Shown: piece by piece, positions 1 to 64,000 of the stretch | Numbering within the stretch: the first letter of the stretch is position 1 | Layout: each line of letters opens with the position of its first letter | Assembly (NCBI RefSeq): GCF_037969875.1 | Contig: NZ_CP150218.1 | Location: 6,820,001 to 6,884,000 of the forward strand | Length of the DNA: 64,000 nucleotides | Direction of reading: 5' to 3' | From: Paenibacillus sp. FSL R7-0337 | Lineage (GTDB): Bacteria; Bacillota; Bacilli; Paenibacillales; Paenibacillaceae | Notes under the pieces: model-generated | Databases searched by the model: none | Told to the model about the DNA's origin: nothing | Seen by the model: the letters and a program-made list of their open reading frames with translations, nothing else | Position numbers and translations under genes: made by a program

Positions 1-1
1 G

Positions 2-1228
2 GACATGACCGGTCTGTTCCAGGACCTGGAGATGCCGCTGTCGCGGATTCTCGCCGATATGGAGAAGCAGGGCATTGCTGTTAACAAGGACGATCTTATC
101 CAGCTCGGCAAGGAATTCGAAGCCCAAATCTCCCGGCTGGTCACTGAGATCTACTCCGCATGCGGAACTGAATTCAATCTTAATTCTCCGAAGCAACTGG
201 GTGAGGTTCTGTTCGTGAAGCTGGGCCTGCCGGTCGTGAAGAAGACGAAGACCGGATATTCGACGGATGCCGAGGTACTGGAGAAGCTTGCGCCTTATCA
301 TGACGCCGTGCGCCTGATTCTGCAATACCGTACCCTGGCCAAGCTGCAATCTACGTATGTCGAAGGTTTAATGAAGGAAATTTCGCCGGAGACCGGCAAG
401 GTACACACCTTTTACCGGCAGACGATTGCTGCCACAGGCCGGCTCAGCAGCCAGTTCCCGAACCTGCAGAATATTCCGATCCGGCTCGAAGAGGGCCGCA
501 AGCTCCGTAAGGTATTCGTGCCCTCAGAGCCGGGCTGGTCGATTCTGGCGGCGGATTACTCACAGATCGAGCTGCGTGTGCTGGCGCATATCTCAGGCGA
601 TGAGCGGATGAAGGAAGCTTTTGTCGAGGATATGGATATTCATACCAAGACTGCGATGGACGTATTCGGCGTCCCTGCGGAGAGTGTGGACAGTAATATG
701 CGCCGGTCCGCCAAAGCGGTTAACTTCGGGATTGTGTACGGAATCAGCGATTACGGCTTGTCACAGAACCTGAACATTCCGCGTAAGGAAGCGGCCCGGT
801 TCATTGAGCAGTATTTTGAGGTGTTCCAGGGTGTCCGCCGTTACATGGATGATATCGTAGTCGAGGCCCGTAAGCAGGGGTATGTGACTACGCTGCTGGA
901 ACGCCGCCGTTACCTGCCGGAGATCAATGCGAAGAACTTCAATCTGCGTTCCTTCGCAGAACGTACGGCGATGAATACGCCGATCCAGGGAACCGCTGCG
1001 GATATTATCAAGCTGGCCATGGTTCATATGGATAAGGCACTGCATGAGCGCGGCCTGAAGAGCCGGATGCTGCTCCAGGTACACGATGAGTTAGTGTTCG
1101 AGGTGCCGGAGGAGGAGCTGGAGCAGATGAAGCTGCTGCTGCCCGAGGTGATGGCCGGAGCACTGCAGCTGTCTGTTCCGCTGAAGGCAGAGGTAAGTTT
1201 TGGGAGCAACTGGTACGAAGCGAAATAG
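2..1228 (+). CDS. polA: DNA polymerase I, C-terminal polymerase part (runs in from the left edge)
   Basis: This is the polymerase half of family A DNA polymerase I, which fills gaps in repair and replaces RNA primers on the lagging strand. The reading frame is open to the window edge, so the 5'-nuclease and proofreading-like parts lie outside and the true start is not visible. All three family A motifs are present: motif A DYSQIELRVLAHISGD near residue 185 of the visible part, motif B RRSAKAVNFGIVYG near 233, and motif C VHDELVFE near 360. The stop is followed after about 50 bases by mutM on the same strand, a common Bacillales arrangement of two DNA-repair genes. No terminator separates them, so cotranscription is likely. 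Confidence 0.97.
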   Translation, partial: DMTGLFQDLEMPLSRILADMEKQGIAVNKDDLIQLGKEFEAQISRLVTEIYSACGTEFNLNSPKQLGEVLFVKLGLPVVKKTKTGYSTDAEVLEKLAPYHDAVRLILQYRTLAKLQSTYVEGLMKEISPETGKVHTFYRQTIAATGRLSSQFPNLQNIPIRLEEGRKLRKVFVPSEPGWSILAADYSQIELRVLAHISGDERMKEAFVEDMDIHTKTAMDVFGVPAESVDSNMRRSAKAVNFGIVYGISDYGLSQNLNIPRKEAARFIEQYFEVFQGVRRYMDDIVVEARKQGYVTTLLERRRYLPEINAKNFNLRSFAERTAMNTPIQGTAADIIKLAMVHMDKALHERGLKSRMLLQVHDELVFEVPEEELEQMKLLLPEVMAGALQLSVPLKAEVSFGSNWYEAK

Positions 1229-1279
1229 GCTCCCCGCACATGGCAGATATCCGGTATAATGGAGTGGAGGTGAGCCATG

Positions 1280-2122
1280 ATGCCGGAATTGCCGGAAGTC
1301 GAAACAGTCAGAAGAACACTTAATGAGTTAATTACAGGCAAGCAGATAGAGCATGTCACCGTCCGGCTGCCGCGGATTATTCAGTGCCCGGATGATATTC
1401 AGGCCTTTGCCCATATGCTGGCAGGTCATAGTGTGGTTACAGTTGAACGCAGAGGCAAGTTCCTGCGTTTCGTATTTGACGGGCTGGTGATGGTCTCCCA
1501 TCTTCGGATGGAGGGCCGTTACGGCGTGTACCGTAAGGGCGAGCTGCTGGACAAGCATACGCATGTTATTTTCCATTTCACAGACGGGACGGAGCTGCGT
1601 TATACGGATGTGCGCCAATTCGGGACGATGCATCTGTTCCAGCCGGGAGAGGATCTGCAGCTGAAGCCGCTGAACAAGCTGGGGCAGGAGCCGCTGGATG
1701 CCGATTTCACGCTGGAACGGTTCAAGGAGATTGTCGCGAAGCGGAGCACCAAGATCAAGCCGCTGCTGCTCAATCAGGAATATATAGTAGGCATCGGCAA
1801 TATTTATGTAGATGAGTCCCTGCATCGTGCAGGAATCCACCCGGAGGAGACCGCGAAGTCCCTCACCGAGGATCAGCTGGCCAGACTGCACCATGCTATT
1901 GTCGCAACACTGACGGAAGCGGTGAATGCCGGAGGCTCCTCCGTGAAGTCGTATGTCAACGGCCAGGGGGAGAGCGGGAGTTACCAGGATCAGCACAAGA
2001 TCTATGGACGCAAGGATCAGCCGTGTGCTACCTGCGGCACGCTGATTGAGAAGAGCGTGGTCGGCGGACGGGGAACGCATTATTGTCCCAGCTGCCAGCC
2101 CGTACCTGTACTGATTCTGTGA
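1280..2122 (+). CDS. mutM: Formamidopyrimidine-DNA glycosylase (Fpg/MutM)
   Basis: Base-excision repair enzyme that removes 8-oxoguanine and other oxidised purines and nicks the abasic site. The mature protein must begin with proline, the catalytic nucleophile; two ATGs lie in tandem at 1277 and 1280, and only the second places Pro directly after Met (MPELPEVE), so 1280 is chosen. GGAGG at 1266-1270 serves either. The helix-two-turn-helix segment with GIGNIYVDE lies near residue 170, and the C-terminal zinc finger has Cys pairs CATC and CPSC separated by 16 residues. At about 280 residues it has the full family length. It sits between polA and ytaF and is probably read with polA. Confidence 0.97.
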   Translation: MPELPEVETVRRTLNELITGKQIEHVTVRLPRIIQCPDDIQAFAHMLAGHSVVTVERRGKFLRFVFDGLVMVSHLRMEGRYGVYRKGELLDKHTHVIFHFTDGTELRYTDVRQFGTMHLFQPGEDLQLKPLNKLGQEPLDADFTLERFKEIVAKRSTKIKPLLLNQEYIVGIGNIYVDESLHRAGIHPEETAKSLTEDQLARLHHAIVATLTEAVNAGGSSVKSYVNGQGESGSYQDQHKIYGRKDQPCATCGTLIEKSVVGGRGTHYCPSCQPVPVLIL

Positions 2123-2321
2123 TTTTTATTTAGAGTCAGCGCTGCGGTTAGAGCCCGTTTACGGGTTAGTTACACTTGAGTTATAACCGCTATGTATAAA
2201 GGCAGGCACTTACTGCCCGTCCCGCCCATATAATGTGTGAAGATTGCTGATTATGGCGAAACGGAGCTCCGGCTTGGATGCTTAATCCACCGGCTCCGGT
2301 TCTTCACGGGAGGGATTGCGG

Positions 2322-3038
2322 GTGCTGAGCCCATTGTTGTCTTTGCTGTTGCTTGCGTTTGCGCTTAGTCTGGATGGATTTGGTGTAGGTATTACATATG
2401 GACTGCGTAAAATGAAAATCCCCTTGCTCTCCATTATCATTATTTCGCTTTGTTCAGGGATCGTCATTTATGGTTCTATGCAGGTCGGCGTGCTGCTGGC
2501 CAAGGTAGTCTCGCCGAATGCCGCTTCCAGTGTCGGAGCGGTTATTCTCGTCTTAATGGGTTGCTGGTCCCTGTTCCAGATGCTGACGCAGAAGGAGCAG
2601 GAAGAGACTGCGCCAGCTGCCGCAGAGGATCATTCAGGATTAGAGACCATACTGGAGACGGCTGCTGCCGCACAGAATGCGGAAACGGTGCTGAAGCCGG
2701 CTGTATTCTCGCTGGAACTGCGCCATCTGGGCGTGGTGATACAGATTCTCCGCACACCGTCTTCCGCTGATATGGATGCCTCGGGGAGCATCTCCTCCAT
2801 GGAAGCCATGATTCTGGGGATCGCGTTGTCGCTGGATGCCTTCGGAGCCGGCCTCGGTGCGGCACTGCTCGGATTCAGCCCGTGGTCCACCTCGCTGATG
2901 ATCGCTGTATTCAGCGGAACCTTTTTGCTAATGGGAATGAAGACGGGACTTAGATTATCCGGCAGCTACTGGATGAAGCATGCGGCTGCGCTGCCCGCGA
3001 TATTATTAATTGTAATGGGTATAATGAAGTTATTATGA
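2322..3038 (+). CDS. ytaF: Sporulation membrane protein YtaF-like
   Basis: Integral membrane protein related to Bacillus YtaF and the MntP-like family. It has about six hydrophobic segments arranged as two halves, each with a LSLDGFG / LSLDAFG type motif (near residues 14 and 171), joined by an acidic cytoplasmic-looking loop at about 90-155. B. subtilis ytaF occupies the same place between mutM and coaE, which supports the name. The exact role is unknown; a sporulation link is known for the family. The ribosome site GGAGGG at 2309-2314 fits a GTG start at 2322 much better than the TTG at 2316, which would lie almost on it. The stop overlaps the GAGGTGA ribosome site of coaE. Confidence 0.88.
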   Translation: MLSPLLSLLLLAFALSLDGFGVGITYGLRKMKIPLLSIIIISLCSGIVIYGSMQVGVLLAKVVSPNAASSVGAVILVLMGCWSLFQMLTQKEQEETAPAAAEDHSGLETILETAAAAQNAETVLKPAVFSLELRHLGVVIQILRTPSSADMDASGSISSMEAMILGIALSLDAFGAGLGAALLGFSPWSTSLMIAVFSGTFLLMGMKTGLRLSGSYWMKHAAALPAILLIVMGIMKLL

Positions 3039-3047
3039 GGTGAGTAC

Positions 3048-3644
3048 ATGATTATAGGCTTAACCGGAGGCATAGCTTCGGGAAAAAGCACCGTGTCTTC
3101 ACTGTTTGTCCGCAAGGGAGCTGCACTGGTGGATGCCGATGTCATCGCCAGAGAGGTAATGCTCCCCGGACATCCGGTGCTGGCGGCAGCGGTGGAGGCT
3201 TTTGGAGACCGCATCCTGCTGCCTGACGGTTCGCTGGACCGGGCGGGTCTTGGTGAGATTGTCTTCCGGGACCCGGAGGCGCTCAAGACACTGAATAACC
3301 TGACCCATCCGGCAATCCGCAGGGAGATCAAGGACAGAATGTATGCGCTTGAGCAGGAGAATCCGCAGCGGCTGGTCATTGTCGACATTCCGCTGCTCTA
3401 CGAATCAGAGCTGGATTCCTTGTTTGAGCAGATTATTGTGGTCTATGTTCCGAGAAGGGTGCAGTTAGCCCGCCTCATGGAGCGCAGCGGAATGAAGCTG
3501 GAGCAGGCTGAGGACCGGCTGAGGTCGCAGATGGATATTGAACTGAAGCGCAGGAAAGCGGATTATGTGATCGACAATAGCGGTGATCCGGAGTCTGCCG
3601 AGCTTCAGGTTGCCCGGCTGTGGGACAGGCTGGGCCTGATATGA
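3048..3644 (+). CDS. coaE: Dephospho-CoA kinase
   Basis: Catalyses the last step of coenzyme A synthesis, phosphorylating the 3'-hydroxyl of the dephospho-CoA ribose. The P-loop GLTGGIASGKST is at residues 4-15, followed by DADVIAREV typical of CoaE. Length (198 residues) is normal. GAGGTGA sits just upstream of ATG 3048, and the end overlaps the next gene (ATG 3641, TGA 3642-3644), so translation of the lytic transglycosylase is probably coupled to it. Confidence 0.96.
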   Translation: MIIGLTGGIASGKSTVSSLFVRKGAALVDADVIAREVMLPGHPVLAAAVEAFGDRILLPDGSLDRAGLGEIVFRDPEALKTLNNLTHPAIRREIKDRMYALEQENPQRLVIVDIPLLYESELDSLFEQIIVVYVPRRVQLARLMERSGMKLEQAEDRLRSQMDIELKRRKADYVIDNSGDPESAELQVARLWDRLGLI

Positions 3645-4207
3645 TGAAGTGGCTGCGCTCCAAAAGAGTCCTGCTGCTGCTGTTCATCGGCTTCACCGCG
3701 ATCCTGTTTCTAGGCTCCAACTGGATGTCATGGTTTTATCCTATTCATTATAAAGCAGAGATCCGCCAGCACAGCCGGACGTATGAGATGGACCCGTTCC
3801 TGGTAGCATCCATTATCCGTGTGGAGACCAATTATAAGACCGGCCGCGAATCCAAAAAAGGCGCGCTGGGACTCATGCAGCTGATGCCGGATACCGCCAA
3901 GTGGGCGCTCGAAAAGGCCAAGCTTCCTGAGGTATCGCTGGAACGGCTAAAGGAAGAGCCCTCCTCCAACATTGAATTGGGCACCTGGTATTTGTCTACG
4001 CTCTCTAAGCAGTTCGACGGCAACCGTATAGCGGTCATAGCTGCCTACAATGCCGGACCCGGCAAGGTGCAGAGCTGGCTGGATGAAGGGCAGTGGGACG
4101 GAACAGAAGCCTCTGTGAAGGACATTCCGTTCGGTGAGACCCGGCATTACGTGCAGCGTGTGATTTATTATTATGATCAATACACCGAGCTCTACAGTGA
4201 GTTCTAG
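3641..4207 (+). CDS. Membrane-anchored lytic transglycosylase (SLT domain)
   Basis: Murein-cleaving enzyme anchored by one N-terminal membrane segment (residues about 8-26) with the catalytic domain outside. The SLT fold is recognisable: the catalytic Glu lies in RVETNYKTG near residue 55, followed by GALGLMQLMP, and AAYNAGPGKVQSWL near residue 140. The start at 3641 overlaps the coaE stop; an upstream extension to 3620 would lie inside coaE and is not favoured. The gene at this locus in relatives is usually annotated as a soluble or membrane lytic murein transglycosylase. It may act in cell-wall turnover or spore formation; which one cannot be told from the sequence. Confidence 0.93.
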   Translation: MMKWLRSKRVLLLLFIGFTAILFLGSNWMSWFYPIHYKAEIRQHSRTYEMDPFLVASIIRVETNYKTGRESKKGALGLMQLMPDTAKWALEKAKLPEVSLERLKEEPSSNIELGTWYLSTLSKQFDGNRIAVIAAYNAGPGKVQSWLDEGQWDGTEASVKDIPFGETRHYVQRVIYYYDQYTELYSEF

Positions 4208-4236
4208 GGTGCTTGTTACTTCTGCTGCTATTATGT

Positions 4237-4281
4237 AAAAAGAAGCATCAAACGGCCGGAGGCCGTTCGATACTTCTTAGG
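4237..4281 (-). terminator. Rho-independent terminator of the SASP gene
   Basis: A hairpin with arms 4241-4257 and 4261-4277 (core AACGGCC / GGCCGTT, two internal mismatches). On the minus strand it is followed by a T run (the AAAAA at 4237-4241 read in reverse). It fits termination of the leftward SASP gene. On the plus strand there is no T run, so it would be weak for the transglycosylase. Confidence 0.75.
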
Positions 4282-4315
4282 CAAGCTTATGTCGTGTTTA
4301 GCAGGTTATTTGTAC

Positions 4316-4534
4316 TTATTTGTACTGACCTGCCAATTGCTGTTCAGCCAGGGTTACAAGACGTTTAGTGATGTAACCACCGATCGAACCGTTTTCGTAA
4401 GAAGTTTTATTGCCTTGGTATCCGTCTGGGGAGAGGGTAATACCTAGTTCCTGGGCAACTTCATATTTCAGTTGTTCCAAGGCACCGCGTGAGTTTGGAG
4501 CTACCAGGTTATTGGAGTTGTTATTTTGGCTCAT
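4316..4534 (-). CDS. Alpha/beta-type small acid-soluble spore protein
   Basis: A 72-residue DNA-coating protein of the dormant spore that protects DNA from UV and heat and is degraded by the Gpr protease at germination. The family signature is clear: ALEQLKYEVAQELGI with the Gpr-type cleavage region near the N-terminus, and the C-terminal block GGYITKRLVTLAEQQL. AGGAGGTGA lies just upstream on the minus strand. Forespore-specific (SigG) control is expected for the family but no promoter was verified here. Confidence 0.95.
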   Translation of the reverse strand: MSQNNNSNNLVAPNSRGALEQLKYEVAQELGITLSPDGYQGNKTSYENGSIGGYITKRLVTLAEQQLAGQYK

Positions 4535-4699
4535 TGCTGTTCACCTCCTATCGGTTGGTAACTGTATTATGTGCCGGACATGTCAGATTCATAACAACAA
4601 ATAAACGGTGTTTTCTGGAAATTAAATAATGCCCGCATAGCCCTTGTGTATCAATGGACCGGGCCTATCCATTCTAATGATGAGGAAGTGAAGAAGCTT

Positions 4700-5176
4700 A
4701 TGAAATGCCCTTACTGTGACCACACCAATACCAAAGTCCTGGACTCGCGCCCGGCTAATGAGAATAAGTCCATCCGCCGCAGGCGGGAATGCGAGCTTTG
4801 CAGCCGCCGTTTCACCACCTTCGAGATGATTGAAGAGACCCCGCTGATTGTGATCAAAAAAGGCGGCAGCCGTGAAGAGTTCAGCCGTGACAAAATCCTC
4901 CGCGGCCTGATCCGTGCCTGCGAGAAGCGTCCGGTCCCTGTAGAGCGCCTGGAGGTCATCGTATCCGAGGTGGAGAAAAGCCTGCGCGGCATCGCCCTCG
5001 CCGAGATCGAGAGCCGCCAGATCGGCGAGCTGGTCATGGAGCAGCTCTACCCTGTCGACGAGGTAGCGTACGTCCGCTTCGCGTCCGTGTACCGCCAGTT
5101 CAAGGACATTAACATGTTCATGAAGGAACTGAAAGGACTGCTGTCCAAGAACACGGAGGAGCTGGACGGGCTGTAA
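4700..5176 (+). CDS. nrdR: Transcriptional repressor NrdR
   Basis: Nucleotide-sensing repressor of ribonucleotide reductase genes. It has an N-terminal zinc ribbon (CPYC at residues 3-6 and CELC near 31-34) and an ATP-cone domain from about residue 47 ([19 protein letters not shown]). The start MKCPYCD at 4700 is the standard NrdR N-terminus; a longer reading from 4646 adds residues not found in the family. About 158 residues, normal length. Confidence 0.96.
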
Positions 5177-5283
5177 GCGGGTTAGGGAGTAGAGGGGTTT
5201 GATTTATGGAGAGGGGCTGGCCTTGGGGTTAAGGGCCAGTTCCCGGTGATGCGTTGGTCATCAAAATTAATTTTGAAAAAGTG

Positions 5284-5312
5284 TTGACACTGAAGGCGGA
5301 TTTCTGTATTAT
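5284..5312 (+). promoter_or_regulatory. SigA-type promoter of the tRNA-Ala/tRNA-Lys unit
   Basis: TTGACA at 5284-5289, a 17-base spacer and TATTAT at 5307-5312. It lies about 110 bases before the first tRNA, and no other gene lies between. Confidence 0.8.
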
Positions 5313-5422
5313 ATAGAAGTCGCCTACGAAACAAATTGATGAATAAGCGGCTTGAGCTTATCGCTCAGATCAGATTTTAGAATACATAATGTAATTCTAA
5401 ATTGGTTGAATTTTTAAAATAT

Positions 5423-5498
5423 GGGGCCATAGCTCAGCTGGGAGAGCGCATCGCTGGCAGCGATGAGGTCAGGGGTTCGATCCCCCTTGGCTCCACCA
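5423..5498 (+). tRNA. tRNA-Ala (anticodon GGC)
   Basis: Complete cloverleaf with acceptor arms GGGGCCA and TGGCTCC, the anticodon loop CTGGCAG (anticodon GGC at its centre), the T loop GGTTCGATCC region and an encoded CCA end at 5496-5498. Its 3' half from 5450 onward is duplicated at 36524-36572 at the other end of the island. Confidence 0.97.
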
Positions 5499-5582
5499 AT
5501 TTCATACGGACTCTTAGCTCAGTTGGTAGAGCAGTAGACTCTTAATCTATTTGTCCAGGGTTCGAGCCCCTGAGAGTCCATC
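5450..5582 (+). repeat. Left boundary direct repeat (attL-like)
   Basis: Starts in the anticodon stem of tRNA-Ala and runs through tRNA-Lys to two bases past its end. It matches 36524-36656 base for base except three positions, all in the tRNA-Ala part. Homology stops abruptly at both ends, as expected of an integration boundary. Confidence 0.85.
5508..5580 (+). tRNA. tRNA-Lys (anticodon CTT), copy 1
   Basis: 73-base tRNA without encoded CCA; the anticodon loop CTCTTAA gives anticodon CTT. It follows tRNA-Ala after nine bases. Identical copies lie at 36582-36654 and 63844-63916. Confidence 0.97.
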
Positions 5583-5584
5583 CT

Positions 5585-5613
5585 AAAGAAACGGCAGAAA
5601 TGCCGTTTCTTTG
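5585..5613 (+). terminator. Terminator of the tRNA unit
   Basis: Perfect 12-base stem AAAGAAACGGCA / TGCCGTTTCTTT with a GAAA loop (5597-5600). Similar hairpins follow the other two tRNA-Lys copies. Confidence 0.85.
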
Positions 5614-5682
5614 TTGTTTTATGGGAATTTTGATCAGTTTCCCGATGATTAAAAATCAATTAAGTTGATTGGGAAAAATGAG

Positions 5683-5704
5683 TTGGGGACGAATTGGGGA
5701 CGAA
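5683..5704 (+). repeat. Tandem 11-base motif, putative integrase arm sites (left)
   Basis: TTGGGGACGAA occurs twice head-to-tail (5683-5693, 5694-5704), about 75 bases upstream of the integrase remnant. A related pair lies at 36391-36412 near the right end. Short direct repeats flanking att cores are typical arm-type binding sites of tyrosine integrases; that role is inferred here. Confidence 0.55.
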
Positions 5705-5779
5705 ATATTAAATTGGCTGCTTAACACTGTTTCAATTGGAGAGGAAGAATAATACATTTCTCAATGAGGGTGCAGGTAC

Positions 5780-6278
5780 GTGGCTAGTATTGAAAAATGT
5801 GGTGAAAATTCATTTAGGCTTGTTGTCGAAGCGGGATATGATGCACGTGGCAAAAGAATTAAACGGTGAAAATCCAAAAAAGCTAATGGCATTAGAGAAT
5901 CTGAAAAAGAACTAGTCAAGTTCCAAACTGAAGTTGAAACTGGTGAATATATAGTTCCTGAAAAGATGACCTTTTCTTCATTCCTTGAAGAGTGGAGAGA
6001 AAAGTATGGAAACAAACATCTTGAGTTGAAAACCATGGAGACTTATAATCACATGTTGAAAAATCATATCGTTCCCTATTTTGATAAGCAGCGCATTTCT
6101 GATAATAAACCCATTCAGAATTAAATTTCTTGATGACTTATCACACGATGGTGCCCGAAAAAATAGTAAACCAGGAGGACTTCATCCGAAAGAGCTGTCG
6201 AATGGAGAATTTAATCCAGTAGCTGCCATAAAAAGACCTAAAGTGAAGGAACGAGAAGTAGAAGTGGAGCTGGAATAG
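5780..6278 (+). pseudogene. Tyrosine recombinase (phage-type integrase), truncated and frameshifted
   Basis: Reading from GTG 5780 gives a start typical of ICE/phage integrases (MASIEKCGENSFRLVVEAGY). This is the AP2-like arm-binding domain. It ends in a stop after KRIKR near 5866 and continues in another frame through a core-binding segment with FSSFLEEWREKYG and TYNHMLKNHIVPYF. A further break near 6120 follows, then a piece ending NPVAAIKRPKVKEREVEVE. The catalytic domain with its Arg, His and Tyr residues is absent: the frame ends at 6278, directly against the inverted repeat of an IS3 element at 6279. The gene is dead. Its place beside the tRNA repeat identifies the family that integrated the island. 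Confidence 0.85.
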
Positions 6279-6981
6279 AAAGTGGACACCCGTTAACGAA
6301 CGGAGCGATAATAGGGGCAATGGAGGTGTGTTCACGTTGGAGAACAACAACAACGCTACAACGTAGAAGGGTGAAATTTATTCAAGAACAGACCAAGAGC
6401 ATGGGTGACATCGCGGAAGAGCTCGATATTCCGAAACGTACACTGCATCAATGGTTGGGGCAATATCGGAAGCTAAAGAATGAACCGGCAGCGAGTAAGG
6501 ATTAGGTACGGGAACTCGAAGCAGAGCTCCAAGAGATGCGCCGCAAGCTTCAGGAGAAAGACATCTAACTTGCCGATACCAAGGAATTAAGATTCCAGTT
6601 CATGAAGAAGCATCGCTCCGAGTTTCGCTTGGAGAGGATGTGCATCATTCAACAGTTGCCCAGGAGAGAATCCAATATCATTTTGACGACCACCAAAAGC
6701 GGTGTGGGAGTCCGAAAATCACCCGTCTGCTGCATCAAGAAGGCTATACGGTCACGGAACGTACAGTGAGTGTGTACATGAGGGAAATGAAGCTGCGCTC
6801 AGTGGTGTCTAAGCCCTGCCGTTTACAAACCACCGACAGGAATCAAGGCTGTTTATTTGTAAATCATGCGTTGGGTATTCGGGCGAGCATCCTTTTGCAG
6901 CAGCGGTCACCATGCCACTCGATTATCATCGCTATGCATACGACGGTTCCGAAGAAGCAGGAGAATAAGGAAGCGTATTGA
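6279..6981 (+). mobile_element. IS3-family element remnant, copy 1
   Basis: The left inverted repeat AAAGTGGACAC is at 6279-6289 and matches the ends of copy 2 at 14076-15157. OrfA-like sequence follows (FIQEQTKSMGDIAEELDI, helix-turn-helix, near 6377-6430) but is broken near its start and by a TAG at 6503-6505. OrfB-like sequence is recognisable from about 6600 (FMKKHRSEFRLERMC) and in the frame 6640-6981 (CGSPKITRLLHQEGYTVTER). The DDE catalytic core is gone and no right inverted repeat was found. It inserted into the integrase and removed its 3' end. Confidence 0.8.
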
Positions 6982-7208
6982 AATGATAATGGACTATCCG
7001 GTTTTAGCTGATAAAGGGTTTGAGTAGGCGATTAAGAATGCATTAGGGTTTTCAGGGAGAATATTCTGGGGTATGAACGATGGAATTTCGTGTTAAAACA
7101 GATGTTTCAGCTTGAAGCTCAAAACCTCTAAACTCCCTAAAGTACTGTGTTACCCTAGAATGGGGCACAGGACAGAAACGGACGAGTAACATTAGAGGAG
7201 GATTTAGG

Positions 7209-7391
7209 ATGAACAAAAGAGCATTATTCGAAGCAGTGAATGCAATAGCTTTCCCCTTCACGGATGGAGCATTGCGGACGTATACAGGGAAAAGGTACAA
7301 GCTTATTGTACCGGTTAGTAATAAGGCCGGAGTTCACAAGGAGTACACTGAAATGCGACTCGTGTTATCAGGTGCGGTTAAAGACAAATAA
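7209..7391 (+). CDS. Small hypothetical protein (60 aa)
   Basis: I do not recognise this protein. It has an ATG with a strong AGAGGAGG ribosome site at about 7194-7201, giving a short basic protein with no membrane segment (begins MNKRALFEAVNAIAFPF). It lies between the IS remnant and a decayed stretch, so it may be a real small gene or the surviving end of a larger one. Confidence 0.45.
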   Translation: MNKRALFEAVNAIAFPFTDGALRTYTGKRYKLIVPVSNKAGVHKEYTEMRLVLSGAVKDK

Positions 7392-7624
7392 ATTGTAAAG
7401 TTTATTTATATTAAAACTAGGTACGGAGGTAGCCAAACAACTTGCTGATTGCCCGCTGGGAGTTGGAATTTTTTTCAGCTGAGAACAGGCCCCTTGCCTG
7501 AGTAAGGGAAGAATGTAGGGCTAAGGGAGGGTGGGCGAGGCGAGCTCGCTGCAGTGGTGTGCAAGGACGACGACTTCTATTTTTAGATGGATACAGAGTA
7601 TTGTTGAATGAGTAGGACGAGGTC
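7392..7624. other. Non-coding stretch with a GC-rich segment
   Basis: No convincing gene. The part from about 7440 to 7570 is clearly richer in G and C than the surrounding island and contains several short complementary G/C tracts (for example GCGAGGCGAGCTCGC near 7535). It could be a structured RNA or a chromosomal or foreign fragment. I could not match it to a known riboswitch or ncRNA. Confidence 0.3.
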
Positions 7625-7879
7625 GTGTCATTCTGCAATATTATTGTGGATAAAGAAGATAATATAGTCATTCTCGATCCTGGAGGGACGCATGTGGATT
7701 GCCGTAACCGTGGTTGGGCAGGGGCTGTGATTTATGAAGGACTGAACCGGCTCTGTGCGAAAGGAATGGTTAAGGCCTATACGGGGTCGAATCAGCCTTT
7801 TCTTTTTACTTTACGGGATACAATCGACAACCTCATTCGATATTTATGGAAAGAACAAGTTTTTATACGGTTTTCTTGA
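7625..7879 (+). pseudogene. Gene fragment, possibly the C-terminal part of a kinase-fold protein
   Basis: The 84-codon frame starts at a GTG with no good ribosome site. The N-terminal CNIIVDKEDNIVILDPGG resembles the catalytic-loop-to-metal-loop strand of aminoglycoside-phosphotransferase-like kinases (N-I-I-V-D...I-L-D), but no upstream ATP-binding part is present. It is most likely a remnant. The assignment is weak. Confidence 0.3.
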
Positions 7880-8139
7880 TAAATTAACTGTACCTTTATT
7901 ATATGAGATAGGTGTTTAAGATCAGGTGCATTATTACAAGCCAATAAAGTGAATAAAGATGGAAAATCACACTATCTCTTTACAGAAAAAGAGTAGTAAA
8001 AATATCAAGTTGATACATTGCTTACGACTAATTATATGTTTCCAGATTATATTGCAATAATGCTATACGATGAAGAGATTGAACAAATATTGACTCAAAA
8101 TAAAGGTAACGGATATTAATTGTTAGAGAGGAGATAAAT
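7880..8139 (+). other. Decayed coding sequence and upstream region of the helicase gene
   Basis: Between about 7925 and 8119 the sequence reads as broken protein pieces (GALLQANKVNKDGKSHYLF, then stops, then NYMFPDYIAIMLYDEEIEQI), consistent with a dead gene I cannot identify. A promoter-like TTGATA (8010-8015), 17-base spacer and TATATG (8033-8038) could drive the helicase gene at 8140. Confidence 0.35.
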
Positions 8140-10560
8140 ATGAACTGCTTGACTAGTTATGAGAATTTCGAGAAAGCATTTATCAATGATGTTGATCTAT
8201 TGCTACAATATAAAGTGTTATTCAGACATTGGAATGGAACTAAATATGATGAAAGTGTATTGGCCAACCCTGTAATGAAGCCCAAAAGAAGCAATGGTGA
8301 AATTGTTTGGGAAGAAACCAAATTAACAATGAAAGATTTAATAGAGTGGAATGCTGGATATTTTAACAAAAGAAAAAAAGAGGCTGAATTATATGATGAA
8401 AAAAAGGAAATAGGCTATTATACAGACTTGATAGATGCGGATAATAGTATCATCGATATATTTTTCCTGGGCGAACAACCATTACTTGATATTCAATATT
8501 ATAAACTACAGGCAAGGGCATCACAAAAGATCAAAAATACTGATTGCCCGAATTTTCACCTTATCTTTGATGAGGTAGGAACCGGTAAAACTGTATCTGC
8601 AATTTATTGTATCCGTGATGTTGTTTCTGAAAAAAAGAATGAGGCAAAGATTTTGGTTATTTGTCCGAATAATAAAAAGAGTGAATGGGAAAAGGACATT
8701 CAGCGACAGCTCGGATTGTATGCTCATACAGTAGAGAATGGAGATAAAGGATCCTACTATAATGAAACATTAAAACAGATGTACTTTAAATGCAACGAGC
8801 CAGCTATCTTTATTAAAGATCAAAAGGTTAACGAACTTAAGACGGAGTTAAACTCTTGGAATAGTGGTGATATCTGGGATTTAATAATTATAGATGAAGG
8901 GCATCTATGCTTTGATAATTATAATGATTTGAAAGCAGAAAAGGTAATATTGCTTACTGCAACACCAATTGTCGTTAACAGTCGAACAAATGCTGGAACA
9001 TTAGATATTAGCAAGGTGCGTGATTTAACGGCATATAGAGATAAACTGTCTAGAATCGTAGATAATAAACAGGATGCTTCTTTAAGTAATTTATTTGGTG
9101 ATAGTGACATTTTCACACAACTATTTAGAGAGGATCTAGAAATAATTCCGAAAAAGAGAAATATTATTTTTTTAGAATGTGAACGTTGGGATCAAAGAGA
9201 GGAACATCTTAATATTCTAGCCGAGGTAAAAGGTGGTATGACGAGGTTAATTTACGAACAAGATGATGAATTTCTACTAGAGGGAATCTACAGAAGGTTT
9301 AGAAAAGATATTGAAGACTATGGATACTTAATAGAAGATAAAGCACCATCTATTGATAATTATAAGTATAGAAAATTGGTGGAGTATATTCAAACTAATT
9401 ATAGTTCTTACATTATATTTTTCAATACAATATGGTCTGCTGATAATACATTTAAAGGACTAGTCGGGGATGGAAATCTAGATAGGGATATTATTATTGC
9501 TAAAAAGTTTGGTGGTGAAAAGTGTGATATTTATCCCAAGGATAATGCTGTTACACCTGATAATGTATTCGATTACTTACAAGGGCAAATAGAATTAGGA
9601 AAGAGAGTGTTATTTATTACCACTGGAGCAACCGGCGGGACGGGACTAAATTTAGGGGGATTTCATGGGGTAATCAACTATGAACTCCCGTTCACAAGCA
9701 TTGAACTTGAACAACGTTTTGGTAGAGTTGATAGAATGGATAATAGTGACTCGCAAGAGAAAGAGATGGTATTTATCCTAAATCACGATGCAAACCCAAT
9801 GTTAAGATATAGTACTTTAAAAATCAATAAAACTTGTGAGTATATGCCTATAAGAAATACAATTTTATTCCATTCTGAATTTATAAAGAAAAATATCGAG
9901 TCATTAAAAAATGAATTGTCGAAGTGCAAGCTTGAGGCTAATAGTAACTTCATGAAAGAATTGATTGAAATGCGTAGTAAGGTTGGTGACAACGATAAGA
10001 AACTAATAGAACGTTTGGAGGGCTACATCATACAGAAAAAGAGTATCGAACAATTTGATGTAGATATAGCGGAGTTAGCTGAAGAAACAAAAGCTTATAT
10101 TGATTTCATAGCGAAAAAAGCAAAGTTTGAGTGCGCTATTCAAGTTTATTCTCAAATAAGGTTACTACATTTGCTGGAACCTCAAATTCTTAATTGGTGT
10201 AACTTACTTGGAAAAAAATCAACAATAGACATCGAGAGTGCTTCATATATGGTAGCTGATGATGAAGAAAAAGAATATGACGAGTATTATGAAGAACAAA
10301 ATACTATACGAAGCGAAAATATTTTGATTAAAGAGGATGAAAAAAATGAGGGGAAACATAGATATGGTTTTGATTTTAAGTATGAAGCTTCTCTTAAGAA
10401 ATATGGAGAATTAGAAAATCTGTTGGAAGATCTGGTGGATACTTCAGATAGTCAGACTGCATCAGGACTTTTTTACATAAAGGATAATAATTACATTAAA
10501 CAGACTGTAGAGGAATATCGTAATGATTTTAGTGGGTTACGAGGGATGAATAATGGATAA
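8140..10560 (+). CDS. SF2/SNF2-like helicase, first gene of a helicase-GHKL ATPase pair
   Basis: An 806-residue nucleic-acid-dependent ATPase. Visible motifs: Walker A DEVGTGKT at residues 144-151, motif II as DEGH at 252-255, motif III TAT at 273-275. The second RecA-like lobe has GGTGLNLGG and EQRFGRVDRMD (motifs V and VI, about 505-540). The order and the QRFGRVDR motif resemble SNF2/HepA-like proteins more than DEAD-box helicases. The C-terminal third is helical and charged with no known domain. AGAGAGGAG precedes ATG 8140. The stop overlaps the start of the GHKL ATPase gene, so the two are translated together. No nuclease or methylase domain was seen. Very AT-rich, unlike the core genome, which points to transfer. 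A defence role is inferred from the island context. Confidence 0.85.
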   Translation: MNCLTSYENFEKAFINDVDLLLQYKVLFRHWNGTKYDESVLANPVMKPKRSNGEIVWEETKLTMKDLIEWNAGYFNKRKKEAELYDEKKEIGYYTDLIDADNSIIDIFFLGEQPLLDIQYYKLQARASQKIKNTDCPNFHLIFDEVGTGKTVSAIYCIRDVVSEKKNEAKILVICPNNKKSEWEKDIQRQLGLYAHTVENGDKGSYYNETLKQMYFKCNEPAIFIKDQKVNELKTELNSWNSGDIWDLIIIDEGHLCFDNYNDLKAEKVILLTATPIVVNSRTNAGTLDISKVRDLTAYRDKLSRIVDNKQDASLSNLFGDSDIFTQLFREDLEIIPKKRNIIFLECERWDQREEHLNILAEVKGGMTRLIYEQDDEFLLEGIYRRFRKDIEDYGYLIEDKAPSIDNYKYRKLVEYIQTNYSSYIIFFNTIWSADNTFKGLVGDGNLDRDIIIAKKFGGEKCDIYPKDNAVTPDNVFDYLQGQIELGKRVLFITTGATGGTGLNLGGFHGVINYELPFTSIELEQRFGRVDRMDNSDSQEKEMVFILNHDANPMLRYSTLKINKTCEYMPIRNTILFHSEFIKKNIESLKNELSKCKLEANSNFMKELIEMRSKVGDNDKKLIERLEGYIIQKKSIEQFDVDIAELAEETKAYIDFIAKKAKFECAIQVYSQIRLLHLLEPQILNWCNLLGKKSTIDIESASYMVADDEEKEYDEYYEEQNTIRSENILIKEDEKNEGKHRYGFDFKYEASLKKYGELENLLEDLVDTSDSQTASGLFYIKDNNYIKQTVEEYRNDFSGLRGMNNG

Positions 10561-13500
10561 TATACTCTTAATTGATGAAATCGTAAAATACTATATGAAC
10601 CCTAAAACATATCCCAATAAAAATAAATATGAGGTTAAAAAGGGGATTAAAGAGCTCGATAGATTCCTCTTAGATAAGAACTGTGAAGAAAATGGATTCT
10701 TTAGAGCTTTTTTCGAAAGGTATACATCAGATAATGTGGAGCATTCTATTAATTCTACTATTCGGAAAACAAGAGCGGATGAGCAAGGGCTAAGTGCAAC
10801 GAAAGGTTATAAAGAAATATACTTTAACGAGATCATTCAGAATGCAAATGATAACACTACTGGAGAATCTATACGTATAATACTGTCCAATAGTAATAAT
10901 AATTATGAGATGTCTTTTTTCTATAAAGATTCTGGATTTAAGACAGAAAATATTATAGGTTTTTTTAATACAGAGATACATACCAAAAGATCCGATCTAT
11001 CCACAACCGGTAAGCATGGTGTAGGAATTAAATCATTATTTTATTTTGTTGATCACATGACAATGGAAAGTAACGTAAAGATTGAATTTAAAGTTAAAAC
11101 AATCATCGAAGATGGTATTGAGAAAATTGAAAGGGTAAGTTCTAATTTTTCGAAAAATGAACAATGGGATGGGGAAACAAGTCGGTTTACAATTCGATTT
11201 CCCCAAAAAGAAAGCTATGGTGAATATAACGTTAAGAAGCTTATAGATTTCATTAATTCAATGTTAGATAACAGAACCTTTATACAAGATGAAACGTTTG
11301 AGCAATATTTCTTTGACTTAAACCAGAAAACATTGATTTTTGACATAAGAGGCTTACTGTTTACAGATAAAAACAAAGATAAAATCAAAGGCATAAAGAA
11401 AATACTTTTTTGTAAGAAAGATGATGATACCGAGTCAGAGTTGTTCTCGATATCTTGTGACGAAAGTAATTTAATTGAAGATGACGGTAATAGAGCATGT
11501 AGAGCAACCTTGAAGTGTAATGATGAAGAAAGGTTATCCTACCTGATGTTTACCAGCGAAGGAGAAGGAGAGCAGCAGAATTTTTCGGTTGCTTTTCCGC
11601 TAAAACCTAAACGCAGCAAACGAAGATATTATGAAACATTTTATATTTCTGAAGCTGATGACGAAGGAATAGATATATTAGTTAACAGCAAGTATTCAAA
11701 TGTAGCTAGAACTAAATTAACGGATGAAGATAATAAAATTAAAGCAATTAAGGAAGAAATAGAGGGCGAACTTATAAAGATCTATAAGTTTATGGTAAGT
11801 GAAAAGTGTGCTGAGTCGGATATAGGTGAAGATATCAGTAAATTGTTTCATAGTTTAATGATCGAAGATAATTCAAATATTAACTTATTTTATGGAAATG
11901 AAATTAGTAACCGATTTTTACCAAAGTATATAAATAGTGATGTGCAACTGAAACAAGATCTGAAAGATAGATATCTTGTATATCAAAGAATAGATAAAGA
12001 GGATTTTGAAAAGCAGTTTATTGGGCAGAAATTCACTAAAGAAAATATGAAGAAATTTTTTGTGAAAAGTTTTGTTGCGAATGATTGTATTGAATATGAT
12101 GAGAAGCTATTCATTGAAGAATTAAAGGCAATATATAATCAGGCATTTCAAGGTAATCAACAATATGGAGATATTTATAAAATAAGAACTGTACTAAACA
12201 TAGCTGGTAGTGTTCGTGAACTAATATACTATCGAATCACAGGTAGGTTCCCCAATAATAAAGAACAGCAGCTTATACTTAGAGATGTACAGGTTGACGC
12301 GTGGCATGAAAAGTTGTGGGTGGGTAATATTGAATTAATAGATATTTCTTACTCGATGATTGGCAGGTATAAATTACACAATCATATTGATACAGCAGGT
12401 AAAATTACAGGCGCGTCTTTTTATGAATATCTATTTAATCAAAGTTATAATGCAAATCAAAACGAGCAGACTAATGACAAACAATATCCAACGATGGGAG
12501 GGAAACAAGAGGAGATATTTGATAAACAATATAACGAATTAAAAACACGATTATTAGACCTATTGGTCAATAAAGAACAATCAGGTGAGGTTAAACTACC
12601 AAATTATCCTCTAGTTAAGAAGACATACAAAGAGGGTACAGTTGTGTTTTATGGCTCAGATCATCATAATGCATACGATATTTACTTTGATAACGATAAA
12701 TTCGCAATATATGATTACAGGGATATGAATACTGATCAATTTGGTGATAAGCTTTCAGTGAATTTTGTGAAGAAAATAGTAGATGAGGATGAATTAAAAA
12801 GTCATATTATTTGTATTAATGGAAAAATAATGCTTGCATCAAGTGAATATCCGTTATACATGAATCCCACGTATCAATTTTGGAGAAGTGAACCTTATAT
12901 TAATGGTATATGGTTTGAATGTAAACTCATAAATATTGAATTTTTAAGGCGAATTTATGCACATACTTTTGAGAGTTTTAAATTTTACCTGGAGGAGTTT
13001 CTTGAGAAAATCGTTGTTGTGAGTAAAGTGAAAGGAATTACACTCGATACAGCGAAATCTGAAATACCACTATTTGGACTTAATATAAATGATATGCCAG
13101 AAATCTTTAAGTTTTTCTACGTTAATGGGAGATATGTTAAATTAACAACAGACAAGTATAAGGTTAAGTTTAACATCGATTTATTAGGAGACATCATGAA
13201 TAATTTATGTCCAAGTGATTATATTAAACATGTCTTTAGATTAACAAAGAAGAAGATCTGTGTTATGCAAACCAATAAAATTGAAAACAGGGATGAAGTA
13301 ATGTATTGGCATAACGGTAGCTTTAAAATATGGGGGAATAACGACTGGCATGAAATAGGAAAGGGAAATAGAAATTTTGAAAATGAGATCATTATTATTC
13401 ATAATGAAAAGATGGATTATAAAAAGGCAATTAACAAGGTTTTAAAAAATATATTTGGAAATGGTGATATGGTTAATAAGTGTGATGTTTTTATTTCGGA

Positions 13501-13945
13501 AGGTCATAGACTAGCGATTCAAGGAGAAGAATATAATAAATTATCGAGCTGTGATATAGATATAAACCCAAGGTATCGCCGAATAAGTTGTGAATATGAT
13601 GCTAACAGACTTTCATGTGATACGCTTAGGAAAATTATTACATCAAGAGGAAATAATGATAATAAATGCTGTTGTTGTGGAAGAAAATTGACTTATTCAA
13701 AGCTAATTATTACAAATAATTTTAATGAAAAAACAAAGAAAGAATATCCTCAAGTGTTTGAAGTTGTATGCGAAGATTGTGAAAAAGTATTGAATAAAAG
13801 TCTGAAAAATACAGAAATTATTAAAGAAGAGAATTCTTACTATGTAACATATAAATGTGAAGTGAATAATTCACATCAAATAAAAGAAGTCATTTATAAA
13901 ACTAAGTTATATGATGGGATATTGGCATTATGTAAAGCAAAGTGA
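10553..13945 (+). CDS. Large GHKL (Hsp90/sacsin-like) ATPase with C-terminal zinc ribbon
   Basis: A 1130-residue protein. The N-terminal ATP-binding fold of the gyrase/Hsp90/histidine kinase/MutL type is clear: N box NEIIQNAND (Glu93, Asn97, Asp100), G1 box DSGF (126-129) and G2 box TGKHGVGIKS (152-161). The long middle part has no domain I recognise. Near residues 1035-1085 there is a zinc-ribbon-like set of cysteines (CCCCGRKL, then CEDCEK). It starts inside the last codons of the helicase gene (ATG 10553). GHKL ATPases of the MORC/sacsin type are known beside helicases and restriction-like genes in bacteria, and ATP-driven clamp formation is plausible. No nuclease motif is evident. The function of this pair is not known to me. 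Confidence 0.8.
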   Translation: MDNILLIDEIVKYYMNPKTYPNKNKYEVKKGIKELDRFLLDKNCEENGFFRAFFERYTSDNVEHSINSTIRKTRADEQGLSATKGYKEIYFNEIIQNANDNTTGESIRIILSNSNNNYEMSFFYKDSGFKTENIIGFFNTEIHTKRSDLSTTGKHGVGIKSLFYFVDHMTMESNVKIEFKVKTIIEDGIEKIERVSSNFSKNEQWDGETSRFTIRFPQKESYGEYNVKKLIDFINSMLDNRTFIQDETFEQYFFDLNQKTLIFDIRGLLFTDKNKDKIKGIKKILFCKKDDDTESELFSISCDESNLIEDDGNRACRATLKCNDEERLSYLMFTSEGEGEQQNFSVAFPLKPKRSKRRYYETFYISEADDEGIDILVNSKYSNVARTKLTDEDNKIKAIKEEIEGELIKIYKFMVSEKCAESDIGEDISKLFHSLMIEDNSNINLFYGNEISNRFLPKYINSDVQLKQDLKDRYLVYQRIDKEDFEKQFIGQKFTKENMKKFFVKSFVANDCIEYDEKLFIEELKAIYNQAFQGNQQYGDIYKIRTVLNIAGSVRELIYYRITGRFPNNKEQQLILRDVQVDAWHEKLWVGNIELIDISYSMIGRYKLHNHIDTAGKITGASFYEYLFNQSYNANQNEQTNDKQYPTMGGKQEEIFDKQYNELKTRLLDLLVNKEQSGEVKLPNYPLVKKTYKEGTVVFYGSDHHNAYDIYFDNDKFAIYDYRDMNTDQFGDKLSVNFVKKIVDEDELKSHIICINGKIMLASSEYPLYMNPTYQFWRSEPYINGIWFECKLINIEFLRRIYAHTFESFKFYLEEFLEKIVVVSKVKGITLDTAKSEIPLFGLNINDMPEIFKFFYVNGRYVKLTTDKYKVKFNIDLLGDIMNNLCPSDYIKHVFRLTKKKICVMQTNKIENRDEVMYWHNGSFKIWGNNDWHEIGKGNRNFENEIIIIHNEKMDYKKAINKVLKNIFGNGDMVNKCDVFISEGHRLAIQGEEYNKLSSCDIDINPRYRRISCEYDANRLSCDTLRKIITSRGNNDNKCCCCGRKLTYSKLIITNNFNEKTKKEYPQVFEVVCEDCEKVLNKSLKNTEIIKEENSYYVTYKCEVNNSHQIKEVIYKTKLYDGILALCKAK

Positions 13946-14075
13946 TAATGAATAACAGGATAAGCACTTATATCCAAACTGTCGCTAAAGCACTGTCAGC
14001 GATGAGTTCGCGTTTGGTTTTACATCAGGTTGTGTCCATAACGTGCATAGAATTTTAATATGGACCTCCGTCAAG
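13946..14075. other. Intergenic stretch with an att-like 14-mer
   Basis: Non-coding. CTGTCAGCGATGAG at 13993-14006 is identical to the first bases of the tRNA-Ala fragment at the right island end (36528-36541), including the T that differs from the intact tRNA at 5450-5495. The match extends to 17 of 18 positions. It may be an old attachment-site scar inside the island. Confidence 0.35.
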
Positions 14076-14095
14076 AAAGTGGACACAAAAAAAGT

Positions 14096-14783
14096 GAATT
14101 ATGCCGGTTTTCTCTTTTTAAACTGCGATGCAAACTGAAACATAACCCAACGCACCGTGGATTCGCTTGCGGTTATAAAAAAATCAATGTACTGGAAGAT
14201 CTCATGCTTCGTTTTGAACTTCGTGCAATAGACGAACTCTTTCTTTAGGATTCTATGAAAGGATTCAATGCAGGCATTGTCATAGCAATTCCCCTTGCGG
14301 CTCATACTGGCCTTCATGTGGTACTTCTCTAGACGCTTACGGTACTCTGCAGAGGCGTACTGAGATCCCCGATCCGAGTGATGGGTGAGTCCCTTCTTGG
14401 TCCGTTTCGCGTTGTAGGCGTTGTCCAAGGCACCGAGAACCAGATCCTTAGTTATTGGGTCCTTCTTGTCTCCAACAGACACTCTCTTTCGTACAGAGAT
14501 CGAGCACACTGGCTAAGTACAGCTTGCATGTATTTCCCCACCGGCGGCTCGCTAACCGTGTAGCCTTCTTTCTATAGCAACTTGGTGATTTTGGGGCTGC
14601 CGTAACGTTTCTGGTTATCCTTGAAATGATAGGTGATTCGCTGAAGTAACTTTACCTTACGCTCTGCTTGGGGGCTGATTTCCTTCTCACGCCATTTGCA
14701 AAACCCGCTCCGGGAAATGTTGAGCATGCTGCACATCTTCTCCATTCGAAACTCGGAGCGATGGGTTTCGATGAACTGAAATC
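14096..14783 (-). pseudogene. IS3 transposase OrfB, broken
   Basis: Leftward pieces of the DDE transposase. The N-terminal part (MEKMCSMLNISRSGF, then GSPKITKLL) ends in a TAG near 14575. A deletion then joins into YLASVLDLCT near 14505, and the DDE part HHSDRGSQYAS...CYDNACIESFHRILKKE is open in 14099-14509. The C-terminus is out of frame relative to the family. Several disruptions make it inactive. Confidence 0.8.
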
Positions 14784-15053
14784 TCAGTTCTTTGGTTTGC
14801 TGAAGTTGTGCACCGCTTTTTTTACGATGGCAAGCTCCTCTTCGACATCTGCAATGCGTTGTGCTCTTGTCCGTAAGTCCTTTTCTTGTTCTGCCAATCG
14901 CCGCTCAAGTTCGCGAACCTTTTTCGCACTATTTAAAGGTTCGTTACTGAACTCCCGATACTTCGCCAGCCAGTTGTGCAGCACCCCAAGGGAGATCTCC
15001 AGCTTCTCACCAATCTCCACCACCGACTTTGTCTGTTCCTGAATGTACTTCAC
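14784..15053 (-). pseudogene. IS3 transposase OrfA-like helix-turn-helix protein
   Basis: The frame encodes the N-terminal helix-turn-helix (YIQEQTKSVVEIGEKLEI) followed by a leucine-zipper-like coil (VRELERRLAEQEKDL), as in IS3 OrfA. In the same frame, about 50 bases upstream, a TAA interrupts the expected N-terminus (GE-stop-RQRYNETFKKE), where a glutamine codon would be expected. The normal start is therefore cut off and only an internal start could be used. Confidence 0.7.
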
Positions 15054-15263
15054 CGTTTCTTTTTTAAAGGTTTCATTGTACCGTTGCCGTTATTCGCCAA
15101 TGGGAACACCTCCTCGTTAAGTTCATTATTTGTGCTTTCTTAGCGGGTGTCCACTTTTAATTCTAACTGCATCGGAAATTGACGGGTAAGCCATTTGAGT
15201 AATTCAACCTAAGATAAGAAAGAAATTTCTATAAAATTCAGCTATAGTCAGGATGGATATTAG

Positions 15264-17987
15264 ATGGAAATTCAATTAAATGACCCAGATGTTAGAATAA
15301 AAAATTGGTTGGATTCTCAGGGATATCAAATAATTCAAACGGAAGATAGCAAAAGTAAGTGGATTTTTGGGCAAAATTTATTAGGTGAACAACTGTTTAT
15401 TAATATTATTACACGACAAAGTGAACAGACTGAAATCAATATTATTGATACCGATGAGAAATTAGAATCAATCAAAAAGTTGAAAGAAAAGTATAATTGT
15501 GAAGCATATTTTGCAGTGCTTGCACCAAAATCCGGTAAAAAATCTTGTTACATTTTTAATTTACAAGATTTATTGGAATTTCCATGGAACTTGGATAGAG
15601 AAAGAGTTAAGGCCTTAAATTTCAGTTCTAAATATGAACAGCAAATCGAAATATATGAAAGATCCGAAAATATACTTATTCATAACGTAGAAGATCTAGA
15701 GCAGAAGATTGGGAATGCTGCTTCTCTTAGAGCAGAAGCGGTCATGATAAATCTTAACGAATATCAAACAATCTTCGATCAAAACATCACACACGAACGA
15801 TGCAAACAAGTTCTTGTTCAAATTGAAGCACCTTTAAAACCGATCTTGCAAGAATTTAAAGATAGCTTGAACGATCCTAGTCTGTACCTTCATTCCTATG
15901 GTGTTACCTTAACAACAACTTATCATGACGCTTTGAATCCTAAATATGCTGAACAAAGAAAAGAAAGCAATATTGGTAGAAAGTATTTTGTTCAGATTAT
16001 GAAGAAAATTGGAGATTCTGAGGTGAATGCACTTACGCTTGAGTTTAACGGAATGGAGAAGCAAGTTCTGCTTTCCGTTGAAACCAATTTTTATCCAATT
16101 TGGGAAGCCGTTCGACTGAATAGAATTAATGGTATTGTCAGTGAGCTAAATCCCGATGTAGATGTACTTGTTTCAAGTCAGTCCAGAGACTCAACAATCA
16201 GAGAGTATGTTGAACGACAAGAGCTAGAGGACTTTATTAAGTCTTGTATTAAGCCTAGGAAAAGACCTTGGTTATACTTTGCTAAATGTTTTCCGCTGGA
16301 AGGAGAATGGTCTGTAGAAAAACTGTTTGATGAATTGAAAGCAGCGTTGAAATACTTGGAGCCTATTCGTAATTATTTGCAGGAAGAGAAAGAGAAGAGC
16401 GTCCAGGCAGCACGTATTCTAACACTTCTGCAGCTAGAAGAAGCAATGCAGGACATAACTTTGTTCCAAAGAATGTATCAACTGCAATACGGTTCTGTGG
16501 AGAAAAAAACGGGTTTCTGTAGACAGCAATTTTCTTTGAAGGATCAAGAACAGCTAATTGTTAAGGGTTATGTACTTTATTACCAATTCTATGAGAAGCA
16601 ATCGCCTTACCAAGTTTTAGCTGTCCAATTGGACGGACATAATCACATATACACAAACGTTCGTAACCTACTCGGAACAGGAACAAAGGAATGGTGGATT
16701 CGTAAGCTATTCGCCACGCAGTACCTGAATAACGCTGAGTTGCTTGAAAAGGGGATGGATTTATTAAAGCAGCATGGGCTGGAGGTTAAAGAGAGTGAAT
16801 ATCTTGCAGGCACGTATGACAATGAATCTGGAGTCTTTATAGAGGCAGCAGATATTGTCAAAAAAAAGCTGATTACTGCTGCGCTCTTATTTGCTCATGC
16901 TAGTGAAAAGCTACAGCTACCATCGGTAGATGATTTGGAACTTATGATAGATGATGACATTGAATTAGGGGGAGAATTAGAGGAGGAAGAAGAATATACT
17001 GCTAATTTCCAACTCACTTCCATTCTAGAGTTAATATCTAATAGTAGCTTTACTTTCGCTAAAGAGATTATTCGAGATTTCCATTTGAATTTGACGGCTC
17101 TAGACGATAAGCATTTTGTAATCTTAAGCGGTATATCTGGTACAGGGAAAACACAATTGGCAAGGCTGTATGCTAATGCTGTATACGGGATGGAGTATGA
17201 GGTGGACAATCCGTACATGTCTGTTATTCCAGTACGGCCTGACTGGACAGATTCAAGTTCCTTATTCGGTTATTACAGCTCCTTCGAGAATCGGTATGTC
17301 ATTCCTGAGTTTCTAAGAATGGTATTGAAAGCTCATCAAGAACGTGAGAAACCACATTTTGTCGTGTTAGATGAAATGAATTTGGCAAGAGTGGAGTATT
17401 ATCTTAGTGATTATTTGAGCGGTGTGGAGTCTAGAAAGGAAATCCCTTTACACAACCGGGTTGATTTTATGGAAATTCCAAAGACTGTTGCAATTCCGCC
17501 GAACCTGTATGTGATTGGGACTGTAAATGTAGATGAGACGACTCATTCGATTTCTGATAAAGTTTTGGATCGGGCATTTGTAATGACGCTAAGTGAAGTG
17601 GATTTTGACACGTTCTGGAATAGATCTGCTGAGAATGTAAGACTTAAACTTCAGATGGAGTTTGAGTTTTTGAAACAAATACATGGTATTCTAAGGCCCT
17701 ATTACCTTCATTTTGGTTATCGTTCTATGAATGAAATGCTCCAAAAGTTATCACATAATAAAGATTTGGAAGCTAATATTCAGATGGATACAACGGAAGC
17801 TCTTGAAAAGGTTATTATTGAAAAAGTGCTTCCTAAGATTCGGGGCGATGACTCCATTTCAGAGATGTTAACTAAACTTCATCAGGTTTTTGCAGCAGAA
17901 TTCGGATCGGATTCTGCAACCCTAGAGATCATAGAGCGGATGGAAAAGGAGATCGCGCGATATGGAGCCGCTCAGTTTTGGAGATAG
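15264..17987 (+). CDS. McrB-like AAA+ GTPase/ATPase of a type IV restriction-like pair
   Basis: A 907-residue protein. The C-terminal AAA+ module is of the McrB type: Walker A GISGTGKT near residues 623-630, an insert with DWTDSSSLFGYY, Walker B VVLDEMNLARVEYYLSDYL near 697-716, and sensor GTVNVDETTHSISDKVLDRA near 753-772. In E. coli McrB this motor hydrolyses GTP and drives cleavage by McrC. The first 130 residues form a separate alpha/beta domain with no family I recognise, and residues 130-600 are an unusually long middle region that may read modified DNA or another phage feature. A short acidic run (GGELEEEEEY) lies just before the AAA+ domain. The stop region overlaps the next gene by 26 bases. 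Confidence 0.9.
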   Translation: MEIQLNDPDVRIKNWLDSQGYQIIQTEDSKSKWIFGQNLLGEQLFINIITRQSEQTEINIIDTDEKLESIKKLKEKYNCEAYFAVLAPKSGKKSCYIFNLQDLLEFPWNLDRERVKALNFSSKYEQQIEIYERSENILIHNVEDLEQKIGNAASLRAEAVMINLNEYQTIFDQNITHERCKQVLVQIEAPLKPILQEFKDSLNDPSLYLHSYGVTLTTTYHDALNPKYAEQRKESNIGRKYFVQIMKKIGDSEVNALTLEFNGMEKQVLLSVETNFYPIWEAVRLNRINGIVSELNPDVDVLVSSQSRDSTIREYVERQELEDFIKSCIKPRKRPWLYFAKCFPLEGEWSVEKLFDELKAALKYLEPIRNYLQEEKEKSVQAARILTLLQLEEAMQDITLFQRMYQLQYGSVEKKTGFCRQQFSLKDQEQLIVKGYVLYYQFYEKQSPYQVLAVQLDGHNHIYTNVRNLLGTGTKEWWIRKLFATQYLNNAELLEKGMDLLKQHGLEVKESEYLAGTYDNESGVFIEAADIVKKKLITAALLFAHASEKLQLPSVDDLELMIDDDIELGGELEEEEEYTANFQLTSILELISNSSFTFAKEIIRDFHLNLTALDDKHFVILSGISGTGKTQLARLYANAVYGMEYEVDNPYMSVIPVRPDWTDSSSLFGYYSSFENRYVIPEFLRMVLKAHQEREKPHFVVLDEMNLARVEYYLSDYLSGVESRKEIPLHNRVDFMEIPKTVAIPPNLYVIGTVNVDETTHSISDKVLDRAFVMTLSEVDFDTFWNRSAENVRLKLQMEFEFLKQIHGILRPYYLHFGYRSMNEMLQKLSHNKDLEANIQMDTTEALEKVIIEKVLPKIRGDDSISEMLTKLHQVFAAEFGSDSATLEIIERMEKEIARYGAAQFWR

Positions 17988-19443
17988 TTTTTTAGTTCGT
18001 TCTAGAGGTAGTGAATGGATCCCGCTTGAAAGAGCTTATTTCACCGAAGCGACAGAATATGAATGGTTCTGGGAGCACACTGACTTTACAATCTTGCTTA
18101 TGCAGGGTGTTCCTCTAACCTATAGGAAAGTAGATGGTGGGGTTACAGGTCAATTTATAACTCCATTTCAAAGTGGGCAGTTGACTTTTACAGTAGAACA
18201 AGATGCATATGGGAGCTATATATACCCAGATGATCGAAAAATGACTGCTGAGCAGTATGACATAATGCTACTTGAAATTTTGGATGAAGCAGCGGTGTGT
18301 TTTGATCATGCAGGGCTTACGATACCAATTAGTACAGAGAACCGAGCAAAGGATATCTCATGGGCACAATGGAGCTATATCGATCATGGGTTTATAGATC
18401 TTGCTTCCAATATTCGACGTTTCCTACAACATCCATTAAAACGACTGTCTGAGAAGGACGTTTTTTTGAAGCGGGAACAAATTAAGATCGTTACGAATCG
18501 AACAACGCAGTGGCTAGAAAGACATTATGCTCAAGATCCCTTAAGTATAATTCCTAGTAACGTGTTAACAGATGTTCGATTGGATACTTACAATATATAT
18601 GAAAATAGGGTCATGAAAAGATACTTGTTAGAACTTCAAAGTCTTCTGGTTACATATAAACATTGCAATTTAAGCGATGTTTCAGAGAAGGCGGCAAAGT
18701 ACTGTGATCTTGTGAGATATTGGTTGGGACAGGGGGTTTTCCAAGAGATTACTTCACATAAGGGGCCAGTACATGTCTCAGTAATTTTCCGTAAGCATCC
18801 TGTTTATCATTTGTGTTACAAGTGGTTTGATCGTTTATATCAGCATGCAAATGAGCGACTTGGATTCGAATATCCCTTTCCACTGAAGGATACATTTGCT
18901 TTGTACGAAATATGGTGCTTTATGCAAGTCATGAAATTGTTAAGAAAGAAAGATCTGATTAAAAATACGGCTAATCTTTATAAATCTAGTCTTGATCGCT
19001 TTTTTTTATCACTTGCCAAGCATAAAGAAAGTCACGTATCGCTTGCTAATAGCCATCATCTATATTACCAAAGAGTCTTTCAGTATAATTCCAAACTTTT
19101 TTATTCGTTCACCCAACGAATGGAACCGGATATTACATTGGAGAGCAATGAAGGAATTCTCGTATTTGATCCTAAGTACCGTGTTCCGACTAATTTGAGC
19201 ACTGCCTTAGGGGAAATGCATAAATATAGAGATGGTATTCTAGTTAGAGATAAAGAAATTCCTGCTGTAGAGGATGTTTTTATTCTTACGCCCTCAAAAG
19301 GTCAGGAAGAACTTCGTTATTTTCAGGAATGGTATCATATTCGTTACCGTATGGGTGCAATTGAGATGGTTCCTGGACAGCCAAACACTCGGGCTATAGA
19401 GAAGGTGATAGATGGTTTTATTAAAAAAGATTCTGTTAATTGA
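17962..19443 (+). CDS. McrC-like nuclease subunit (DUF2357 plus PD-(D/E)XK)
   Basis: A 493-residue partner of the McrB-like motor. The N-terminal and middle parts match the DUF2357 style (YNIYENRVMKRYLLEL near residue 210). The C-terminal part is a PD-(D/E)XK nuclease: MEPDITL near 388, then VFDPKYRV near 402, then EMHKYRDGI near 417, giving the D...D-x-K core. AAGGAG is at 17947-17952 before ATG 17962, which lies inside the end of the upstream gene, so the two are translationally coupled. Transcription ends at a strong hairpin just after the stop. Confidence 0.9.
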   Translation: MEPLSFGDSFLVRSRGSEWIPLERAYFTEATEYEWFWEHTDFTILLMQGVPLTYRKVDGGVTGQFITPFQSGQLTFTVEQDAYGSYIYPDDRKMTAEQYDIMLLEILDEAAVCFDHAGLTIPISTENRAKDISWAQWSYIDHGFIDLASNIRRFLQHPLKRLSEKDVFLKREQIKIVTNRTTQWLERHYAQDPLSIIPSNVLTDVRLDTYNIYENRVMKRYLLELQSLLVTYKHCNLSDVSEKAAKYCDLVRYWLGQGVFQEITSHKGPVHVSVIFRKHPVYHLCYKWFDRLYQHANERLGFEYPFPLKDTFALYEIWCFMQVMKLLRKKDLIKNTANLYKSSLDRFFLSLAKHKESHVSLANSHHLYYQRVFQYNSKLFYSFTQRMEPDITLESNEGILVFDPKYRVPTNLSTALGEMHKYRDGILVRDKEIPAVEDVFILTPSKGQEELRYFQEWYHIRYRMGAIEMVPGQPNTRAIEKVIDGFIKKDSVN

Positions 19444-19457
19444 ATGCTCTTTTCAGA

Positions 19458-19500
19458 AGCACCACATAAGTTCAAAATGAACTCATGTGATGCTTTTTTT
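19458..19500 (+). terminator. Terminator of the McrBC-like operon
   Basis: Hairpin with 16-base arms 19458-19473 and 19479-19494 (two mismatches, core CACAT / ATGTG and AGTTC / GAACT), followed by a run of T to 19500. It lies between convergent genes. Confidence 0.85.
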
Positions 19501-19509
19501 AATTAGTGC

Positions 19510-21042
19510 CTATATCTCCTTCAAAAACTTCTCAATATCCACTGCACCCAAATCCTCCGGTTTTATCCGTGCGTAATGTTTGAAGGCTTCGTCGAATGGA
19601 GCCAAACTCTCCACAAGAGTTCCGGCAGTGCTTACGGCTCTATGGCTGCCCCGACGGGAAAGCTGTTTCCATGCTTCAGGAAACAATGAGCCTGCAGTAT
19701 AAGCCTTGTTCACATTGTAGACCCACTGATATACAGAAGCGAATGTGCGGTCGGATGCGGCCTTATATGGCTCTGTGTCGAGGGTATAAGGCTTTGTTGC
19801 AAATAAACTTGAGGGGTCTACGTTCTGCCTCTTTTGCATAAGTACTACCAGAATCAGGTTACGCTTCAATTGTAGTAACTCTTCTTCCTCTCCGGGATCT
19901 ACAATTTGTGATGAATCCATGGCAGTCGTGCCGAAATAAACAGAAGCCTCTCGAAGCTTGTCCTTCACAAATGCTTTAAGAGTGAGCTCTGCAGTAAAAA
20001 TAATAGTTAGGTATAAGGCTGCTCGCCATTCACGGGCCTCCTCATAATCCAACATTTCAACTTCTATATCCTCGTAGTTTAACCCAGGTTTCGATTTCTC
20101 GTCAGCAAAATTAAAGGGGGGATTTCCGGGCTCTTTCACCAAGTTATCGAATAAAAGAATTCTGAGTTCTGGACTTTTCACCAATGTAAAAAGCGCGGTC
20201 AATTTCACAATAGCTTCACCTTTTCGTCTTTGACTAGGAAGATCCAACAGACCGGCAGCCTCGATTTTGGCGCTTGTATAATTCACATAAGCTGTATGTA
20301 GTTCACTTTCATAATTCCGCAGATCTCCAGCAATCTCTTGATGAAACGACACGTCCTTCAGGATACTTTGGAACATTCTATATTGCTTAAGTATTCTCGT
20401 TCTGCGGTTATTTACTAGTATGTCATTGGGATGAGGATGCAGAAACTGATCCTGCTTCAGATATTTTTTGAAAAAAAGGAACGCAGCACCAGATTTGCTT
20501 CCATGTTCACTCCATTCTTGTCTGATCTTGTTCATGTCAAAGCCATCCGTATTCTCCGGGTTGTCAAAGGTGAGTGGGTTCCGGCCGAAAAGGCGCTCAA
20601 CGATAAGAGTCTGTTCATCCGCAGATAAGGAAGATGTTGAAACTCCTCCTTTTTCCGCAGCGATCTCATCCTTCAGATACAGAATGGAATTCTCGAAAGT
20701 CTGCAGCCAGGCCTGAGGGTCAAGATACATTAGTTTTTCCAGAATTTCACCGAGGGAACGGCCAAACAGCGTGTGATCATGATATTGATTCATCAGCTCT
20801 ATTTGTCGGGGGGAGAGATGGCGTTGTTCTTCATAGATTGCTTGAAGTGAATAGTACTTAACCAACTTCTCCGTATGCTCAACATCCAGCCCCAAATGCA
20901 GGCAAGTATCGTGAAGGGGCTGCCCCGTATCCATGGCCTTAATGAGACTGTCCAAACTCCATTCCCGATGAATCTCCGAGAAATCAAAGTCGAAATCGCA
21001 CTCCTTATACAAAAATCGCTTCAGTGTTTTACTCTTGTTCAT
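19510..21042 (-). CDS. Hypothetical 510-residue protein
   Basis: I do not recognise this protein. It is soluble-looking, mostly helical and charged, with no signal peptide or membrane segment; it begins MNKSKTLKRFLYKECDFDFD. AAGGAG precedes ATG 21042 at good spacing. Its GC content seems higher than that of the helicase pair but lower than the core genome. It converges on the McrC-like gene and diverges from the XRE module, so it is probably its own transcription unit. A role in defence is possible from location only. Confidence 0.8.
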   Translation of the reverse strand: MNKSKTLKRFLYKECDFDFDFSEIHREWSLDSLIKAMDTGQPLHDTCLHLGLDVEHTEKLVKYYSLQAIYEEQRHLSPRQIELMNQYHDHTLFGRSLGEILEKLMYLDPQAWLQTFENSILYLKDEIAAEKGGVSTSSLSADEQTLIVERLFGRNPLTFDNPENTDGFDMNKIRQEWSEHGSKSGAAFLFFKKYLKQDQFLHPHPNDILVNNRRTRILKQYRMFQSILKDVSFHQEIAGDLRNYESELHTAYVNYTSAKIEAAGLLDLPSQRRKGEAIVKLTALFTLVKSPELRILLFDNLVKEPGNPPFNFADEKSKPGLNYEDIEVEMLDYEEAREWRAALYLTIIFTAELTLKAFVKDKLREASVYFGTTAMDSSQIVDPGEEEELLQLKRNLILVVLMQKRQNVDPSSLFATKPYTLDTEPYKAASDRTFASVYQWVYNVNKAYTAGSLFPEAWKQLSRRGSHRAVSTAGTLVESLAPFDEAFKHYARIKPEDLGAVDIEKFLKEI

Positions 21043-21331
21043 TTCAGGCTCCTTTATATGAATTATGAATTAAATGTGTCTATTGAGTAGCCTGCCTTTC
21101 GGTAAGTCTACTTAATATTTGTCTATTGTGTGAAGTTGGACCTGGAGATATATGAAATATTCAATCGGTAAGCGGAAATACGAAGATCAGACTCTCTTGA
21201 TAAACGACCCTGCTTCTGCTAAGGCTCTATCTGAGACCATGATACTATAACTTCAGACAGAGGAGTAGGGATAATAGTGACTAAGATCCTCCATAACCAA
21301 GGCTATTTTCTGTGGGTGAATTTTAGAACAG

Positions 21332-21658
21332 GTGGTGAGGGCGATTTCGGACCAACGGGAAGTGCAAATGGGAGAGAAGATTCGTGAAATTAGGAAGAAG
21401 TTGGGTTGGACGCAGGAGGAACTGGCCTACAGAGCCAAGATTGACACCTCCTATCTGGGACAGATCGAACGAGGGAGAAGGCGTTCACCCACCATTAATA
21501 TGATTGGAAAAATAGCTGATGCCCTCTCTGTAGACAGTAGCTTGCTATTAGATCAGCCTGAAGCTGAGCTATCCAGTCATGAAGAAGAAATGACAGTATG
21601 CAATATTCCTGAGCGGATTGCTCTTGAATTGAAGCAAAGAAGTCCAATGAGCAGTTGA
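21332..21658 (+). CDS. XRE-family helix-turn-helix regulator
   Basis: A short DNA-binding protein with a Cro/CI-type domain: IREIRKKLGWTQEELAYRAK followed by TSYLGQIERGRR and MIGKIADAL. The start is uncertain: GTG 21332 has no good ribosome site, and ATG 21368 (MGEKIREIRKK) gives a compact domain at the very N-terminus, which is the usual family arrangement. It heads a rightward set with a membrane protein and an M48 protease and may regulate them. Confidence 0.88.
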   Translation: MVRAISDQREVQMGEKIREIRKKLGWTQEELAYRAKIDTSYLGQIERGRRRSPTINMIGKIADALSVDSSLLLDQPEAELSSHEEEMTVCNIPERIALELKQRSPMSS

Positions 21659-21752
21659 TGTATTTTAGAATTTTTCAAGTGCTTCAACATTTTTTAAAGT
21701 AGGAGATCTACAGTATATATTCAATAGATGGAAATAAGGAGCAGTGATTATA

Positions 21753-22541
21753 ATGTCAGCGTTGATGATGGTACTTGTTTTTGTTTGCATTCTATCTATT
21801 ATTATCGGGTTAGTTAAACCTGGGGCTGTGTTACGCTGGGGAAAACAGAAAAAAAGAGGTCGTGGAAGTGTCCTGTTACTGTATGGATCAGCACTAATTG
21901 TTCTAATGATTGGACTAGGAATCACCTCTGAAGATCCTGAAACTCCCCAGGTGTCAGCATCCCAAGAGGAGAACAGAGTAACGGAGGCAGCTGACACCGT
22001 GCCGGAAGAGACCGCTACCTTGAATACGGCGCAAGAAGCAGAGTCCGCTCAGCAGGACAATACAGAGGTTGAAGTGAAGCCAGTGAAGGAAGAACTGAAA
22101 CATCCCGAATGGAACACAGATGAGCCGGATGCGATGGAGAACGGGAACGTAGGAATGGCCATTGATATGCTTAAGACTATGGAGGTAATTCCTCAAGGTG
22201 AACTAGCTATCCCAGGGGAAGTCATTAAAGCACCTTGGAGCTATTATGGTACGCCGCTTATTTTTTCAGGAGTGGTTGCGACCGCTGAGGACTATCCTCC
22301 GGGAAGCGATACAGGTAAAGCCGGTGTAGCATCGGATATTGTAATTGAAAGCGATGATGGAACGATCGTAGAGTTCTTCTGTATGGTTCCGAGCGGTGCG
22401 ATTAAGGCAGAAGATGTAGTGAATATCACAGGATATCCTGTTGGACGAACGGAAGTGGAGAATCAGCTCGGTGGCAGTTTCACGCATCTGGTGGTTGTGA
22501 CGAATCATCTGGAGAATATTGAAGGGGACGGTTCTTTATGA
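21753..22541 (+). CDS. Membrane protein with acidic linker and OB-like C-terminal domain
   Basis: Two hydrophobic segments at the N-terminus (about residues 3-22 and 38-54) are followed by a disordered Glu/Thr/Ala-rich linker to about residue 130. A beta-rich domain (FSGVVATAEDYPPG, DIVIESDDGTIVEFFCMV, DVVNITGYPVG) then resembles tRNA_anti-like OB folds seen in Firmicute membrane proteins. AAGGAG at 21736-21741 is too close for GTG 21744 and fits ATG 21753. The stop overlaps the M48 protease start, so the two are coupled. Function unknown. Confidence 0.75.
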   Translation: MSALMMVLVFVCILSIIIGLVKPGAVLRWGKQKKRGRGSVLLLYGSALIVLMIGLGITSEDPETPQVSASQEENRVTEAADTVPEETATLNTAQEAESAQQDNTEVEVKPVKEELKHPEWNTDEPDAMENGNVGMAIDMLKTMEVIPQGELAIPGEVIKAPWSYYGTPLIFSGVVATAEDYPPGSDTGKAGVASDIVIESDDGTIVEFFCMVPSGAIKAEDVVNITGYPVGRTEVENQLGGSFTHLVVVTNHLENIEGDGSL

Positions 22542-23461
22542 TGGGTGAGATCAGATCAATTATCGACAAAATAACACTCACGGAACGTATAGAAATAAAA
22601 AGTGGCAAATGGAAAACGTTGAGTTGGTTTCTGTTAGCGAATGCAGCGATTCTATTATCTTTAGCGATAATATCTGGAGGTGCGCTGATCGGCATCTTTC
22701 CTTTCGTTCTTTTGGCAAGTTGTACGTTGCCCTTCATTTCTTTATGTTGTTCCCGTTGGATGGCCAAACGTGTACATCAAATGTATATAGTGGATCAGGA
22801 ACATTTTCAAAGCGATTCTGAACACCATCTTTTCACTCTCGTTGAGATGTTAAGTATGAAGGCAGGTCTCGGTAAAACACCCCAAGTCGGGATGTATAGA
22901 AGTGATGATATAAATGCTTTTGCTACTGGAGTCACGAGGAATCGTTCCTTAGTCGCATTCAGCTCGGCGATCTTGGAAAAAATGGATGAAGAAGCACTTG
23001 CTGCCGTTGCAGCACATGAAATTGCTCATATTGCGAATGGGGATATGCTAACCCTTACCCTAGTTCAAAGTGTGATTAATTCTGTTGTTATGTTATGTAC
23101 TTTGCCTTTGCAATTGTTAGAATGGTTCTCTCGCTTCTCAGAACAGGGTTCTCGGATGATGATTTGGGTAATTGCTCTCACAAGACATCTGTTAACAGTG
23201 ATACTTATATTTTTGGGAAGCTTGTTGGTAAAAGCCTTTTCAAGACATAGGGAATTCAAAGCAGACCATCTGGCTGCTCAATTGTTGGATAGACATGCGA
23301 TGATAAGCGCATTAGAATATTTAAAGCATCAACCGCAAGTTACCTTACCGAATCAAAAGGCATATGCCGCCTTCAAAATTCATACCACAAGAAGTTGGCT
23401 TGATATTTTATCAACGCATCCTTCTATTGATCGAAGAATTGAGGCTTTGAGGAATCTTTAA
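22538..23461 (+). CDS. HtpX-like M48 family membrane metalloprotease
   Basis: A 307-residue zinc protease of the membrane. Two N-terminal membrane segments lie at about 28-70 and two more hydrophobic stretches at about 175-230. The zinc site HEIAH is at residues 160-164, and the third ligand is probably Glu239 in REFKAD, the HtpX-type arrangement. HtpX proteins degrade damaged or misassembled membrane proteins. Here the gene is coupled to an unknown membrane protein (start overlaps its stop) and not to core genes, so a specialised role in the island is likely. A terminator follows the gene. Confidence 0.9.
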   Translation: MMGEIRSIIDKITLTERIEIKSGKWKTLSWFLLANAAILLSLAIISGGALIGIFPFVLLASCTLPFISLCCSRWMAKRVHQMYIVDQEHFQSDSEHHLFTLVEMLSMKAGLGKTPQVGMYRSDDINAFATGVTRNRSLVAFSSAILEKMDEEALAAVAAHEIAHIANGDMLTLTLVQSVINSVVMLCTLPLQLLEWFSRFSEQGSRMMIWVIALTRHLLTVILIFLGSLLVKAFSRHREFKADHLAAQLLDRHAMISALEYLKHQPQVTLPNQKAYAAFKIHTTRSWLDILSTHPSIDRRIEALRNL

Positions 23462-23473
23462 ATACACCAATAT

Positions 23474-23501
23474 AGAGGCTCTATTTAAAGAGTCTCTTTT
23501 T
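23474..23501 (+). terminator. Terminator after the M48 protease gene
   Basis: Stem AGAGGCTCT / AGAGTCTCT (one G-T pair), loop ATTTAA, then a T run to 23501. It separates the XRE-M48 unit from the dynamin operon. Confidence 0.75.
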
Positions 23502-23539
23502 CCTGACTACTTTCTGAATAATCCTCACGAATTTCGACA

Positions 23540-23568
23540 TTTACAGACATTTCTAATTCCTATAGAAT
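23540..23568 (+). promoter_or_regulatory. Predicted promoter of the multi-dynamin operon
   Basis: TTTACA at 23540-23545, 17-base spacer, TAGAAT at 23563-23568, each one mismatch from the SigA consensus. It lies between the preceding terminator and the first operon gene, leaving an untranslated leader of about 80 bases. Confidence 0.6.
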
Positions 23569-23656
23569 AATAGTACATTGGCCCCAATATTTACAAAGCA
23601 CTTATTTCAATATCTGAATTTATTTTCTGAACTGCATTCTAAGGGGGCAAAGAGCA

Positions 23657-25201
23657 TTGAATGGTCATATTTTTGCACAAGCTCTATGCTCATTGCATGG
23701 AAAAGATCTACGAACGGTATACGTATTATGCTGTGATATAGGAATTATGGATTTATTAGGTTCAAAAATTCAAGATCTTCTTCCAAGCGATACCAATCAT
23801 TTTATACAGAAGTTGGAGGAGAAAGTGACTGATCTACAGCATACATCGGATGAAGAGCTTCAGCTTCAGATACTATTAGTGATGGCGAAGAGATTGGAGC
23901 TACGGGGAGCCCATCTGAGTACAGACCAAGAATTAGAGGATTATGCTAGTCAAGTAGTTATAATGGCGGAAAGACGGATGGCAGAGCAGAATTCTCACTA
24001 TAATAGTTATAAGAATAATAATGCTGAAACGTTGCCTCTTCAGTCGATGATTCGCTTTCAAATAGATCAGTTGCTTCAGCTTGCTGTGAAGGAAATAGAC
24101 AGTGCTTCCACGGAGGCACAATCAGAATATGTTCATAAGGTCGAGAGGTTTGTTCAAGCCATGCCTGAAGAACAGCAAGCACAAATCAAGCAACGGCTTG
24201 GTGTGGATCAACTGACCAATAAGATGCTGCAAACGATAGTTGCGACCAGTGGTGCCAGTGTTTTGTTTGCGACAATCGTAGAATTGAGCGGATTTGCATT
24301 CTACACCACTGCTACCTCTTTATTAGCTTCACTGGCGGGAGTATTTGGTATTACATTGTCCTTTGGGGCTTATACAGCACTAACCTCTTTTGTAGCTGTG
24401 CTTGCGAGTCCTGTCTTTGTCCTCCCTTTTTTAGCCGGTGGCGGTTTTTTTCTATACAGTTCCCAAAATCAAAAGTTGCAAAATAGAATGCTACCTATTC
24501 TAATCCTGCAAATCACTTTACCAGCGTTAAGTAGGCGCCAAGAGATTGTATCCTATACTCCACTCTTAACTGCCTGGAAAGTAAACCACGACCAGTATCA
24601 ATCCCTTAGAAATGAAATCAGGGCTATTGATAGAATCTTGGAGGATGGAGCAGAGCAGATTGCCCTATTAATGGAGGGGATCCAGCGTAGTGAGAAGTCA
24701 ATTTTCCAGAATAATATGAGTATCGAGGACAGCTCAGTTACTCTTAAGACTAAACTCACTCAAAGTGATCTGGAGCATCTGCAAGTATCTGATCGCTTTG
24801 CCGGTCTTGCTGCCCGCTATATCCAAATAAGTCGGGAAGCGGGCAGTATTAAGCAGAGTCAGCAGTATAATGAAGCTGGATTGATGGGTTGGATAAGGCA
24901 CCAGGTGAAATCAGTTTCTAATCACATCGATCTTTCGGAGCTTAAACGGAGACAAAACGAGCTGCTCAACAAGCTTTTGAATGAGGTTCTTGCGGGAACT
25001 CAGGAGTGGGGTAGGGAAGAGCGGGAGCGTATTTACATAGCAAAACAGAATAACCAAGATCTACGCCATAATGTAGTGAAGCTGCAGCGAGAGCTGGCTG
25101 ATTACGGATCACAGCAAGAGCGCCAGCAAACAAAACTTACTGATTTGAGGAAGGAACAGAAGCGCTTAGAGTTGCGAATATATGGAATGGAGAATACTTA
25201 G
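23657..25201 (+). CDS. Membrane and coiled-coil protein, possibly YaaW/UPF0174-like
   Basis: First gene of the dynamin operon, 514 residues. It starts at TTG 23657, eight bases after AAGGGGG. The N-terminal half is helical (LLPSDTNHFIQKLEEKV, then LQLQILLVMAKRLELRG), in a style similar to YaaW/UPF0174 proteins. Residues about 195-272 are strongly hydrophobic with two or three membrane passes (FAFYTTATSLLASLAGVFGI). From about 310 to the end the protein is a long coiled coil (RRQNELLNKLLNEV, KLQRELADYGSQQERQQ). It is a likely membrane anchor or scaffold for the GTPases downstream. The YaaW resemblance is from memory and weak. Confidence 0.7.
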   Translation: MNGHIFAQALCSLHGKDLRTVYVLCCDIGIMDLLGSKIQDLLPSDTNHFIQKLEEKVTDLQHTSDEELQLQILLVMAKRLELRGAHLSTDQELEDYASQVVIMAERRMAEQNSHYNSYKNNNAETLPLQSMIRFQIDQLLQLAVKEIDSASTEAQSEYVHKVERFVQAMPEEQQAQIKQRLGVDQLTNKMLQTIVATSGASVLFATIVELSGFAFYTTATSLLASLAGVFGITLSFGAYTALTSFVAVLASPVFVLPFLAGGGFFLYSSQNQKLQNRMLPILILQITLPALSRRQEIVSYTPLLTAWKVNHDQYQSLRNEIRAIDRILEDGAEQIALLMEGIQRSEKSIFQNNMSIEDSSVTLKTKLTQSDLEHLQVSDRFAGLAARYIQISREAGSIKQSQQYNEAGLMGWIRHQVKSVSNHIDLSELKRRQNELLNKLLNEVLAGTQEWGREERERIYIAKQNNQDLRHNVVKLQRELADYGSQQERQQTKLTDLRKEQKRLELRIYGMENT

Positions 25202-25231
25202 TGCTTAAATTGATATTTTACGAGGTGCCTC

Positions 25232-26533
25232 ATGAAAGGAATCCCTAATCCTAAGTTTTGGTCATTATGGAACCAGCACAAATATAAAGAAGCACTCCAA
25301 GAGCCGCTTTATCCCTTGAAGACGCAACAAACGCAAAGCCCTATGCAGTCATTTTTATTTGGCAATACGGAAGAATTGAAGGCAAGCTTGGGTATCGGAA
25401 TCATAACCACAGGTGAATTTTTGTACGATTACCTCCGATTAGACCCCTTGGTGATGAAGGGGATCGACTTCTCCAGAGCGGAAGACTTATCCTCCTTGTT
25501 TACATTCTCCGAGTTTGCGGACTCGGTGAATATACAAATAAATACGGGAGATATTGCACAGATGCAGGGCTATGTAGCAGAGCGAATGATTGCTTCAGAG
25601 CTACAGGCAAAGGGATATGACGTTGAATTCCCAGAAACGTCTAACCAAGCAGGTTATGATATGCTGGTAGACGGAGCCCCTTTTCAGGTCAAAAATCTGT
25701 TAAGTCCAGCAGGAGTAAAAGAACATCTTGAGAAGTATCCGGATATTCCTGTTTATGTGAATGAGGAGCTGGCAGATTATTTTGAGAACCATCCTATGGT
25801 GTATGCAACGCATGTTCAGCATGCCCATGTGCTGCAAGCAACTAAAGATTCATTAATGGCCGCAAAGGATCTGACTGATTTTGAGATCCCGTATATCTCA
25901 CTGCTGGTATCGACTATTTCTCAAACCAAAAAACTCATTTTTGATGAGGCTTCTTTGGGTCAAGCTGTATTCAACGTGTTCAGCGATACATCCTCAAAAG
26001 TTGTGATGGGAACGATTGGCCAGCATACCGTATCAGCCGCATGTCTGTTTTTGTTCGGTCCTGCGGGTGGATTGATTGGCAGCGGAGTAGGTGCAATCCT
26101 TGGAGCTAGTCAAGGATGGAGATTATCAATGAAGCTCAAATCAACGCTGGCTAAGAAGGAGGAAGCAGCGTTAATTCATGCGATTGAAGCATTAAATGAA
26201 CAGGTATGCACGCAGGTAGACAGAAAAATAAATTATAAACACACAAGACTAGGACAAATCCTGCAAGGATTGGGTCATAGGAATTCCGAAGCCGGTCATG
26301 TAATTGCAGACGAGATGAAGAAGAGAGTTAATGAGGGAATCATATACGCGCAGAATAAGAAGCTGGAGCTGCGGATGCTTGTGGAAGATGTGAGAATAGG
26401 TGAGCAGCCTGTCCTGAAGGCTATGGAACCTCTGTTGGTGAAGATAGCACAGACGGGTGTTCACCCTCCACACTATCAGCAAGATTTAAGAACGGTTACA
26501 GATTTAATGAAGGGATACCTTAAGAAGCAATGA
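25232..26533 (+). CDS. PD-(D/E)XK nuclease-like protein with a glycine-rich membrane segment
   Basis: A 433-residue protein, GAGGTG before ATG 25232. Residues about 112-156 have the order of a restriction-endonuclease-like core: Glu117 in YVAERMIASEL, Asp143 in GYDMLVDG, then the Q-x-K variant of the last motif as Gln152 and Lys154 (FQVKN). This is the usual Mrr/HJR-like spacing. Around residues 268-295 is a hydrophobic glycine-rich stretch (FLFGPAGGLIGSGVGAILG) that could insert into membrane or form a glycine zipper. The C-terminal third is helical. A nuclease tied to membrane and co-transcribed with dynamin-like GTPases suggests an effector; catalytic activity is inferred from motif spacing only. 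Confidence 0.7.
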   Translation: MKGIPNPKFWSLWNQHKYKEALQEPLYPLKTQQTQSPMQSFLFGNTEELKASLGIGIITTGEFLYDYLRLDPLVMKGIDFSRAEDLSSLFTFSEFADSVNIQINTGDIAQMQGYVAERMIASELQAKGYDVEFPETSNQAGYDMLVDGAPFQVKNLLSPAGVKEHLEKYPDIPVYVNEELADYFENHPMVYATHVQHAHVLQATKDSLMAAKDLTDFEIPYISLLVSTISQTKKLIFDEASLGQAVFNVFSDTSSKVVMGTIGQHTVSAACLFLFGPAGGLIGSGVGAILGASQGWRLSMKLKSTLAKKEEAALIHAIEALNEQVCTQVDRKINYKHTRLGQILQGLGHRNSEAGHVIADEMKKRVNEGIIYAQNKKLELRMLVEDVRIGEQPVLKAMEPLLVKIAQTGVHPPHYQQDLRTVTDLMKGYLKKQ

Positions 26534-26562
26534 CAAGGACAAGGACATAATACCCTAAAGGA

Positions 26563-28902
26563 ATGAGAACCAAAATGAATGTAACCATGTCAGACACTTT
26601 TGAAACGAATATGCTTAAACTCCTCAACAGGTTCGAAACCTTGAATTTAAGAGAGACATCCGCAGAGAGCTATTATAAAAACAGGGCCAAAGTAATCGCA
26701 AAGCAATTAGAAGAGAAGGAATTCCGCATCACGGTCGTAGGTGAATTTAGTGCTGGAAAATCAACCTTTCTGAATGCACTGATTGGAAAAGATATTCTTC
26801 CCCATGCGCTCACGGAAACGACTGCAACAGTAACCTATATTCGTAATGTGCCGGCCGAGCATCCTAGCGCAGATACAATCATCGTACACTTTAACGATAA
26901 GCAGAAGCCTGACCTTGTGTTTGATCTGAAGGAGAATCCAGATGCTTTAAAAATATATACAACCACACATTCTAAACTGAACGTGGTTCAGGAGATCTCG
27001 CATGTAGATGTATATGTGAATTTCAAAAGTACGGATGAAAAGGTTGTTTTTATTGATACACCGGGTCTGAATGGTGTAGCAGACGGACACCGTGATTTAA
27101 CCATGCACGAAATCAAACAGGCACATGCCAGTATCTGTTTATTTCATCTTCGTAGCCTAGCGCACAGCAATTTGGAATTTTTACGGATTCTCCAAAAACA
27201 CCAAAGTTCATTTCTGTTTGTCTTGAATTTTATCGATGAAATAAAGAATTCGGAAGGGGACAAAGTAGAGCAAAAGCTATCTTCCTTTCAGGAACAACTG
27301 TCTGTTAATCTAATGGACGAGGAAACAGGTGGAAATCACTCCATACGGACCTTTGGTGTATCTGCACTTAAAGCTCTTGTGGCCAAAGATGTTACTATCC
27401 CAAGAATGTACAGTGGGGATCTAATAGACTTAAACTCGGATGACCGTGAGAGGCTTATGCAGGAATCCTTGTTTCCGTTGTTTGAAGAGTACTTATGGAA
27501 TAAAGTATTGAATGGCGAGAAGAATCAGATATTTCAAACTTCATTATATGATGCTTTGCAGAACTTGCTAGAGGAGCTTTCAGAGGAATTGGATAAGGTG
27601 AGTGCGTTCATTAAAATACAGCTGGATGCAACGGAAATAAGTGATATCGAACGACGACTGATTCAGCTAGCTGAGTTCTCTGGTAGGAATTGGAAAAAGT
27701 TAACCCATTATATGAACAGTCGTCATTCCGGCCTGGACAAGTTATTGAAAGAGAAAGTTATTGAGGACGTTTCTCTCATTCTGGAGCAGATTCGTGAGAA
27801 AGTACAACTGGATAATTTTGAAACGTTTGAGTTGTCTATGCAGCAAAGCACCTATAGCACTTTGTTGCAGAACAAAGTGAGTACGCTCTCCTATGAATAT
27901 CACAATAATATTTCTTCTATTTTAGAGGAGATTTATCAAACCTCGATACTGAGAGCCAAAGAGTTCGCACCTTCTGTAGAAATAAGCACGGAGGGGACTT
28001 TAGTTATCAAGGCTGTGAAATTCGATGGAAGTGACTATAAGTTCGAGAAGCAGTTGGATAAGTTGAAGGAAAAGAAGATCAATTATTTAGTCAAGACAAA
28101 AGAGATAGCAGACGAACAGGATGATATGGTCAAGGAGCTTCAGAAGATTGATCTTAAGGTGGAAAAGGTACAGGCAGGAATCGCCCAGGCAGCAGTTATA
28201 CAGACAACAGAGCAAAGTAGAATGGGAAAAGAGCCGGATATTCGCCAGTACGAGGAAACTCGTTATCGGACGGTAGAAAGGAAGAAGTTCAGTATATTCC
28301 GTTTATTAAGCAGCACTTATGAGGAGGCCTACACAGCAACTGTAACGGATACGTCGGAAAGGGATCAATGGCGTAGGAATAAGGAGCATATTCAATCTAA
28401 ATATGCCAAGATCAAGGATAGTCTGCAGCAGGAAAGCACGGAATTGCGTTTAAGAAAGAAGCAATTTGCAACCAAGGCTGCTCAGTATGCAGACTTGTTG
28501 AGTTCGCTTGAAACAAAGCTGCTCCACGTTGAGGAAGATATATGGCGCAGGCAGCTTGAATATGACGAGATTTTAATGAAAGCGCGAAATGAGTTTTTGC
28601 GTTCCGAGAAGCGAAGACTTATGGATCAGATCGAAAGATTCTTAAAGGAGCAGGTGTACGACGCTTTGCTCGAAACTTCAAAACAAAATGTGGAAGATAA
28701 TATGGTGAACATTCGGCAACAAGTTCAGGATTTTTACGAGAAAAGTCAAGCCGAGGCAAGACACAGGTTAAATGGGATGCTGCTATCGAGTAAGGAAGAA
28801 ATTCAGCAACAGATAGAACCTTATGAAACACTGCAAGAAGAAATTTCGCAATTATTTCAAGATATGATGCATATTGAAATTACCCAAGCGAGCAGCTGGT
28901 AG
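26563..28902 (+). CDS. Dynamin-like GTPase 1
   Basis: A 779-residue bacterial dynamin-like protein. G1 P-loop GEFSAGKST at residues 60-68, the G2 threonines in TETTATVTYI near 90, G3 DTPGLNG near 166, and G4 as NFID near 225 (N-F-I-D in place of the usual N-K-x-D). The rest is long helices and coiled coil, as in dynamin stalks. A middle hydrophobic loop (KKFSIFRLLSSTYEEAY, near 583-599) lies where a membrane-binding paddle would be. The start is uncertain between ATG 26563 and ATG 26575. It shares close G1 and G3 sequence with the next gene, suggesting duplication. Such proteins bind and remodel membrane, and paired ones form hetero-oligomers in other bacteria. Confidence 0.92.
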   Translation: MRTKMNVTMSDTFETNMLKLLNRFETLNLRETSAESYYKNRAKVIAKQLEEKEFRITVVGEFSAGKSTFLNALIGKDILPHALTETTATVTYIRNVPAEHPSADTIIVHFNDKQKPDLVFDLKENPDALKIYTTTHSKLNVVQEISHVDVYVNFKSTDEKVVFIDTPGLNGVADGHRDLTMHEIKQAHASICLFHLRSLAHSNLEFLRILQKHQSSFLFVLNFIDEIKNSEGDKVEQKLSSFQEQLSVNLMDEETGGNHSIRTFGVSALKALVAKDVTIPRMYSGDLIDLNSDDRERLMQESLFPLFEEYLWNKVLNGEKNQIFQTSLYDALQNLLEELSEELDKVSAFIKIQLDATEISDIERRLIQLAEFSGRNWKKLTHYMNSRHSGLDKLLKEKVIEDVSLILEQIREKVQLDNFETFELSMQQSTYSTLLQNKVSTLSYEYHNNISSILEEIYQTSILRAKEFAPSVEISTEGTLVIKAVKFDGSDYKFEKQLDKLKEKKINYLVKTKEIADEQDDMVKELQKIDLKVEKVQAGIAQAAVIQTTEQSRMGKEPDIRQYEETRYRTVERKKFSIFRLLSSTYEEAYTATVTDTSERDQWRRNKEHIQSKYAKIKDSLQQESTELRLRKKQFATKAAQYADLLSSLETKLLHVEEDIWRRQLEYDEILMKARNEFLRSEKRRLMDQIERFLKEQVYDALLETSKQNVEDNMVNIRQQVQDFYEKSQAEARHRLNGMLLSSKEEIQQQIEPYETLQEEISQLFQDMMHIEITQASSW

Positions 28903-28913
28903 GAGGAATGTTT

Positions 28914-31268
28914 GTGGATACCGATTGGATTAAAGAGCAATATGAAGATAGAAGGCAGAGAGTAATGTCACTGCTGGCACAGTCGCGGGATTATTATGCA
29001 GGTATTGATATGCAGGATCAGGTGCAGTCCTTTGAAACCTTATACACCCATCTGGAAAAGGGTTACTTCTCTATAGTGGTTGTAGGGGAGTTTAGTGCGG
29101 GGAAATCAACCTTTTTAAATGCTCTTATGGGGGAAAAGTACCTCCCTTCTTTTACAAATGAAACTACGGCTACTGTTAATTTTTTACGGCATAAGGATGC
29201 TGGACCGGAAGGGTACGGATCAGCGGTCTATTATAAGGACTTGGATAAGCAGCCTCACTATTCAGACGCCACTGCCGAGACCATAGAACGGTTTGTAAGT
29301 ACAAAGAGTGACCTTCATGTAGCAGATGAAATCGATCGAGTAGAGCTTTTCCTGGATTCTAAGTTTCTAAACGATGGTGTGATGCTGGTAGACAGTCCAG
29401 GACTTAACGGTGTGGCTGAGGGTCATAAGGAAATTACAGAGAGACAAATTGAAAAGTCTCATGCTTGTATCTTTATGTTCTCTGCGGAGCAGCCGGGTCG
29501 TAAAACGGATTTTGAATTCCTCACGAATCTAAGATCAAAGGTTGATACGATTATACTTGTCCTAAACAAAATCGATGTAGTGAAATCCAACGAACAATCT
29601 ATAGAGGATGTTATGAATAATTTGCGGACTAGCTATCGCAAGTTTTTTCCGGATCAGCCGCTGCCAGAGATTTGGCCTGTCGCGGCGTATCCGGGGTTGG
29701 TCGCTAGAAGTAGTCAACTCCTGACCTATCAAGGGAAGGAATCCCATTCTTTAGAAGAGAAACAGCACTACCTTTCCATATCGAGAATGGAGGCGTTTGA
29801 ACAGCGACTATGGCGTTTTCTTATTCAAGGAGAGAAAACACGCCAACAGCTTTACGCGCCAGTGGACCGAGTGAAGAAACTCTTTGTTGCAAGGCTTAAG
29901 GAGCTGAATGAGCTTAGGCAGGATCTGCTTCTATCTACGGACACTCAGAATATCGTGTTGGAGCTTGGGGCTCTGGAAGAAGAAATACGACAAGTGGAAG
30001 ATAAGCTTTCCGAGAAGAAGCAGGTTCTCTTTGAAGAGATCAATCAAATCGTAAAGGATACACGCATACTGCTAAGTAGCTGCACACGTGATATGAAGCA
30101 ACGGCTTATAAATGATGTACACGAATGGACAGATCTTGACCAGGTGCAGCAGGATATCGAACAGTTCAACAAAAAAATAGTGAAGCAGTACCAACAGGTT
30201 GCCGATCAAGTATATCAGGAGTTCATGGACGAATTCACAGAATTGCTTCACGGCCGTTATGAAGAGTATCAACAGCAGATCGAAGGTGAAATATCGGCCA
30301 AGCTTGTAGGGATTGAATTTAAACTGCAGGGTCAGCTTGAGGCGGACTCTTTCGATTTCTATTTTGGATTGGATGAATACCGCACGCGTAAGGATATTTA
30401 TGAGCAAGAGCTTGAAGAACTAGATGACCGGATAAATAAGGTTATGGATGAAAGACTCCAGGCTGACGAGCAACGGAACCGGAAATCTGAGCTTGAGCAG
30501 AAGTTGGATGATCTTAAACAACGTGAGCAGACTTACTTGGCATCCTTCGGTCCCCGGCCAACAGCAAATCGGATTGCAGAGGAGTTTACCGATAAGAAAA
30601 GCCGCGGTGGAGTTATTGGATGGATTGGAGAATTGTTAATTGGAAAAAAAGAAGTGAAACGAACGGAATATATCACTGATGAAAGTGCCCGACGAGACCA
30701 TGATGCGCAAATTGCCAAGATTGAGGGGCAATTTGTGCAGGAATCGAACGAGCTTAGAATGAAATTGCAAGCGGTAGCTGATCCGCAAAAGAGTCTGGAG
30801 CAATATCGACAGATGATGTCGCAACTGGAGAAGCTGAACCTGAAGAAGCGGCAGGAGCAGGAGAAGTTCGAGAAAGACTTCAAGGTGCAGTTCCAGAAGA
30901 AGCATGCAGCTGCCTTGCGAAAGGTTCGGAATGAGATTGAGGATTTTGTTGATAGTATGGAGAAAGAGGTCGGAGAAATCTTCATTAAGGAGCTTCGTAA
31001 TCAGCGCAACCAGCTATGTAATATTGCAGTGGATATCATTCAAAATAATCTTCAACGGCTGATCGAGCAGAAGCAGTCTCGGTTAATGCTTCGCAAACAG
31101 CAGTTGGAATCTTCCGTGGATGAGAAAGAGAGCCTGATTCAGGGCTGTGATCAAGAAATTGAAACCATTCGTGTTATCTTAGAGGATGCAGTATCCCTTG
31201 CAACGGAATTGGAAATGACGGAAGTGGATAGCATTTCTTCGGAAGAATATGAGTACGTAACAGATTAG
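28914..31268 (+). CDS. Dynamin-like GTPase 2
   Basis: About 784 residues. AGGAGG at 28901-28906 favours GTG 28914 (7-base spacing) over ATG 28908, which lies one base from it. G1 GEFSAGKST near residue 58, G2 in TNETTATVNF, G3 DSPGLNGVAEGHKEITE and a canonical G4 NKID. A hydrophobic loop GGVIGWIGELLIGKK near residue 564 sits between two coiled-coil arms and may be the membrane paddle. It resembles gene 1 most closely in the GTPase domain and probably works with it as a pair. It is separated from gene 1 by only a few bases. Confidence 0.92.
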   Translation: MDTDWIKEQYEDRRQRVMSLLAQSRDYYAGIDMQDQVQSFETLYTHLEKGYFSIVVVGEFSAGKSTFLNALMGEKYLPSFTNETTATVNFLRHKDAGPEGYGSAVYYKDLDKQPHYSDATAETIERFVSTKSDLHVADEIDRVELFLDSKFLNDGVMLVDSPGLNGVAEGHKEITERQIEKSHACIFMFSAEQPGRKTDFEFLTNLRSKVDTIILVLNKIDVVKSNEQSIEDVMNNLRTSYRKFFPDQPLPEIWPVAAYPGLVARSSQLLTYQGKESHSLEEKQHYLSISRMEAFEQRLWRFLIQGEKTRQQLYAPVDRVKKLFVARLKELNELRQDLLLSTDTQNIVLELGALEEEIRQVEDKLSEKKQVLFEEINQIVKDTRILLSSCTRDMKQRLINDVHEWTDLDQVQQDIEQFNKKIVKQYQQVADQVYQEFMDEFTELLHGRYEEYQQQIEGEISAKLVGIEFKLQGQLEADSFDFYFGLDEYRTRKDIYEQELEELDDRINKVMDERLQADEQRNRKSELEQKLDDLKQREQTYLASFGPRPTANRIAEEFTDKKSRGGVIGWIGELLIGKKEVKRTEYITDESARRDHDAQIAKIEGQFVQESNELRMKLQAVADPQKSLEQYRQMMSQLEKLNLKKRQEQEKFEKDFKVQFQKKHAAALRKVRNEIEDFVDSMEKEVGEIFIKELRNQRNQLCNIAVDIIQNNLQRLIEQKQSRLMLRKQQLESSVDEKESLIQGCDQEIETIRVILEDAVSLATELEMTEVDSISSEEYEYVTD

Positions 31269-31287
31269 AAGGGGGAGATCACAATCC

Positions 31288-33708
31288 GTGAAAAAATTGA
31301 TAAATACCTATCAAGAAATCGCCTCATACTTGGGTGATGAGAGTAGTCAGCATTTGCTTGAGGGGTTGGCATCCAGACATCTTAACGGGGAATTCTACTT
31401 GCCTGTTATCGGCCAATACTCTGCCGGAAAATCGAGATTTATTAATACACTCCTGGGGATAGAATATTTACCAACAAAAGGAAATGAAACTACTGCCTTC
31501 CCGACATTTATAGCCTATGGTGAGGAGGAAGGAGCGTTTGTAGAACACCATAATGGCTCGATCTTGTCTATAGAGCCTCAAACGTTAAGATCCTACCGGC
31601 ACAATGGGGATGGAATTACAACAGGGGATATAAAGGCACTTCATTTAAAACTGAAGAACCCCTTACTGGAACAAGGCTTGATTATCATTGATACACCGGG
31701 CTTTAACACGCTGGTTCGTTCTCATGAAGATGTGACGCTATCCGTCATTCCGCAAGCACAATTTCTAATCTATGTAATGGGTAAATCTCTGACAGATTAT
31801 GATGTGAAATTTCTTCGGAAAATTGAGGCGATGGGTATTGAACTGATCTTTATAAGAACAAAGCTTGATGAGATTAAACCATCCGAAGAATCGCTCGAAG
31901 ATTTGCTTCAATTGGAGAATACAAAGCTGCAAAGCCATTTTGAGAGAACCCGTCCTTTTTTTGCTATAACTAGTGAAAGTGAATTACTAAGGCGATCAGA
32001 GTGGCAGTGGCGAATTAATGCTGTACAAGATTATATCTCTAGTCAGATTAATCCCCGTCTGCAGGATTTATGGAATCATAGTTTGGGACAAAGGCTTCTA
32101 ATCTTAGGAAGAGACTTTATGTGCAACTTGAAAGAGAAACAGGAGTTGCTGCAATCAGCGGGCAGTGTAAACGTAGAAATGTTGCAGGAGCAAGTGACAT
32201 TCTTGGAGAATCAGATCCAATCCATTACTAAGTCGCATTATACCAACAGTAAACGAATTCAGTCTGAACTGGCTCCCTTTCAATTGAAAATGAAGAGTGA
32301 TGCCAATCAGTATATGGAAGATTGTGCAGCTAAATTTGAGCGGAATGTTTCCCTTCAATCCAGTATAGAGGCTATGAAGAAATGGACACAGAACAGCGCT
32401 CTAGAGCAGGTTGAAGAATACATGCAGCGTATTCAAATGATGTTTACCAATTACACACAGCAAATGATTGAACAGGGCTTCAAAGAGGCGAAAAGCCGCA
32501 TTCAAGAAATATCTGAGCAATTGGAGAGTACGTTGAATCTTAAAAAGCCCTTCAAGCTTAACCTGCCTGATACTGACCGGATTAATCATGTGCGGCAGTA
32601 TGCTGTTGACCAGCTGCAGGAAGAACTGGAGTTATTAGCTGAATTACTGCAGCAAAGTGATGACGAGCTCAGTAAGTATGATTTGACCACAGAAAAGGTC
32701 CAAGCTATGGCGCAAGAGATGGGGCGTTTCGTCTCCGAAGCCCGAAGCGAAGTAGATGGCATTGAAACCTATACTCCACAAATGAAATTCGTTGAAGGAA
32801 ACCAAAATATATCTGAACTAATGGGGCAAATTGGAAATATTGCTGACTGGCTGACCCTACTTATTCCCGGAAAAAACGCAGCAACTATTGTAACAAAGGT
32901 GGAAAAGGTCGCTAAGATTTCTAAGGTTACTCAAATTGCCCAGAGGATTAATGTATCTACCAAAACCCTGCAAGCTGCAACCAAGACGATAGAAACAGCA
33001 GCCAAAGGGGTGGACTTGCTCAAGAAAGTCGATAAGGCTAAAGATATTTTAAATGATGCGAAAGACTTTCAGAGTCAGGCTCGCCAAATAATCCCCAAAG
33101 AACAATCAGGGTTGCTGGATTTGATCACGCTGGAATATTGGTTTAGTAAGGCTGGAAAACTGTTTGATACGCCGTCTCATTATGAGTTGGATAAAATTGC
33201 AGAAGCTGGGTACCTCAATCGGAAGCGGGAGTTGGAGCAGCGACATTTACAGGCTATTCAGAAGGAATTAAATCAACTGGAGGAACTACATCTACTCCGT
33301 AAGAAAGAAGATAGATTGAAGAAGGAGAAAGAGCTCCAGCTTAGAAATCAAAAATCTCTTGAGAAGCAACTACAGGTGGAACGGGAAAGGGTTGGCAAAG
33401 AGGCGGCGGTAACGTATGCTCAGCAGTTGACAAGACTGTTCGAGGAGGAGCTTTCTAGAGTTCATGCCATGCTTCTGACAGAGATCGAACAAGCGTATCG
33501 AAATCAGGTGCAAGCAATCATTATATCGGCGACCATTGAGAGTAAGCAGCGAATAGAATCCATGCAAGATAATTTGCAGAAGCTATTGGAAGAGAAACAT
33601 CATAAGACAGCTGATAAGGATCGGGCTGTTCAGCAAGTTACTGCTTTTCTAGAATTTTTGAATGTGACTGCTGAAGGTTTGGAAGGCGACGATGTATGCA
33701 TCCATTAA
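31288..33708 (+). CDS. Dynamin-like GTPase 3 (divergent)
   Basis: 806 residues from GTG 31288 with GGGGGAG upstream. G1 GQYSAGKSRF at residues 42-51, where Arg replaces the usual Thr after GKS, G2 in GNETTAFPTF, G3 DTPGFNTLVRSHEDV, G4 TKLD. It is more distant from genes 1 and 2 than they are from each other. Residues about 515-600 contain an amphipathic, Ala/Val-rich section (WLTLLIPGKNAATIV then helices), a candidate membrane-contact region. Long coiled coil to the end. Its last 13 bases overlap the next gene. Confidence 0.9.
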   Translation: MKKLINTYQEIASYLGDESSQHLLEGLASRHLNGEFYLPVIGQYSAGKSRFINTLLGIEYLPTKGNETTAFPTFIAYGEEEGAFVEHHNGSILSIEPQTLRSYRHNGDGITTGDIKALHLKLKNPLLEQGLIIIDTPGFNTLVRSHEDVTLSVIPQAQFLIYVMGKSLTDYDVKFLRKIEAMGIELIFIRTKLDEIKPSEESLEDLLQLENTKLQSHFERTRPFFAITSESELLRRSEWQWRINAVQDYISSQINPRLQDLWNHSLGQRLLILGRDFMCNLKEKQELLQSAGSVNVEMLQEQVTFLENQIQSITKSHYTNSKRIQSELAPFQLKMKSDANQYMEDCAAKFERNVSLQSSIEAMKKWTQNSALEQVEEYMQRIQMMFTNYTQQMIEQGFKEAKSRIQEISEQLESTLNLKKPFKLNLPDTDRINHVRQYAVDQLQEELELLAELLQQSDDELSKYDLTTEKVQAMAQEMGRFVSEARSEVDGIETYTPQMKFVEGNQNISELMGQIGNIADWLTLLIPGKNAATIVTKVEKVAKISKVTQIAQRINVSTKTLQAATKTIETAAKGVDLLKKVDKAKDILNDAKDFQSQARQIIPKEQSGLLDLITLEYWFSKAGKLFDTPSHYELDKIAEAGYLNRKRELEQRHLQAIQKELNQLEELHLLRKKEDRLKKEKELQLRNQKSLEKQLQVERERVGKEAAVTYAQQLTRLFEEELSRVHAMLLTEIEQAYRNQVQAIIISATIESKQRIESMQDNLQKLLEEKHHKTADKDRAVQQVTAFLEFLNVTAEGLEGDDVCIH

Positions 33709-34889
33709 AGCGTCTATTGCAGGCTCATCGTCCTGTCTTTGTTGCAGGTATGTTAGGCATGGAGCGGTATGATTGGTTCCGTAACCTACTCGATCCTGTA
33801 TTCAGAAACTTAATTCCAGCCCGAGAGACAGACATGGAAACCGATACTCTTCTTTTCTTTTTCCCAAGTCGGCAAAATATAGCCTGGGCGGAGTTGGAAA
33901 CGGGGGGAATCATATCATTACCACTTAACGGCGAGATTCCTTCTCGTATTATCGCTAACTATTTTCCTGTATCGCATAATTTGATGCCGAATGGATTTAT
34001 TTTTATTGTATTGCCTTCTTTCGGAAAATCTTTTGACCTGAACTTGTCATTTATGGAACGATTTCAGGGGAAATTATGGCTAAAGCCTGATTCACGCCTC
34101 TTATGGGTGGATTGTTTCCCTTTTGCACAAAAAAACGCATTAGAAACTTTGGCTGAGTTTCATAGGAATCTTACTCCTCTGGATACAACGGTTGGCTTGC
34201 TTCGTTCCGGACGACGTTATGGTTATTCCGATCTGTCAGGAGAAGATACAGCCATAGAGCAAGCTAAAGAAGGATGGGCGAGCCTGGAATTATGTAACGA
34301 GACAGTAGTAATAGAATCGGAAGCAAACCGCAACCTGTTTAAGTCACTGCTTTATAAAAGGCGTTCCTATTACTCTCCTATTCAGTCTCATATCAAGCAT
34401 GATGTAAAGGCAAAGTACATGCTCTTTCGCAAGTATTTTCATGAAGATTATCATTGGATGGTTTCCAAAGAAGTTACTGCAGATTTTGTAGATCCTGTTT
34501 TTTTATATGAGGAGTGGGTCAAAGAATCATCCGGCTTAATTGCTGGCTGGAACATACAAGTTCGCAGGCGGCTCCTTCCCAAGTTAAATGAGGAGATAGC
34601 GATATTTGTGAGATCTAAATTAGATGAAACCGAAGTCTATGATTTGGACACATTGTTGAAGACTAAATTGGACAAGGTGTGGAAAAAGGGTTTTAAACAC
34701 ATTAGTGACTCCCTTGAGGAGGGAGATTTATTATCAGACAGCCTTACGGAAATTCAATATATGGCTGCCATTAAAACGTATAAAGCACAGTTTATTGAGG
34801 CTTTTACACATGTTATGCAAGTGATCTTATGTAATGCGGTAGAAGAAATAATTGAGAAACATTATGATCTCTGGAATAGATTGGCTTAA
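33696..34889 (+). CDS. Unknown 397-residue protein of the dynamin operon
   Basis: I do not recognise a family. The N-terminus (PVFVAGMLGMERYDWFRNLL) sits where a GTPase beta-1 and P-loop would be but lacks G-x4-GKS/T, so it may be a degenerate GTPase-fold partner; this is only a suggestion. The rest is mixed alpha/beta then helical, with no membrane segment. The start at ATG 33696 overlaps the end of GTPase 3 by 13 bases, with GGAAGG at 33681-33686, so its production is tied to that protein and a stoichiometric partner role is likely. Confidence 0.75.
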   Translation: MHPLKRLLQAHRPVFVAGMLGMERYDWFRNLLDPVFRNLIPARETDMETDTLLFFFPSRQNIAWAELETGGIISLPLNGEIPSRIIANYFPVSHNLMPNGFIFIVLPSFGKSFDLNLSFMERFQGKLWLKPDSRLLWVDCFPFAQKNALETLAEFHRNLTPLDTTVGLLRSGRRYGYSDLSGEDTAIEQAKEGWASLELCNETVVIESEANRNLFKSLLYKRRSYYSPIQSHIKHDVKAKYMLFRKYFHEDYHWMVSKEVTADFVDPVFLYEEWVKESSGLIAGWNIQVRRRLLPKLNEEIAIFVRSKLDETEVYDLDTLLKTKLDKVWKKGFKHISDSLEEGDLLSDSLTEIQYMAAIKTYKAQFIEAFTHVMQVILCNAVEEIIEKHYDLWNRLA

Positions 34890-34912
34890 TGAATAACAGG
34901 AGGAATATACAG

Positions 34913-35827
34913 ATGAGGATCAAAACTATGGCAGGCGGTGGGACATTGGTATTAGTAGGCTCTCTGCTGATACCTTTATATACAACGTACGGGGGTATAG
35001 GTTATGTAATAGCCGGTATATCATCGGTATTGGTTGCTTATTTTTGCTATTTGGCGGTAGGAATCATAGAAACTCAAAGAGCAGACCTTCAGACGGCAAC
35101 TCTGCTGACACAGAATGTTGTACAAGACAGCAAGCGGCACCTGACTGAACAGCATAAGAAGTTTGTCAGCTATTCAGATAGTATTCAAGCTAAATTACTG
35201 CAAGTCGCGGAGGATATGAGAGCTTTTCAACAAGGCTCCTTGCAGGAAATAGAGAGTGCAAAGAACGAAATGATATCGATCGCTATAGATCAGCAGTTAC
35301 AAACCAAACTGGTAACCCAACAATTAGGGGAATTCACATCCCAAATTGTGTCTTTGTTCGAGGGTCGTCTAAAAGAAGAGTTCGAATCGATTCAGGCTAC
35401 CAAAATTATGACCGGGGAGACTTTAACTGCGCTTAGAACAGAAATAGCACAATCAGAAGACCGCCAAGCAATCTATCTAGGTAAACTGGAAAATACATAT
35501 ACGGCTATAGCTGGTCAATTAACGGTTAACCAAAAGAAATGGACTAATCATTTGAAACAGTATATGTCTGAGATGAAGCTGGCTATTGAGGATACACTCG
35601 ATGATACGAAAACAGTGGTAGTGGATATCATGAAGTCCCAAAGAAAGGATACCCGAGAGGTGCTTGGGGAAATTCAAGACAATCAAGAGGCGATGTTAAA
35701 TGAACTCTCCGCTCAAGGGAAGCTTCAACAAACTAATCTGGATATCCTTCAAAGATTGCAAGAGGAAATCCTTGATCTAAACCAGCAGGATATGCAGTTG
35801 ATATCCAAGCTATTGCAGAAGGCATAA
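34913..35827 (+). CDS. Membrane-hairpin and coiled-coil protein
   Basis: About 304 residues. AGGAGG at 34898-34903 points to ATG 34913; an earlier ATG at 34889 overlaps the previous stop but has no ribosome site. Two adjacent membrane segments lie at about residues 9-50 (TLVLVGSLLIPLYTTYGG, then IAGISSVLVAYFCYLAV), followed by a long soluble coiled coil with periodic Gln/Glu/Lys. The layout recalls membrane-anchored scaffold or RmuC-like proteins but without a nuclease domain. It is probably the membrane tether of the complex. Confidence 0.75.
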   Translation: MRIKTMAGGGTLVLVGSLLIPLYTTYGGIGYVIAGISSVLVAYFCYLAVGIIETQRADLQTATLLTQNVVQDSKRHLTEQHKKFVSYSDSIQAKLLQVAEDMRAFQQGSLQEIESAKNEMISIAIDQQLQTKLVTQQLGEFTSQIVSLFEGRLKEEFESIQATKIMTGETLTALRTEIAQSEDRQAIYLGKLENTYTAIAGQLTVNQKKWTNHLKQYMSEMKLAIEDTLDDTKTVVVDIMKSQRKDTREVLGEIQDNQEAMLNELSAQGKLQQTNLDILQRLQEEILDLNQQDMQLISKLLQKA

Positions 35828-35828
35828 T

Positions 35829-36155
35829 ATGGATTGGAACACTGAGCCTTCAACCGATCGTTTATGTGAAAAGTCGTCGTTGATTTTGGGATTGTTGCAG
35901 ACAATAATCCGGAAGTTTTATTATAATCCTCGGAATCAGCATAAAATAAGCTTGCTTAGTCTGCATCCCTCGGATGAGGCCCGGCAGATAGAAGAGGATC
36001 TGATCGTCATTGATGAACTCATAACAGGTGTTGAAAGAAATGTAGGCTGCAGTAATTTAAAGAGGGCCCTTCATTTTCTCTGGATACTACAAAATCAGGT
36101 CATACAGTCACAAGAGCAATTAGAAAGTTTGGATTTTTTGGAATTAGTAGGTTGA
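35829..36155 (+). CDS. Small helical protein, last gene of the dynamin operon
   Basis: 108 residues, starting one base after the preceding stop, with no strong ribosome site (translational coupling likely). All-helical in appearance (ILGLLQTIIRKFYYNP, IEEDLIVIDELITGVE), no membrane segment, no known family. No clear terminator follows. Confidence 0.7.
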   Translation: MDWNTEPSTDRLCEKSSLILGLLQTIIRKFYYNPRNQHKISLLSLHPSDEARQIEEDLIVIDELITGVERNVGCSNLKRALHFLWILQNQVIQSQEQLESLDFLELVG

Positions 36156-36346
36156 ATAAGAAATCTTAGATACATGTGAGCCATTTCTATAATGAGGTCG
36201 GAGTGGGATAAGATGAATGTTAGCATGAGTTAATTATAGTTGGCAACGAGTAACGGGATTCCTCTAATAGCTGAACAAAAATAAACGCGCTGAACGATTC
36301 AATTATTAATAGAGTTAAAGGCGAACTCCACGACTCTGCTACACTA

Positions 36347-36370
36347 CGCACTCTACACATGTAGAGTGCG
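36347..36370. repeat. Perfect inverted repeat
   Basis: CGCACTCTAC (36347-36356), loop ACAT, GTAGAGTGCG (36361-36370). No T run follows on either strand, so it is more likely a protein-binding site or recombination feature than a terminator. Confidence 0.6.
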
Positions 36371-36390
36371 CAAACAAATAGCCATTATTA

Positions 36391-36412
36391 ATGGGGACGA
36401 ACTGGGTACGAA
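36391..36412 (+). repeat. Degenerate tandem 11-base motif, putative integrase arm sites (right)
   Basis: ATGGGGACGAA (36391-36401) followed directly by CTGGGTACGAA (36402-36412), the same spacing and orientation as the perfect pair at 5683-5704. Confidence 0.5.
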
Positions 36413-36523
36413 ACTCGTCGCCAAGCATTCTATAAGAACTCAATAGATCTTATGACATAAGATAAAACCTATATATAATAAGGTGATTTTGTACTTAATC
36501 CTATTATATCGTAGACCATCTCT

Positions 36524-36572
36524 ATCGCTGTCAGCGATGAGGTCAGGGGTTAAATCCCCCTTGGCTCCACCA
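36524..36572 (+). pseudogene. tRNA-Ala 3' fragment
   Basis: Starts in the anticodon stem and runs to the encoded CCA. It has no 5' half. One substitution falls in the anticodon loop (GGC to GTC) and two in the T loop (GGTTCGATCC to GGTTAAATCC). It cannot form a tRNA. Confidence 0.9.
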
Positions 36573-36581
36573 ATTTCATAC

Positions 36582-36654
36582 GGACTCTTAGCTCAGTTGG
36601 TAGAGCAGTAGACTCTTAATCTATTTGTCCAGGGTTCGAGCCCCTGAGAGTCCA
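36582..36654 (+). tRNA. tRNA-Lys (anticodon CTT), copy 2
   Basis: Identical to copy 1 over all 73 bases. No obvious promoter lies directly upstream, since the tRNA-Ala 5' half and its promoter are missing here, so expression is uncertain. Confidence 0.93.
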
Positions 36655-36661
36655 TCACATG

Positions 36662-36687
36662 AAGAACGGCAGAGATGCCGTTCTTTT
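36662..36687 (+). terminator. Terminator after tRNA-Lys copy 2
   Basis: Stem AAGAACGGCA / TGCCGTTCTT with GAGA loop and short T run. Homologous in position and style to those after copies 1 and 3. Confidence 0.8.
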
Positions 36688-36807
36688 GCTGTTTCATGGA
36701 ATACAGGTGATTAAGTGGGGGAACAGCAAGGGCTTGAGGTCTACTCTCGAACCGCGAAATATGGTTTCCATCGATATCCTTCGGTTCTAAATGTGTCTAA
36801 AGGACTG

Positions 36808-36878
36808 CTACGGACCCCACAGCCCTTATGTTTTCTATTTAGCACAACTAAAGAGGCTAACGGACCCTATCGCGCTTA
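36808..36878. repeat. Two copies of a short intergenic repeat
   Basis: GCTACGGACCCCACAGCCCTTA (36808-36829, shown here in part only as a guide) and a related GCTAACGGACCCTATCGCGC at 36856-36875 lie in the same orientation. I recall similar GGACCC-containing repeats between genes in Paenibacillus, but this is from memory. Confidence 0.35.
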
Positions 36879-36886
36879 GTGCCACT

Positions 36887-37346
36887 TCACCAGCTATATA
36901 TGTGATGAAATCTAGCAAATAGCTTCATCTGATATGTTCGATAACGCTGCTGTCCTCCGGCCACATCCAGTAACTGTTGTTCGACCAAATGATGCAGAAT
37001 TCGTCTGGAGTGCCTATCCGTTACCCTGAGATGCTTAGCAAGCTCCAAAGGTGTGAATGCCCTGAGCAGACGTCTTGCGTAACGAAGGGTCTCCGCTTCA
37101 AGCCAAGTTAATGTGGAAGAAACATCCGTCGCAATGAATTTGCCGATAAATGACAACACCAACTGCTGACTTTGCTTGGGTTCTTCGATAATCGAAATTG
37201 CCGATTGCCGGAAACCATACCTTGCGGAGAAATTCAACTGTTCCGTGGCCTAATCCTTTGCCAAGTAGCTCCTTGCGCCTGTGGTTGCTCTCATTCTTTA
37301 GATTGCTAACTAACCATTCCTCGTACTGTTGCTCAAATCGCGGCAT
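36887..37346 (-). pseudogene. Nuclease/helix-turn-helix protein with its core deleted and a frameshift
   Basis: Start ATG 37346 with AGGAGG upstream on the minus strand. The N-terminal piece (MPRFEQQYEEWLVSNL, then VEFLRKVWFPAIGNFDY) is in one frame. The C-terminal piece (QQLVLSFIGKFIATDVSSTL, then the helix-turn-helix TPLELAKHLRVTDRHSRRIL) is in another. In a Paenibacillaceae family I recall, a VSR/DUF559-like nuclease core separates these two ends; here that core is missing. The gene is dead. Confidence 0.6.
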
Positions 37347-37613
37347 CCGTACTCCTCCTCGAACACTCAACTTAGTGTTTATTTTTCCCGCAAAAAAGCC
37401 GCCTCAATACTCAACCCCCTCCAAGAATCTAATTTGGAAGGGCAGAGCATTAAAAGCGGCGTGTGCTTCACAACCTATGTTTCTTATTATAGCGCTACAA
37501 ATCCAGGAATCAATAAGGGGTTTCTTTTTTGGAATCGTGATTGCTTCTGTTATTCTCGGTGAAATATTCGGCGGTATGTGGACGTGTAATCGACAATAAG
37601 GAAAAAAGGCATT
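37347..37613. other. Intergenic region, nothing recognised
   Basis: Contains the leftward ribosome site of the preceding pseudogene and a low-complexity C-rich stretch. I see no gene or RNA. Confidence 0.4.
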
Positions 37614-38150
37614 CTATACTTCATAAGACATAACTACGGTTTGAAAATAAGGCTTAAATCCAAGCTTTGTATAAAGCGCATTGGCTTTGTGGCTTGCTCT
37701 CAAGGTTGCTGTATGTACACCTTTGTTATGTAAATCATGGAGGGTTGTGAGGCACAGAGCGCTTGCAGCACCTTGATTTCGATACTGCTGCAGGGTGGAT
37801 ACAAACTCAATGGATGCCTGATTACCGGTCTGCATGGCAGCGGAGGTAGCTATGGGAACACCATCCAGGTAAGCAAGATAAAAAGATAGCTCGCTACGTG
37901 AAAGCCAAAATTCGTAATATGCCTGATTCAACATAGGCCAGCCATGCAGCGCCTCATTCACCACATCAATCCATAATGTAAATTCAGACGATGACGTAAC
38001 CCTGTGTATATGTAGTCGCGGACTAGAATGTGGCCAGTTACGGGGTTGTTGCTAAATCTAACGTCATTGCATATGTTCTGCCAACGCCAGGGTATGCAGA
38101 TATTGTTCCATTCCCTGAGTGATGCAATTCACATAATAATCGTGATTCAT
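37614..38150 (-). pseudogene. GNAT-family acetyltransferase, frameshifted
   Basis: Start ATG 38150 with GGGGAGG upstream on the minus strand (MNHDYYVNCITQGMEQYL). Stops follow at once after AEHMQ (three in the same frame near 38040-38065), then the frame is open through the GNAT core: FYLAYLDGVPIATSAAM, then the acetyl-CoA site QQYRNQGAASALCLTTL and LYTKLGFKPY at the C-terminus. The middle is readable only by changing frame twice. Probably inactive. Confidence 0.7.
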
Positions 38151-38164
38151 AAATGGCCTCCCCT

Positions 38165-38944
38165 CTATCTCTTCCCTAAGAGCAGCTTGTTCCGTAAGCG
38201 GAGTCCAATGTAATTGAGCAGCACCTGCATCAGCAGGCTGTCTACTTGTGTGCCGGTGCCTTCGTATTGCAGCGACAGGTCAACAATGTTCTCTATACCT
38301 TGTAATCTTACGTGAGCTATGCAGGCAGTCCGAGCGCCTTTTTCCTTAGCTCTCTTCAACTGCTGCACCTGATGAAGATTATACTGCGGCATATAGATCA
38401 AGCTGATGACGGCCGACTTTTCGTTCACACCGTCAACGGCATTGACTTGATAGTTGGGGTCGATGAACGCTTTGGTCTTTTTGCCCAGGAGCACCAGCTC
38501 GACCTGCAGCCGCCAGATCTCGGAATGCAAGGGAATGCCGATGAAAACGATCTCGTCACTGGATTCGATCATGGACAGCAGCGAAGTGATCGCCTGTTCA
38601 TCCAGTTGGCTGGTGGTTGCCTTAATCTTCTCGGCCAGCAGCTCACCGTAGGCTACCGGATCTATGTCCTCTTCCTTCACTGCAGGATAGTATTTGCCGT
38701 CATATTGATATTGCAGAGGCGTCTGCTCATAGATCATCCGGAAGCTTGAGAAGTTGTCATAATACATCTGCCGCATGAAGCGGCTGACCGTAGAGACAGA
38801 GATGTGGTTGGACTCAGCGAATTCCTGTATGCTTGAAGTCTGAAGTCGGTTATAGTTCTCCAGCATAGTTTTGGCTACATCAAAGTAAATATCATCCTGA
38901 TCATAGGTGTTATAGCACTCCAGCAGCGCGAGAATATCTAACAT
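38165..38944 (-). CDS. RpiR/MurR-family transcriptional regulator
   Basis: About 259 residues: N-terminal helix-turn-helix of the RpiR type (IQEFAESNHISVSTVSRFMR near residues 38-57) and a C-terminal SIS sugar-phosphate-like domain (EIVFIGIPLHSEIWRLQVEL, then GVNEKSAVISLIYMPQ). GGGAG before ATG 38944 sets the start; a longer reading to 39052 runs into the terminator of the next gene. RpiR proteins usually sense phosphosugars, but the neighbour here is a fumarate-reductase-like flavoprotein, so the ligand is open. Confidence 0.88.
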   Translation of the reverse strand: MLDILALLECYNTYDQDDIYFDVAKTMLENYNRLQTSSIQEFAESNHISVSTVSRFMRQMYYDNFSSFRMIYEQTPLQYQYDGKYYPAVKEEDIDPVAYGELLAEKIKATTSQLDEQAITSLLSMIESSDEIVFIGIPLHSEIWRLQVELVLLGKKTKAFIDPNYQVNAVDGVNEKSAVISLIYMPQYNLHQVQQLKRAKEKGARTACIAHVRLQGIENIVDLSLQYEGTGTQVDSLLMQVLLNYIGLRLRNKLLLGKR

Positions 38945-39008
38945 GATGCACAGACTCCCTTTATAGTTTTGCTTCATTATAATCCAAATCCAATTCAGGA
39001 GAATCAGC

Positions 39009-39047
39009 AAAAATCGCCCATACCGGGTAAAGGTAGGGCGATTTTTT
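39009..39047 (-). terminator. Terminator of the flavoprotein gene
   Basis: Arms AAAAATCGCC..TACC (39009-39024) and GGTA.GGGCGATTTTT (39032-39046) with flanking A and T runs, so it may act in both directions. It lies just past the end of the leftward flavoprotein gene and upstream of the RpiR gene. Confidence 0.8.
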
Positions 39048-39072
39048 AACAATTGTGCAATTCGTTGTCTAA

Positions 39073-41112
39073 TTACTTATGCGAGTACCCCGCAGCATGG
39101 ATACCGGCCAGCCGGCCGGAGGTATAGGCAAAGCCCAGTGTACCGCCTTCAAAATCAACATAAGCCTGTCCGTACATCCCGCCTGCATCAGCACCGGCGA
39201 CGTAAAGTCCACGGATGGCCCGGCCGTCCGAATCGGTAGCTTCGATCTTCTCATTGATGCGTACGCCGCCCAGCGTTCCTAGGTTACGTCCGACATACTT
39301 AATGGCATAATAAGGACCTTGCTTGAGCGGAACCAGCCGCTTCGTGTCGGAGAAGAACATAGGGTCATTGCCCTGGGCAATGGCTGTATTGTACTGCTTG
39401 GCGGATGCGAGGAAGGTATCCTTGTCCACACCGATCTCTTGAGCCAGTACCTCCAGTGAATCTGCTCTGTGAACAACACCGGTATCTTTCATTGAATCCA
39501 GCAAAGGGGTGTAGTCCGTAGGTCTATTCTCATCTGCAAGAATAACATCTGTATCATTCGGTTCATTGAATTCCATGTAGAACTGGCGCTTGCCCTTCCA
39601 TTTGGAGAAGTGGGGTTCGATGGCTGCCAGGCCCTTCTTCTTGATGGTGTTCAGCATGGCGGAGTCCAGAATCAGGAATTCCGTCTCTTTGGGCTGCATG
39701 TGAATCTCAGCGCCGTGTACAGCGAAGAGGGTAACCTTAGTCTCATCGGAAAAGCGCTGGCCCAGCGTATTCACTCTCAGGTTCGGGTACTCGCTGAACT
39801 TGGTCAGGCTGTACCAATCCTTGTTGATCGGGGCCAGTTTAGCGATCTCTTCCGGCGTAAAGATTTGCGCAAAATACTGGGTCGAGGTCATCCCGTATGG
39901 GTCTGCACCAACCTTCCAGGCCATCTGAATGCCGTCACCTGTATTTGTAGCAATCTGTCCCGGAGTGAACTTCTTGCCGAAATATTTCTCCATCATCTCG
40001 CTGTTGCCGCCGAAGCCGCCTGTTGCAATGACGACAGCCTTGGCGTTCACTTTGAGCTTGGAGCCATCCTCTTTCTTAGCCAGCACGCCGGTTACTGCAC
40101 CGTTAGAGTCTGTCAGCAGCTCAGTCACCGGAGTGCTGAAGCGAACCTGTCCCGATTTGGCTTCAAAAGACTTGATCAGCTTGGTGATCGCTACTGTGCC
40201 GCCTTCCTGGTATCCGTGCAGCGTGGCAGGCATTCCGATATGCTCAAAGGCAAAGCCGGTACCGGCATCCACCAGGGTCATTTTGGCGCCGTTCGCATTC
40301 AGCCAGTCAACGGTTTTCCCTGCTTCATCAATGATGTTGCGGACCAGCAGCGAGTTCATGTAGCCATCGGAGGCTGCCATGTACTGGTCATAGAGCCATT
40401 GCTTGCTGACCGTTTGTTTTCTGTCCTTCTGCTGCTGGGAATCGGCTGCGAACATGCCTCCGGCCATAGTGCCGGCTCCCATAGGTGTAGCTGTCTTCTC
40501 CAGCAGTACGACGCTGGCTCCGCTGTCTTCGGCGGCAAGCGCCGCAGCTGTACCGGCAGCACCGGCGCCCACTACGGCCACATCAACTGTGATCTCTTCC
40601 ACTTCCTTGTTCTCAGCAGTGGCTTTGGCCTGCTTCAAGACCGTCAGATCCCCGCCTGCCTGCTTGGCGCAATCCTCTACAGCCTCCAGAATCCCCTTGG
40701 TGGTCATAGATGCGCCGGAGACTGCATCGATTGCGAGGCTTTGCTCACTGATGATTTTTTCAGGAACAATCTTTAGCGGCCCTTGGGCAATGCCTTCTGT
40801 TTCATTCTGACTTAACACCTTTACGTCTTTAATAGCGTTATCAGTGAATTCTGTCTCAACCTCGATCGGGCCGTTCTTCCCGTTCCCCTTGGCTGTGTAT
40901 TTCCCCGGCTTGAAGGAGAGTGCAGCGCTTTTATCGGAAGTGCCTGTCCCCGTGGTCTGGCTTGGGCTTGCCGCCGCTGGCTTCTGATCGTTCTCTACCG
41001 CTCCTTCGGCTGCCTTGTTCGACGCGTTGTTGCAGCCTACCATCGAGATCAGCAGAATCGTGATCACAACCAGCAGAATCCCTTTGTATCCCCAGTGTTT
41101 TTTTTGCATCAT
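39073..41112 (-). CDS. FMN/FAD flavocytochrome-c-type reductase lipoprotein
   Basis: A 679-residue extracytoplasmic lipoprotein: signal peptide with lipobox SMVGC (Cys27), an Ala/Ser/Thr linker, then an FMN-binding domain (residues about 72-150) ending in DAVSGASMTT, the site where FMN is attached covalently to Thr/Ser. An FAD domain of the fumarate reductase family follows, with VAVVGAGAAGTAAALAAEDS near 178 and VIATGGFGGNSEMMEKYFG near 360. The C-terminal RNLGTLGGVRINEK, then GLYVAGADAGGMYG, complete it. Related proteins reduce fumarate, urocanate or other unsaturated acids using electrons from a membrane partner. The substrate cannot be told. GGAGGTAACTGCATG gives the start. The neighbouring RpiR gene may regulate it. 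Confidence 0.93.
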   Translation of the reverse strand: MMQKKHWGYKGILLVVITILLISMVGCNNASNKAAEGAVENDQKPAAASPSQTTGTGTSDKSAALSFKPGKYTAKGNGKNGPIEVETEFTDNAIKDVKVLSQNETEGIAQGPLKIVPEKIISEQSLAIDAVSGASMTTKGILEAVEDCAKQAGGDLTVLKQAKATAENKEVEEITVDVAVVGAGAAGTAAALAAEDSGASVVLLEKTATPMGAGTMAGGMFAADSQQQKDRKQTVSKQWLYDQYMAASDGYMNSLLVRNIIDEAGKTVDWLNANGAKMTLVDAGTGFAFEHIGMPATLHGYQEGGTVAITKLIKSFEAKSGQVRFSTPVTELLTDSNGAVTGVLAKKEDGSKLKVNAKAVVIATGGFGGNSEMMEKYFGKKFTPGQIATNTGDGIQMAWKVGADPYGMTSTQYFAQIFTPEEIAKLAPINKDWYSLTKFSEYPNLRVNTLGQRFSDETKVTLFAVHGAEIHMQPKETEFLILDSAMLNTIKKKGLAAIEPHFSKWKGKRQFYMEFNEPNDTDVILADENRPTDYTPLLDSMKDTGVVHRADSLEVLAQEIGVDKDTFLASAKQYNTAIAQGNDPMFFSDTKRLVPLKQGPYYAIKYVGRNLGTLGGVRINEKIEATDSDGRAIRGLYVAGADAGGMYGQAYVDFEGGTLGFAYTSGRLAGIHAAGYSHK

Positions 41113-41163
41113 GCAGTTACCTCCCTAATGATCTACGAGGAAAAAGTCCTCTGCTTGAAGGTA

Positions 41164-41201
41164 CCATGTAACACATTTCACATGGAGGTCTGACTCAGAC
41201 C
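41164..41201. promoter_or_regulatory. Two inverted repeats upstream of the flavoprotein gene
   Basis: CCATGT-N10-ACATGG at 41164-41185 and GGTCTGA-C-TCAGACC at 41187-41201. They lie 50-90 bases upstream of the leftward start and could be operator sites, for example for the adjacent RpiR regulator. Inference only. Confidence 0.4.
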
Positions 41202-41280
41202 GATTTCAGTCTGATTTAGAAGGGTTAGGCTTGAGTGCCGATTGAATTCAATACAGAGGGAATGGTGCGGTGCGTGAAAG

Positions 41281-41394
41281 GCCTACTCCGAAGAAGAATT
41301 GATCGAGGCAATGACTCACCTCGCTTTTTATACAGGCTGGCCGCGTTCCGCATCGGCGATCCTGGTTGCCAAGGGATTTTTCGGGGAAATGTGA
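41281..41394 (+). pseudogene. Carboxymuconolactone decarboxylase (AhpD-like) C-terminal remnant
   Basis: A 37-codon open stretch reads AYSEEELIEAMTHLAFYTGW and continues with PRSASAILVAK to a stop. This matches the C-terminal helix pair of the CMD family (EEL.EA..HLAFY.GWP.A). A stop lies directly upstream in the same frame and the rest of the gene is absent. Confidence 0.75.
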
Positions 41395-41648
41395 ACACAA
41401 TTGCGCATGTGAGCAAAAGCTCCGTGCGCTTTTTTTAGGTTTAGACATTTTTATTGATAAGAGGTTAGAAAATCACTGTTTTTTCATTTTTTTTAGAGCT
41501 ATCCCCAATTAGGTCCTGATGAATCGGTTTTTGTCGAGAATTGTTAAGAGTTTGTTTAGAGCTGTCTGCTAGAATGGGCGCATATATGAAAATTTCTACT
41601 GCTCTGCAGCGGATGAAAAGTGATGAATGAACAAGGGGGAGCGATACA

Positions 41649-44600
41649 TTGTTTAAGGGTAAGGGATTGAAAAAATATTTCTCGTTGCTACTCGTGATCA
41701 GCTTAGTTTGGACCGGGGCCTTTCCGGTATATGCAGGTTCAACAGACAACGGTGAGGCAAGCTGGGAGAATGTTGGTCCGCTGCCAGACAGCAGCAAAGT
41801 AAACGGAGTGGCTGTAGGCTCAAATATTTTAGTTACAGTCGGGGAAGGAGGAAGAATTGTTGCCGCAAGCGACCCTTCGACATGGGCAGTTCGTAATTCT
41901 GGTGTAACTGTAGATTTGAACGGTATTGTTCATACAGGGACGGATGGCAAATATGTTGCTGTAGGCAATGCTGGAACAGTTTTAGTGTCTACAGATAATG
42001 AGGATTGGACTTCCCGGAATACAGGCATCATTAACAACTTGAATGCCATCGCCTACGACGGCAAAGATAAATTAGTCGCAGTCGGCGATGCTGGAAAGAT
42101 AATTACATCGATCGACGGCGGTAGCAATTGGACTGCATCATCCGTTGCAGGCGTTAATGTTAATCTGAATGGTATTGCCTATGGCAACAACAAGTTTGTT
42201 GCAGTGGGTGATAACGGTACAGTTTTAACTTCAGGAAATGGAACGACATGGGTAAAGGTAACGCGCAAAACAACCGATTACTCAAACCTTAACTTGAACG
42301 GAATTACCTTTGGCGGCGGGATCTTCGTAGCTGTCGGTGATTCTGGACTTATTGTTACCTCTCCGGAGGGTACTAAAGGCGCAGAGAAGATTCTTGAAGC
42401 TAATATAAATCTAAACGGTGTAGCTTTCGGAAACAGCGTGTTTATAGCTGCAGGAGATGGGGGGAAAGTGTTCTCCACTACCGATCTGTGGCGGACATGG
42501 AAGCCTGAGACTACAAACGCGACTACTAAGCTTAACGGCATCGTATTTTTCCGAGGTCTTAATCAATTTATTGCAGCGGGTGATTCCGGTGTGATCATTA
42601 TGTCTTATGTCATTCCCAACATTCCGCGGGTTCTCAGTCTGAATCCAGGGAATGATGAGACAGATGTAGAAATAGATGCAAATCTCGAGATCATGTTTAA
42701 TCAGCTGGTAGAGGCAGGAACTGAAAATATCCATATTTTTAAAGCTGCAGATCTGTCCTCTCCGGTTGAAACCATCCCGGCTGATGACGCCAGCAGAGTA
42801 ACATTAGATCCGGACACTAATGCGGTAACGATTAATCCGGGCATCAATTTTGATCCAGGGACGAAATATGCCGTTACAGTTGACGCGAATGCTTTTACTA
42901 ACGGTGACAGTGGCAATGTAGCGATCGCAGCGGGTGAGTGGAGCTTCACGACTGTTGCTGGATCAGGAGATACGAAAGCTCCGACTGTTACCGGCTACTC
43001 TCCTGACCAGGGCGAAGCGGGAGTAGCGACTGATGCCCAACTGACACTAACTTTCGATGAGAATGTAACAACGGATAGCGGTAACATTCTGATTTATGAC
43101 AGTACAGACGAAGGTAATCTAATGGTAATTCCGGTTAACTCAGAGAATGTTACGGTTAAGGATAAAGTGGTAACCATTGTTCCGTATGAAGATTTTAAAT
43201 ACAGTTCTACGTACTTTGTAAACATCGATGACGGAGCATTCAAAGATCTAGCAGAAAACTCTAACTCCTATACAGGTATCTCGGACAAGGACACCTGGCA
43301 GTTCACAACCGCCGAAGCGCCTGATACTACACCGCCGGTGGTGAGCAGTTATTATCCTGCAGATGGAGCGAAGGATGTAGAGATTGGCAACAACCTGACG
43401 CTTACTTTTAATGAGGATGTAATGAAGGGTGCGGGCCAAATTGAGATCTACAGCGAGATTCTAAATGCCCCAATGATGAGCATTCCTGTCACTTCGGATG
43501 TGGTAACCATTGACGGCAACGTAGTAACGATTAATCCAGAAGAGAATCTGGATTATGGCAGGAAATACCATGTGTTGATTGCAAATAATGCATTCATGGA
43601 TAAAGCGGGCAACCCTTATGCCGGTATCACTAACGATACAACCTGGCGCTTTAGTACCACCAGCGAACCGGATACGACAGCGCCAATCGTAAGCACTTAC
43701 TCGCCTGAGAATGGGGCAACAGAGGTAGCTATCGGAGCTAACCTGGAGCTTGCTTTTAGCGAAAATGTTAGAGCAGGGGAAGGCAGTATTGTGATTTACA
43801 ACAGCACAACTGACAAATTGGAAGCTATCATTGCTGCCAAGGATGTAAGCATCCTGAACAATGTAGTAACGATTAATCCGGTCCACAATCTGCAGTATGG
43901 CACAAGCTACCATGTGCGGATTAGCAATAATGCATTTGCAGATTCATCCGGCAATTACTATGCTGGTATCGCAGACGACACCATTTGGCAGTTCACCACC
44001 CCGGCTGCGCCAGATACAACTGCACCTGTGTTGAACACGTACTCACCTGCGAATGGTGCAACAGGTGTAGCTATTGGAGCTAATCTGGAGCTTACCTTCA
44101 GCGAGAAAGTAAGAGCAGGGGAAGGCGATATCGTCATCTACAATAGTGCGAATCATGCACCAGTAGCGACGATTCCTGCAGCTTCCGGAAATGTAATTAT
44201 TCATAGCAATGTAGTTACGATTAATCCTACGAATGATCTGAAGTATGGTGTGAGCTACTATGTACAGATTGGAGCCGGGGCATTTACTGATCTCGCAGGT
44301 AACGGCTATGATGGTAATGCGGAGAATACACTCTGGCAGTTCACAACCACAGATGCACCGGATCGGATCTCGCCAACGGTGATCACGTATTCGCCGGAGC
44401 CATGGGCCACCGAATTGGCAGTGAACGCGAATCTGGTCCTTACCTTCAGCGAAAATGTACGGGCGGCGGCGGGTACCATTGAGATATTCCGCAGCACCGA
44501 TGATATTCATCCGTTAGCGGCGATTCCTGCTCTTTCGGACAGGGTAACCATTCTGAACAATGTCGTAACCATCAATCCGGCGGATAATCTGGAGCATGGG

Positions 44601-46421
44601 ACAAGCTACTTTGTACGTATCTCGGAAGGAGCATTTACAGATCTCGCTGGCAACAGCTATAGCGGCATCTCAGGCATTAACGCTTGGCGGTTTGTGACCA
44701 CCAGTGCACCAGATACGGCACCGCCTGTAGTAACATCTTACAGTCCGGCAGGCAATACAACGCATGTACCTGTATCTGCTACACTCACATTGACTTTTAA
44801 CGAGAATGTGTTAGCTGGAGATGCCGCTATTGAGCTTGTGAATGCAGCGAATAATGAGGTTGTAACGAGAATTCAAGCGGGAAATAAAGCACTTGTCGCT
44901 GTCACGGACTCTACCGTCAGCATCAATACAAGCGGTCTGCTCAAGCAGGGCGGCAGCTATTATGTGCTGATTCACCCGGGTGCTTTTACAGATGAATCAG
45001 GTAACAGCTATGCAGGAATTACGGATAGTAAGGTCTGGAGCTTCTCGACAGTTCCTGTTCCGGTCACGCCAACTGATCCTCCTGCACCGGCACCGGGCGG
45101 CGGTGGTTCAGGATCAGGAGGGGGAGCGCCGGCTCCGGTACCGACACCTTCTCCGCAGACAGAAAGCATTAATGCGAACGTTGAGAACGGCGCCGCTCAA
45201 GGCTCCATGGTATCCTCCGTTGTCATTACCCGCACTAAGGATGCAAACGGAGTGAAGAGTGATACGCTTACGTTCACATTGGAGCAAGCTATCCGGGCAG
45301 TTAATGAGCTTAAGGCCGCTGGGTCCAGTATTGCCAGAATCAACGTGCCTGATAAGAATGATGAGGTGGCTGGGACCAGATTGACCATTCCGGCAACTTC
45401 CAGCAAGCAATTTGCTGATAATCAGATCACGCTGGATCTATTCACAGTGAATGCTGAGGTGAAGGTTCCGGGCAGCTCGATGGCTGGGTTCGGTACAGAT
45501 ATTTACTTCAACCTCGTTCCGCTGAAGACAGCACAGCAGAGCGCAGAGGTAGAAGCCCTTGCGAAAACCCAGGTGCAGAGTGTATCCCGCGGTGCATCGG
45601 TCACGCTCGTAAGCCGTCCGGTAACGATTGAGACCAATCTGCAGAGCCGTCCGGTTACGCTGGTATTACCGCTTAACAACTCTTCGTTAACGGCGGAGCA
45701 ACTGAAGGCACTTGCGGTCTTCACCCAGCACAGCGACGGCACCAAAGAATTGGTCAAGGGAGAGATCGTACCTTTTGGCCAGACCGGAAAGTCAGGCATT
45801 CAATTTAGCATCAGCAAATTTAGTACCTTTACCGTTGTACTTGCACAAGATCCTGAGGTACAGGTGAAGGCGTATATGACAGGTTATGCCGATGGCACCT
45901 TCAAGCCAGGGAACAGCATCACCCGGGCAGAAGCGGCCAGCATCATTGCCCGCACCTTCGGCCAGTCCGCTGTTACTGCTGGCGTATTGTATTCTGATGT
46001 TCCTGCCGGACACTGGGCGGCAGACGCAATCGGTCAAGTGACCCGAAGCGGCATCATGAAAGGTTATGGGGGCGGCAGCTTCAAGCCTAACCAGACGATT
46101 ACAAGAGCTGAAATGGCGACCCTCCTGTCCCGTTTGATTACAAGCGCTCAAGACCAAGCGGCAGGCTTCAGTGATATTGCCGGACACTGGGCTCAGGCAG
46201 CCATTGAACGGATGTCTCAGGCAGGCATCATCAGCGGTTACGAAGACGGCTCTTTCCGTCCAGACCAGACGTTAACGCGTGCAGAAGCCGTAACCATCGT
46301 TAACCGTGCCCTTGGCATCGCTCCGCTGACCAGTGCGGCCCAGAAATGGACAGATGTCCCGGCGGGCTTCTGGGCATTCGGCAGCATCCAGGCAGCTTCT
46401 GTAGATCATACTGCAGAATAA
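41649..46421 (+). CDS. Large S-layer-anchored surface protein with propeller and Ig-like repeats
   Basis: 1590 residues, TTG start at 41649 after AAGGGGGAG. Signal peptide to about residue 30 (VWTGAFPVYAG). Residues about 35-325 are six or seven repeats of the YCF48/kelch-like type (GVAVGSNILVTVGEGG, GNAGTVLVSTDNEDWTSRNT, GDNGTVLTSGNGTTWVKV), probably one beta-propeller. Seven SbsA-type Ig-like domains follow at about 325-1130, most starting PDTT.P.V..YSP..GA and containing L.L.F.E.V. A Gly/Pro linker near 1130-1170, a globular domain with VNELKAAG, and three SLH domains (near 1400-1590; YADGTFKPGNSITRAEAA, YEDGSFRPDQTLTRAEAV) that bind pyruvylated wall polymer complete it. A surface adhesin or sensor role is likely. 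Confidence 0.93.
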   Translation: MFKGKGLKKYFSLLLVISLVWTGAFPVYAGSTDNGEASWENVGPLPDSSKVNGVAVGSNILVTVGEGGRIVAASDPSTWAVRNSGVTVDLNGIVHTGTDGKYVAVGNAGTVLVSTDNEDWTSRNTGIINNLNAIAYDGKDKLVAVGDAGKIITSIDGGSNWTASSVAGVNVNLNGIAYGNNKFVAVGDNGTVLTSGNGTTWVKVTRKTTDYSNLNLNGITFGGGIFVAVGDSGLIVTSPEGTKGAEKILEANINLNGVAFGNSVFIAAGDGGKVFSTTDLWRTWKPETTNATTKLNGIVFFRGLNQFIAAGDSGVIIMSYVIPNIPRVLSLNPGNDETDVEIDANLEIMFNQLVEAGTENIHIFKAADLSSPVETIPADDASRVTLDPDTNAVTINPGINFDPGTKYAVTVDANAFTNGDSGNVAIAAGEWSFTTVAGSGDTKAPTVTGYSPDQGEAGVATDAQLTLTFDENVTTDSGNILIYDSTDEGNLMVIPVNSENVTVKDKVVTIVPYEDFKYSSTYFVNIDDGAFKDLAENSNSYTGISDKDTWQFTTAEAPDTTPPVVSSYYPADGAKDVEIGNNLTLTFNEDVMKGAGQIEIYSEILNAPMMSIPVTSDVVTIDGNVVTINPEENLDYGRKYHVLIANNAFMDKAGNPYAGITNDTTWRFSTTSEPDTTAPIVSTYSPENGATEVAIGANLELAFSENVRAGEGSIVIYNSTTDKLEAIIAAKDVSILNNVVTINPVHNLQYGTSYHVRISNNAFADSSGNYYAGIADDTIWQFTTPAAPDTTAPVLNTYSPANGATGVAIGANLELTFSEKVRAGEGDIVIYNSANHAPVATIPAASGNVIIHSNVVTINPTNDLKYGVSYYVQIGAGAFTDLAGNGYDGNAENTLWQFTTTDAPDRISPTVITYSPEPWATELAVNANLVLTFSENVRAAAGTIEIFRSTDDIHPLAAIPALSDRVTILNNVVTINPADNLEHGTSYFVRISEGAFTDLAGNSYSGISGINAWRFVTTSAPDTAPPVVTSYSPAGNTTHVPVSATLTLTFNENVLAGDAAIELVNAANNEVVTRIQAGNKALVAVTDSTVSINTSGLLKQGGSYYVLIHPGAFTDESGNSYAGITDSKVWSFSTVPVPVTPTDPPAPAPGGGGSGSGGGAPAPVPTPSPQTESINANVENGAAQGSMVSSVVITRTKDANGVKSDTLTFTLEQAIRAVNELKAAGSSIARINVPDKNDEVAGTRLTIPATSSKQFADNQITLDLFTVNAEVKVPGSSMAGFGTDIYFNLVPLKTAQQSAEVEALAKTQVQSVSRGASVTLVSRPVTIETNLQSRPVTLVLPLNNSSLTAEQLKALAVFTQHSDGTKELVKGEIVPFGQTGKSGIQFSISKFSTFTVVLAQDPEVQVKAYMTGYADGTFKPGNSITRAEAASIIARTFGQSAVTAGVLYSDVPAGHWAADAIGQVTRSGIMKGYGGGSFKPNQTITRAEMATLLSRLITSAQDQAAGFSDIAGHWAQAAIERMSQAGIISGYEDGSFRPDQTLTRAEAVTIVNRALGIAPLTSAAQKWTDVPAGFWAFGSIQAASVDHTAE

Positions 46422-46438
46422 AATAATTACAGCACAAA

Positions 46439-46479
46439 ACAGCCCTTCCATCCGTCTTTGACGGGGAAGGGCTGTTTTT
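46439..46479 (+). terminator. Terminator of the S-layer protein gene
   Basis: ACAGCCCTTCC (46439-46449) and GGAAGGGCTGT (46465-46475) form a perfect 11-base stem followed by T residues. Confidence 0.88.
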
Positions 46480-46581
46480 GCAGTGTGGGCGCGAGTGAGC
46501 TCAATGAAATCGAAAAACCGATCACACACAATAAGCGGCGCCCCCCGTTAAGGTGATGCCGCACATGATTATGACTGCTCC

Positions 46582-47886
46582 CTACTTGCTCCCGGCCTCC
46601 CACCGCAGATTCCACTGGTAACGCTGGTCCAGCTCCTCATGACCGCTGAAATACTCTACAAGCCGTTCCACGAGGATGGTTCCATCCGGCTGGCTGTGAA
46701 GCATGGCGATGGCGCACATTCCCTTATCGTTGTTGTGCTCGTCCAGTTGGATCTTGATCTCAGGCCCACCCTGTTGGCTTATGGTTACAACGGCGCCAGC
46801 TTGCGACCAGTTTGCCACTCCCTCATAGATGAGGGCAAAGATAACAACCCGTTTGATCTCGGAGAGATGGCGGCTGTTAATCCGCAGATTCTCGCCTGTG
46901 GCAATCGAGCCGGTACGGTCATCTCCGTCCAGGAGGATGTAAGGAGGCCGGTTCAGGCTGCCGAAGGATTCTCCGAGCGCCTGGACCGCGCCTTTGAGAC
47001 CATTGCTCAGTTCAAACAGACAGCCCAGATCGAGATCTATTCCTTTTCTGCCAAACCAGCTGGAGGATTCGGTCTGAACCCAGTTGAGATTGATTACGAT
47101 CTCGCCCGCAGCTCCCGGCCCGCTCTGAAGCCGGACCGCCTCCCCGTGGTTCTTCAGCAGCCGGTCTCCCGAATTACCCGGAGAACCCGGCGGCGAAGCC
47201 GGAGGCAACAGGTCTGCTGGCCTCTGCTTAGGGCGTGGCCGCAGCTCCGGCAGAACAAAAGGAGACTTCCGGGGCGGAGCCTCCGGTCTCGCTGTCTGAA
47301 CCAATGCCTGAGCCTCATCCGCCGATATCCCGTAGCTATGGAATAGGGCGGGCAGGCCGCCGGCATAACCAGAGCCGACCGCGCTGAATTTCCATTCGCT
47401 CCGATACCGGTAGAGCTCCCCGGCAACGATGGCAGTTTCCACCGTATAACCGTTACCCAGCGGATAACGGAGCAGCTCCGTTCCGTCCGCAGCGCTCATG
47501 ATCCGCAGATAGGCGCCGTCCAAGGAAGAGAAGCTCTGCTGCCGCTTCACGGCTTCATGAATCGTCAACGCAAACGTAATGCGCTCGTACTCCGCAGGAA
47601 TCTGGTCCAGCCGGACAGCGATTTGTGCGTGTTCCGCCATGCCTGTGCTGCTCTGTTGCTCAGGCGGCAATAGAGCTACAGACTGATCATCGGCAGCGGG
47701 ATGCCCATAGAATATGAGATCCGCCGCAGAAGAGACCCGCTGTGTCTCTGTAAGCAGAACAGCAGAGCTATCAATCTCAATCCCGGCTCCCGCAGCCTGC
47801 CAGCCCAGGCCAATGATGAGATGCGTGAGGCGGGGGTTGTCTTTGGTTAAGCTGTATTTTTGCCCCTTGATAAGCTCAAGTGTCAT
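46582..47886 (-). CDS. TerD-family protein with two TerD-like domains
   Basis: 434 residues. The N-terminal TerD domain (about 1-185) has LTHLIIGLGWQ and IEIDSSAVLLTE with the acidic calcium-type sites of the family. A Pro/Arg-rich linker follows (residues about 195-240). The C-terminal domain (about 245-434) is TerA/TerD-like (INLNWVQTE, GIDLDLGCLFEL, LDGDDRTGS). TerD proteins bind calcium and are linked to tellurite resistance, envelope stress and phage or colicin resistance. The usual ter cluster (TerB, TerC, TerZ) is absent; the only likely partner is the unknown gene at 47941. Confidence 0.88.
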   Translation of the reverse strand: MTLELIKGQKYSLTKDNPRLTHLIIGLGWQAAGAGIEIDSSAVLLTETQRVSSAADLIFYGHPAADDQSVALLPPEQQSSTGMAEHAQIAVRLDQIPAEYERITFALTIHEAVKRQQSFSSLDGAYLRIMSAADGTELLRYPLGNGYTVETAIVAGELYRYRSEWKFSAVGSGYAGGLPALFHSYGISADEAQALVQTARPEAPPRKSPFVLPELRPRPKQRPADLLPPASPPGSPGNSGDRLLKNHGEAVRLQSGPGAAGEIVINLNWVQTESSSWFGRKGIDLDLGCLFELSNGLKGAVQALGESFGSLNRPPYILLDGDDRTGSIATGENLRINSRHLSEIKRVVIFALIYEGVANWSQAGAVVTISQQGGPEIKIQLDEHNNDKGMCAIAMLHSQPDGTILVERLVEYFSGHEELDQRYQWNLRWEAGSK

Positions 47887-47940
47887 GAGAACCAGCCTTT
47901 CCTATGAGTAGTTCAAGCTTGTATAAGTGCACGGGCAGAA

Positions 47941-48504
47941 TCAGAATCTGCCCCGGCTTCCGGCATCCAGGTTCGGACCGTTCAGATCCGTCAGCCGCTC
48001 CAGGCATTGCTCGTAGATCCGTACAATATCCTGTATCTTCTGGAACTCGGGGTCCGAGGGGCCCAGGTTGTCCATGAACATGCGCTGCAGAATTTCTTTG
48101 TAAAAGGAGATACGGCTCCCCACCAGTTTGCCTTCGTAGTCAATGACCTCTTCAATCGAGTGCTGCTGAACGAATTCCATCAGGTCGTCTGCAGGATTAC
48201 CGCGCGGCTCGCGCTCATTGCGTGCGGCAACCGGCGCGTTGACATTATCCAGATTGACGGTGGAGCGTATATCGGTGAACAGAATCCCTTCCTTGGCCAG
48301 CATCACCTGAAAAGGCTTGTGCTTGAACAGCTCCTGCGCAACCAGCGTACACATCGCCTGATTCCGCAGCAGCATCCCGTCAAACGGATGAAGCACCCAC
48401 CCTCTGTCATCCCGGTACAGGCTGAACGTGAAGTACTCACCGCCGTACTCATATTTCAGGTTAATCGAACTCTCTGAGGTAAGCTCATATTGAAATGCAT
48501 CCAT
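47941..48504 (-). CDS. Hypothetical protein beside the TerD-family gene
   Basis: I do not recognise this 187-residue protein. It begins with a beta-rich part (SSINLKYEYGGEYFTFSLYR) and ends helical; no signal peptide or membrane segment. AGGAGG precedes ATG 48504. It is 55 bases upstream of the TerD gene on the same strand and probably cotranscribed with it. Confidence 0.8.
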   Translation of the reverse strand: MDAFQYELTSESSINLKYEYGGEYFTFSLYRDDRGWVLHPFDGMLLRNQAMCTLVAQELFKHKPFQVMLAKEGILFTDIRSTVNLDNVNAPVAARNEREPRGNPADDLMEFVQQHSIEEVIDYEGKLVGSRISFYKEILQRMFMDNLGPSDPEFQKIQDIVRIYEQCLERLTDLNGPNLDAGSRGRF

Positions 48505-48643
48505 TCCGGGTTACGCCTCCTGTATCTACTATGAATTTCTATTAGCATAGCAGAAAATGGGGAATCTTGGAGAGAGGATTTTAGCCTAAATGAAAGAACC
48601 TCTTTCCGCACAAGAGGCTCGTACATTCGCTGTCTATTCTTCT

Positions 48644-50035
48644 TCACGCTAAAGGGGGGATTTGCAGGGTGGCCCGCAGGCCGTAGCCGGTGTTACTCTC
48701 CAGAACAAGCTTACCCTTATGAGCTTCAGCGATGCGGGCGACCATCGGGAGGCCAAGCCCGTGGCCCTGACGGACGGGGCGGGTCCGCTTCCCGGAGTAA
48801 GGCAGCAGGATCAGCTCCGGCAAAAGCTCTGACGGAACCCCAGGCCCGTCATCGGATACGGATAGACAGCATTCCGGCTCCTTCGGGTTCGGACTGCGGG
48901 AGACCGTTACCGTAATCCGCCTGCCGTCCGGATTATGGCGGATGCTGTTCTGGACCAGATTGCTTACCGCACGGTACAGCAGTTTCTCGTCGCCCATCAC
49001 TTGCAGACGTTCGTCCATAATGCACAGGTCCAGTGAATAACGCTCCTCCAGGCCGTTATTGATGGTGTCAGATACCACGGTCCGGGCCAGTGCGGATAAG
49101 CGGACCGGCTTAAGCTGCAACGGCTGCATGTCATACTCCAGCATCGAGACGAGGTTCAAGTCGCTGACCAGCGATCTTAGCTGCTCTCCTTGGCGGCGGA
49201 TGATGGCAGCCTGCCGTTTTTGCTCACCCCTCAGATTGTCCTGCTCCTCCAGATTGCTCGCATAGCCCAGGATCATCGAGAGCGGGGTACGAATGTCATG
49301 CGAGATGCCGGCGATCCAGTTCGAGCGGGCTTCATCCCGTGATTTCAGCTGCGTGTTTCTGGTCTGCAGGGTAGCGGAAGCCGAATTAATGCTCTCGGAC
49401 AAATCGCTGAAGATCCCAGCGGTCTCCAGGTTAACCGGTTTGTCTTTGGCCAGGGCATGAATGCTGTTGATCAGGGGCCGGATACTGCGGATCAGCCGGG
49501 TGCCGATGAACAAGGAGAGGGCTACAGCTAGTACCACGTTGCAGACCAGTAGCAGCAGCACCCTTAAGGGAAGGGAACGCAGCCAGTCGGTCAAGTATTC
49601 GAGCTGATATTTTTCATATGAATATTTGGGATAGCCCACGACGAGAAGTCCTTCTTCCGGGTGCTCCCAGATGTACACAGGATACTCCAGCAAGTAGTAG
49701 CGTGAGAATTTCGCCACCTCTACGATGTTGTAAGCGCGCGGAATCTCCGGCGGCAACTGCTCACTCCATGTCACCTTGCCGTTTGCATCCAGCAGCATGG
49801 CCCAGGCCCGGTTCAGCTGAAGCAGCGCTGCCGCCTTGGGATCAAGGGAATACTCGCCGTCAGAACCTTGCAGAGCTGAGGATATCTCCTGCACAACCTT
49901 TTCCGGTGAAGCCTCCTGATGGGTCTCCTTGAAGATCAGCGAACCGAGCAGAATCAGATTGAACAGGAGCAGCAGCGTAGAGACCAGCAGGGTAGAGCCT
50001 ACGAATTTGCGTAAAATCCGGACCGCACTGTCCAT
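48644..50035 (-). CDS. Sensor histidine kinase of a lantibiotic/peptide-stress type system
   Basis: 463 residues. Membrane segments at about 15-35 and 155-180 flank an external sensor loop. A HAMP-like linker precedes the DHp domain with the phosphorylated His in GISHDIRTPLSMILGYASNL, then the ATP-binding domain with LVQNSIRHNPDG (N box) and VSDDGPGVP and GHGLGLPMV (G boxes). Its start overlaps the stop of the response regulator, the usual coupling. The divergent ABC operon on the right is the probable target. Confidence 0.94.
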   Translation of the reverse strand: MDSAVRILRKFVGSTLLVSTLLLLFNLILLGSLIFKETHQEASPEKVVQEISSALQGSDGEYSLDPKAAALLQLNRAWAMLLDANGKVTWSEQLPPEIPRAYNIVEVAKFSRYYLLEYPVYIWEHPEEGLLVVGYPKYSYEKYQLEYLTDWLRSLPLRVLLLLVCNVVLAVALSLFIGTRLIRSIRPLINSIHALAKDKPVNLETAGIFSDLSESINSASATLQTRNTQLKSRDEARSNWIAGISHDIRTPLSMILGYASNLEEQDNLRGEQKRQAAIIRRQGEQLRSLVSDLNLVSMLEYDMQPLQLKPVRLSALARTVVSDTINNGLEERYSLDLCIMDERLQVMGDEKLLYRAVSNLVQNSIRHNPDGRRITVTVSRSPNPKEPECCLSVSDDGPGVPSELLPELILLPYSGKRTRPVRQGHGLGLPMVARIAEAHKGKLVLESNTGYGLRATLQIPPLA

Positions 50036-50739
50036 TAGAGCGCCTCCTGCGCCAAGAGCTTATACCCAAGCCCTCTGACCGTTAGCAGTTGCTCTGGCTT
50101 CGAGGGGTCTGTTTCGATCTTCTCGCGAATACGCCGGATATGTACCATTAATGTGTTCTCGTACCCGTAGCTGTCATCCCCCCATACCGCCTGGCAAAGG
50201 GCATCACTGGTCACAATCCGGCCGTGGTTCTCATAGAGTTTGACCAGAATGGCGTGTTCTTTCGCCGTCAGCGGCAGCTCCTGCCCTTCTCTCAGTACCA
50301 CAGCGCTGTCCAGATCTACCACCTGTTCACCCACTCTGAAGGCAGGCAGCCGCTCTGGTATGGAAGGCGCATATACCCGCTTCAGCACAGCGCTCAGACG
50401 CAGCATTAACTCACGCGGCAGGAATGGCTTAACGATATAATCATCGGCCCCCAGTCCCAGTCCCAGCAGCCTGTCCTCATCCTCACCGCGCGCTGACAGG
50501 AAGAGAACCGGCATCCCGGAGAAGGTGCGTATGGCGGAGAGAAGCGAGAACCCGTCCCCGTCCGGCAGCATCACATCGAGAATGGCGATATCCGGTTTCT
50601 CCTGGCGGCACATGGCGAGGGCACAGCTATAATCTCCAGCCGTATAGATGCGGTAATACCCTTCTTTTCGTAAAAAGAGCTCGATCATCTCACGTATCTT
50701 CGGTTCGTCCTCAACGATCATTATTTTGCGGTTCTTCAT
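50035..50739 (-). CDS. OmpR-family response regulator
   Basis: About 234 residues: receiver domain with the acidic pocket EDE, phosphorylation Asp in AILDVMLPDGDG and switch Lys in YIVKPF; C-terminal winged helix (LPLTAKEHAILVKLYENHG, then LMVHIRRIREKIE, then VRGLGYKL). An in-frame TTG at 50748 is possible, but ATG 50739 is preferred. No strong ribosome site is seen for either. Divergent from the ABC operon at 50861, which it probably activates from the shared 120-base region. Confidence 0.94.
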   Translation of the reverse strand: MKNRKIMIVEDEPKIREMIELFLRKEGYYRIYTAGDYSCALAMCRQEKPDIAILDVMLPDGDGFSLLSAIRTFSGMPVLFLSARGEDEDRLLGLGLGADDYIVKPFLPRELMLRLSAVLKRVYAPSIPERLPAFRVGEQVVDLDSAVVLREGQELPLTAKEHAILVKLYENHGRIVTSDALCQAVWGDDSYGYENTLMVHIRRIREKIETDPSKPEQLLTVRGLGYKLLAQEAL

Positions 50740-50860
50740 CGTATTCAATCGTCATCACCCATGAATTAGTATACACGATCAGGCGTTGAAGAATGGGAGG
50801 GGCCGGAGTATTTAAGGTAGGCGTAAGGTTATCTTCAGTCTGTAGCAAGGGAAGGCCTCT

Positions 50861-51829
50861 ATGCTTGGAAGCAAGAGTCAACTTGACAGAAATGGAGCTG
50901 AACTGGAGCCTATGAACACTCATCCAATGATAGAGACACAGCAATTGACCAAGACCTATGGGGGAACACCACGGGTCGATCAGGTGAATCTGAAGGTGCA
51001 GCAGGGAGAGATCTTTGGCTTCCTCGGTCCAAATGGAGCAGGGAAGACGACTACGCTCAAGATGCTGTTGGGACTGGTGCAGCCCACCCAGGGAACAGTT
51101 AAGCTGTTCGGCCAAGAGCTGCGGAACCACCGGCTGGAGATTCTGAACCGGACGGGTTCCCTGATCGAGTCGCCTTCCTATTACGGACATCTGACAGGTC
51201 TTGAGAATCTGAGAGTGATGCAGCGGCTGCGCAGCCTGCCCGCCAAGAATATCGATAAGGTGCTGGGGATTGTGCGGCTGGATAATCACCGGCACAAACC
51301 TGCCGGGCAGTATTCACTTGGAATGAAGCAGCGCCTGGGTCTGGCGATGGCCCTGCTGGCTTTCCCCAGTCTGCTCATACTGGACGAGCCCACCAATGGT
51401 CTTGATCCTGCTGGGATCGGAGAGATCCGGGAGCTGATTAAATCCTTGCCTGCCCAGTATGACATGACGATTGTGGTATCCAGCCATCTGTTGTCCGAGA
51501 TCGAGCAGACTGCTACCTCGGTTGGAATTATCAGTGATGGCAAGCTGCTGTTCCAGGGGACGATGGCTGCGCTTCAGGCGCAGAACCGGGCGGCGGTTCA
51601 CTTTCGGATTGATGATCCAGCCAGGGCAGTAAGGATACTGTCGGAGCACGGGTACCGGCCCAGAATGCAAGAGGGGCAGCTGGTGTTCAGTGCCATGCCA
51701 GACTCTGAGGTGGCGCGGATCAATGAGATCCTGGTGTCAGGCCAGCTTGCTGTGAGCCGGATCGTGGAGTCGAGGAAGAACCTGGAGGATATCTTCCTGG
51801 ATCTTACCGGAAAGGAGCGGAGCCTGTGA
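50861..51829 (+). CDS. ABC transporter ATPase, BcrA/LanF type
   Basis: ATP-binding subunit of a peptide-antibiotic efflux or immunity transporter. Walker A GPNGAGKTT, signature YSLGMKQRLGLA, Walker B LLILDEPTNGLDPAG, H-loop SSHLL. The C-terminal extension (about 215-322) is typical of BcrA-like ATPases. GGGAAGG precedes ATG 50861; a later ATG at 50912 would begin at MNTHPMIETQQL and is also possible. Overlaps the permease gene. Confidence 0.93.
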   Translation: MLGSKSQLDRNGAELEPMNTHPMIETQQLTKTYGGTPRVDQVNLKVQQGEIFGFLGPNGAGKTTTLKMLLGLVQPTQGTVKLFGQELRNHRLEILNRTGSLIESPSYYGHLTGLENLRVMQRLRSLPAKNIDKVLGIVRLDNHRHKPAGQYSLGMKQRLGLAMALLAFPSLLILDEPTNGLDPAGIGEIRELIKSLPAQYDMTIVVSSHLLSEIEQTATSVGIISDGKLLFQGTMAALQAQNRAAVHFRIDDPARAVRILSEHGYRPRMQEGQLVFSAMPDSEVARINEILVSGQLAVSRIVESRKNLEDIFLDLTGKERSL

Positions 51830-52578
51830 CGAGAGCCTTGTTCCTCGAATATTACAAAATCCGGCGGAGAAAGGTGTGGGCGATGCTGACGCTCTTTCTG
51901 GCCGCCGAGCTGGGCTGGGCGGCCATGTCCATAAGCATCTCGATCTCGCGGAGTGCAGACAATGCCGCCTGGGAAGCGCTGATTTTCAGCCTCTCGTCCA
52001 TGAACGGGCTGTTCCTGCCGATTCTGTCGGCGATTGTGGTGTCAAGGATTTGCGACATGGAGCATAAAGGGGATACCTGGAAAATGCTGATGACCACCTC
52101 TGTCGGACGCCAGGCGGTCTATGCCGCCAAATTCGTCTGTGCCGGAAGTCTGATTCTCTACGGCATTCTGGCCCAGGTTGTTTTTATTGCCGGCCTTGGC
52201 ATGTTCCATAGACTCGCAGAACCGCTTCCGGCAGGCCTGCTGCTTCAGTTCACTGCGGGTACTCTGATTGCCAGTCTGCTGATTATTGCCATGCAGCAAT
52301 GGATATCGCTGGTGGTGAAGAATCAGGCGTTTGCCCTATGTCTTGGCATGCTGGGCGGATTCCTGGGGACGACCGCAAGCCTATTCCCAGCCGCTGTCCG
52401 GCAGATGATCGTCTGGTCTTATTATTTGGATCTCAGTCCGGTGACTTATCTCTATCAAGCTTCTGCCGGGTCATATATTACAGGGACAATACCTGTCCTT
52501 CAATGCATTACAGCTTTAGTTATTACACTGCTGCTGTATGTGGGCGGAAATGCCCATATCTCAAGACAAGCGATATAA
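51826..52578 (+). CDS. ABC transporter permease, LanE-like
   Basis: 250 residues with about six membrane segments and no signal peptide, the size and style of lantibiotic-immunity permeases. GTG start 51826 overlaps the ATPase stop, with AAGGAG upstream. First of two adjacent permeases that probably form a heterodimer. Confidence 0.88.
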   Translation: MTRALFLEYYKIRRRKVWAMLTLFLAAELGWAAMSISISISRSADNAAWEALIFSLSSMNGLFLPILSAIVVSRICDMEHKGDTWKMLMTTSVGRQAVYAAKFVCAGSLILYGILAQVVFIAGLGMFHRLAEPLPAGLLLQFTAGTLIASLLIIAMQQWISLVVKNQAFALCLGMLGGFLGTTASLFPAAVRQMIVWSYYLDLSPVTYLYQASAGSYITGTIPVLQCITALVITLLLYVGGNAHISRQAI

Positions 52579-52589
52579 GGAGGGAACTT

Positions 52590-53315
52590 ATGCTCAGAAG
52601 TGTTGCTGCCGAATGGCCTAAGCTGCGCCACTCGCGGATGGGACTGGTGCTGGTCAGCCTGCCTGTGGTCAGCCTGATGATCGGCTGTGCCAACTTTGTT
52701 ATGAATCGTGAGGCGCTCGAAGGCGGCTGGTTTAGCCTGTGGACGCAGGTCAGCTTATTTTACGGGGAGTTCTTCCTGCCAATTCTGATTGCCATTTGCT
52801 GCGCCTTTGTCTGCCGGCTGGAGCATGTGAACCGGAACTGGAATATGATTTTGGCTGCTCCAGTATCCGTAACCGGCATCTTTATAGCCAAGCTTGTTAT
52901 TGTAGGCGCGCTGATTGCCGGAGCGCAGGCGCTATTCCTTCTAATGTATTGGGCGGCAGGACAGATGCTGTCTTTGACGGGGGCTTTTCCGCTGGACATC
53001 ATCCTGTGGACCTTTCGCGGCTGGGTGGCTTCGCTCAGCATTGCCGCTCTGCAGCTCGGCTTGTCCATCCGTATCCGCAGCTTTGCCACGCCGGTCGGAA
53101 TCAGCCTGTGTGCGGTTTTTGTCGGGCTGGGGCTGTATGTGCTGAAGCTGGGGCTGCTGTTTCCTTATTCACTGCTGACCATTGGTATGGGCGTGCTTAC
53201 CCAGCGCGGGCTGACAGCTATGGAGAATCTGCTGTTTTTCTCCATGAGCGGAGTGTATCTGGTCATCCTGTCGGCCTGGTCTATCCGCCGGATGAAATAT
53301 AGTGCAGCGGCGTAA
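52590..53315 (+). CDS. ABC transporter permease, LanG-like
   Basis: 242 residues, about six membrane segments (begins MLRSVAAEWPKLRHSRMG). AAGGAGG at 52577-52583 sets ATG 52590; the frame upstream to 52299 lies inside the preceding gene and is not translated. With the genes at 50861 and 51826 it completes a LanFEG-like transporter. Confidence 0.9.
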   Translation: MLRSVAAEWPKLRHSRMGLVLVSLPVVSLMIGCANFVMNREALEGGWFSLWTQVSLFYGEFFLPILIAICCAFVCRLEHVNRNWNMILAAPVSVTGIFIAKLVIVGALIAGAQALFLLMYWAAGQMLSLTGAFPLDIILWTFRGWVASLSIAALQLGLSIRIRSFATPVGISLCAVFVGLGLYVLKLGLLFPYSLLTIGMGVLTQRGLTAMENLLFFSMSGVYLVILSAWSIRRMKYSAAA

Positions 53316-53343
53316 GTTCCGCCCCAAATGCAGAACATAATGA

Positions 53344-53392
53344 AGGAGCTGTCTCGGAAGCCGTGAAACGGCTGCTTGGGATAGCTCTTTAT
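53344..53392 (+). terminator. Terminator of the LanFEG-like operon
   Basis: Branched hairpin: outer arms GAGCT / AGCTC near 53346 and 53383, inner arms AGCCGT / ACGGCT, then CTTT. Confidence 0.65.
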
Positions 53393-53440
53393 GATGGAGA
53401 AGATTTAGCGTGAGCACTTGGGGGAGGGGGACACCTCGCC

Positions 53441-53509
53441 AATGTATGCTGTTTTCCGCATACATTCAGGCCACACGCCTGCACGTCAGCAAATGTATGC
53501 TGTTTTTCG
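53441..53509. repeat. Direct repeat pair containing an inverted repeat
   Basis: AATGTATGCTGTTTTCCG (53441-53458) and a copy differing at one base (53492-53509). The first is followed by GCATACATT, making a 9-base hairpin with AATGTATGC. Probably a genome-wide intergenic repeat. Confidence 0.55.
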
Positions 53510-53522
53510 TTCCCGCAATAAA

Positions 53523-53550
53523 AGGGGCTGTCAATTTTGGGACAGCCCCT
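53523..53550 (-). terminator. Terminator of the sigma/anti-sigma operon
   Basis: AGGGGCTGTC (53523-53532) and GACAGCCCCT (53541-53550), perfect 10-base stem; on the minus strand a T-rich run follows. Confidence 0.8.
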
Positions 53551-53615
53551 AATTCTACCGGCTAATACCGGACGGAATTGGCATGACAAGCGGCTTAGAC
53601 TTTTATATACGAGAA

Positions 53616-54467
53616 TTACTCCGGATGCCCGTTGCTCATCCAGCTGTCCACGTGCAGGTCCCCGGCATAGTTCTCACGCGCGGTTATTTCCGCGAGCTTC
53701 TGCTCAGCTTCTTCACGGGTGGCAAACCCCCCGATGACAGCGGCGAAATCACCGGAGGCAGTCTTCAGGAAGGTGACATCATCCTCCAGATAGACCTCTT
53801 CCAGGATAGCCAGTGATTCTCCCTGCGGCATTCCTTCGCTGCGTACATAATAGACTTCTTTAGGTGCAGCGGCCTTGCCCTCTGCTGTCAGCTTAAGCTC
53901 AAGCGTACCCGGATTACTGAACTCGGTCAGGGTATGGCGGGTGCCTTCCTTCAGTTCAACCACGAACCGCATGGCGGAGTCGTCCAGGATGATATTTCTG
54001 TAGACATCGCTGACCAGCGGAGAGGCGATCATATCCTGCTCCAGTGCGTCATAATCAAAGCTGCGGACGCCGCCAAAAGTGAAGATCAGACGGTTCGGAG
54101 CCTCCCGCTGGTCGACAGTATAGGAAGGTACACTTGCGGCTGTATTACCTTCCTGATTGAATACGATGCGAATCGTATCCTCAGCGGTCACCGTGCTTAC
54201 GGCAGCGCCGTCAGTACGCTCGCCTCCAGACCCGAATTGCAGCACTTTCACGATGCTTCCCACTACAGGAACCTTGGAGAGGGCGCTTGCCACATCCGGG
54301 ATATTCAACACTAGCAGACAGGCTATGAGGGCTGCGGCCGCCGAGCCTAACCATCGCAAGCGTACGGTTCTTTTACTGCGGGCCGCTGCTTTATTCTGCG
54401 CTTCCACCAGAACGTCTCCGAGCTGTGCGGGAATTTCGATCTGTGTATAACGGTCTTTTCCTGTCAT
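53616..54467 (-). CDS. Membrane-bound anti-sigma-like protein
   Basis: 283 residues. A short cytoplasmic part (1-38) is followed by one membrane segment (about 40-58, WLGSAAAALIACLLVLNI) and a large external region with a DUF4179-like beta-rich domain. The C-terminal 60 residues (FAAVIGGFATREEAEQKLAE) look like a SPOR-type peptidoglycan-binding domain. It overlaps the sigma factor gene by four bases. Proteins in this place hold the sigma factor at the membrane until a wall signal releases it; a SPOR-like end would couple this to cell-wall state. The N-terminal part is short for a zinc anti-sigma domain. Confidence 0.8.
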   Translation of the reverse strand: MTGKDRYTQIEIPAQLGDVLVEAQNKAAARSKRTVRLRWLGSAAAALIACLLVLNIPDVASALSKVPVVGSIVKVLQFGSGGERTDGAAVSTVTAEDTIRIVFNQEGNTAASVPSYTVDQREAPNRLIFTFGGVRSFDYDALEQDMIASPLVSDVYRNIILDDSAMRFVVELKEGTRHTLTEFSNPGTLELKLTAEGKAAAPKEVYYVRSEGMPQGESLAILEEVYLEDDVTFLKTASGDFAAVIGGFATREEAEQKLAEITARENYAGDLHVDSWMSNGHPE

Positions 54468-55051
54468 ATTCCCTCGACCTCCCCATCCTTTAAGTGAGCT
54501 TTCAGTTTGCCGATGATCCGGTAGAACCTGGTCTTGACGGTGTTCTCCGGCAGCTCCAGAATGTCCGCCATGTCCTTGAAGCGCAGATCCTCAAAAAATT
54601 TCAGGATAATATACGCCTTCTCCTCGGGCAATAGTCTGTCCAGAGCCTGGTACAGATCCAGCTTCTCCTCCAGTGGAACTGCATGCTCATCCCCGGCATA
54701 GCTCTGCGAGTGATCCTCCATGTAAGTAACCCGTTTGTTCCGGTTAAGATGGTCAATAGCGGTGTTGATGACAATCCGGGTCATCCAGGTCTCGAAATAC
54801 TGCGGTGTCTTCATCCTTCCGAAGGCAAGATACCCTTTGTAGGTAGCCTCCGAGACGATTTCGAGCGCTTCATGCTCGTTTTTGACATAACAGTAGGCCT
54901 TGCGGAACAGGTTGTTCCGGCAGTCTTGAAGTTGTTCAGCGAATCGTTGGGGTACTTGCGGCTGGGCTTTCAGTTCGTTCACTCCTTTATGGGCTTCTTG
55001 AAGCACTTGATTGAACATTAGACCGTTAAGGGGTGAGAATAGTTTCAACAT
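54464..55051 (-). CDS. ECF-type RNA polymerase sigma factor
   Basis: 195 residues with region 2 (LFRKAYCYVKNEHEALEIVS, then FETWMTRIVINTAIDHLNRN) and region 4 (LPEEKAYIILKFFEDLRFKD, then ILELPENTVKTRFYRIIGKL). The start at 55051 has only a weak ribosome site; ATG 55018 is a possible alternative. Likely autoregulated, as for most ECF sigma factors. Confidence 0.9.
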   Translation of the reverse strand: MLKLFSPLNGLMFNQVLQEAHKGVNELKAQPQVPQRFAEQLQDCRNNLFRKAYCYVKNEHEALEIVSEATYKGYLAFGRMKTPQYFETWMTRIVINTAIDHLNRNKRVTYMEDHSQSYAGDEHAVPLEEKLDLYQALDRLLPEEKAYIILKFFEDLRFKDMADILELPENTVKTRFYRIIGKLKAHLKDGEVEGI

Positions 55052-55066
55052 CCTGCAAAAAGAATA

Positions 55067-55092
55067 AACCTGCGGGCAAGGAGCCGCAGGTT
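55067..55092 (-). terminator. Terminator of the siderophore permease/ATPase operon
   Basis: AACCTGCGG (55067-55075) and CCGCAGGTT (55084-55092), 9-base stem, with a T-rich stretch on the minus strand after it. Confidence 0.7.
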
Positions 55093-55121
55093 GTAGAAGA
55101 TCTATTGTTTCTGCCTAAGAG

Positions 55122-55889
55122 TTACCTTGTCTCCAGATAGGCGATGCCCAGCGCGCCGGTGACGGGGTTGCGGTAGGTCTCGCAGGCCACATCGAAGACC
55201 TCGCCGATTAATTCCTTAGTCAGAATATCCTCAGGGACTCCGCTGGCGGCGACCCGGCCTTCCTTCATGACATAGAGATAGTCACAGTATTCGGCGGCCA
55301 GGGTGAGATCATGGAGGGCGGCGAGAATGCCGATGTCCAGCTTTTTGACAATATTCAGAATCTGCAGCTGGTATTTGATATCGAGATGGTTGGTCGGTTC
55401 GTCCAGAATCATGAATTCCGGCTGCTGGGCCAGCACACGCGCCAGAATGACACGCTGCTTCTCGCCGCCGGATAAGGAGTTATAGCTGCGGCTTGTATGC
55501 CCCTCCAGATTGACCTTGCGGAGTGCTGCAGAGATAATGTCAGCATCCTGTTGGGTATCGGTTTCCAGCATCCCTTTGTGGGGCGTCCGGCCCATCGCCA
55601 CCATCTCACGGACGGTGAAGTCGAAGCTCAGCTCGTTGAACTGGCCGACTACGCCCAGCTTCTGGGCAACAAGCTTCGGGCTGGCCTTGATCACATTAAG
55701 CTCAGAAAGGAAGACCTCTCCCTGACGGGGCTTGATGACCTTGTAGATGCTTTTGAGCAGCGTCGATTTGCCGCAGCCGTTCGGGCCGATCAGGCCAACG
55801 AATTGCTTGTTTTGCACCCTCAGCGAGACCTCCTGCACAATCCTCGCCTCACCGAAAGAGACACTTAGCCGTTCAACATTCAGATTCAT
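55122..55889 (-). CDS. Iron-siderophore ABC transporter ATPase, FecE/FhuC-like
   Basis: 255 residues: Walker A GPNGCGKSTLLKSI, signature YNSLSGGEKQRVILARVLAQ, Walker B FMILDEPTNHLDI. Its start abuts the stop of the permease gene. It powers uptake by the permease at 55889 using substrate caught by the lipoprotein at 57244. Confidence 0.94.
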   Translation of the reverse strand: MNLNVERLSVSFGEARIVQEVSLRVQNKQFVGLIGPNGCGKSTLLKSIYKVIKPRQGEVFLSELNVIKASPKLVAQKLGVVGQFNELSFDFTVREMVAMGRTPHKGMLETDTQQDADIISAALRKVNLEGHTSRSYNSLSGGEKQRVILARVLAQQPEFMILDEPTNHLDIKYQLQILNIVKKLDIGILAALHDLTLAAEYCDYLYVMKEGRVAASGVPEDILTKELIGEVFDVACETYRNPVTGALGIAYLETR

Positions 55890-56995
55890 CAGCTTTTCCC
55901 TCCGAAGGCATAGCCTTTTCTAATCAGCATGTACATGAACATCGGTGCGCCAATCAAGGCGGTAATGATCCCGATCGGCAGCTCCACATTCGGTACGATG
56001 GTCCGGGCAATGACATCCGTCCAGATCAGGAAGATCGCTCCGAACAGAATCGACGCCGGCAGCAGCCTGCGGTGGTCCGAGCCCACCAGTCCCCGCACCA
56101 GATGGGGGATAATCAGTCCCACGAAGCCGATCATCCCGCAGCTTGCTACCATAACTCCGGTAATCAGCGCGGTGAGAATCATGTAGACTCTGCGGTAGGC
56201 ACCCAGATGAATGCCCAGCGTAACCGCCGCTTCATCTCCGAGCAGCATGGCATTCAGCACACGGAACTGCGAGAGGAACAGGATAACGGCGAGCAGGACG
56301 GTAACCGAGATCAGCGGCAGCTTGTCCCAGCTGGAGGCGGCCAGGCTGCCCATCGTCCAGAAGGTAACCGTCTTGATGCCTTCGGCATTGTTCGCGAAAT
56401 AGACAATGAAGTTGGCGAAGGCGGTACATAGAGCGTTAATGACCATCCCGGCCAGCACCAGCTTGACGGAGGTCATTTTGCCGCCTGCACTGGCGAGTGT
56501 GAGGACCAGCAGAGAAGCGCCAACCGCCCCTGCAAAAGCCCAAAAGGCGACTCCCGACTGGCCGAGCAGCCCCATCGAGCCGAAGCCGATCAGGATGGCG
56601 AAGGTTGCGCCCAGCGAAGCGCCGGAGGAAATACCGAGTATGTATGGATCAGCCAGAGGGTTCTGCACCGCTGCCTGCATGATCGTCCCGCACAGCGTAA
56701 GTCCGGCGCCGATGAACATCGCCATCAGGACACGCGGGAAGCGGATTTTCCAGATAATATCGACGAACGAACCGGAGGTCAGATCCTGCATATCTCCAAT
56801 CTGGATGCCTGTGATGTGATGCAGCAGAATCCGGTAGGATTGTGAGACAGGAATGTCCACCTGGCCGAAGGAGACTGCAGCTCCGGCAGACAGCAGGGTA
56901 ATAATGAACAGGACGCCTATAACAGCCATGAAGCCATAACGGGAATGAATGAGAGATTGCTTAGGCTGTGAAGGTACGGCTAGATCAGTATGCAT
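55889..56995 (-). CDS. FecCD-family iron-siderophore permease
   Basis: 368 residues with about nine or ten membrane segments and the family motifs ISSGASLGATFAILIGFGSM and CGMIGFVGLIIPHLVRGLVG. A single permease gene is present, so it probably works as a homodimer. It is transcribed divergently from the substrate-binding protein across a Fur-box region. Confidence 0.94.
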   Translation of the reverse strand: MHTDLAVPSQPKQSLIHSRYGFMAVIGVLFIITLLSAGAAVSFGQVDIPVSQSYRILLHHITGIQIGDMQDLTSGSFVDIIWKIRFPRVLMAMFIGAGLTLCGTIMQAAVQNPLADPYILGISSGASLGATFAILIGFGSMGLLGQSGVAFWAFAGAVGASLLVLTLASAGGKMTSVKLVLAGMVINALCTAFANFIVYFANNAEGIKTVTFWTMGSLAASSWDKLPLISVTVLLAVILFLSQFRVLNAMLLGDEAAVTLGIHLGAYRRVYMILTALITGVMVASCGMIGFVGLIIPHLVRGLVGSDHRRLLPASILFGAIFLIWTDVIARTIVPNVELPIGIITALIGAPMFMYMLIRKGYAFGGKS

Positions 56996-57098
56996 GACAA
57001 TGGGAAGGCTCCTTTACATTAGAGGATTAGTATGGACTGACTCATCAGATGACACTGTGAGCAGGATATCTTAGCATGTTCTTAAATATAAGGTATAC

Positions 57099-57129
57099 TG
57101 AGAACGATTGTCAATGATAATAATTCTCA
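57099..57129. promoter_or_regulatory. Two adjacent Fur boxes
   Basis: TGATAATAATTCTCA at 57115-57129 matches the 7-1-7 Fur consensus (TGATAAT-N-ATTATCA) at all but one position. TGAGAACGATTGTCA at 57099-57113 matches at all but three. A TATACT at 57094-57099 overlaps the first box. Located between the divergent uptake genes, so iron repression of both is expected. Confidence 0.8.
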
Positions 57130-57243
57130 TTGACATGTTGTCCAACTTTCTATATTCTACGGAGGTATTCCTTGCAAGGCCATAGGCTTAATGCCATTCC
57201 CGCAGGGGAACTAACGTACATACAGAAAAGGGGACCTAAGAGA

Positions 57244-58311
57244 ATGAAGAAAATATTCAAAAGATATGTACCGCTGCTGGCGGTTCTGGTGATGGCGGTT
57301 ATGCTGGCGGCTTGTTCTTCCAACGCAGGTAATGAGAAGGAAGCGGCGGCAACGGCTGCACCTGCATCAGCCAGTCCAGCACCGGCGGAGACTGCACAGC
57401 CGGCCAAGACGGTATATCCGCTTACAATTGAGAACCACACGAATAACGGTGAAGGCACCGAATGGACGGCTAAATCGCAGACCTTCGATAAAGCTCCCGA
57501 GAAGGTAGTAGCGAATACCCAAGGTGCGGCGGAACTGCTGATTAAGCTGGGGCTTACCGACAAAATGGTCGGGGTTGCGGCTCTCTACGGTGCAGGCGAT
57601 CCGGCAGTTCAGGAAGAGTTCAAAAAGATTCCTGTCATCTCCCAAGACTATGCCAGCAAAGAGCTGGTTGTAGGCAGAGGCCCGGATCTGGTGATGGGCC
57701 GCGGCGGCCTGTTCGCAGATGCGGATTGGGGAGTAGGGACGGTAGGCGGACTCAACGAGCTGGGCATCAAGACCTTCGTGCAGAGCACCAGTCTGCAAGG
57801 GGCAACGCTAGACAGCCTGTATAAGGATATTGAACAGCTAGGCCAGATCTTTGATGTGCAGGAGAAGGCCACGGCATACATCGCAGAGCTGAAGGAGCGT
57901 GCAGCGAAGCTGAAGGAGGGAGCGGCAGCCACAGGCGCCAAGACCTTCGCTTATGTATCTGACGGAGGCAACGGCGCAATCGCTGTCTATAGCGGGAACG
58001 TGGATACTTTTGCGGGAGATGTGCTGGGATTGCTAGGACTGACCAACAGTTACGCCGATGTGACCGGTGAGATCAGCAAGGAGCAATTGATCGCCACCAA
58101 CCCCGATGTCATGCTGATCTCTGTGTATACAGGCGGTATTGATGCTGACCAGTCGATAAAGGCGTTCTATGCCGATCCGTCACTACAGAGTCTGAAGGCT
58201 ATCCAGAACAAAGCGATCTATAAGATTGACTTCAACCAATTCTGGGGCTACAGCTATTCCATCTTTGACGGGGCGGAGAAGCTTGCGTCTGAGCTGGCTG
58301 CTGCGAAGTAA
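57244..58311 (+). CDS. Iron-siderophore substrate-binding lipoprotein
   Basis: 355 residues. The start is ATG 57244 (MKKIFKRYVPLLAVLV); a frame open to 57130 would put the signal peptide inside the protein. Lipobox VMLAACSS near residue 20. Two-lobe type III binding fold with VVANTQGAAELLIKLGL, then GPDLVMGRGGLF, as in FecB/FhuD. A Thr/Ala/Pro linker (24-55) separates lipid anchor and domain. Confidence 0.92.
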   Translation: MKKIFKRYVPLLAVLVMAVMLAACSSNAGNEKEAAATAAPASASPAPAETAQPAKTVYPLTIENHTNNGEGTEWTAKSQTFDKAPEKVVANTQGAAELLIKLGLTDKMVGVAALYGAGDPAVQEEFKKIPVISQDYASKELVVGRGPDLVMGRGGLFADADWGVGTVGGLNELGIKTFVQSTSLQGATLDSLYKDIEQLGQIFDVQEKATAYIAELKERAAKLKEGAAATGAKTFAYVSDGGNGAIAVYSGNVDTFAGDVLGLLGLTNSYADVTGEISKEQLIATNPDVMLISVYTGGIDADQSIKAFYADPSLQSLKAIQNKAIYKIDFNQFWGYSYSIFDGAEKLASELAAAK

Positions 58312-58333
58312 GCCGAAGCTAATATTAGTCTGA

Positions 58334-58388
58334 TAAAAAAACAGCCTGAGCTGTCACTCTAACGGGTGACGGTTCAGGCTGCTTTTGG
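58334..58388. terminator. Bidirectional terminator between convergent genes
   Basis: A long hairpin, arms from CAGCCTGA (58342) to TCAGGCTG (ending 58381) with an inner GTCAC / GTGAC pair, flanked by an A run and a T run. The end of the ATPase gene lies inside it. Confidence 0.8.
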
Positions 58389-59370
58389 TATTCTCATAGA
58401 TATTCATTACGACTTGCTGGATCGGGAGTTCCTTGACGGATATATCCGAGAAGACATGCTTGCGGGAGATGCTCTCCAGAAAATCGCTGATTGAGATCCG
58501 GGCGGTGTCTACCTCAAGCGTAATCTGGAGGTCGGAGGGGCGTTCCATGACCTTGGTCCAGTCATTGTCGAAAAGGGTGTCCCGCACAGACTCGTTAAAG
58601 GTAAAGCTCACGCGCTTCTTCTCCCCGAGGAACAACTTCAGCCGCTGCAGCGAGTCATCAAACACCTTCTCGCCGTGATTAATGACAATTACCCGGTGGG
58701 CTAACTCCTCCACATCCTCCAGATCATGGGTGGTGAGAATGCAGGTCATGTTCTGCTGCTTGTTCATCTGGCGGATGAATTCGCGGATTTTGAGCTTGGC
58801 GATCACATCCAGCCCGATGGTCGGCTCATCCAGGAACAGAATGTCCGGCTGGTGCAGCATCGCCATGACGAACTCGCATTTCATACGTTCGCCAAGCGAC
58901 AGCACGCGGGTGGGCTTCTCCATCACTCCGAATATATCCAGCAGCGTTGCCAGCTCGTCCAGCCGGTTGCTGAAATCCGTGGCTGAGATACCATAGATCG
59001 CTTTGTTCATCTTGAAGCTGTCGATGGGCGGAATATCCCAGATGAGCTGGGATTTCTGGCCGAAGACGGCCCCGATGGTGCGGACATAATGCTTCCGGTC
59101 CCGGGCCGGGGAATAGCCGAGTACTTCAATCTCCCCGCTGGTCGGGTAGAGCGCGCCGCAGAGCATTTTGATCGCAGTGGATTTGCCTGCCCCGTTCGGA
59201 CCCAGCATCCCGCAGATTTCACCCTGCTTAATGGCGAAGCTGATATCGTTCACGGCCTGGACAGAGACCGCTTCACGCCGGAAAAAGCTCGTAAAGGTCT
59301 GCCCCATGCCTGCGCCCCGCTTATAGGTGGTATAGGACTTCGTTAAATGTTTGACATTGATCACCGGCAT
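58354..59370 (-). CDS. ABC-2 exporter ATPase
   Basis: 338 residues. Walker A GPNGAGKSTAIKML, signature VLSLGERMKCEFVMAM, Walker B ILFLDEPTIGLD, then a C-terminal domain of about 110 residues. N-terminal KSYTTYKRGAGMGQTFTSFF is typical of ATPases paired with DUF990-type permeases. Last gene of a four-gene operon. Confidence 0.92.
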   Translation of the reverse strand: MPVINVKHLTKSYTTYKRGAGMGQTFTSFFRREAVSVQAVNDISFAIKQGEICGMLGPNGAGKSTAIKMLCGALYPTSGEIEVLGYSPARDRKHYVRTIGAVFGQKSQLIWDIPPIDSFKMNKAIYGISATDFSNRLDELATLLDIFGVMEKPTRVLSLGERMKCEFVMAMLHQPDILFLDEPTIGLDVIAKLKIREFIRQMNKQQNMTCILTTHDLEDVEELAHRVIVINHGEKVFDDSLQRLKLFLGEKKRVSFTFNESVRDTLFDNDWTKVMERPSDLQITLEVDTARISISDFLESISRKHVFSDISVKELPIQQVVMNIYENTKSSLNRHPLE

Positions 59371-60185
59371 CAGCCGCCAACCCCCTCATATAATCTGATC
59401 ATGTGCCGGTATACCCAAATGCCTGCCCATAGAAAGACAAAGCAAGGCAGAATCGCGATAAAATCACCGGCCTGTACCCGGCCAAGCAGTGCGGAGGCCG
59501 GGAGGTAGCCAACCATCCCCACGGGAATGATCAGCGTAGCTGCCGTCTGCACCGCCTTCGGGAAGATCGGCAGCGGATATTTGCCGACATGCAGCACACT
59601 GTCCGCCAGCTCGGAAATCCGCGAATTGCCAACCCATTTGAAGGACATCGCCGCCATCATCAGCGATAATCCGGCGAGTACAGCCGTCCCGGCCAGGAAC
59701 ATTCCGGTGAATTGCAGCCAGGCGAGGGCGGAGATGGCGCCGATATGCATAGCGGAGAAGATGAATAAGGCAGCCCCGCCCAGGAATAATCCGACACTCT
59801 CTACAGAGAAGGTAGTTGCTACAATGTAGAAGAGCGGATTCAGCGGCTTGAGCAGAATGATCTCGAAGCTGCCCTCCCTCACATGCGACATCGTTGTCCA
59901 CAGCAAGCCTCCGAAGACCAGACTGGAGAGACCGCTGGACATGGTGAATATAGACTGAATCAACAGCACCTCATACAAGCTCCAGCCGGGAAAGCTGGTG
60001 CCCGCCCGGTAGATTAACAGCGTCACCAGCGGAAACAGAATGTTGCCGACGAGTGTAATCAGACTGCTGACGATGAAGTTCATCCGGTAGGCCGAAGCGG
60101 TCTGGATAGCAGAGTACATACACTGCTTGTATACATCTACATATTTTTTCATAACAGGAACGTTCCTTTCCCTCCGCGTATTCAT
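59370..60185 (-). CDS. ABC-2 permease (DUF990 type), subunit 2
   Basis: 271 residues, about six membrane segments. The upstream gene stop overlaps ATG 60185 (ATGA), but ATG 60152 (MKKYVDVYKQC), with GGAGGGAAAGGA upstream, is also a good start. Forms a pore with the permease at 60182. Confidence 0.88.
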   Translation of the reverse strand: MNTRRERNVPVMKKYVDVYKQCMYSAIQTASAYRMNFIVSSLITLVGNILFPLVTLLIYRAGTSFPGWSLYEVLLIQSIFTMSSGLSSLVFGGLLWTTMSHVREGSFEIILLKPLNPLFYIVATTFSVESVGLFLGGAALFIFSAMHIGAISALAWLQFTGMFLAGTAVLAGLSLMMAAMSFKWVGNSRISELADSVLHVGKYPLPIFPKAVQTAATLIIPVGMVGYLPASALLGRVQAGDFIAILPCFVFLWAGIWVYRHMIRLYEGVGG

Positions 60186-61000
60186 GCGCCAACCGCCGTG
60201 AACTGCTTCATTGCCCGGCGGCGGACCAGCTCATTACAGCCGAACATCACCAGCACAGCGGCCGCCTGCATGCCTACAGCTTCGGGAAGAGATAACTCAA
60301 GACCGCCCAGTGAATAATGCCCGGTGAAGACCATGGCAGGCATATAAGCAATGTACTGGAAAGGCAGGAACAGCTGGGTGACCTGAAGCCAGTGCGGGAA
60401 GAAATCAAGCGGAATCAGCGCTCCCGAGAAAATACCCGACACCAGCATGAAGGCGCTGCGAATCCCGCCGGATTGCACCAGCCAGAAGGAGGTCAGGCCA
60501 ATCGTATAATTAACATAGAAGTTCATAAGAAAGGCAAGCAGCACAGATACCAGTGTCCATGGGAGGCTTGCCGGCCGCATGTCGATCCCGAAAATATAGA
60601 TGAAGATCAGCAGGCAGGGCAGGAACTCAAATAAGAAGCCGAGCATCCGGTGCCCCAGCTTCTGGAACAAGGCGAAGGAACGGTGATGCACCGGGCGCAG
60701 ATGGAAGGTGAGGAATTTGCCGGTGCGCACCAGCATCGACAGATTCCAGTCGGCAAAATCCATAATAAGATACCCGATCAGCGCCGTGGCCCCGAAATAG
60801 CGGATCATTTGCTGGAGATCAAGCCCGCCGAGCGTAGTCTGCCCGCCATAGACTGCTGTCCAGATGAAATATTGCACCATGAAATAGACCGGGCCGACAA
60901 TAACAGAGACCAAGGAATGGGTGCGGTAGGCACTCCATTCCTTGTAGGTAACCTCTGCAACGGCCCGGCAGATGAGCCAGTTATGCTTGAGACGGTTCAT
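60182..61000 (-). CDS. ABC-2 permease, subunit 1
   Basis: 272 residues, about six membrane segments, begins MNRLKHNWLICRAVAEVTYK. Its start touches the stop of the serine hydrolase gene. Partner of the permease at 59370. Substrate unknown. Confidence 0.88.
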   Translation of the reverse strand: MNRLKHNWLICRAVAEVTYKEWSAYRTHSLVSVIVGPVYFMVQYFIWTAVYGGQTTLGGLDLQQMIRYFGATALIGYLIMDFADWNLSMLVRTGKFLTFHLRPVHHRSFALFQKLGHRMLGFLFEFLPCLLIFIYIFGIDMRPASLPWTLVSVLLAFLMNFYVNYTIGLTSFWLVQSGGIRSAFMLVSGIFSGALIPLDFFPHWLQVTQLFLPFQYIAYMPAMVFTGHYSLGGLELSLPEAVGMQAAAVLVMFGCNELVRRRAMKQFTAVGA

Positions 61001-62193
61001 TACATCAGTCCTGACCAGATTACATTGGTTACATTGAACAGGGCTTCCGCATACCAGTTATCGTCCGTGAAGGGCACGAACCACACGGCCGTGAGCTGCT
61101 CCACCGGATCGATTACCATACAGCAGGCGCCGGCTCCTTCATGAAAATAACTGCCCTCGGAATACAGGAATGCGGGGCCTTTGCGCATATCCAGGCCAAT
61201 GCCATAGCTCCGGTCTTTGACATTGTTGCCCCAGCAGTAATCAGGCTTGCCATAGAGTGTGCGGGTGGTGAGCTTCTCTACGGCTTTACGGCCGATAATC
61301 CGCGTATCCCCCAAGGTTCCCATGCCCAGGAGCATATTGGCGAAGCGGGTGAGGTCCGCAGTAGTAGAGACCAGTCCCCCGCCTGTACTGGATACGTTCT
61401 TCCACAGCTTCTCTGCTGGAGGTTCTTCCTGCTGTACGCCATGGATCAGGTCATGGAGCTGCTTTTCTTTGCGTTCATCTCTTATAATGAAGCGCCGTGC
61501 CAATTCAGGAGTCGGCTCCCACATCGTGTCCTTCATGCCGAGCGGCTGCAGGATCTGCTCCTCTATGTACTGTTCAGCGGAAATACCTGTGACCTTCTTA
61601 ATGATCTCACCAAGAATACAGAAGCCGAAGGAGCAGTATTGCCATTCCTCACCGACCGGTTTATCGATCCCGCAGCTCAGTGCAGCTGTGATCCAGTCCA
61701 GTTCGCCGTCCTCCGGCTTATACTTGTCGAAATATTCCCCAATCAGCTCCCAGTAAGACTTGTGATAAGGAATCATGCTGCCCGCACAGTCAGGGAACAG
61801 GCCGGAGGTATGCGTGAGCAGGCTGTAGATGTCGATTTTATTGAACGGCTCCACGTTAAACGGTTCCAGAAAGGCACCCACGGGAAGGTCAAACCGGAGA
61901 ATGCCATCCTCTACGAGCTTGGCTATCGCCACAGAGGTAACCGCCTTGGTGATAGATGCGATGCGATGAACGGTTGTCGGCAACAGCGGGTCCGTCCGGT
62001 CCTTGCGGTAGGAGAGGGGGCCGATGGCACCGTTCATGAACGTCTTGCCGTACCGGGAGACGCTGTAAGCGGCGGCCTGGATTTTGTTCTCGTCGATCAA
62101 TTTCTGAAAGAGGGTATGGAGTACCCCGATTCTTGATGCGTCATAGTGAACCTCTGCCGGTGAGCAGTCGGTAATGCCGGGAGTGTGCAGCAT
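61000..62193 (-). CDS. Serine hydrolase, beta-lactamase/esterase class C family
   Basis: About 397 residues. Catalytic S-x-x-K as SITK near residue 80 (HRIASITKAVTSVAIAKLV), the Y-x-N position as YCSFG near 185, and a C-terminal HEGAGA in place of the K-T-G box. No signal peptide is visible, so it is probably cytoplasmic. AAGGAGG at 62207-62213 favours ATG 62193 over the longer frame to 62277. It leads an operon with an ABC-2 exporter, which suggests that hydrolase and exporter deal with the same small molecule or peptide. Confidence 0.88.
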   Translation of the reverse strand: MLHTPGITDCSPAEVHYDASRIGVLHTLFQKLIDENKIQAAAYSVSRYGKTFMNGAIGPLSYRKDRTDPLLPTTVHRIASITKAVTSVAIAKLVEDGILRFDLPVGAFLEPFNVEPFNKIDIYSLLTHTSGLFPDCAGSMIPYHKSYWELIGEYFDKYKPEDGELDWITAALSCGIDKPVGEEWQYCSFGFCILGEIIKKVTGISAEQYIEEQILQPLGMKDTMWEPTPELARRFIIRDERKEKQLHDLIHGVQQEEPPAEKLWKNVSSTGGGLVSTTADLTRFANMLLGMGTLGDTRIIGRKAVEKLTTRTLYGKPDYCWGNNVKDRSYGIGLDMRKGPAFLYSEGSYFHEGAGACCMVIDPVEQLTAVWFVPFTDDNWYAEALFNVTNVIWSGLM

Positions 62194-62390
62194 AAGTAGA
62201 TGATTCCTCCTTAAAGTTTGTAGATAAATGAAAGCGCCCTCACTTTTAGTATATATTCCATATAGTGGATCGTACAATGGGGAGTTTATTTTATAGTCAA
62301 TTTATCCGGCCAAAAGCAGGGGAGTAGAGGCGCCGCAGAGAAATACACACATATACATATTCACAGAATGGAAGGACAAGGAATGAAGTT

Positions 62391-63698
62391 ATGACAACAA
62401 AGCCGTTAACCAAAAGTATTACGTTCCTGCAAGCGCTGGCCCTGGTGGTCGGGATGATTATCGGATCGGGGATTTTTTTGAAGCCCGGAATTGTATTGAA
62501 TAATGCGGGTAGTCCGTGGATGAGTATTCTGGCCTGGGGTGTTGGAGGGATCATTACCCTGGCGTCGGCGCTGAGTGTAGCGGAGATTGCGGCTGCCATT
62601 CCGAAGTCGGGAGGTCTATATACTTATTTAAGTGAATTGTACGGCGGGGTGTTCGGATATCTGCTCGGCTGGGTGCAGGCGGTGATTTCCTATCCGGCTT
62701 CTGTGGCGGCGCTGGCGATTGCTTTTGCTACCTACTCCGGTTACTTCCTGCCGCTGAATGGATGGCAGCAGAAGCTGCTTGCGGTGGGCATTCTAGCCTT
62801 CATTCTGCTGATGAATGTCATCGCGACGAAGTTCGGCGGGATCATTCAGACGGTAGCCACGGTCGGGAAGCTGATTCCGGTAGCAGGCATTGTGGGCGTC
62901 GGGCTGTTCTCGGATCTGGCTCCCGGCTTCGGCGGCATCAGTACAGCGGCAGCAGGGGCAGGCTTCGGGGCTGCGGTGCTCGGCACTCTCTGGGCCTATG
63001 ACGGCTGGATCAGCGTGACCAATATGGCGGGAGAGATCAAGGACCCGGCCAGGACGCTGCCCAAAGTCATTTCGATCGGTGTTGTTTTTGTTATCGCCGT
63101 ATATGTATTGTTCAATATTGCGGTGTTCCAGGCGCTGCCCTATGACCAGATTGTGTCATCCCAGACTCCGGGAGCCGATGCGGCAGAGGCGCTGTTCGGG
63201 AGCGGCGGCGGAGCCTTCATTACGGCAGGCATTATCATCTCTGTGCTGGGTGCGCTGAACGGTTATCTCATGACCGCAGCGCGGGTGCCGCAGGCGATGG
63301 GGGAGCGGGGACAGCTTCCGTTCTCCAGGGTGCTGAGCAGCATTCATCCGAAGTTTCAGACGCCGGCGAATGCGCTTGTTTTTCAGAGTGTGCTGGCGGT
63401 AGTCTATATCTTCTCGGGAACCTTCAATACGCTGACGGATCTGCTGGTGTTCGTGCTCTGGATCTTCTTCACCATGGGCGTGTTCGGAGTGTTCCTCCTA
63501 CGCAGGAAGGTGCCGCCCGTACAAGGCCGCTATCGCGTGCCGCTCTATCCGTTCACCCCGATTCTTGGCGTTGCAGGGGGTCTCTATATCCTGGCCAGCA
63601 CGATCATCAGTGATCCGCTGCGCTCGCTTATAGGGATTGGCATCACGCTTGCCGGACTCCCGGTGTATGTGGTGATGATGCGGAAGAATCGCGTGTAA
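62391..63698 (+). CDS. APC-family amino acid permease
   Basis: 435 residues with twelve predicted membrane segments. N-terminal ALALVVGMIIGSGIFLKPG is the first conserved APC motif (unwound helix 1, GSGIF), and SVAEIAAAIPKSGGLYTYL is the next. Resembles SteT-like or LAT-type amino acid exchangers. AAGGA before ATG 62391. Confidence 0.9.
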   Translation: MTTKPLTKSITFLQALALVVGMIIGSGIFLKPGIVLNNAGSPWMSILAWGVGGIITLASALSVAEIAAAIPKSGGLYTYLSELYGGVFGYLLGWVQAVISYPASVAALAIAFATYSGYFLPLNGWQQKLLAVGILAFILLMNVIATKFGGIIQTVATVGKLIPVAGIVGVGLFSDLAPGFGGISTAAAGAGFGAAVLGTLWAYDGWISVTNMAGEIKDPARTLPKVISIGVVFVIAVYVLFNIAVFQALPYDQIVSSQTPGADAAEALFGSGGGAFITAGIIISVLGALNGYLMTAARVPQAMGERGQLPFSRVLSSIHPKFQTPANALVFQSVLAVVYIFSGTFNTLTDLLVFVLWIFFTMGVFGVFLLRRKVPPVQGRYRVPLYPFTPILGVAGGLYILASTIISDPLRSLIGIGITLAGLPVYVVMMRKNRV

Positions 63699-63741
63699 AC
63701 AGCAGTTCATAGCTGAGTGTGAGAAAGTTTTAATAAAACAG

Positions 63742-63771
63742 TTGACAAGCGCCCGTTCAAAAAAGTATACT
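63742..63771 (+). promoter_or_regulatory. Promoter of tRNA-Lys copy 3
   Basis: TTGACA at 63742-63747, 18-base spacer, TATACT at 63766-63771. Confidence 0.75.
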
Positions 63772-63843
63772 ATGAAAGTACTTTTGAGCGGACGCAGTCA
63801 GCTTAGAGATTATCGTCTAGAGAATCATACATAGACACCATAC

Positions 63844-63916
63844 GGACTCTTAGCTCAGTTGGTAGAGCAGTAGACTCTTAATCTATTTGTCCAGGGTTCG
63901 AGCCCCTGAGAGTCCA
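63844..63916 (+). tRNA. tRNA-Lys (anticodon CTT), copy 3
   Basis: Identical to copies 1 and 2 over 73 bases. It stands alone with its own promoter and is not preceded by tRNA-Ala. Confidence 0.96.
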
Positions 63917-63925
63917 TCCCTTAAG

Positions 63926-63949
63926 AAACGGCAGAAATGCCGTTTTTTT
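63926..63949 (+). terminator. Terminator of tRNA-Lys copy 3
   Basis: Stem AAACGGCA / TGCCGTTT, GAAA loop, followed by a T run. Confidence 0.85.
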
Positions 63950-64000
63950 GCTGTTTTGAGAGAGATGTGCGGTAAACCGAATACACTGGGTCGTGTGTAG

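What the first reader, a model, noticed from the sequence alone, without database searches (positions are those of the whole stretch)
8140..13945. Helicase plus giant GHKL ATPase with zinc ribbon: candidate two-gene defence system
Sequence shows a DEGH-type SF2/SNF2-like helicase overlapping a 1130-residue protein with complete N, G1 and G2 boxes of the Hsp90/sacsin/MORC fold and a four-cysteine C-terminal ribbon. No methylase or nuclease is present, so the pair differs from DISARM, BREX or type I systems as I know them. Known: GHKL ATPases of the MORC type have been noted beside SNF2-type helicases in bacterial restriction-like operons. Defence is inferred from the island.
Basis: partly seen in the sequence, partly recalled or inferred. 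Interest (0 to 1): 0.72.

Follow-up and report, generated by a model that had tools for sequence, protein, structure and literature searches.

The report
SNF2–Hsp90-like two-gene defence candidate
A mobile 31-kb defence island in a soil-type Bacillota genome carries a tightly linked pair of genes, a DNA-tracking motor and a giant Hsp90/MORC-like ATPase with a zinc ribbon, which travel together in distant bacteria, match no named defence system, and contain no recognisable nuclease.

Summary
At 8140-10560 lies an SNF2-class helicase (DEGH Walker B, all core motifs); overlapping it by 8 nt, 10553-13945 encodes a 1130-aa GHKL/S5 ATPase with intact N, G1 and G2 boxes and a CxxC...CxxC ribbon, all invariant in 14 aligned homologues. 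The helicase lies immediately upstream in 13 of 14 other loci (gaps -56 to +21 nt); no third gene is shared by more than 3 loci. The two distance matrices correlate at r=0.975. In 201 relatives the helicase family occurs only where a GHKL gene lies beside it. PADLOC and NCBIfam give only domain-level similarity (DpdE/DrmD/HmaA; Tiamat ATPase), so no named system fits. The pair has 30-33% GC against 53% in the core and sits in a 31-kb tRNA-Lys island that a sister species lacks, with McrBC-like and LeoA-like neighbours; Wadjet or AbiH elsewhere. I conclude: an uncharacterised two-gene defence module, conceptually in the MORC/paraMORC-plus-SF2-helicase class, most likely a DNA motor that loads an ATP-gated GHKL clamp on invading DNA. 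Defence is inferred, untested; the mechanism is a hypothesis. A Lachnospiraceae variant adds Hsp70s and a PIN nuclease.

The parts
8140..10560 (+). SNF2/RapA-class SF2 helicase (dsDNA translocase), 806 aa; helicase core about 117-560, helical C-terminal region
   Evidence: Pfam SNF2-rel_dom, ResIII, Helicase_C above cut-off; conserved motifs in 13 homologues; AlphaFold model closest to ISWI, ALC1, INO80, CSB, RapA
10553..13945 (+). Giant GHKL (Hsp90/sacsin/MORC-fold) ATPase, 1130 aa: GHKL plus S5/transducer about 86-420, middle region, C-terminal zinc ribbon
   Evidence: N, G1 and G2 boxes invariant in 14 aligned sequences; sacsin ATP-binding model 42.3 bits; Foldseek to TopoVI-B, sacsin, gyrase, Hsp90, MORC3
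13667..13780 (+). Four-cysteine ribbon (C1039xxC1042 ... C1073xxC1076) of the GHKL protein
   Evidence: All four Cys invariant in 14 homologues
5450..5582 (+). Left direct repeat: 3' part of tRNA-Ala plus tRNA-Lys; putative attachment site of the island
   Evidence: 98% identical to 36524-36656; tRNAs called by ARAGORN
36524..36656 (+). Right direct repeat with a second tRNA-Lys; island end
   Evidence: a sister genome joins the two flanks without the 31 kb
5720..6250 (+). Degenerate tyrosine-integrase reading frames next to tRNA-Lys
   Evidence: Three-frame translation (ASIEKCGENSFRLVVEAGYDARGKRIKR ... FSSFLEEWREKYGNKHLELKTMETYNHMLKNHIVPYFDKQ) with frameshifts and stops; identified by eye, no profile search run
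6350..6981 (+). Degenerate IS3-family transposase fragments, left
   Evidence: HTH_21 hit at 6640-6981; inverted repeat 6567-6648 / 14726-14807
14099..15053 (-). Degenerate IS3-family transposase fragments separating the pair from the McrBC-like operon
   Evidence: ORF translations and inverted repeat
15264..19443 (+). McrB-like AAA+ (15264-17987) and McrC-like DUF2357/PD-(D/E)XK (17962-19443): separate defence neighbour, not part of the pair
   Evidence: PADLOC PDC-M26A 175 bits; PDDEXK_7 and DUF2357 above cut-off; no homologue near the pair in the other loci

Best explanation
An uncharacterised two-gene anti-invader module carried by a mobile tRNA-Lys defence island. Proposed mechanism: the SNF2-class motor binds and tracks along invading double-stranded DNA (inferred from fold). 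It recruits and loads the giant GHKL ATPase, which closes as an ATP-gated dimer clamp around the DNA, as MutL, topoisomerase VI-B and MORC do (inferred from fold and invariant ATPase motifs). The C-terminal zinc ribbon holds DNA or the motor (inferred). Since neither protein has a recognisable nuclease, the block is most likely by trapping, looping or compacting the DNA so that phage replication or transcription stalls, or by handing the DNA to a host or neighbouring nuclease. Shown here: both proteins are intact with all ATPase motifs, are co-inherited as an adjacent pair, form a two-gene core, and lie in mobile, defence-rich, sporadically distributed DNA. Inferred: defence, physical interaction, clamp action.
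For: Adjacency in 13 of 14 other loci with gaps -56 to +21 nt, and no third gene shared by more than 3 loci. Distance matrices of the two proteins correlate r=0.975, above all 20,000 permutations. Helicase family present in only 4 of 201 relatives, each time with an adjacent GHKL gene. Sporadic: 1 of 398 sampled phylum genomes. Island flanked by 133-bp tRNA-Lys repeats and absent from a 93%-identical sister locus; GC 0.30-0.33 vs 0.53. Defence neighbours: McrBC-like, LeoA/LeoBC-like GTPases, two Wadjet-type operons in L015, AbiH in L008. Fold. Precedent for GHKL plus SF2 helicase in restriction operons: PMC2292703.
Against: No functional test. The permutation test ignores shared species history, though the pair is distributed sporadically. 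In three Lachnospiraceae loci the pair ends a Hsp70-rich operon, which suits a chaperone role as well. AlphaFold models are of moderate confidence (mean pLDDT 67.7 and 65.7, shallow alignments), so a hidden nuclease in the low-confidence middle (about 440-560 and 670-790) cannot be excluded. Some loci (L018, L021) border ordinary metabolic genes.
Confidence: 0.5

Rival explanations
1. Chaperone-type sensor with effector supplied elsewhere: the GHKL protein works like Hsp90/sacsin on a phage protein or nucleoprotein complex and uses the SNF2 motor to strip proteins from DNA; damage to the invader or cell comes from accessory factors.
For: Best sequence model is the sacsin ATP-binding domain; Foldseek hits sacsin SR1 and Hsp90; Lachnospiraceae operons add several Hsp70 genes, one with an inserted PIN domain, directly upstream; RapA/SNF2 motors remove proteins from DNA (established knowledge).
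Against: Hsp70 genes occur in only 3 of 15 loci and not in the window; topoisomerase VI-B and MORC folds match comparably.
Confidence: 0.25
2. The pair is the sensor/motor half of a larger restriction array whose nuclease is the neighbouring McrBC-like operon (15264-19443).
For: McrBC-like genes lie 1.3 kb downstream on the same strand; the distant version in L041 also sits in a run with McrB-, McrC- and YprA-like genes.
Against: Transposase debris separates them in the window; no McrBC homologue near the pair in the other 14 loci; the McrBC proteins of the two loci are not specifically related; McrBC-like systems are common in defence islands.
Confidence: 0.1
3. Abortive-infection or plasmid-targeting module: activation of the pair on foreign DNA or a phage product stops the host cell rather than clearing the invader.
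For: No nuclease for direct restriction was found; many island modules act this way (established knowledge); AbiH neighbour in L008.
Against: No toxin-like domain recognised in either protein.
Confidence: 0.15
4. Not defence: a mobile-element or DNA-repair/maintenance function (for instance handling element DNA).
For: The genes lie on an integrated element and one plasmid; GHKL proteins and SNF2 motors also serve repair.
Against: Repeated defence neighbourhoods; no conserved linkage to integrases or conjugation genes across the loci examined; no homologue found in viral contigs or phage records.
Confidence: 0.12

Closest known systems
Prokaryotic MORC / paraMORC operons (Iyer, Abhiman and Aravind 2008, PMC2292703)
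   Same: GHKL+S5 ATPase encoded beside an SF2 helicase, including SWI2/SNF2 types, in mobile restriction-like loci
   Different: Those operons often add DNA methylases and nucleases (HNH, EcoRII-like, Vsr, RE-fold). Here a two-gene core, a large C-terminal part with a Cys4 ribbon, no MORC S5 motif GhXhhpXXRhl, no paraMORC3 RE-fold or paraMORC4 TIR domain detected
Tiamat (TmtA)
   Same: GHKL/sacsin-like ATPase domain at the N-terminus; best PADLOC hit of the GHKL protein
   Different: Match covers about 80 of 1486 model positions (26 bits); Tiamat is a single-gene system (own knowledge), this is an obligate-looking pair
Hma (helicase-methylase-ATPase)
   Same: SNF2-type helicase HmaA is among the best helicase hits
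   Different: Hit limited to the helicase core (47.7 bits); no methylase; GHKL protein has no Hma hit
DISARM DrmD, Dpd DpdE, BREX BrxHII, ARMADA ArmA helicases
   Same: RapA/SNF2-class helicase of defence operons
   Different: Far below equivalog cut-offs (DpdE 71.7 vs 500; DrmD 50.4 vs 610); none of the partner genes (methylase, YprA, PLD, PglZ) present
Shedu type with GHKL domain (VcSduA, PMC12137116)
   Same: GHKL ATPase used in anti-phage defence
   Different: Shedu carries a C-terminal DUF4263 PD-(D/E)XK nuclease; no such Pfam or PADLOC hit in the GHKL protein

Membership tests
MORC | GHKL+S5 ATPase with intact nucleotide motifs | tested here: met
MORC | S5 motif GhXhhpXXRhl | tested here: not met
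   By inspection of the alignment: region around invariant R386 reads GIDILVNSKYSNVARTKL; spacing and residues do not fit
paraMORC3 / paraMORC4 | C-terminal RE-fold nuclease (E-D-ExK) or TIR domain | tested here: not met
   No Pfam or PADLOC nuclease/TIR hit; the last part of the protein holds a Cys4 ribbon
paraMORC2 / paraMORC1 / paraMORC5 | ExxxH in S5 (paraMORC2), family-specific extensions (1, 5) | tested here: inconclusive
   No conserved His in the S5 region or HxH in the C-terminus among columns conserved in at least 12 of 14; the original families were not available as profiles
Tiamat | Full-length TmtA similarity | tested here: not met
   Only residues 92-174 align, 26.2 bits
Hma | Helicase plus methylase plus its ATPase | tested here: not met
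   HmaA core only; no methylase hit among the island proteins scanned
DISARM / Dpd / BREX / ARMADA | Signature helicase at family cut-off plus partner genes | tested here: not met
   Scores far below cut-offs; partners absent near the pair in the window
Shedu | DUF4263 nuclease | tested here: not met
   No hit
Any defence system | Anti-phage activity when cloned | not testable with these tools
   Needs a phage challenge
Two-gene system | Both genes co-inherited as a unit | tested here: met

The most novel reading that the evidence does not exclude
A nuclease-free prokaryotic immune module in which a chromatin-remodeller-like motor and an Hsp90/MORC-like clamp silence or compact invading DNA, a bacterial counterpart of MORC/SMCHD1-type chromatin silencing; in Lachnospiraceae the same pair is the core of a nine-gene operon with several Hsp70s and a PIN RNase, a chaperone-based immune array.
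Probability: 0.2. Interest if true: 0.85.

Novelty: new variant of a known kind. Interest (0 to 1): 0.56.

Why it matters
If it defends, it would be a defence module built from two ATPases with no recognisable nuclease, methylase or toxin, so its mode of action would have to be physical (clamping, compaction, stalling) or by recruitment. That would make testable the old proposal that prokaryotic MORC-like GHKL ATPases with SNF2 helicases are the ancestors of eukaryotic chromatin silencers. The pair is compact, intact and in a Bacillota genome, hence easy to test in B. subtilis.

Tried and rejected
Match to a named system: PADLOC, NCBIfam, Pfam and PHROGs gave only domain-level hits. Solved structures by sequence: none meaningful for the GHKL protein or profile, only RapA for the helicase profile. 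Phage or viral origin: none in phage records or viral contigs. McrBC as a partner: rejected as obligatory. AddB-like nuclease plus UvrD upstream in the Lysinibacillus plasmid: not shared with any other locus, a 286-nt gap apart, so treated as a separate neighbour. Helicase C-terminus as a degenerate REase, as in RapA/BrxHII (PMC12839542): the model there is helical, not pursued further. L022, the one locus without the helicase: its GHKL gene is split and tblastn finds no helicase remnant, read as decay. Ten paper searches found no report of this pair; only open-licence papers are held. The family-level search with the L041 GHKL protein rang nowhere, so it shows nothing.

Full report
OBSERVATION. 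The two ORFs are real and intact: 8140-10560 (806 aa) and 10553-13945 (1130 aa), overlapping by 8 nt, the second preceded by a plausible ribosome site. The first is an SNF2-class SF2 helicase (Pfam SNF2-rel_dom, ResIII, Helicase_C above cut-off; motifs conserved). The second has no Pfam hit but just under-cut-off similarity to the sacsin ATP-binding domain, invariant N, G1 and G2 boxes and a Cys4 ribbon across 14 aligned proteins, the others only 20-39% identical to it. Its AlphaFold model (mean pLDDT 67.7) matches topoisomerase VI-B, sacsin SR1, gyrase, Hsp90, SMCHD1 and MORC3. The helicase model (mean pLDDT 65.7) matches ISWI, ALC1, INO80, CSB and RapA.

TWO-GENE UNIT. A genome-collection scan, the relatives search and the plasmid search gave 14 further distinct loci, all Bacillota. 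In 13 of them the same helicase lies directly upstream of the GHKL gene, on the same strand, at -56 to +21 nt (in one, L018, the helicase is cut by the contig end). The exception, L022, has a split GHKL gene and no helicase remnant. Clustering all neighbours showed no third family in more than 3 loci. Helicase and GHKL distances correlate at r=0.975 (13 loci; 0 of 20,000 permutations reach it; the permutation ignores phylogeny). Reciprocally, among 201 relatives the helicase family occurs in 4 genomes: the three with the GHKL protein, and a fourth whose very divergent helicase overlaps a divergent 1075-aa GHKL gene.

MOBILE DEFENCE ISLAND. Two copies of a 133-bp tRNA-Ala(3')/tRNA-Lys segment lie 31 kb apart, 98% identical. 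A sister genome, 93% identical upstream, joins the flanks with nothing between. Degraded integrase frames follow the left tRNA. The pair has GC 0.30-0.33 against 0.53 in the flanking genome. Island neighbours are a McrB/McrC-like pair (PADLOC PDC-M26A; DUF2357+PDDEXK_7) and three LeoA/LeoBC-like genes, one with a Pfam dynamin hit. Elsewhere the pair sits between two Wadjet-type operons (L015) or beside AbiH (L008). It is rare: 1 of 398 genomes sampled across the phylum, 3 of 201 relatives.

WHAT IT IS NOT. No named system fits. Helicase scores are far below the equivalog cut-offs for DpdE and DrmD; the GHKL protein matches Tiamat only over the ATPase domain; Hma, DISARM, BREX, Dpd, ARMADA and Shedu partners are missing (PMC12458937; PMC12137116). 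Conceptually it belongs with MORC/paraMORC plus SF2-helicase loci (PMC2292703), but it lacks the MORC motif and the nuclease or TIR extensions of paraMORC3 and 4, and no methylase accompanies it. It works like that class; membership in a particular paraMORC family is not shown.

MECHANISM. Both active sites are conserved, so two coupled ATP-driven steps are likely. SNF2 motors translocate on double-stranded DNA; GHKL+S5 proteins close as ATP-dependent dimers around DNA or clients (established knowledge). The simplest joint model is motor-assisted loading of a GHKL clamp on foreign DNA, the ribbon providing a DNA or partner contact. Without a nuclease the outcome would be trapping or silencing, or hand-over to another nuclease. 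The chaperone model is the main rival, because Lachnospiraceae homologues end a nine-gene run that begins with an Hsp70 carrying an inserted PIN domain and includes further Hsp70s and uncharacterised proteins, with an N-terminally extended Cys-rich helicase.

LIMITS. Defence is inferred from context. Models are of moderate confidence. The genome scan uses short peptide patterns and will have missed divergent members. The paper library holds open-licence papers only, and PADLOC-DB here is of 2023.

Noticed in passing
L019, L020, L021 with upstream L044, L045: Lachnospiraceae operon of about nine co-directional genes: Hsp70 with inserted PIN domain, 265 aa, Hsp70, coiled-coil-like 570-600 aa, Hsp70, unknown 480 aa, Hsp70, SNF2 helicase with Cys-rich N-terminal extension, GHKL. 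Possibly an undescribed chaperone-based conflict system.
   Followed up: partly
L041:4183-15673: In another species of the genus: YprA-like DUF1998 helicase, McrB-like, McrC-like, SNF2 helicase and 1075-aa GHKL in one run; a distant version of the pair inside a larger restriction-like array.
   Followed up: partly
window 26563-33708: Three consecutive large LeoA/LeoBC-like genes (dynamin family hit on the first, others by PADLOC) inside the island, preceded by a PDC-M72B-like gene at 25232-26533.
   Followed up: no
window 19510-21042 (-): 510-aa protein in the island without any Pfam, NCBIfam or PADLOC hit.
   Followed up: no
window 63786-63957: Third tRNA-Lys with the same terminator-like tail as the island repeats; sister genomes carry tRNA-Lys copies in the same region, suggesting a hotspot flanked by several tRNA-Lys genes.
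   Followed up: partly
L005:3198-9118: Lysinibacillus plasmid: AddB-like PD-(D/E)XK nuclease and UvrD helicase-nuclease directly upstream of the pair.
   Followed up: no
L015:1-22917: The pair lies between two Wadjet-type operons, one of JetABCD type II downstream and one SMC-hinge/JetD-like upstream.
   Followed up: no
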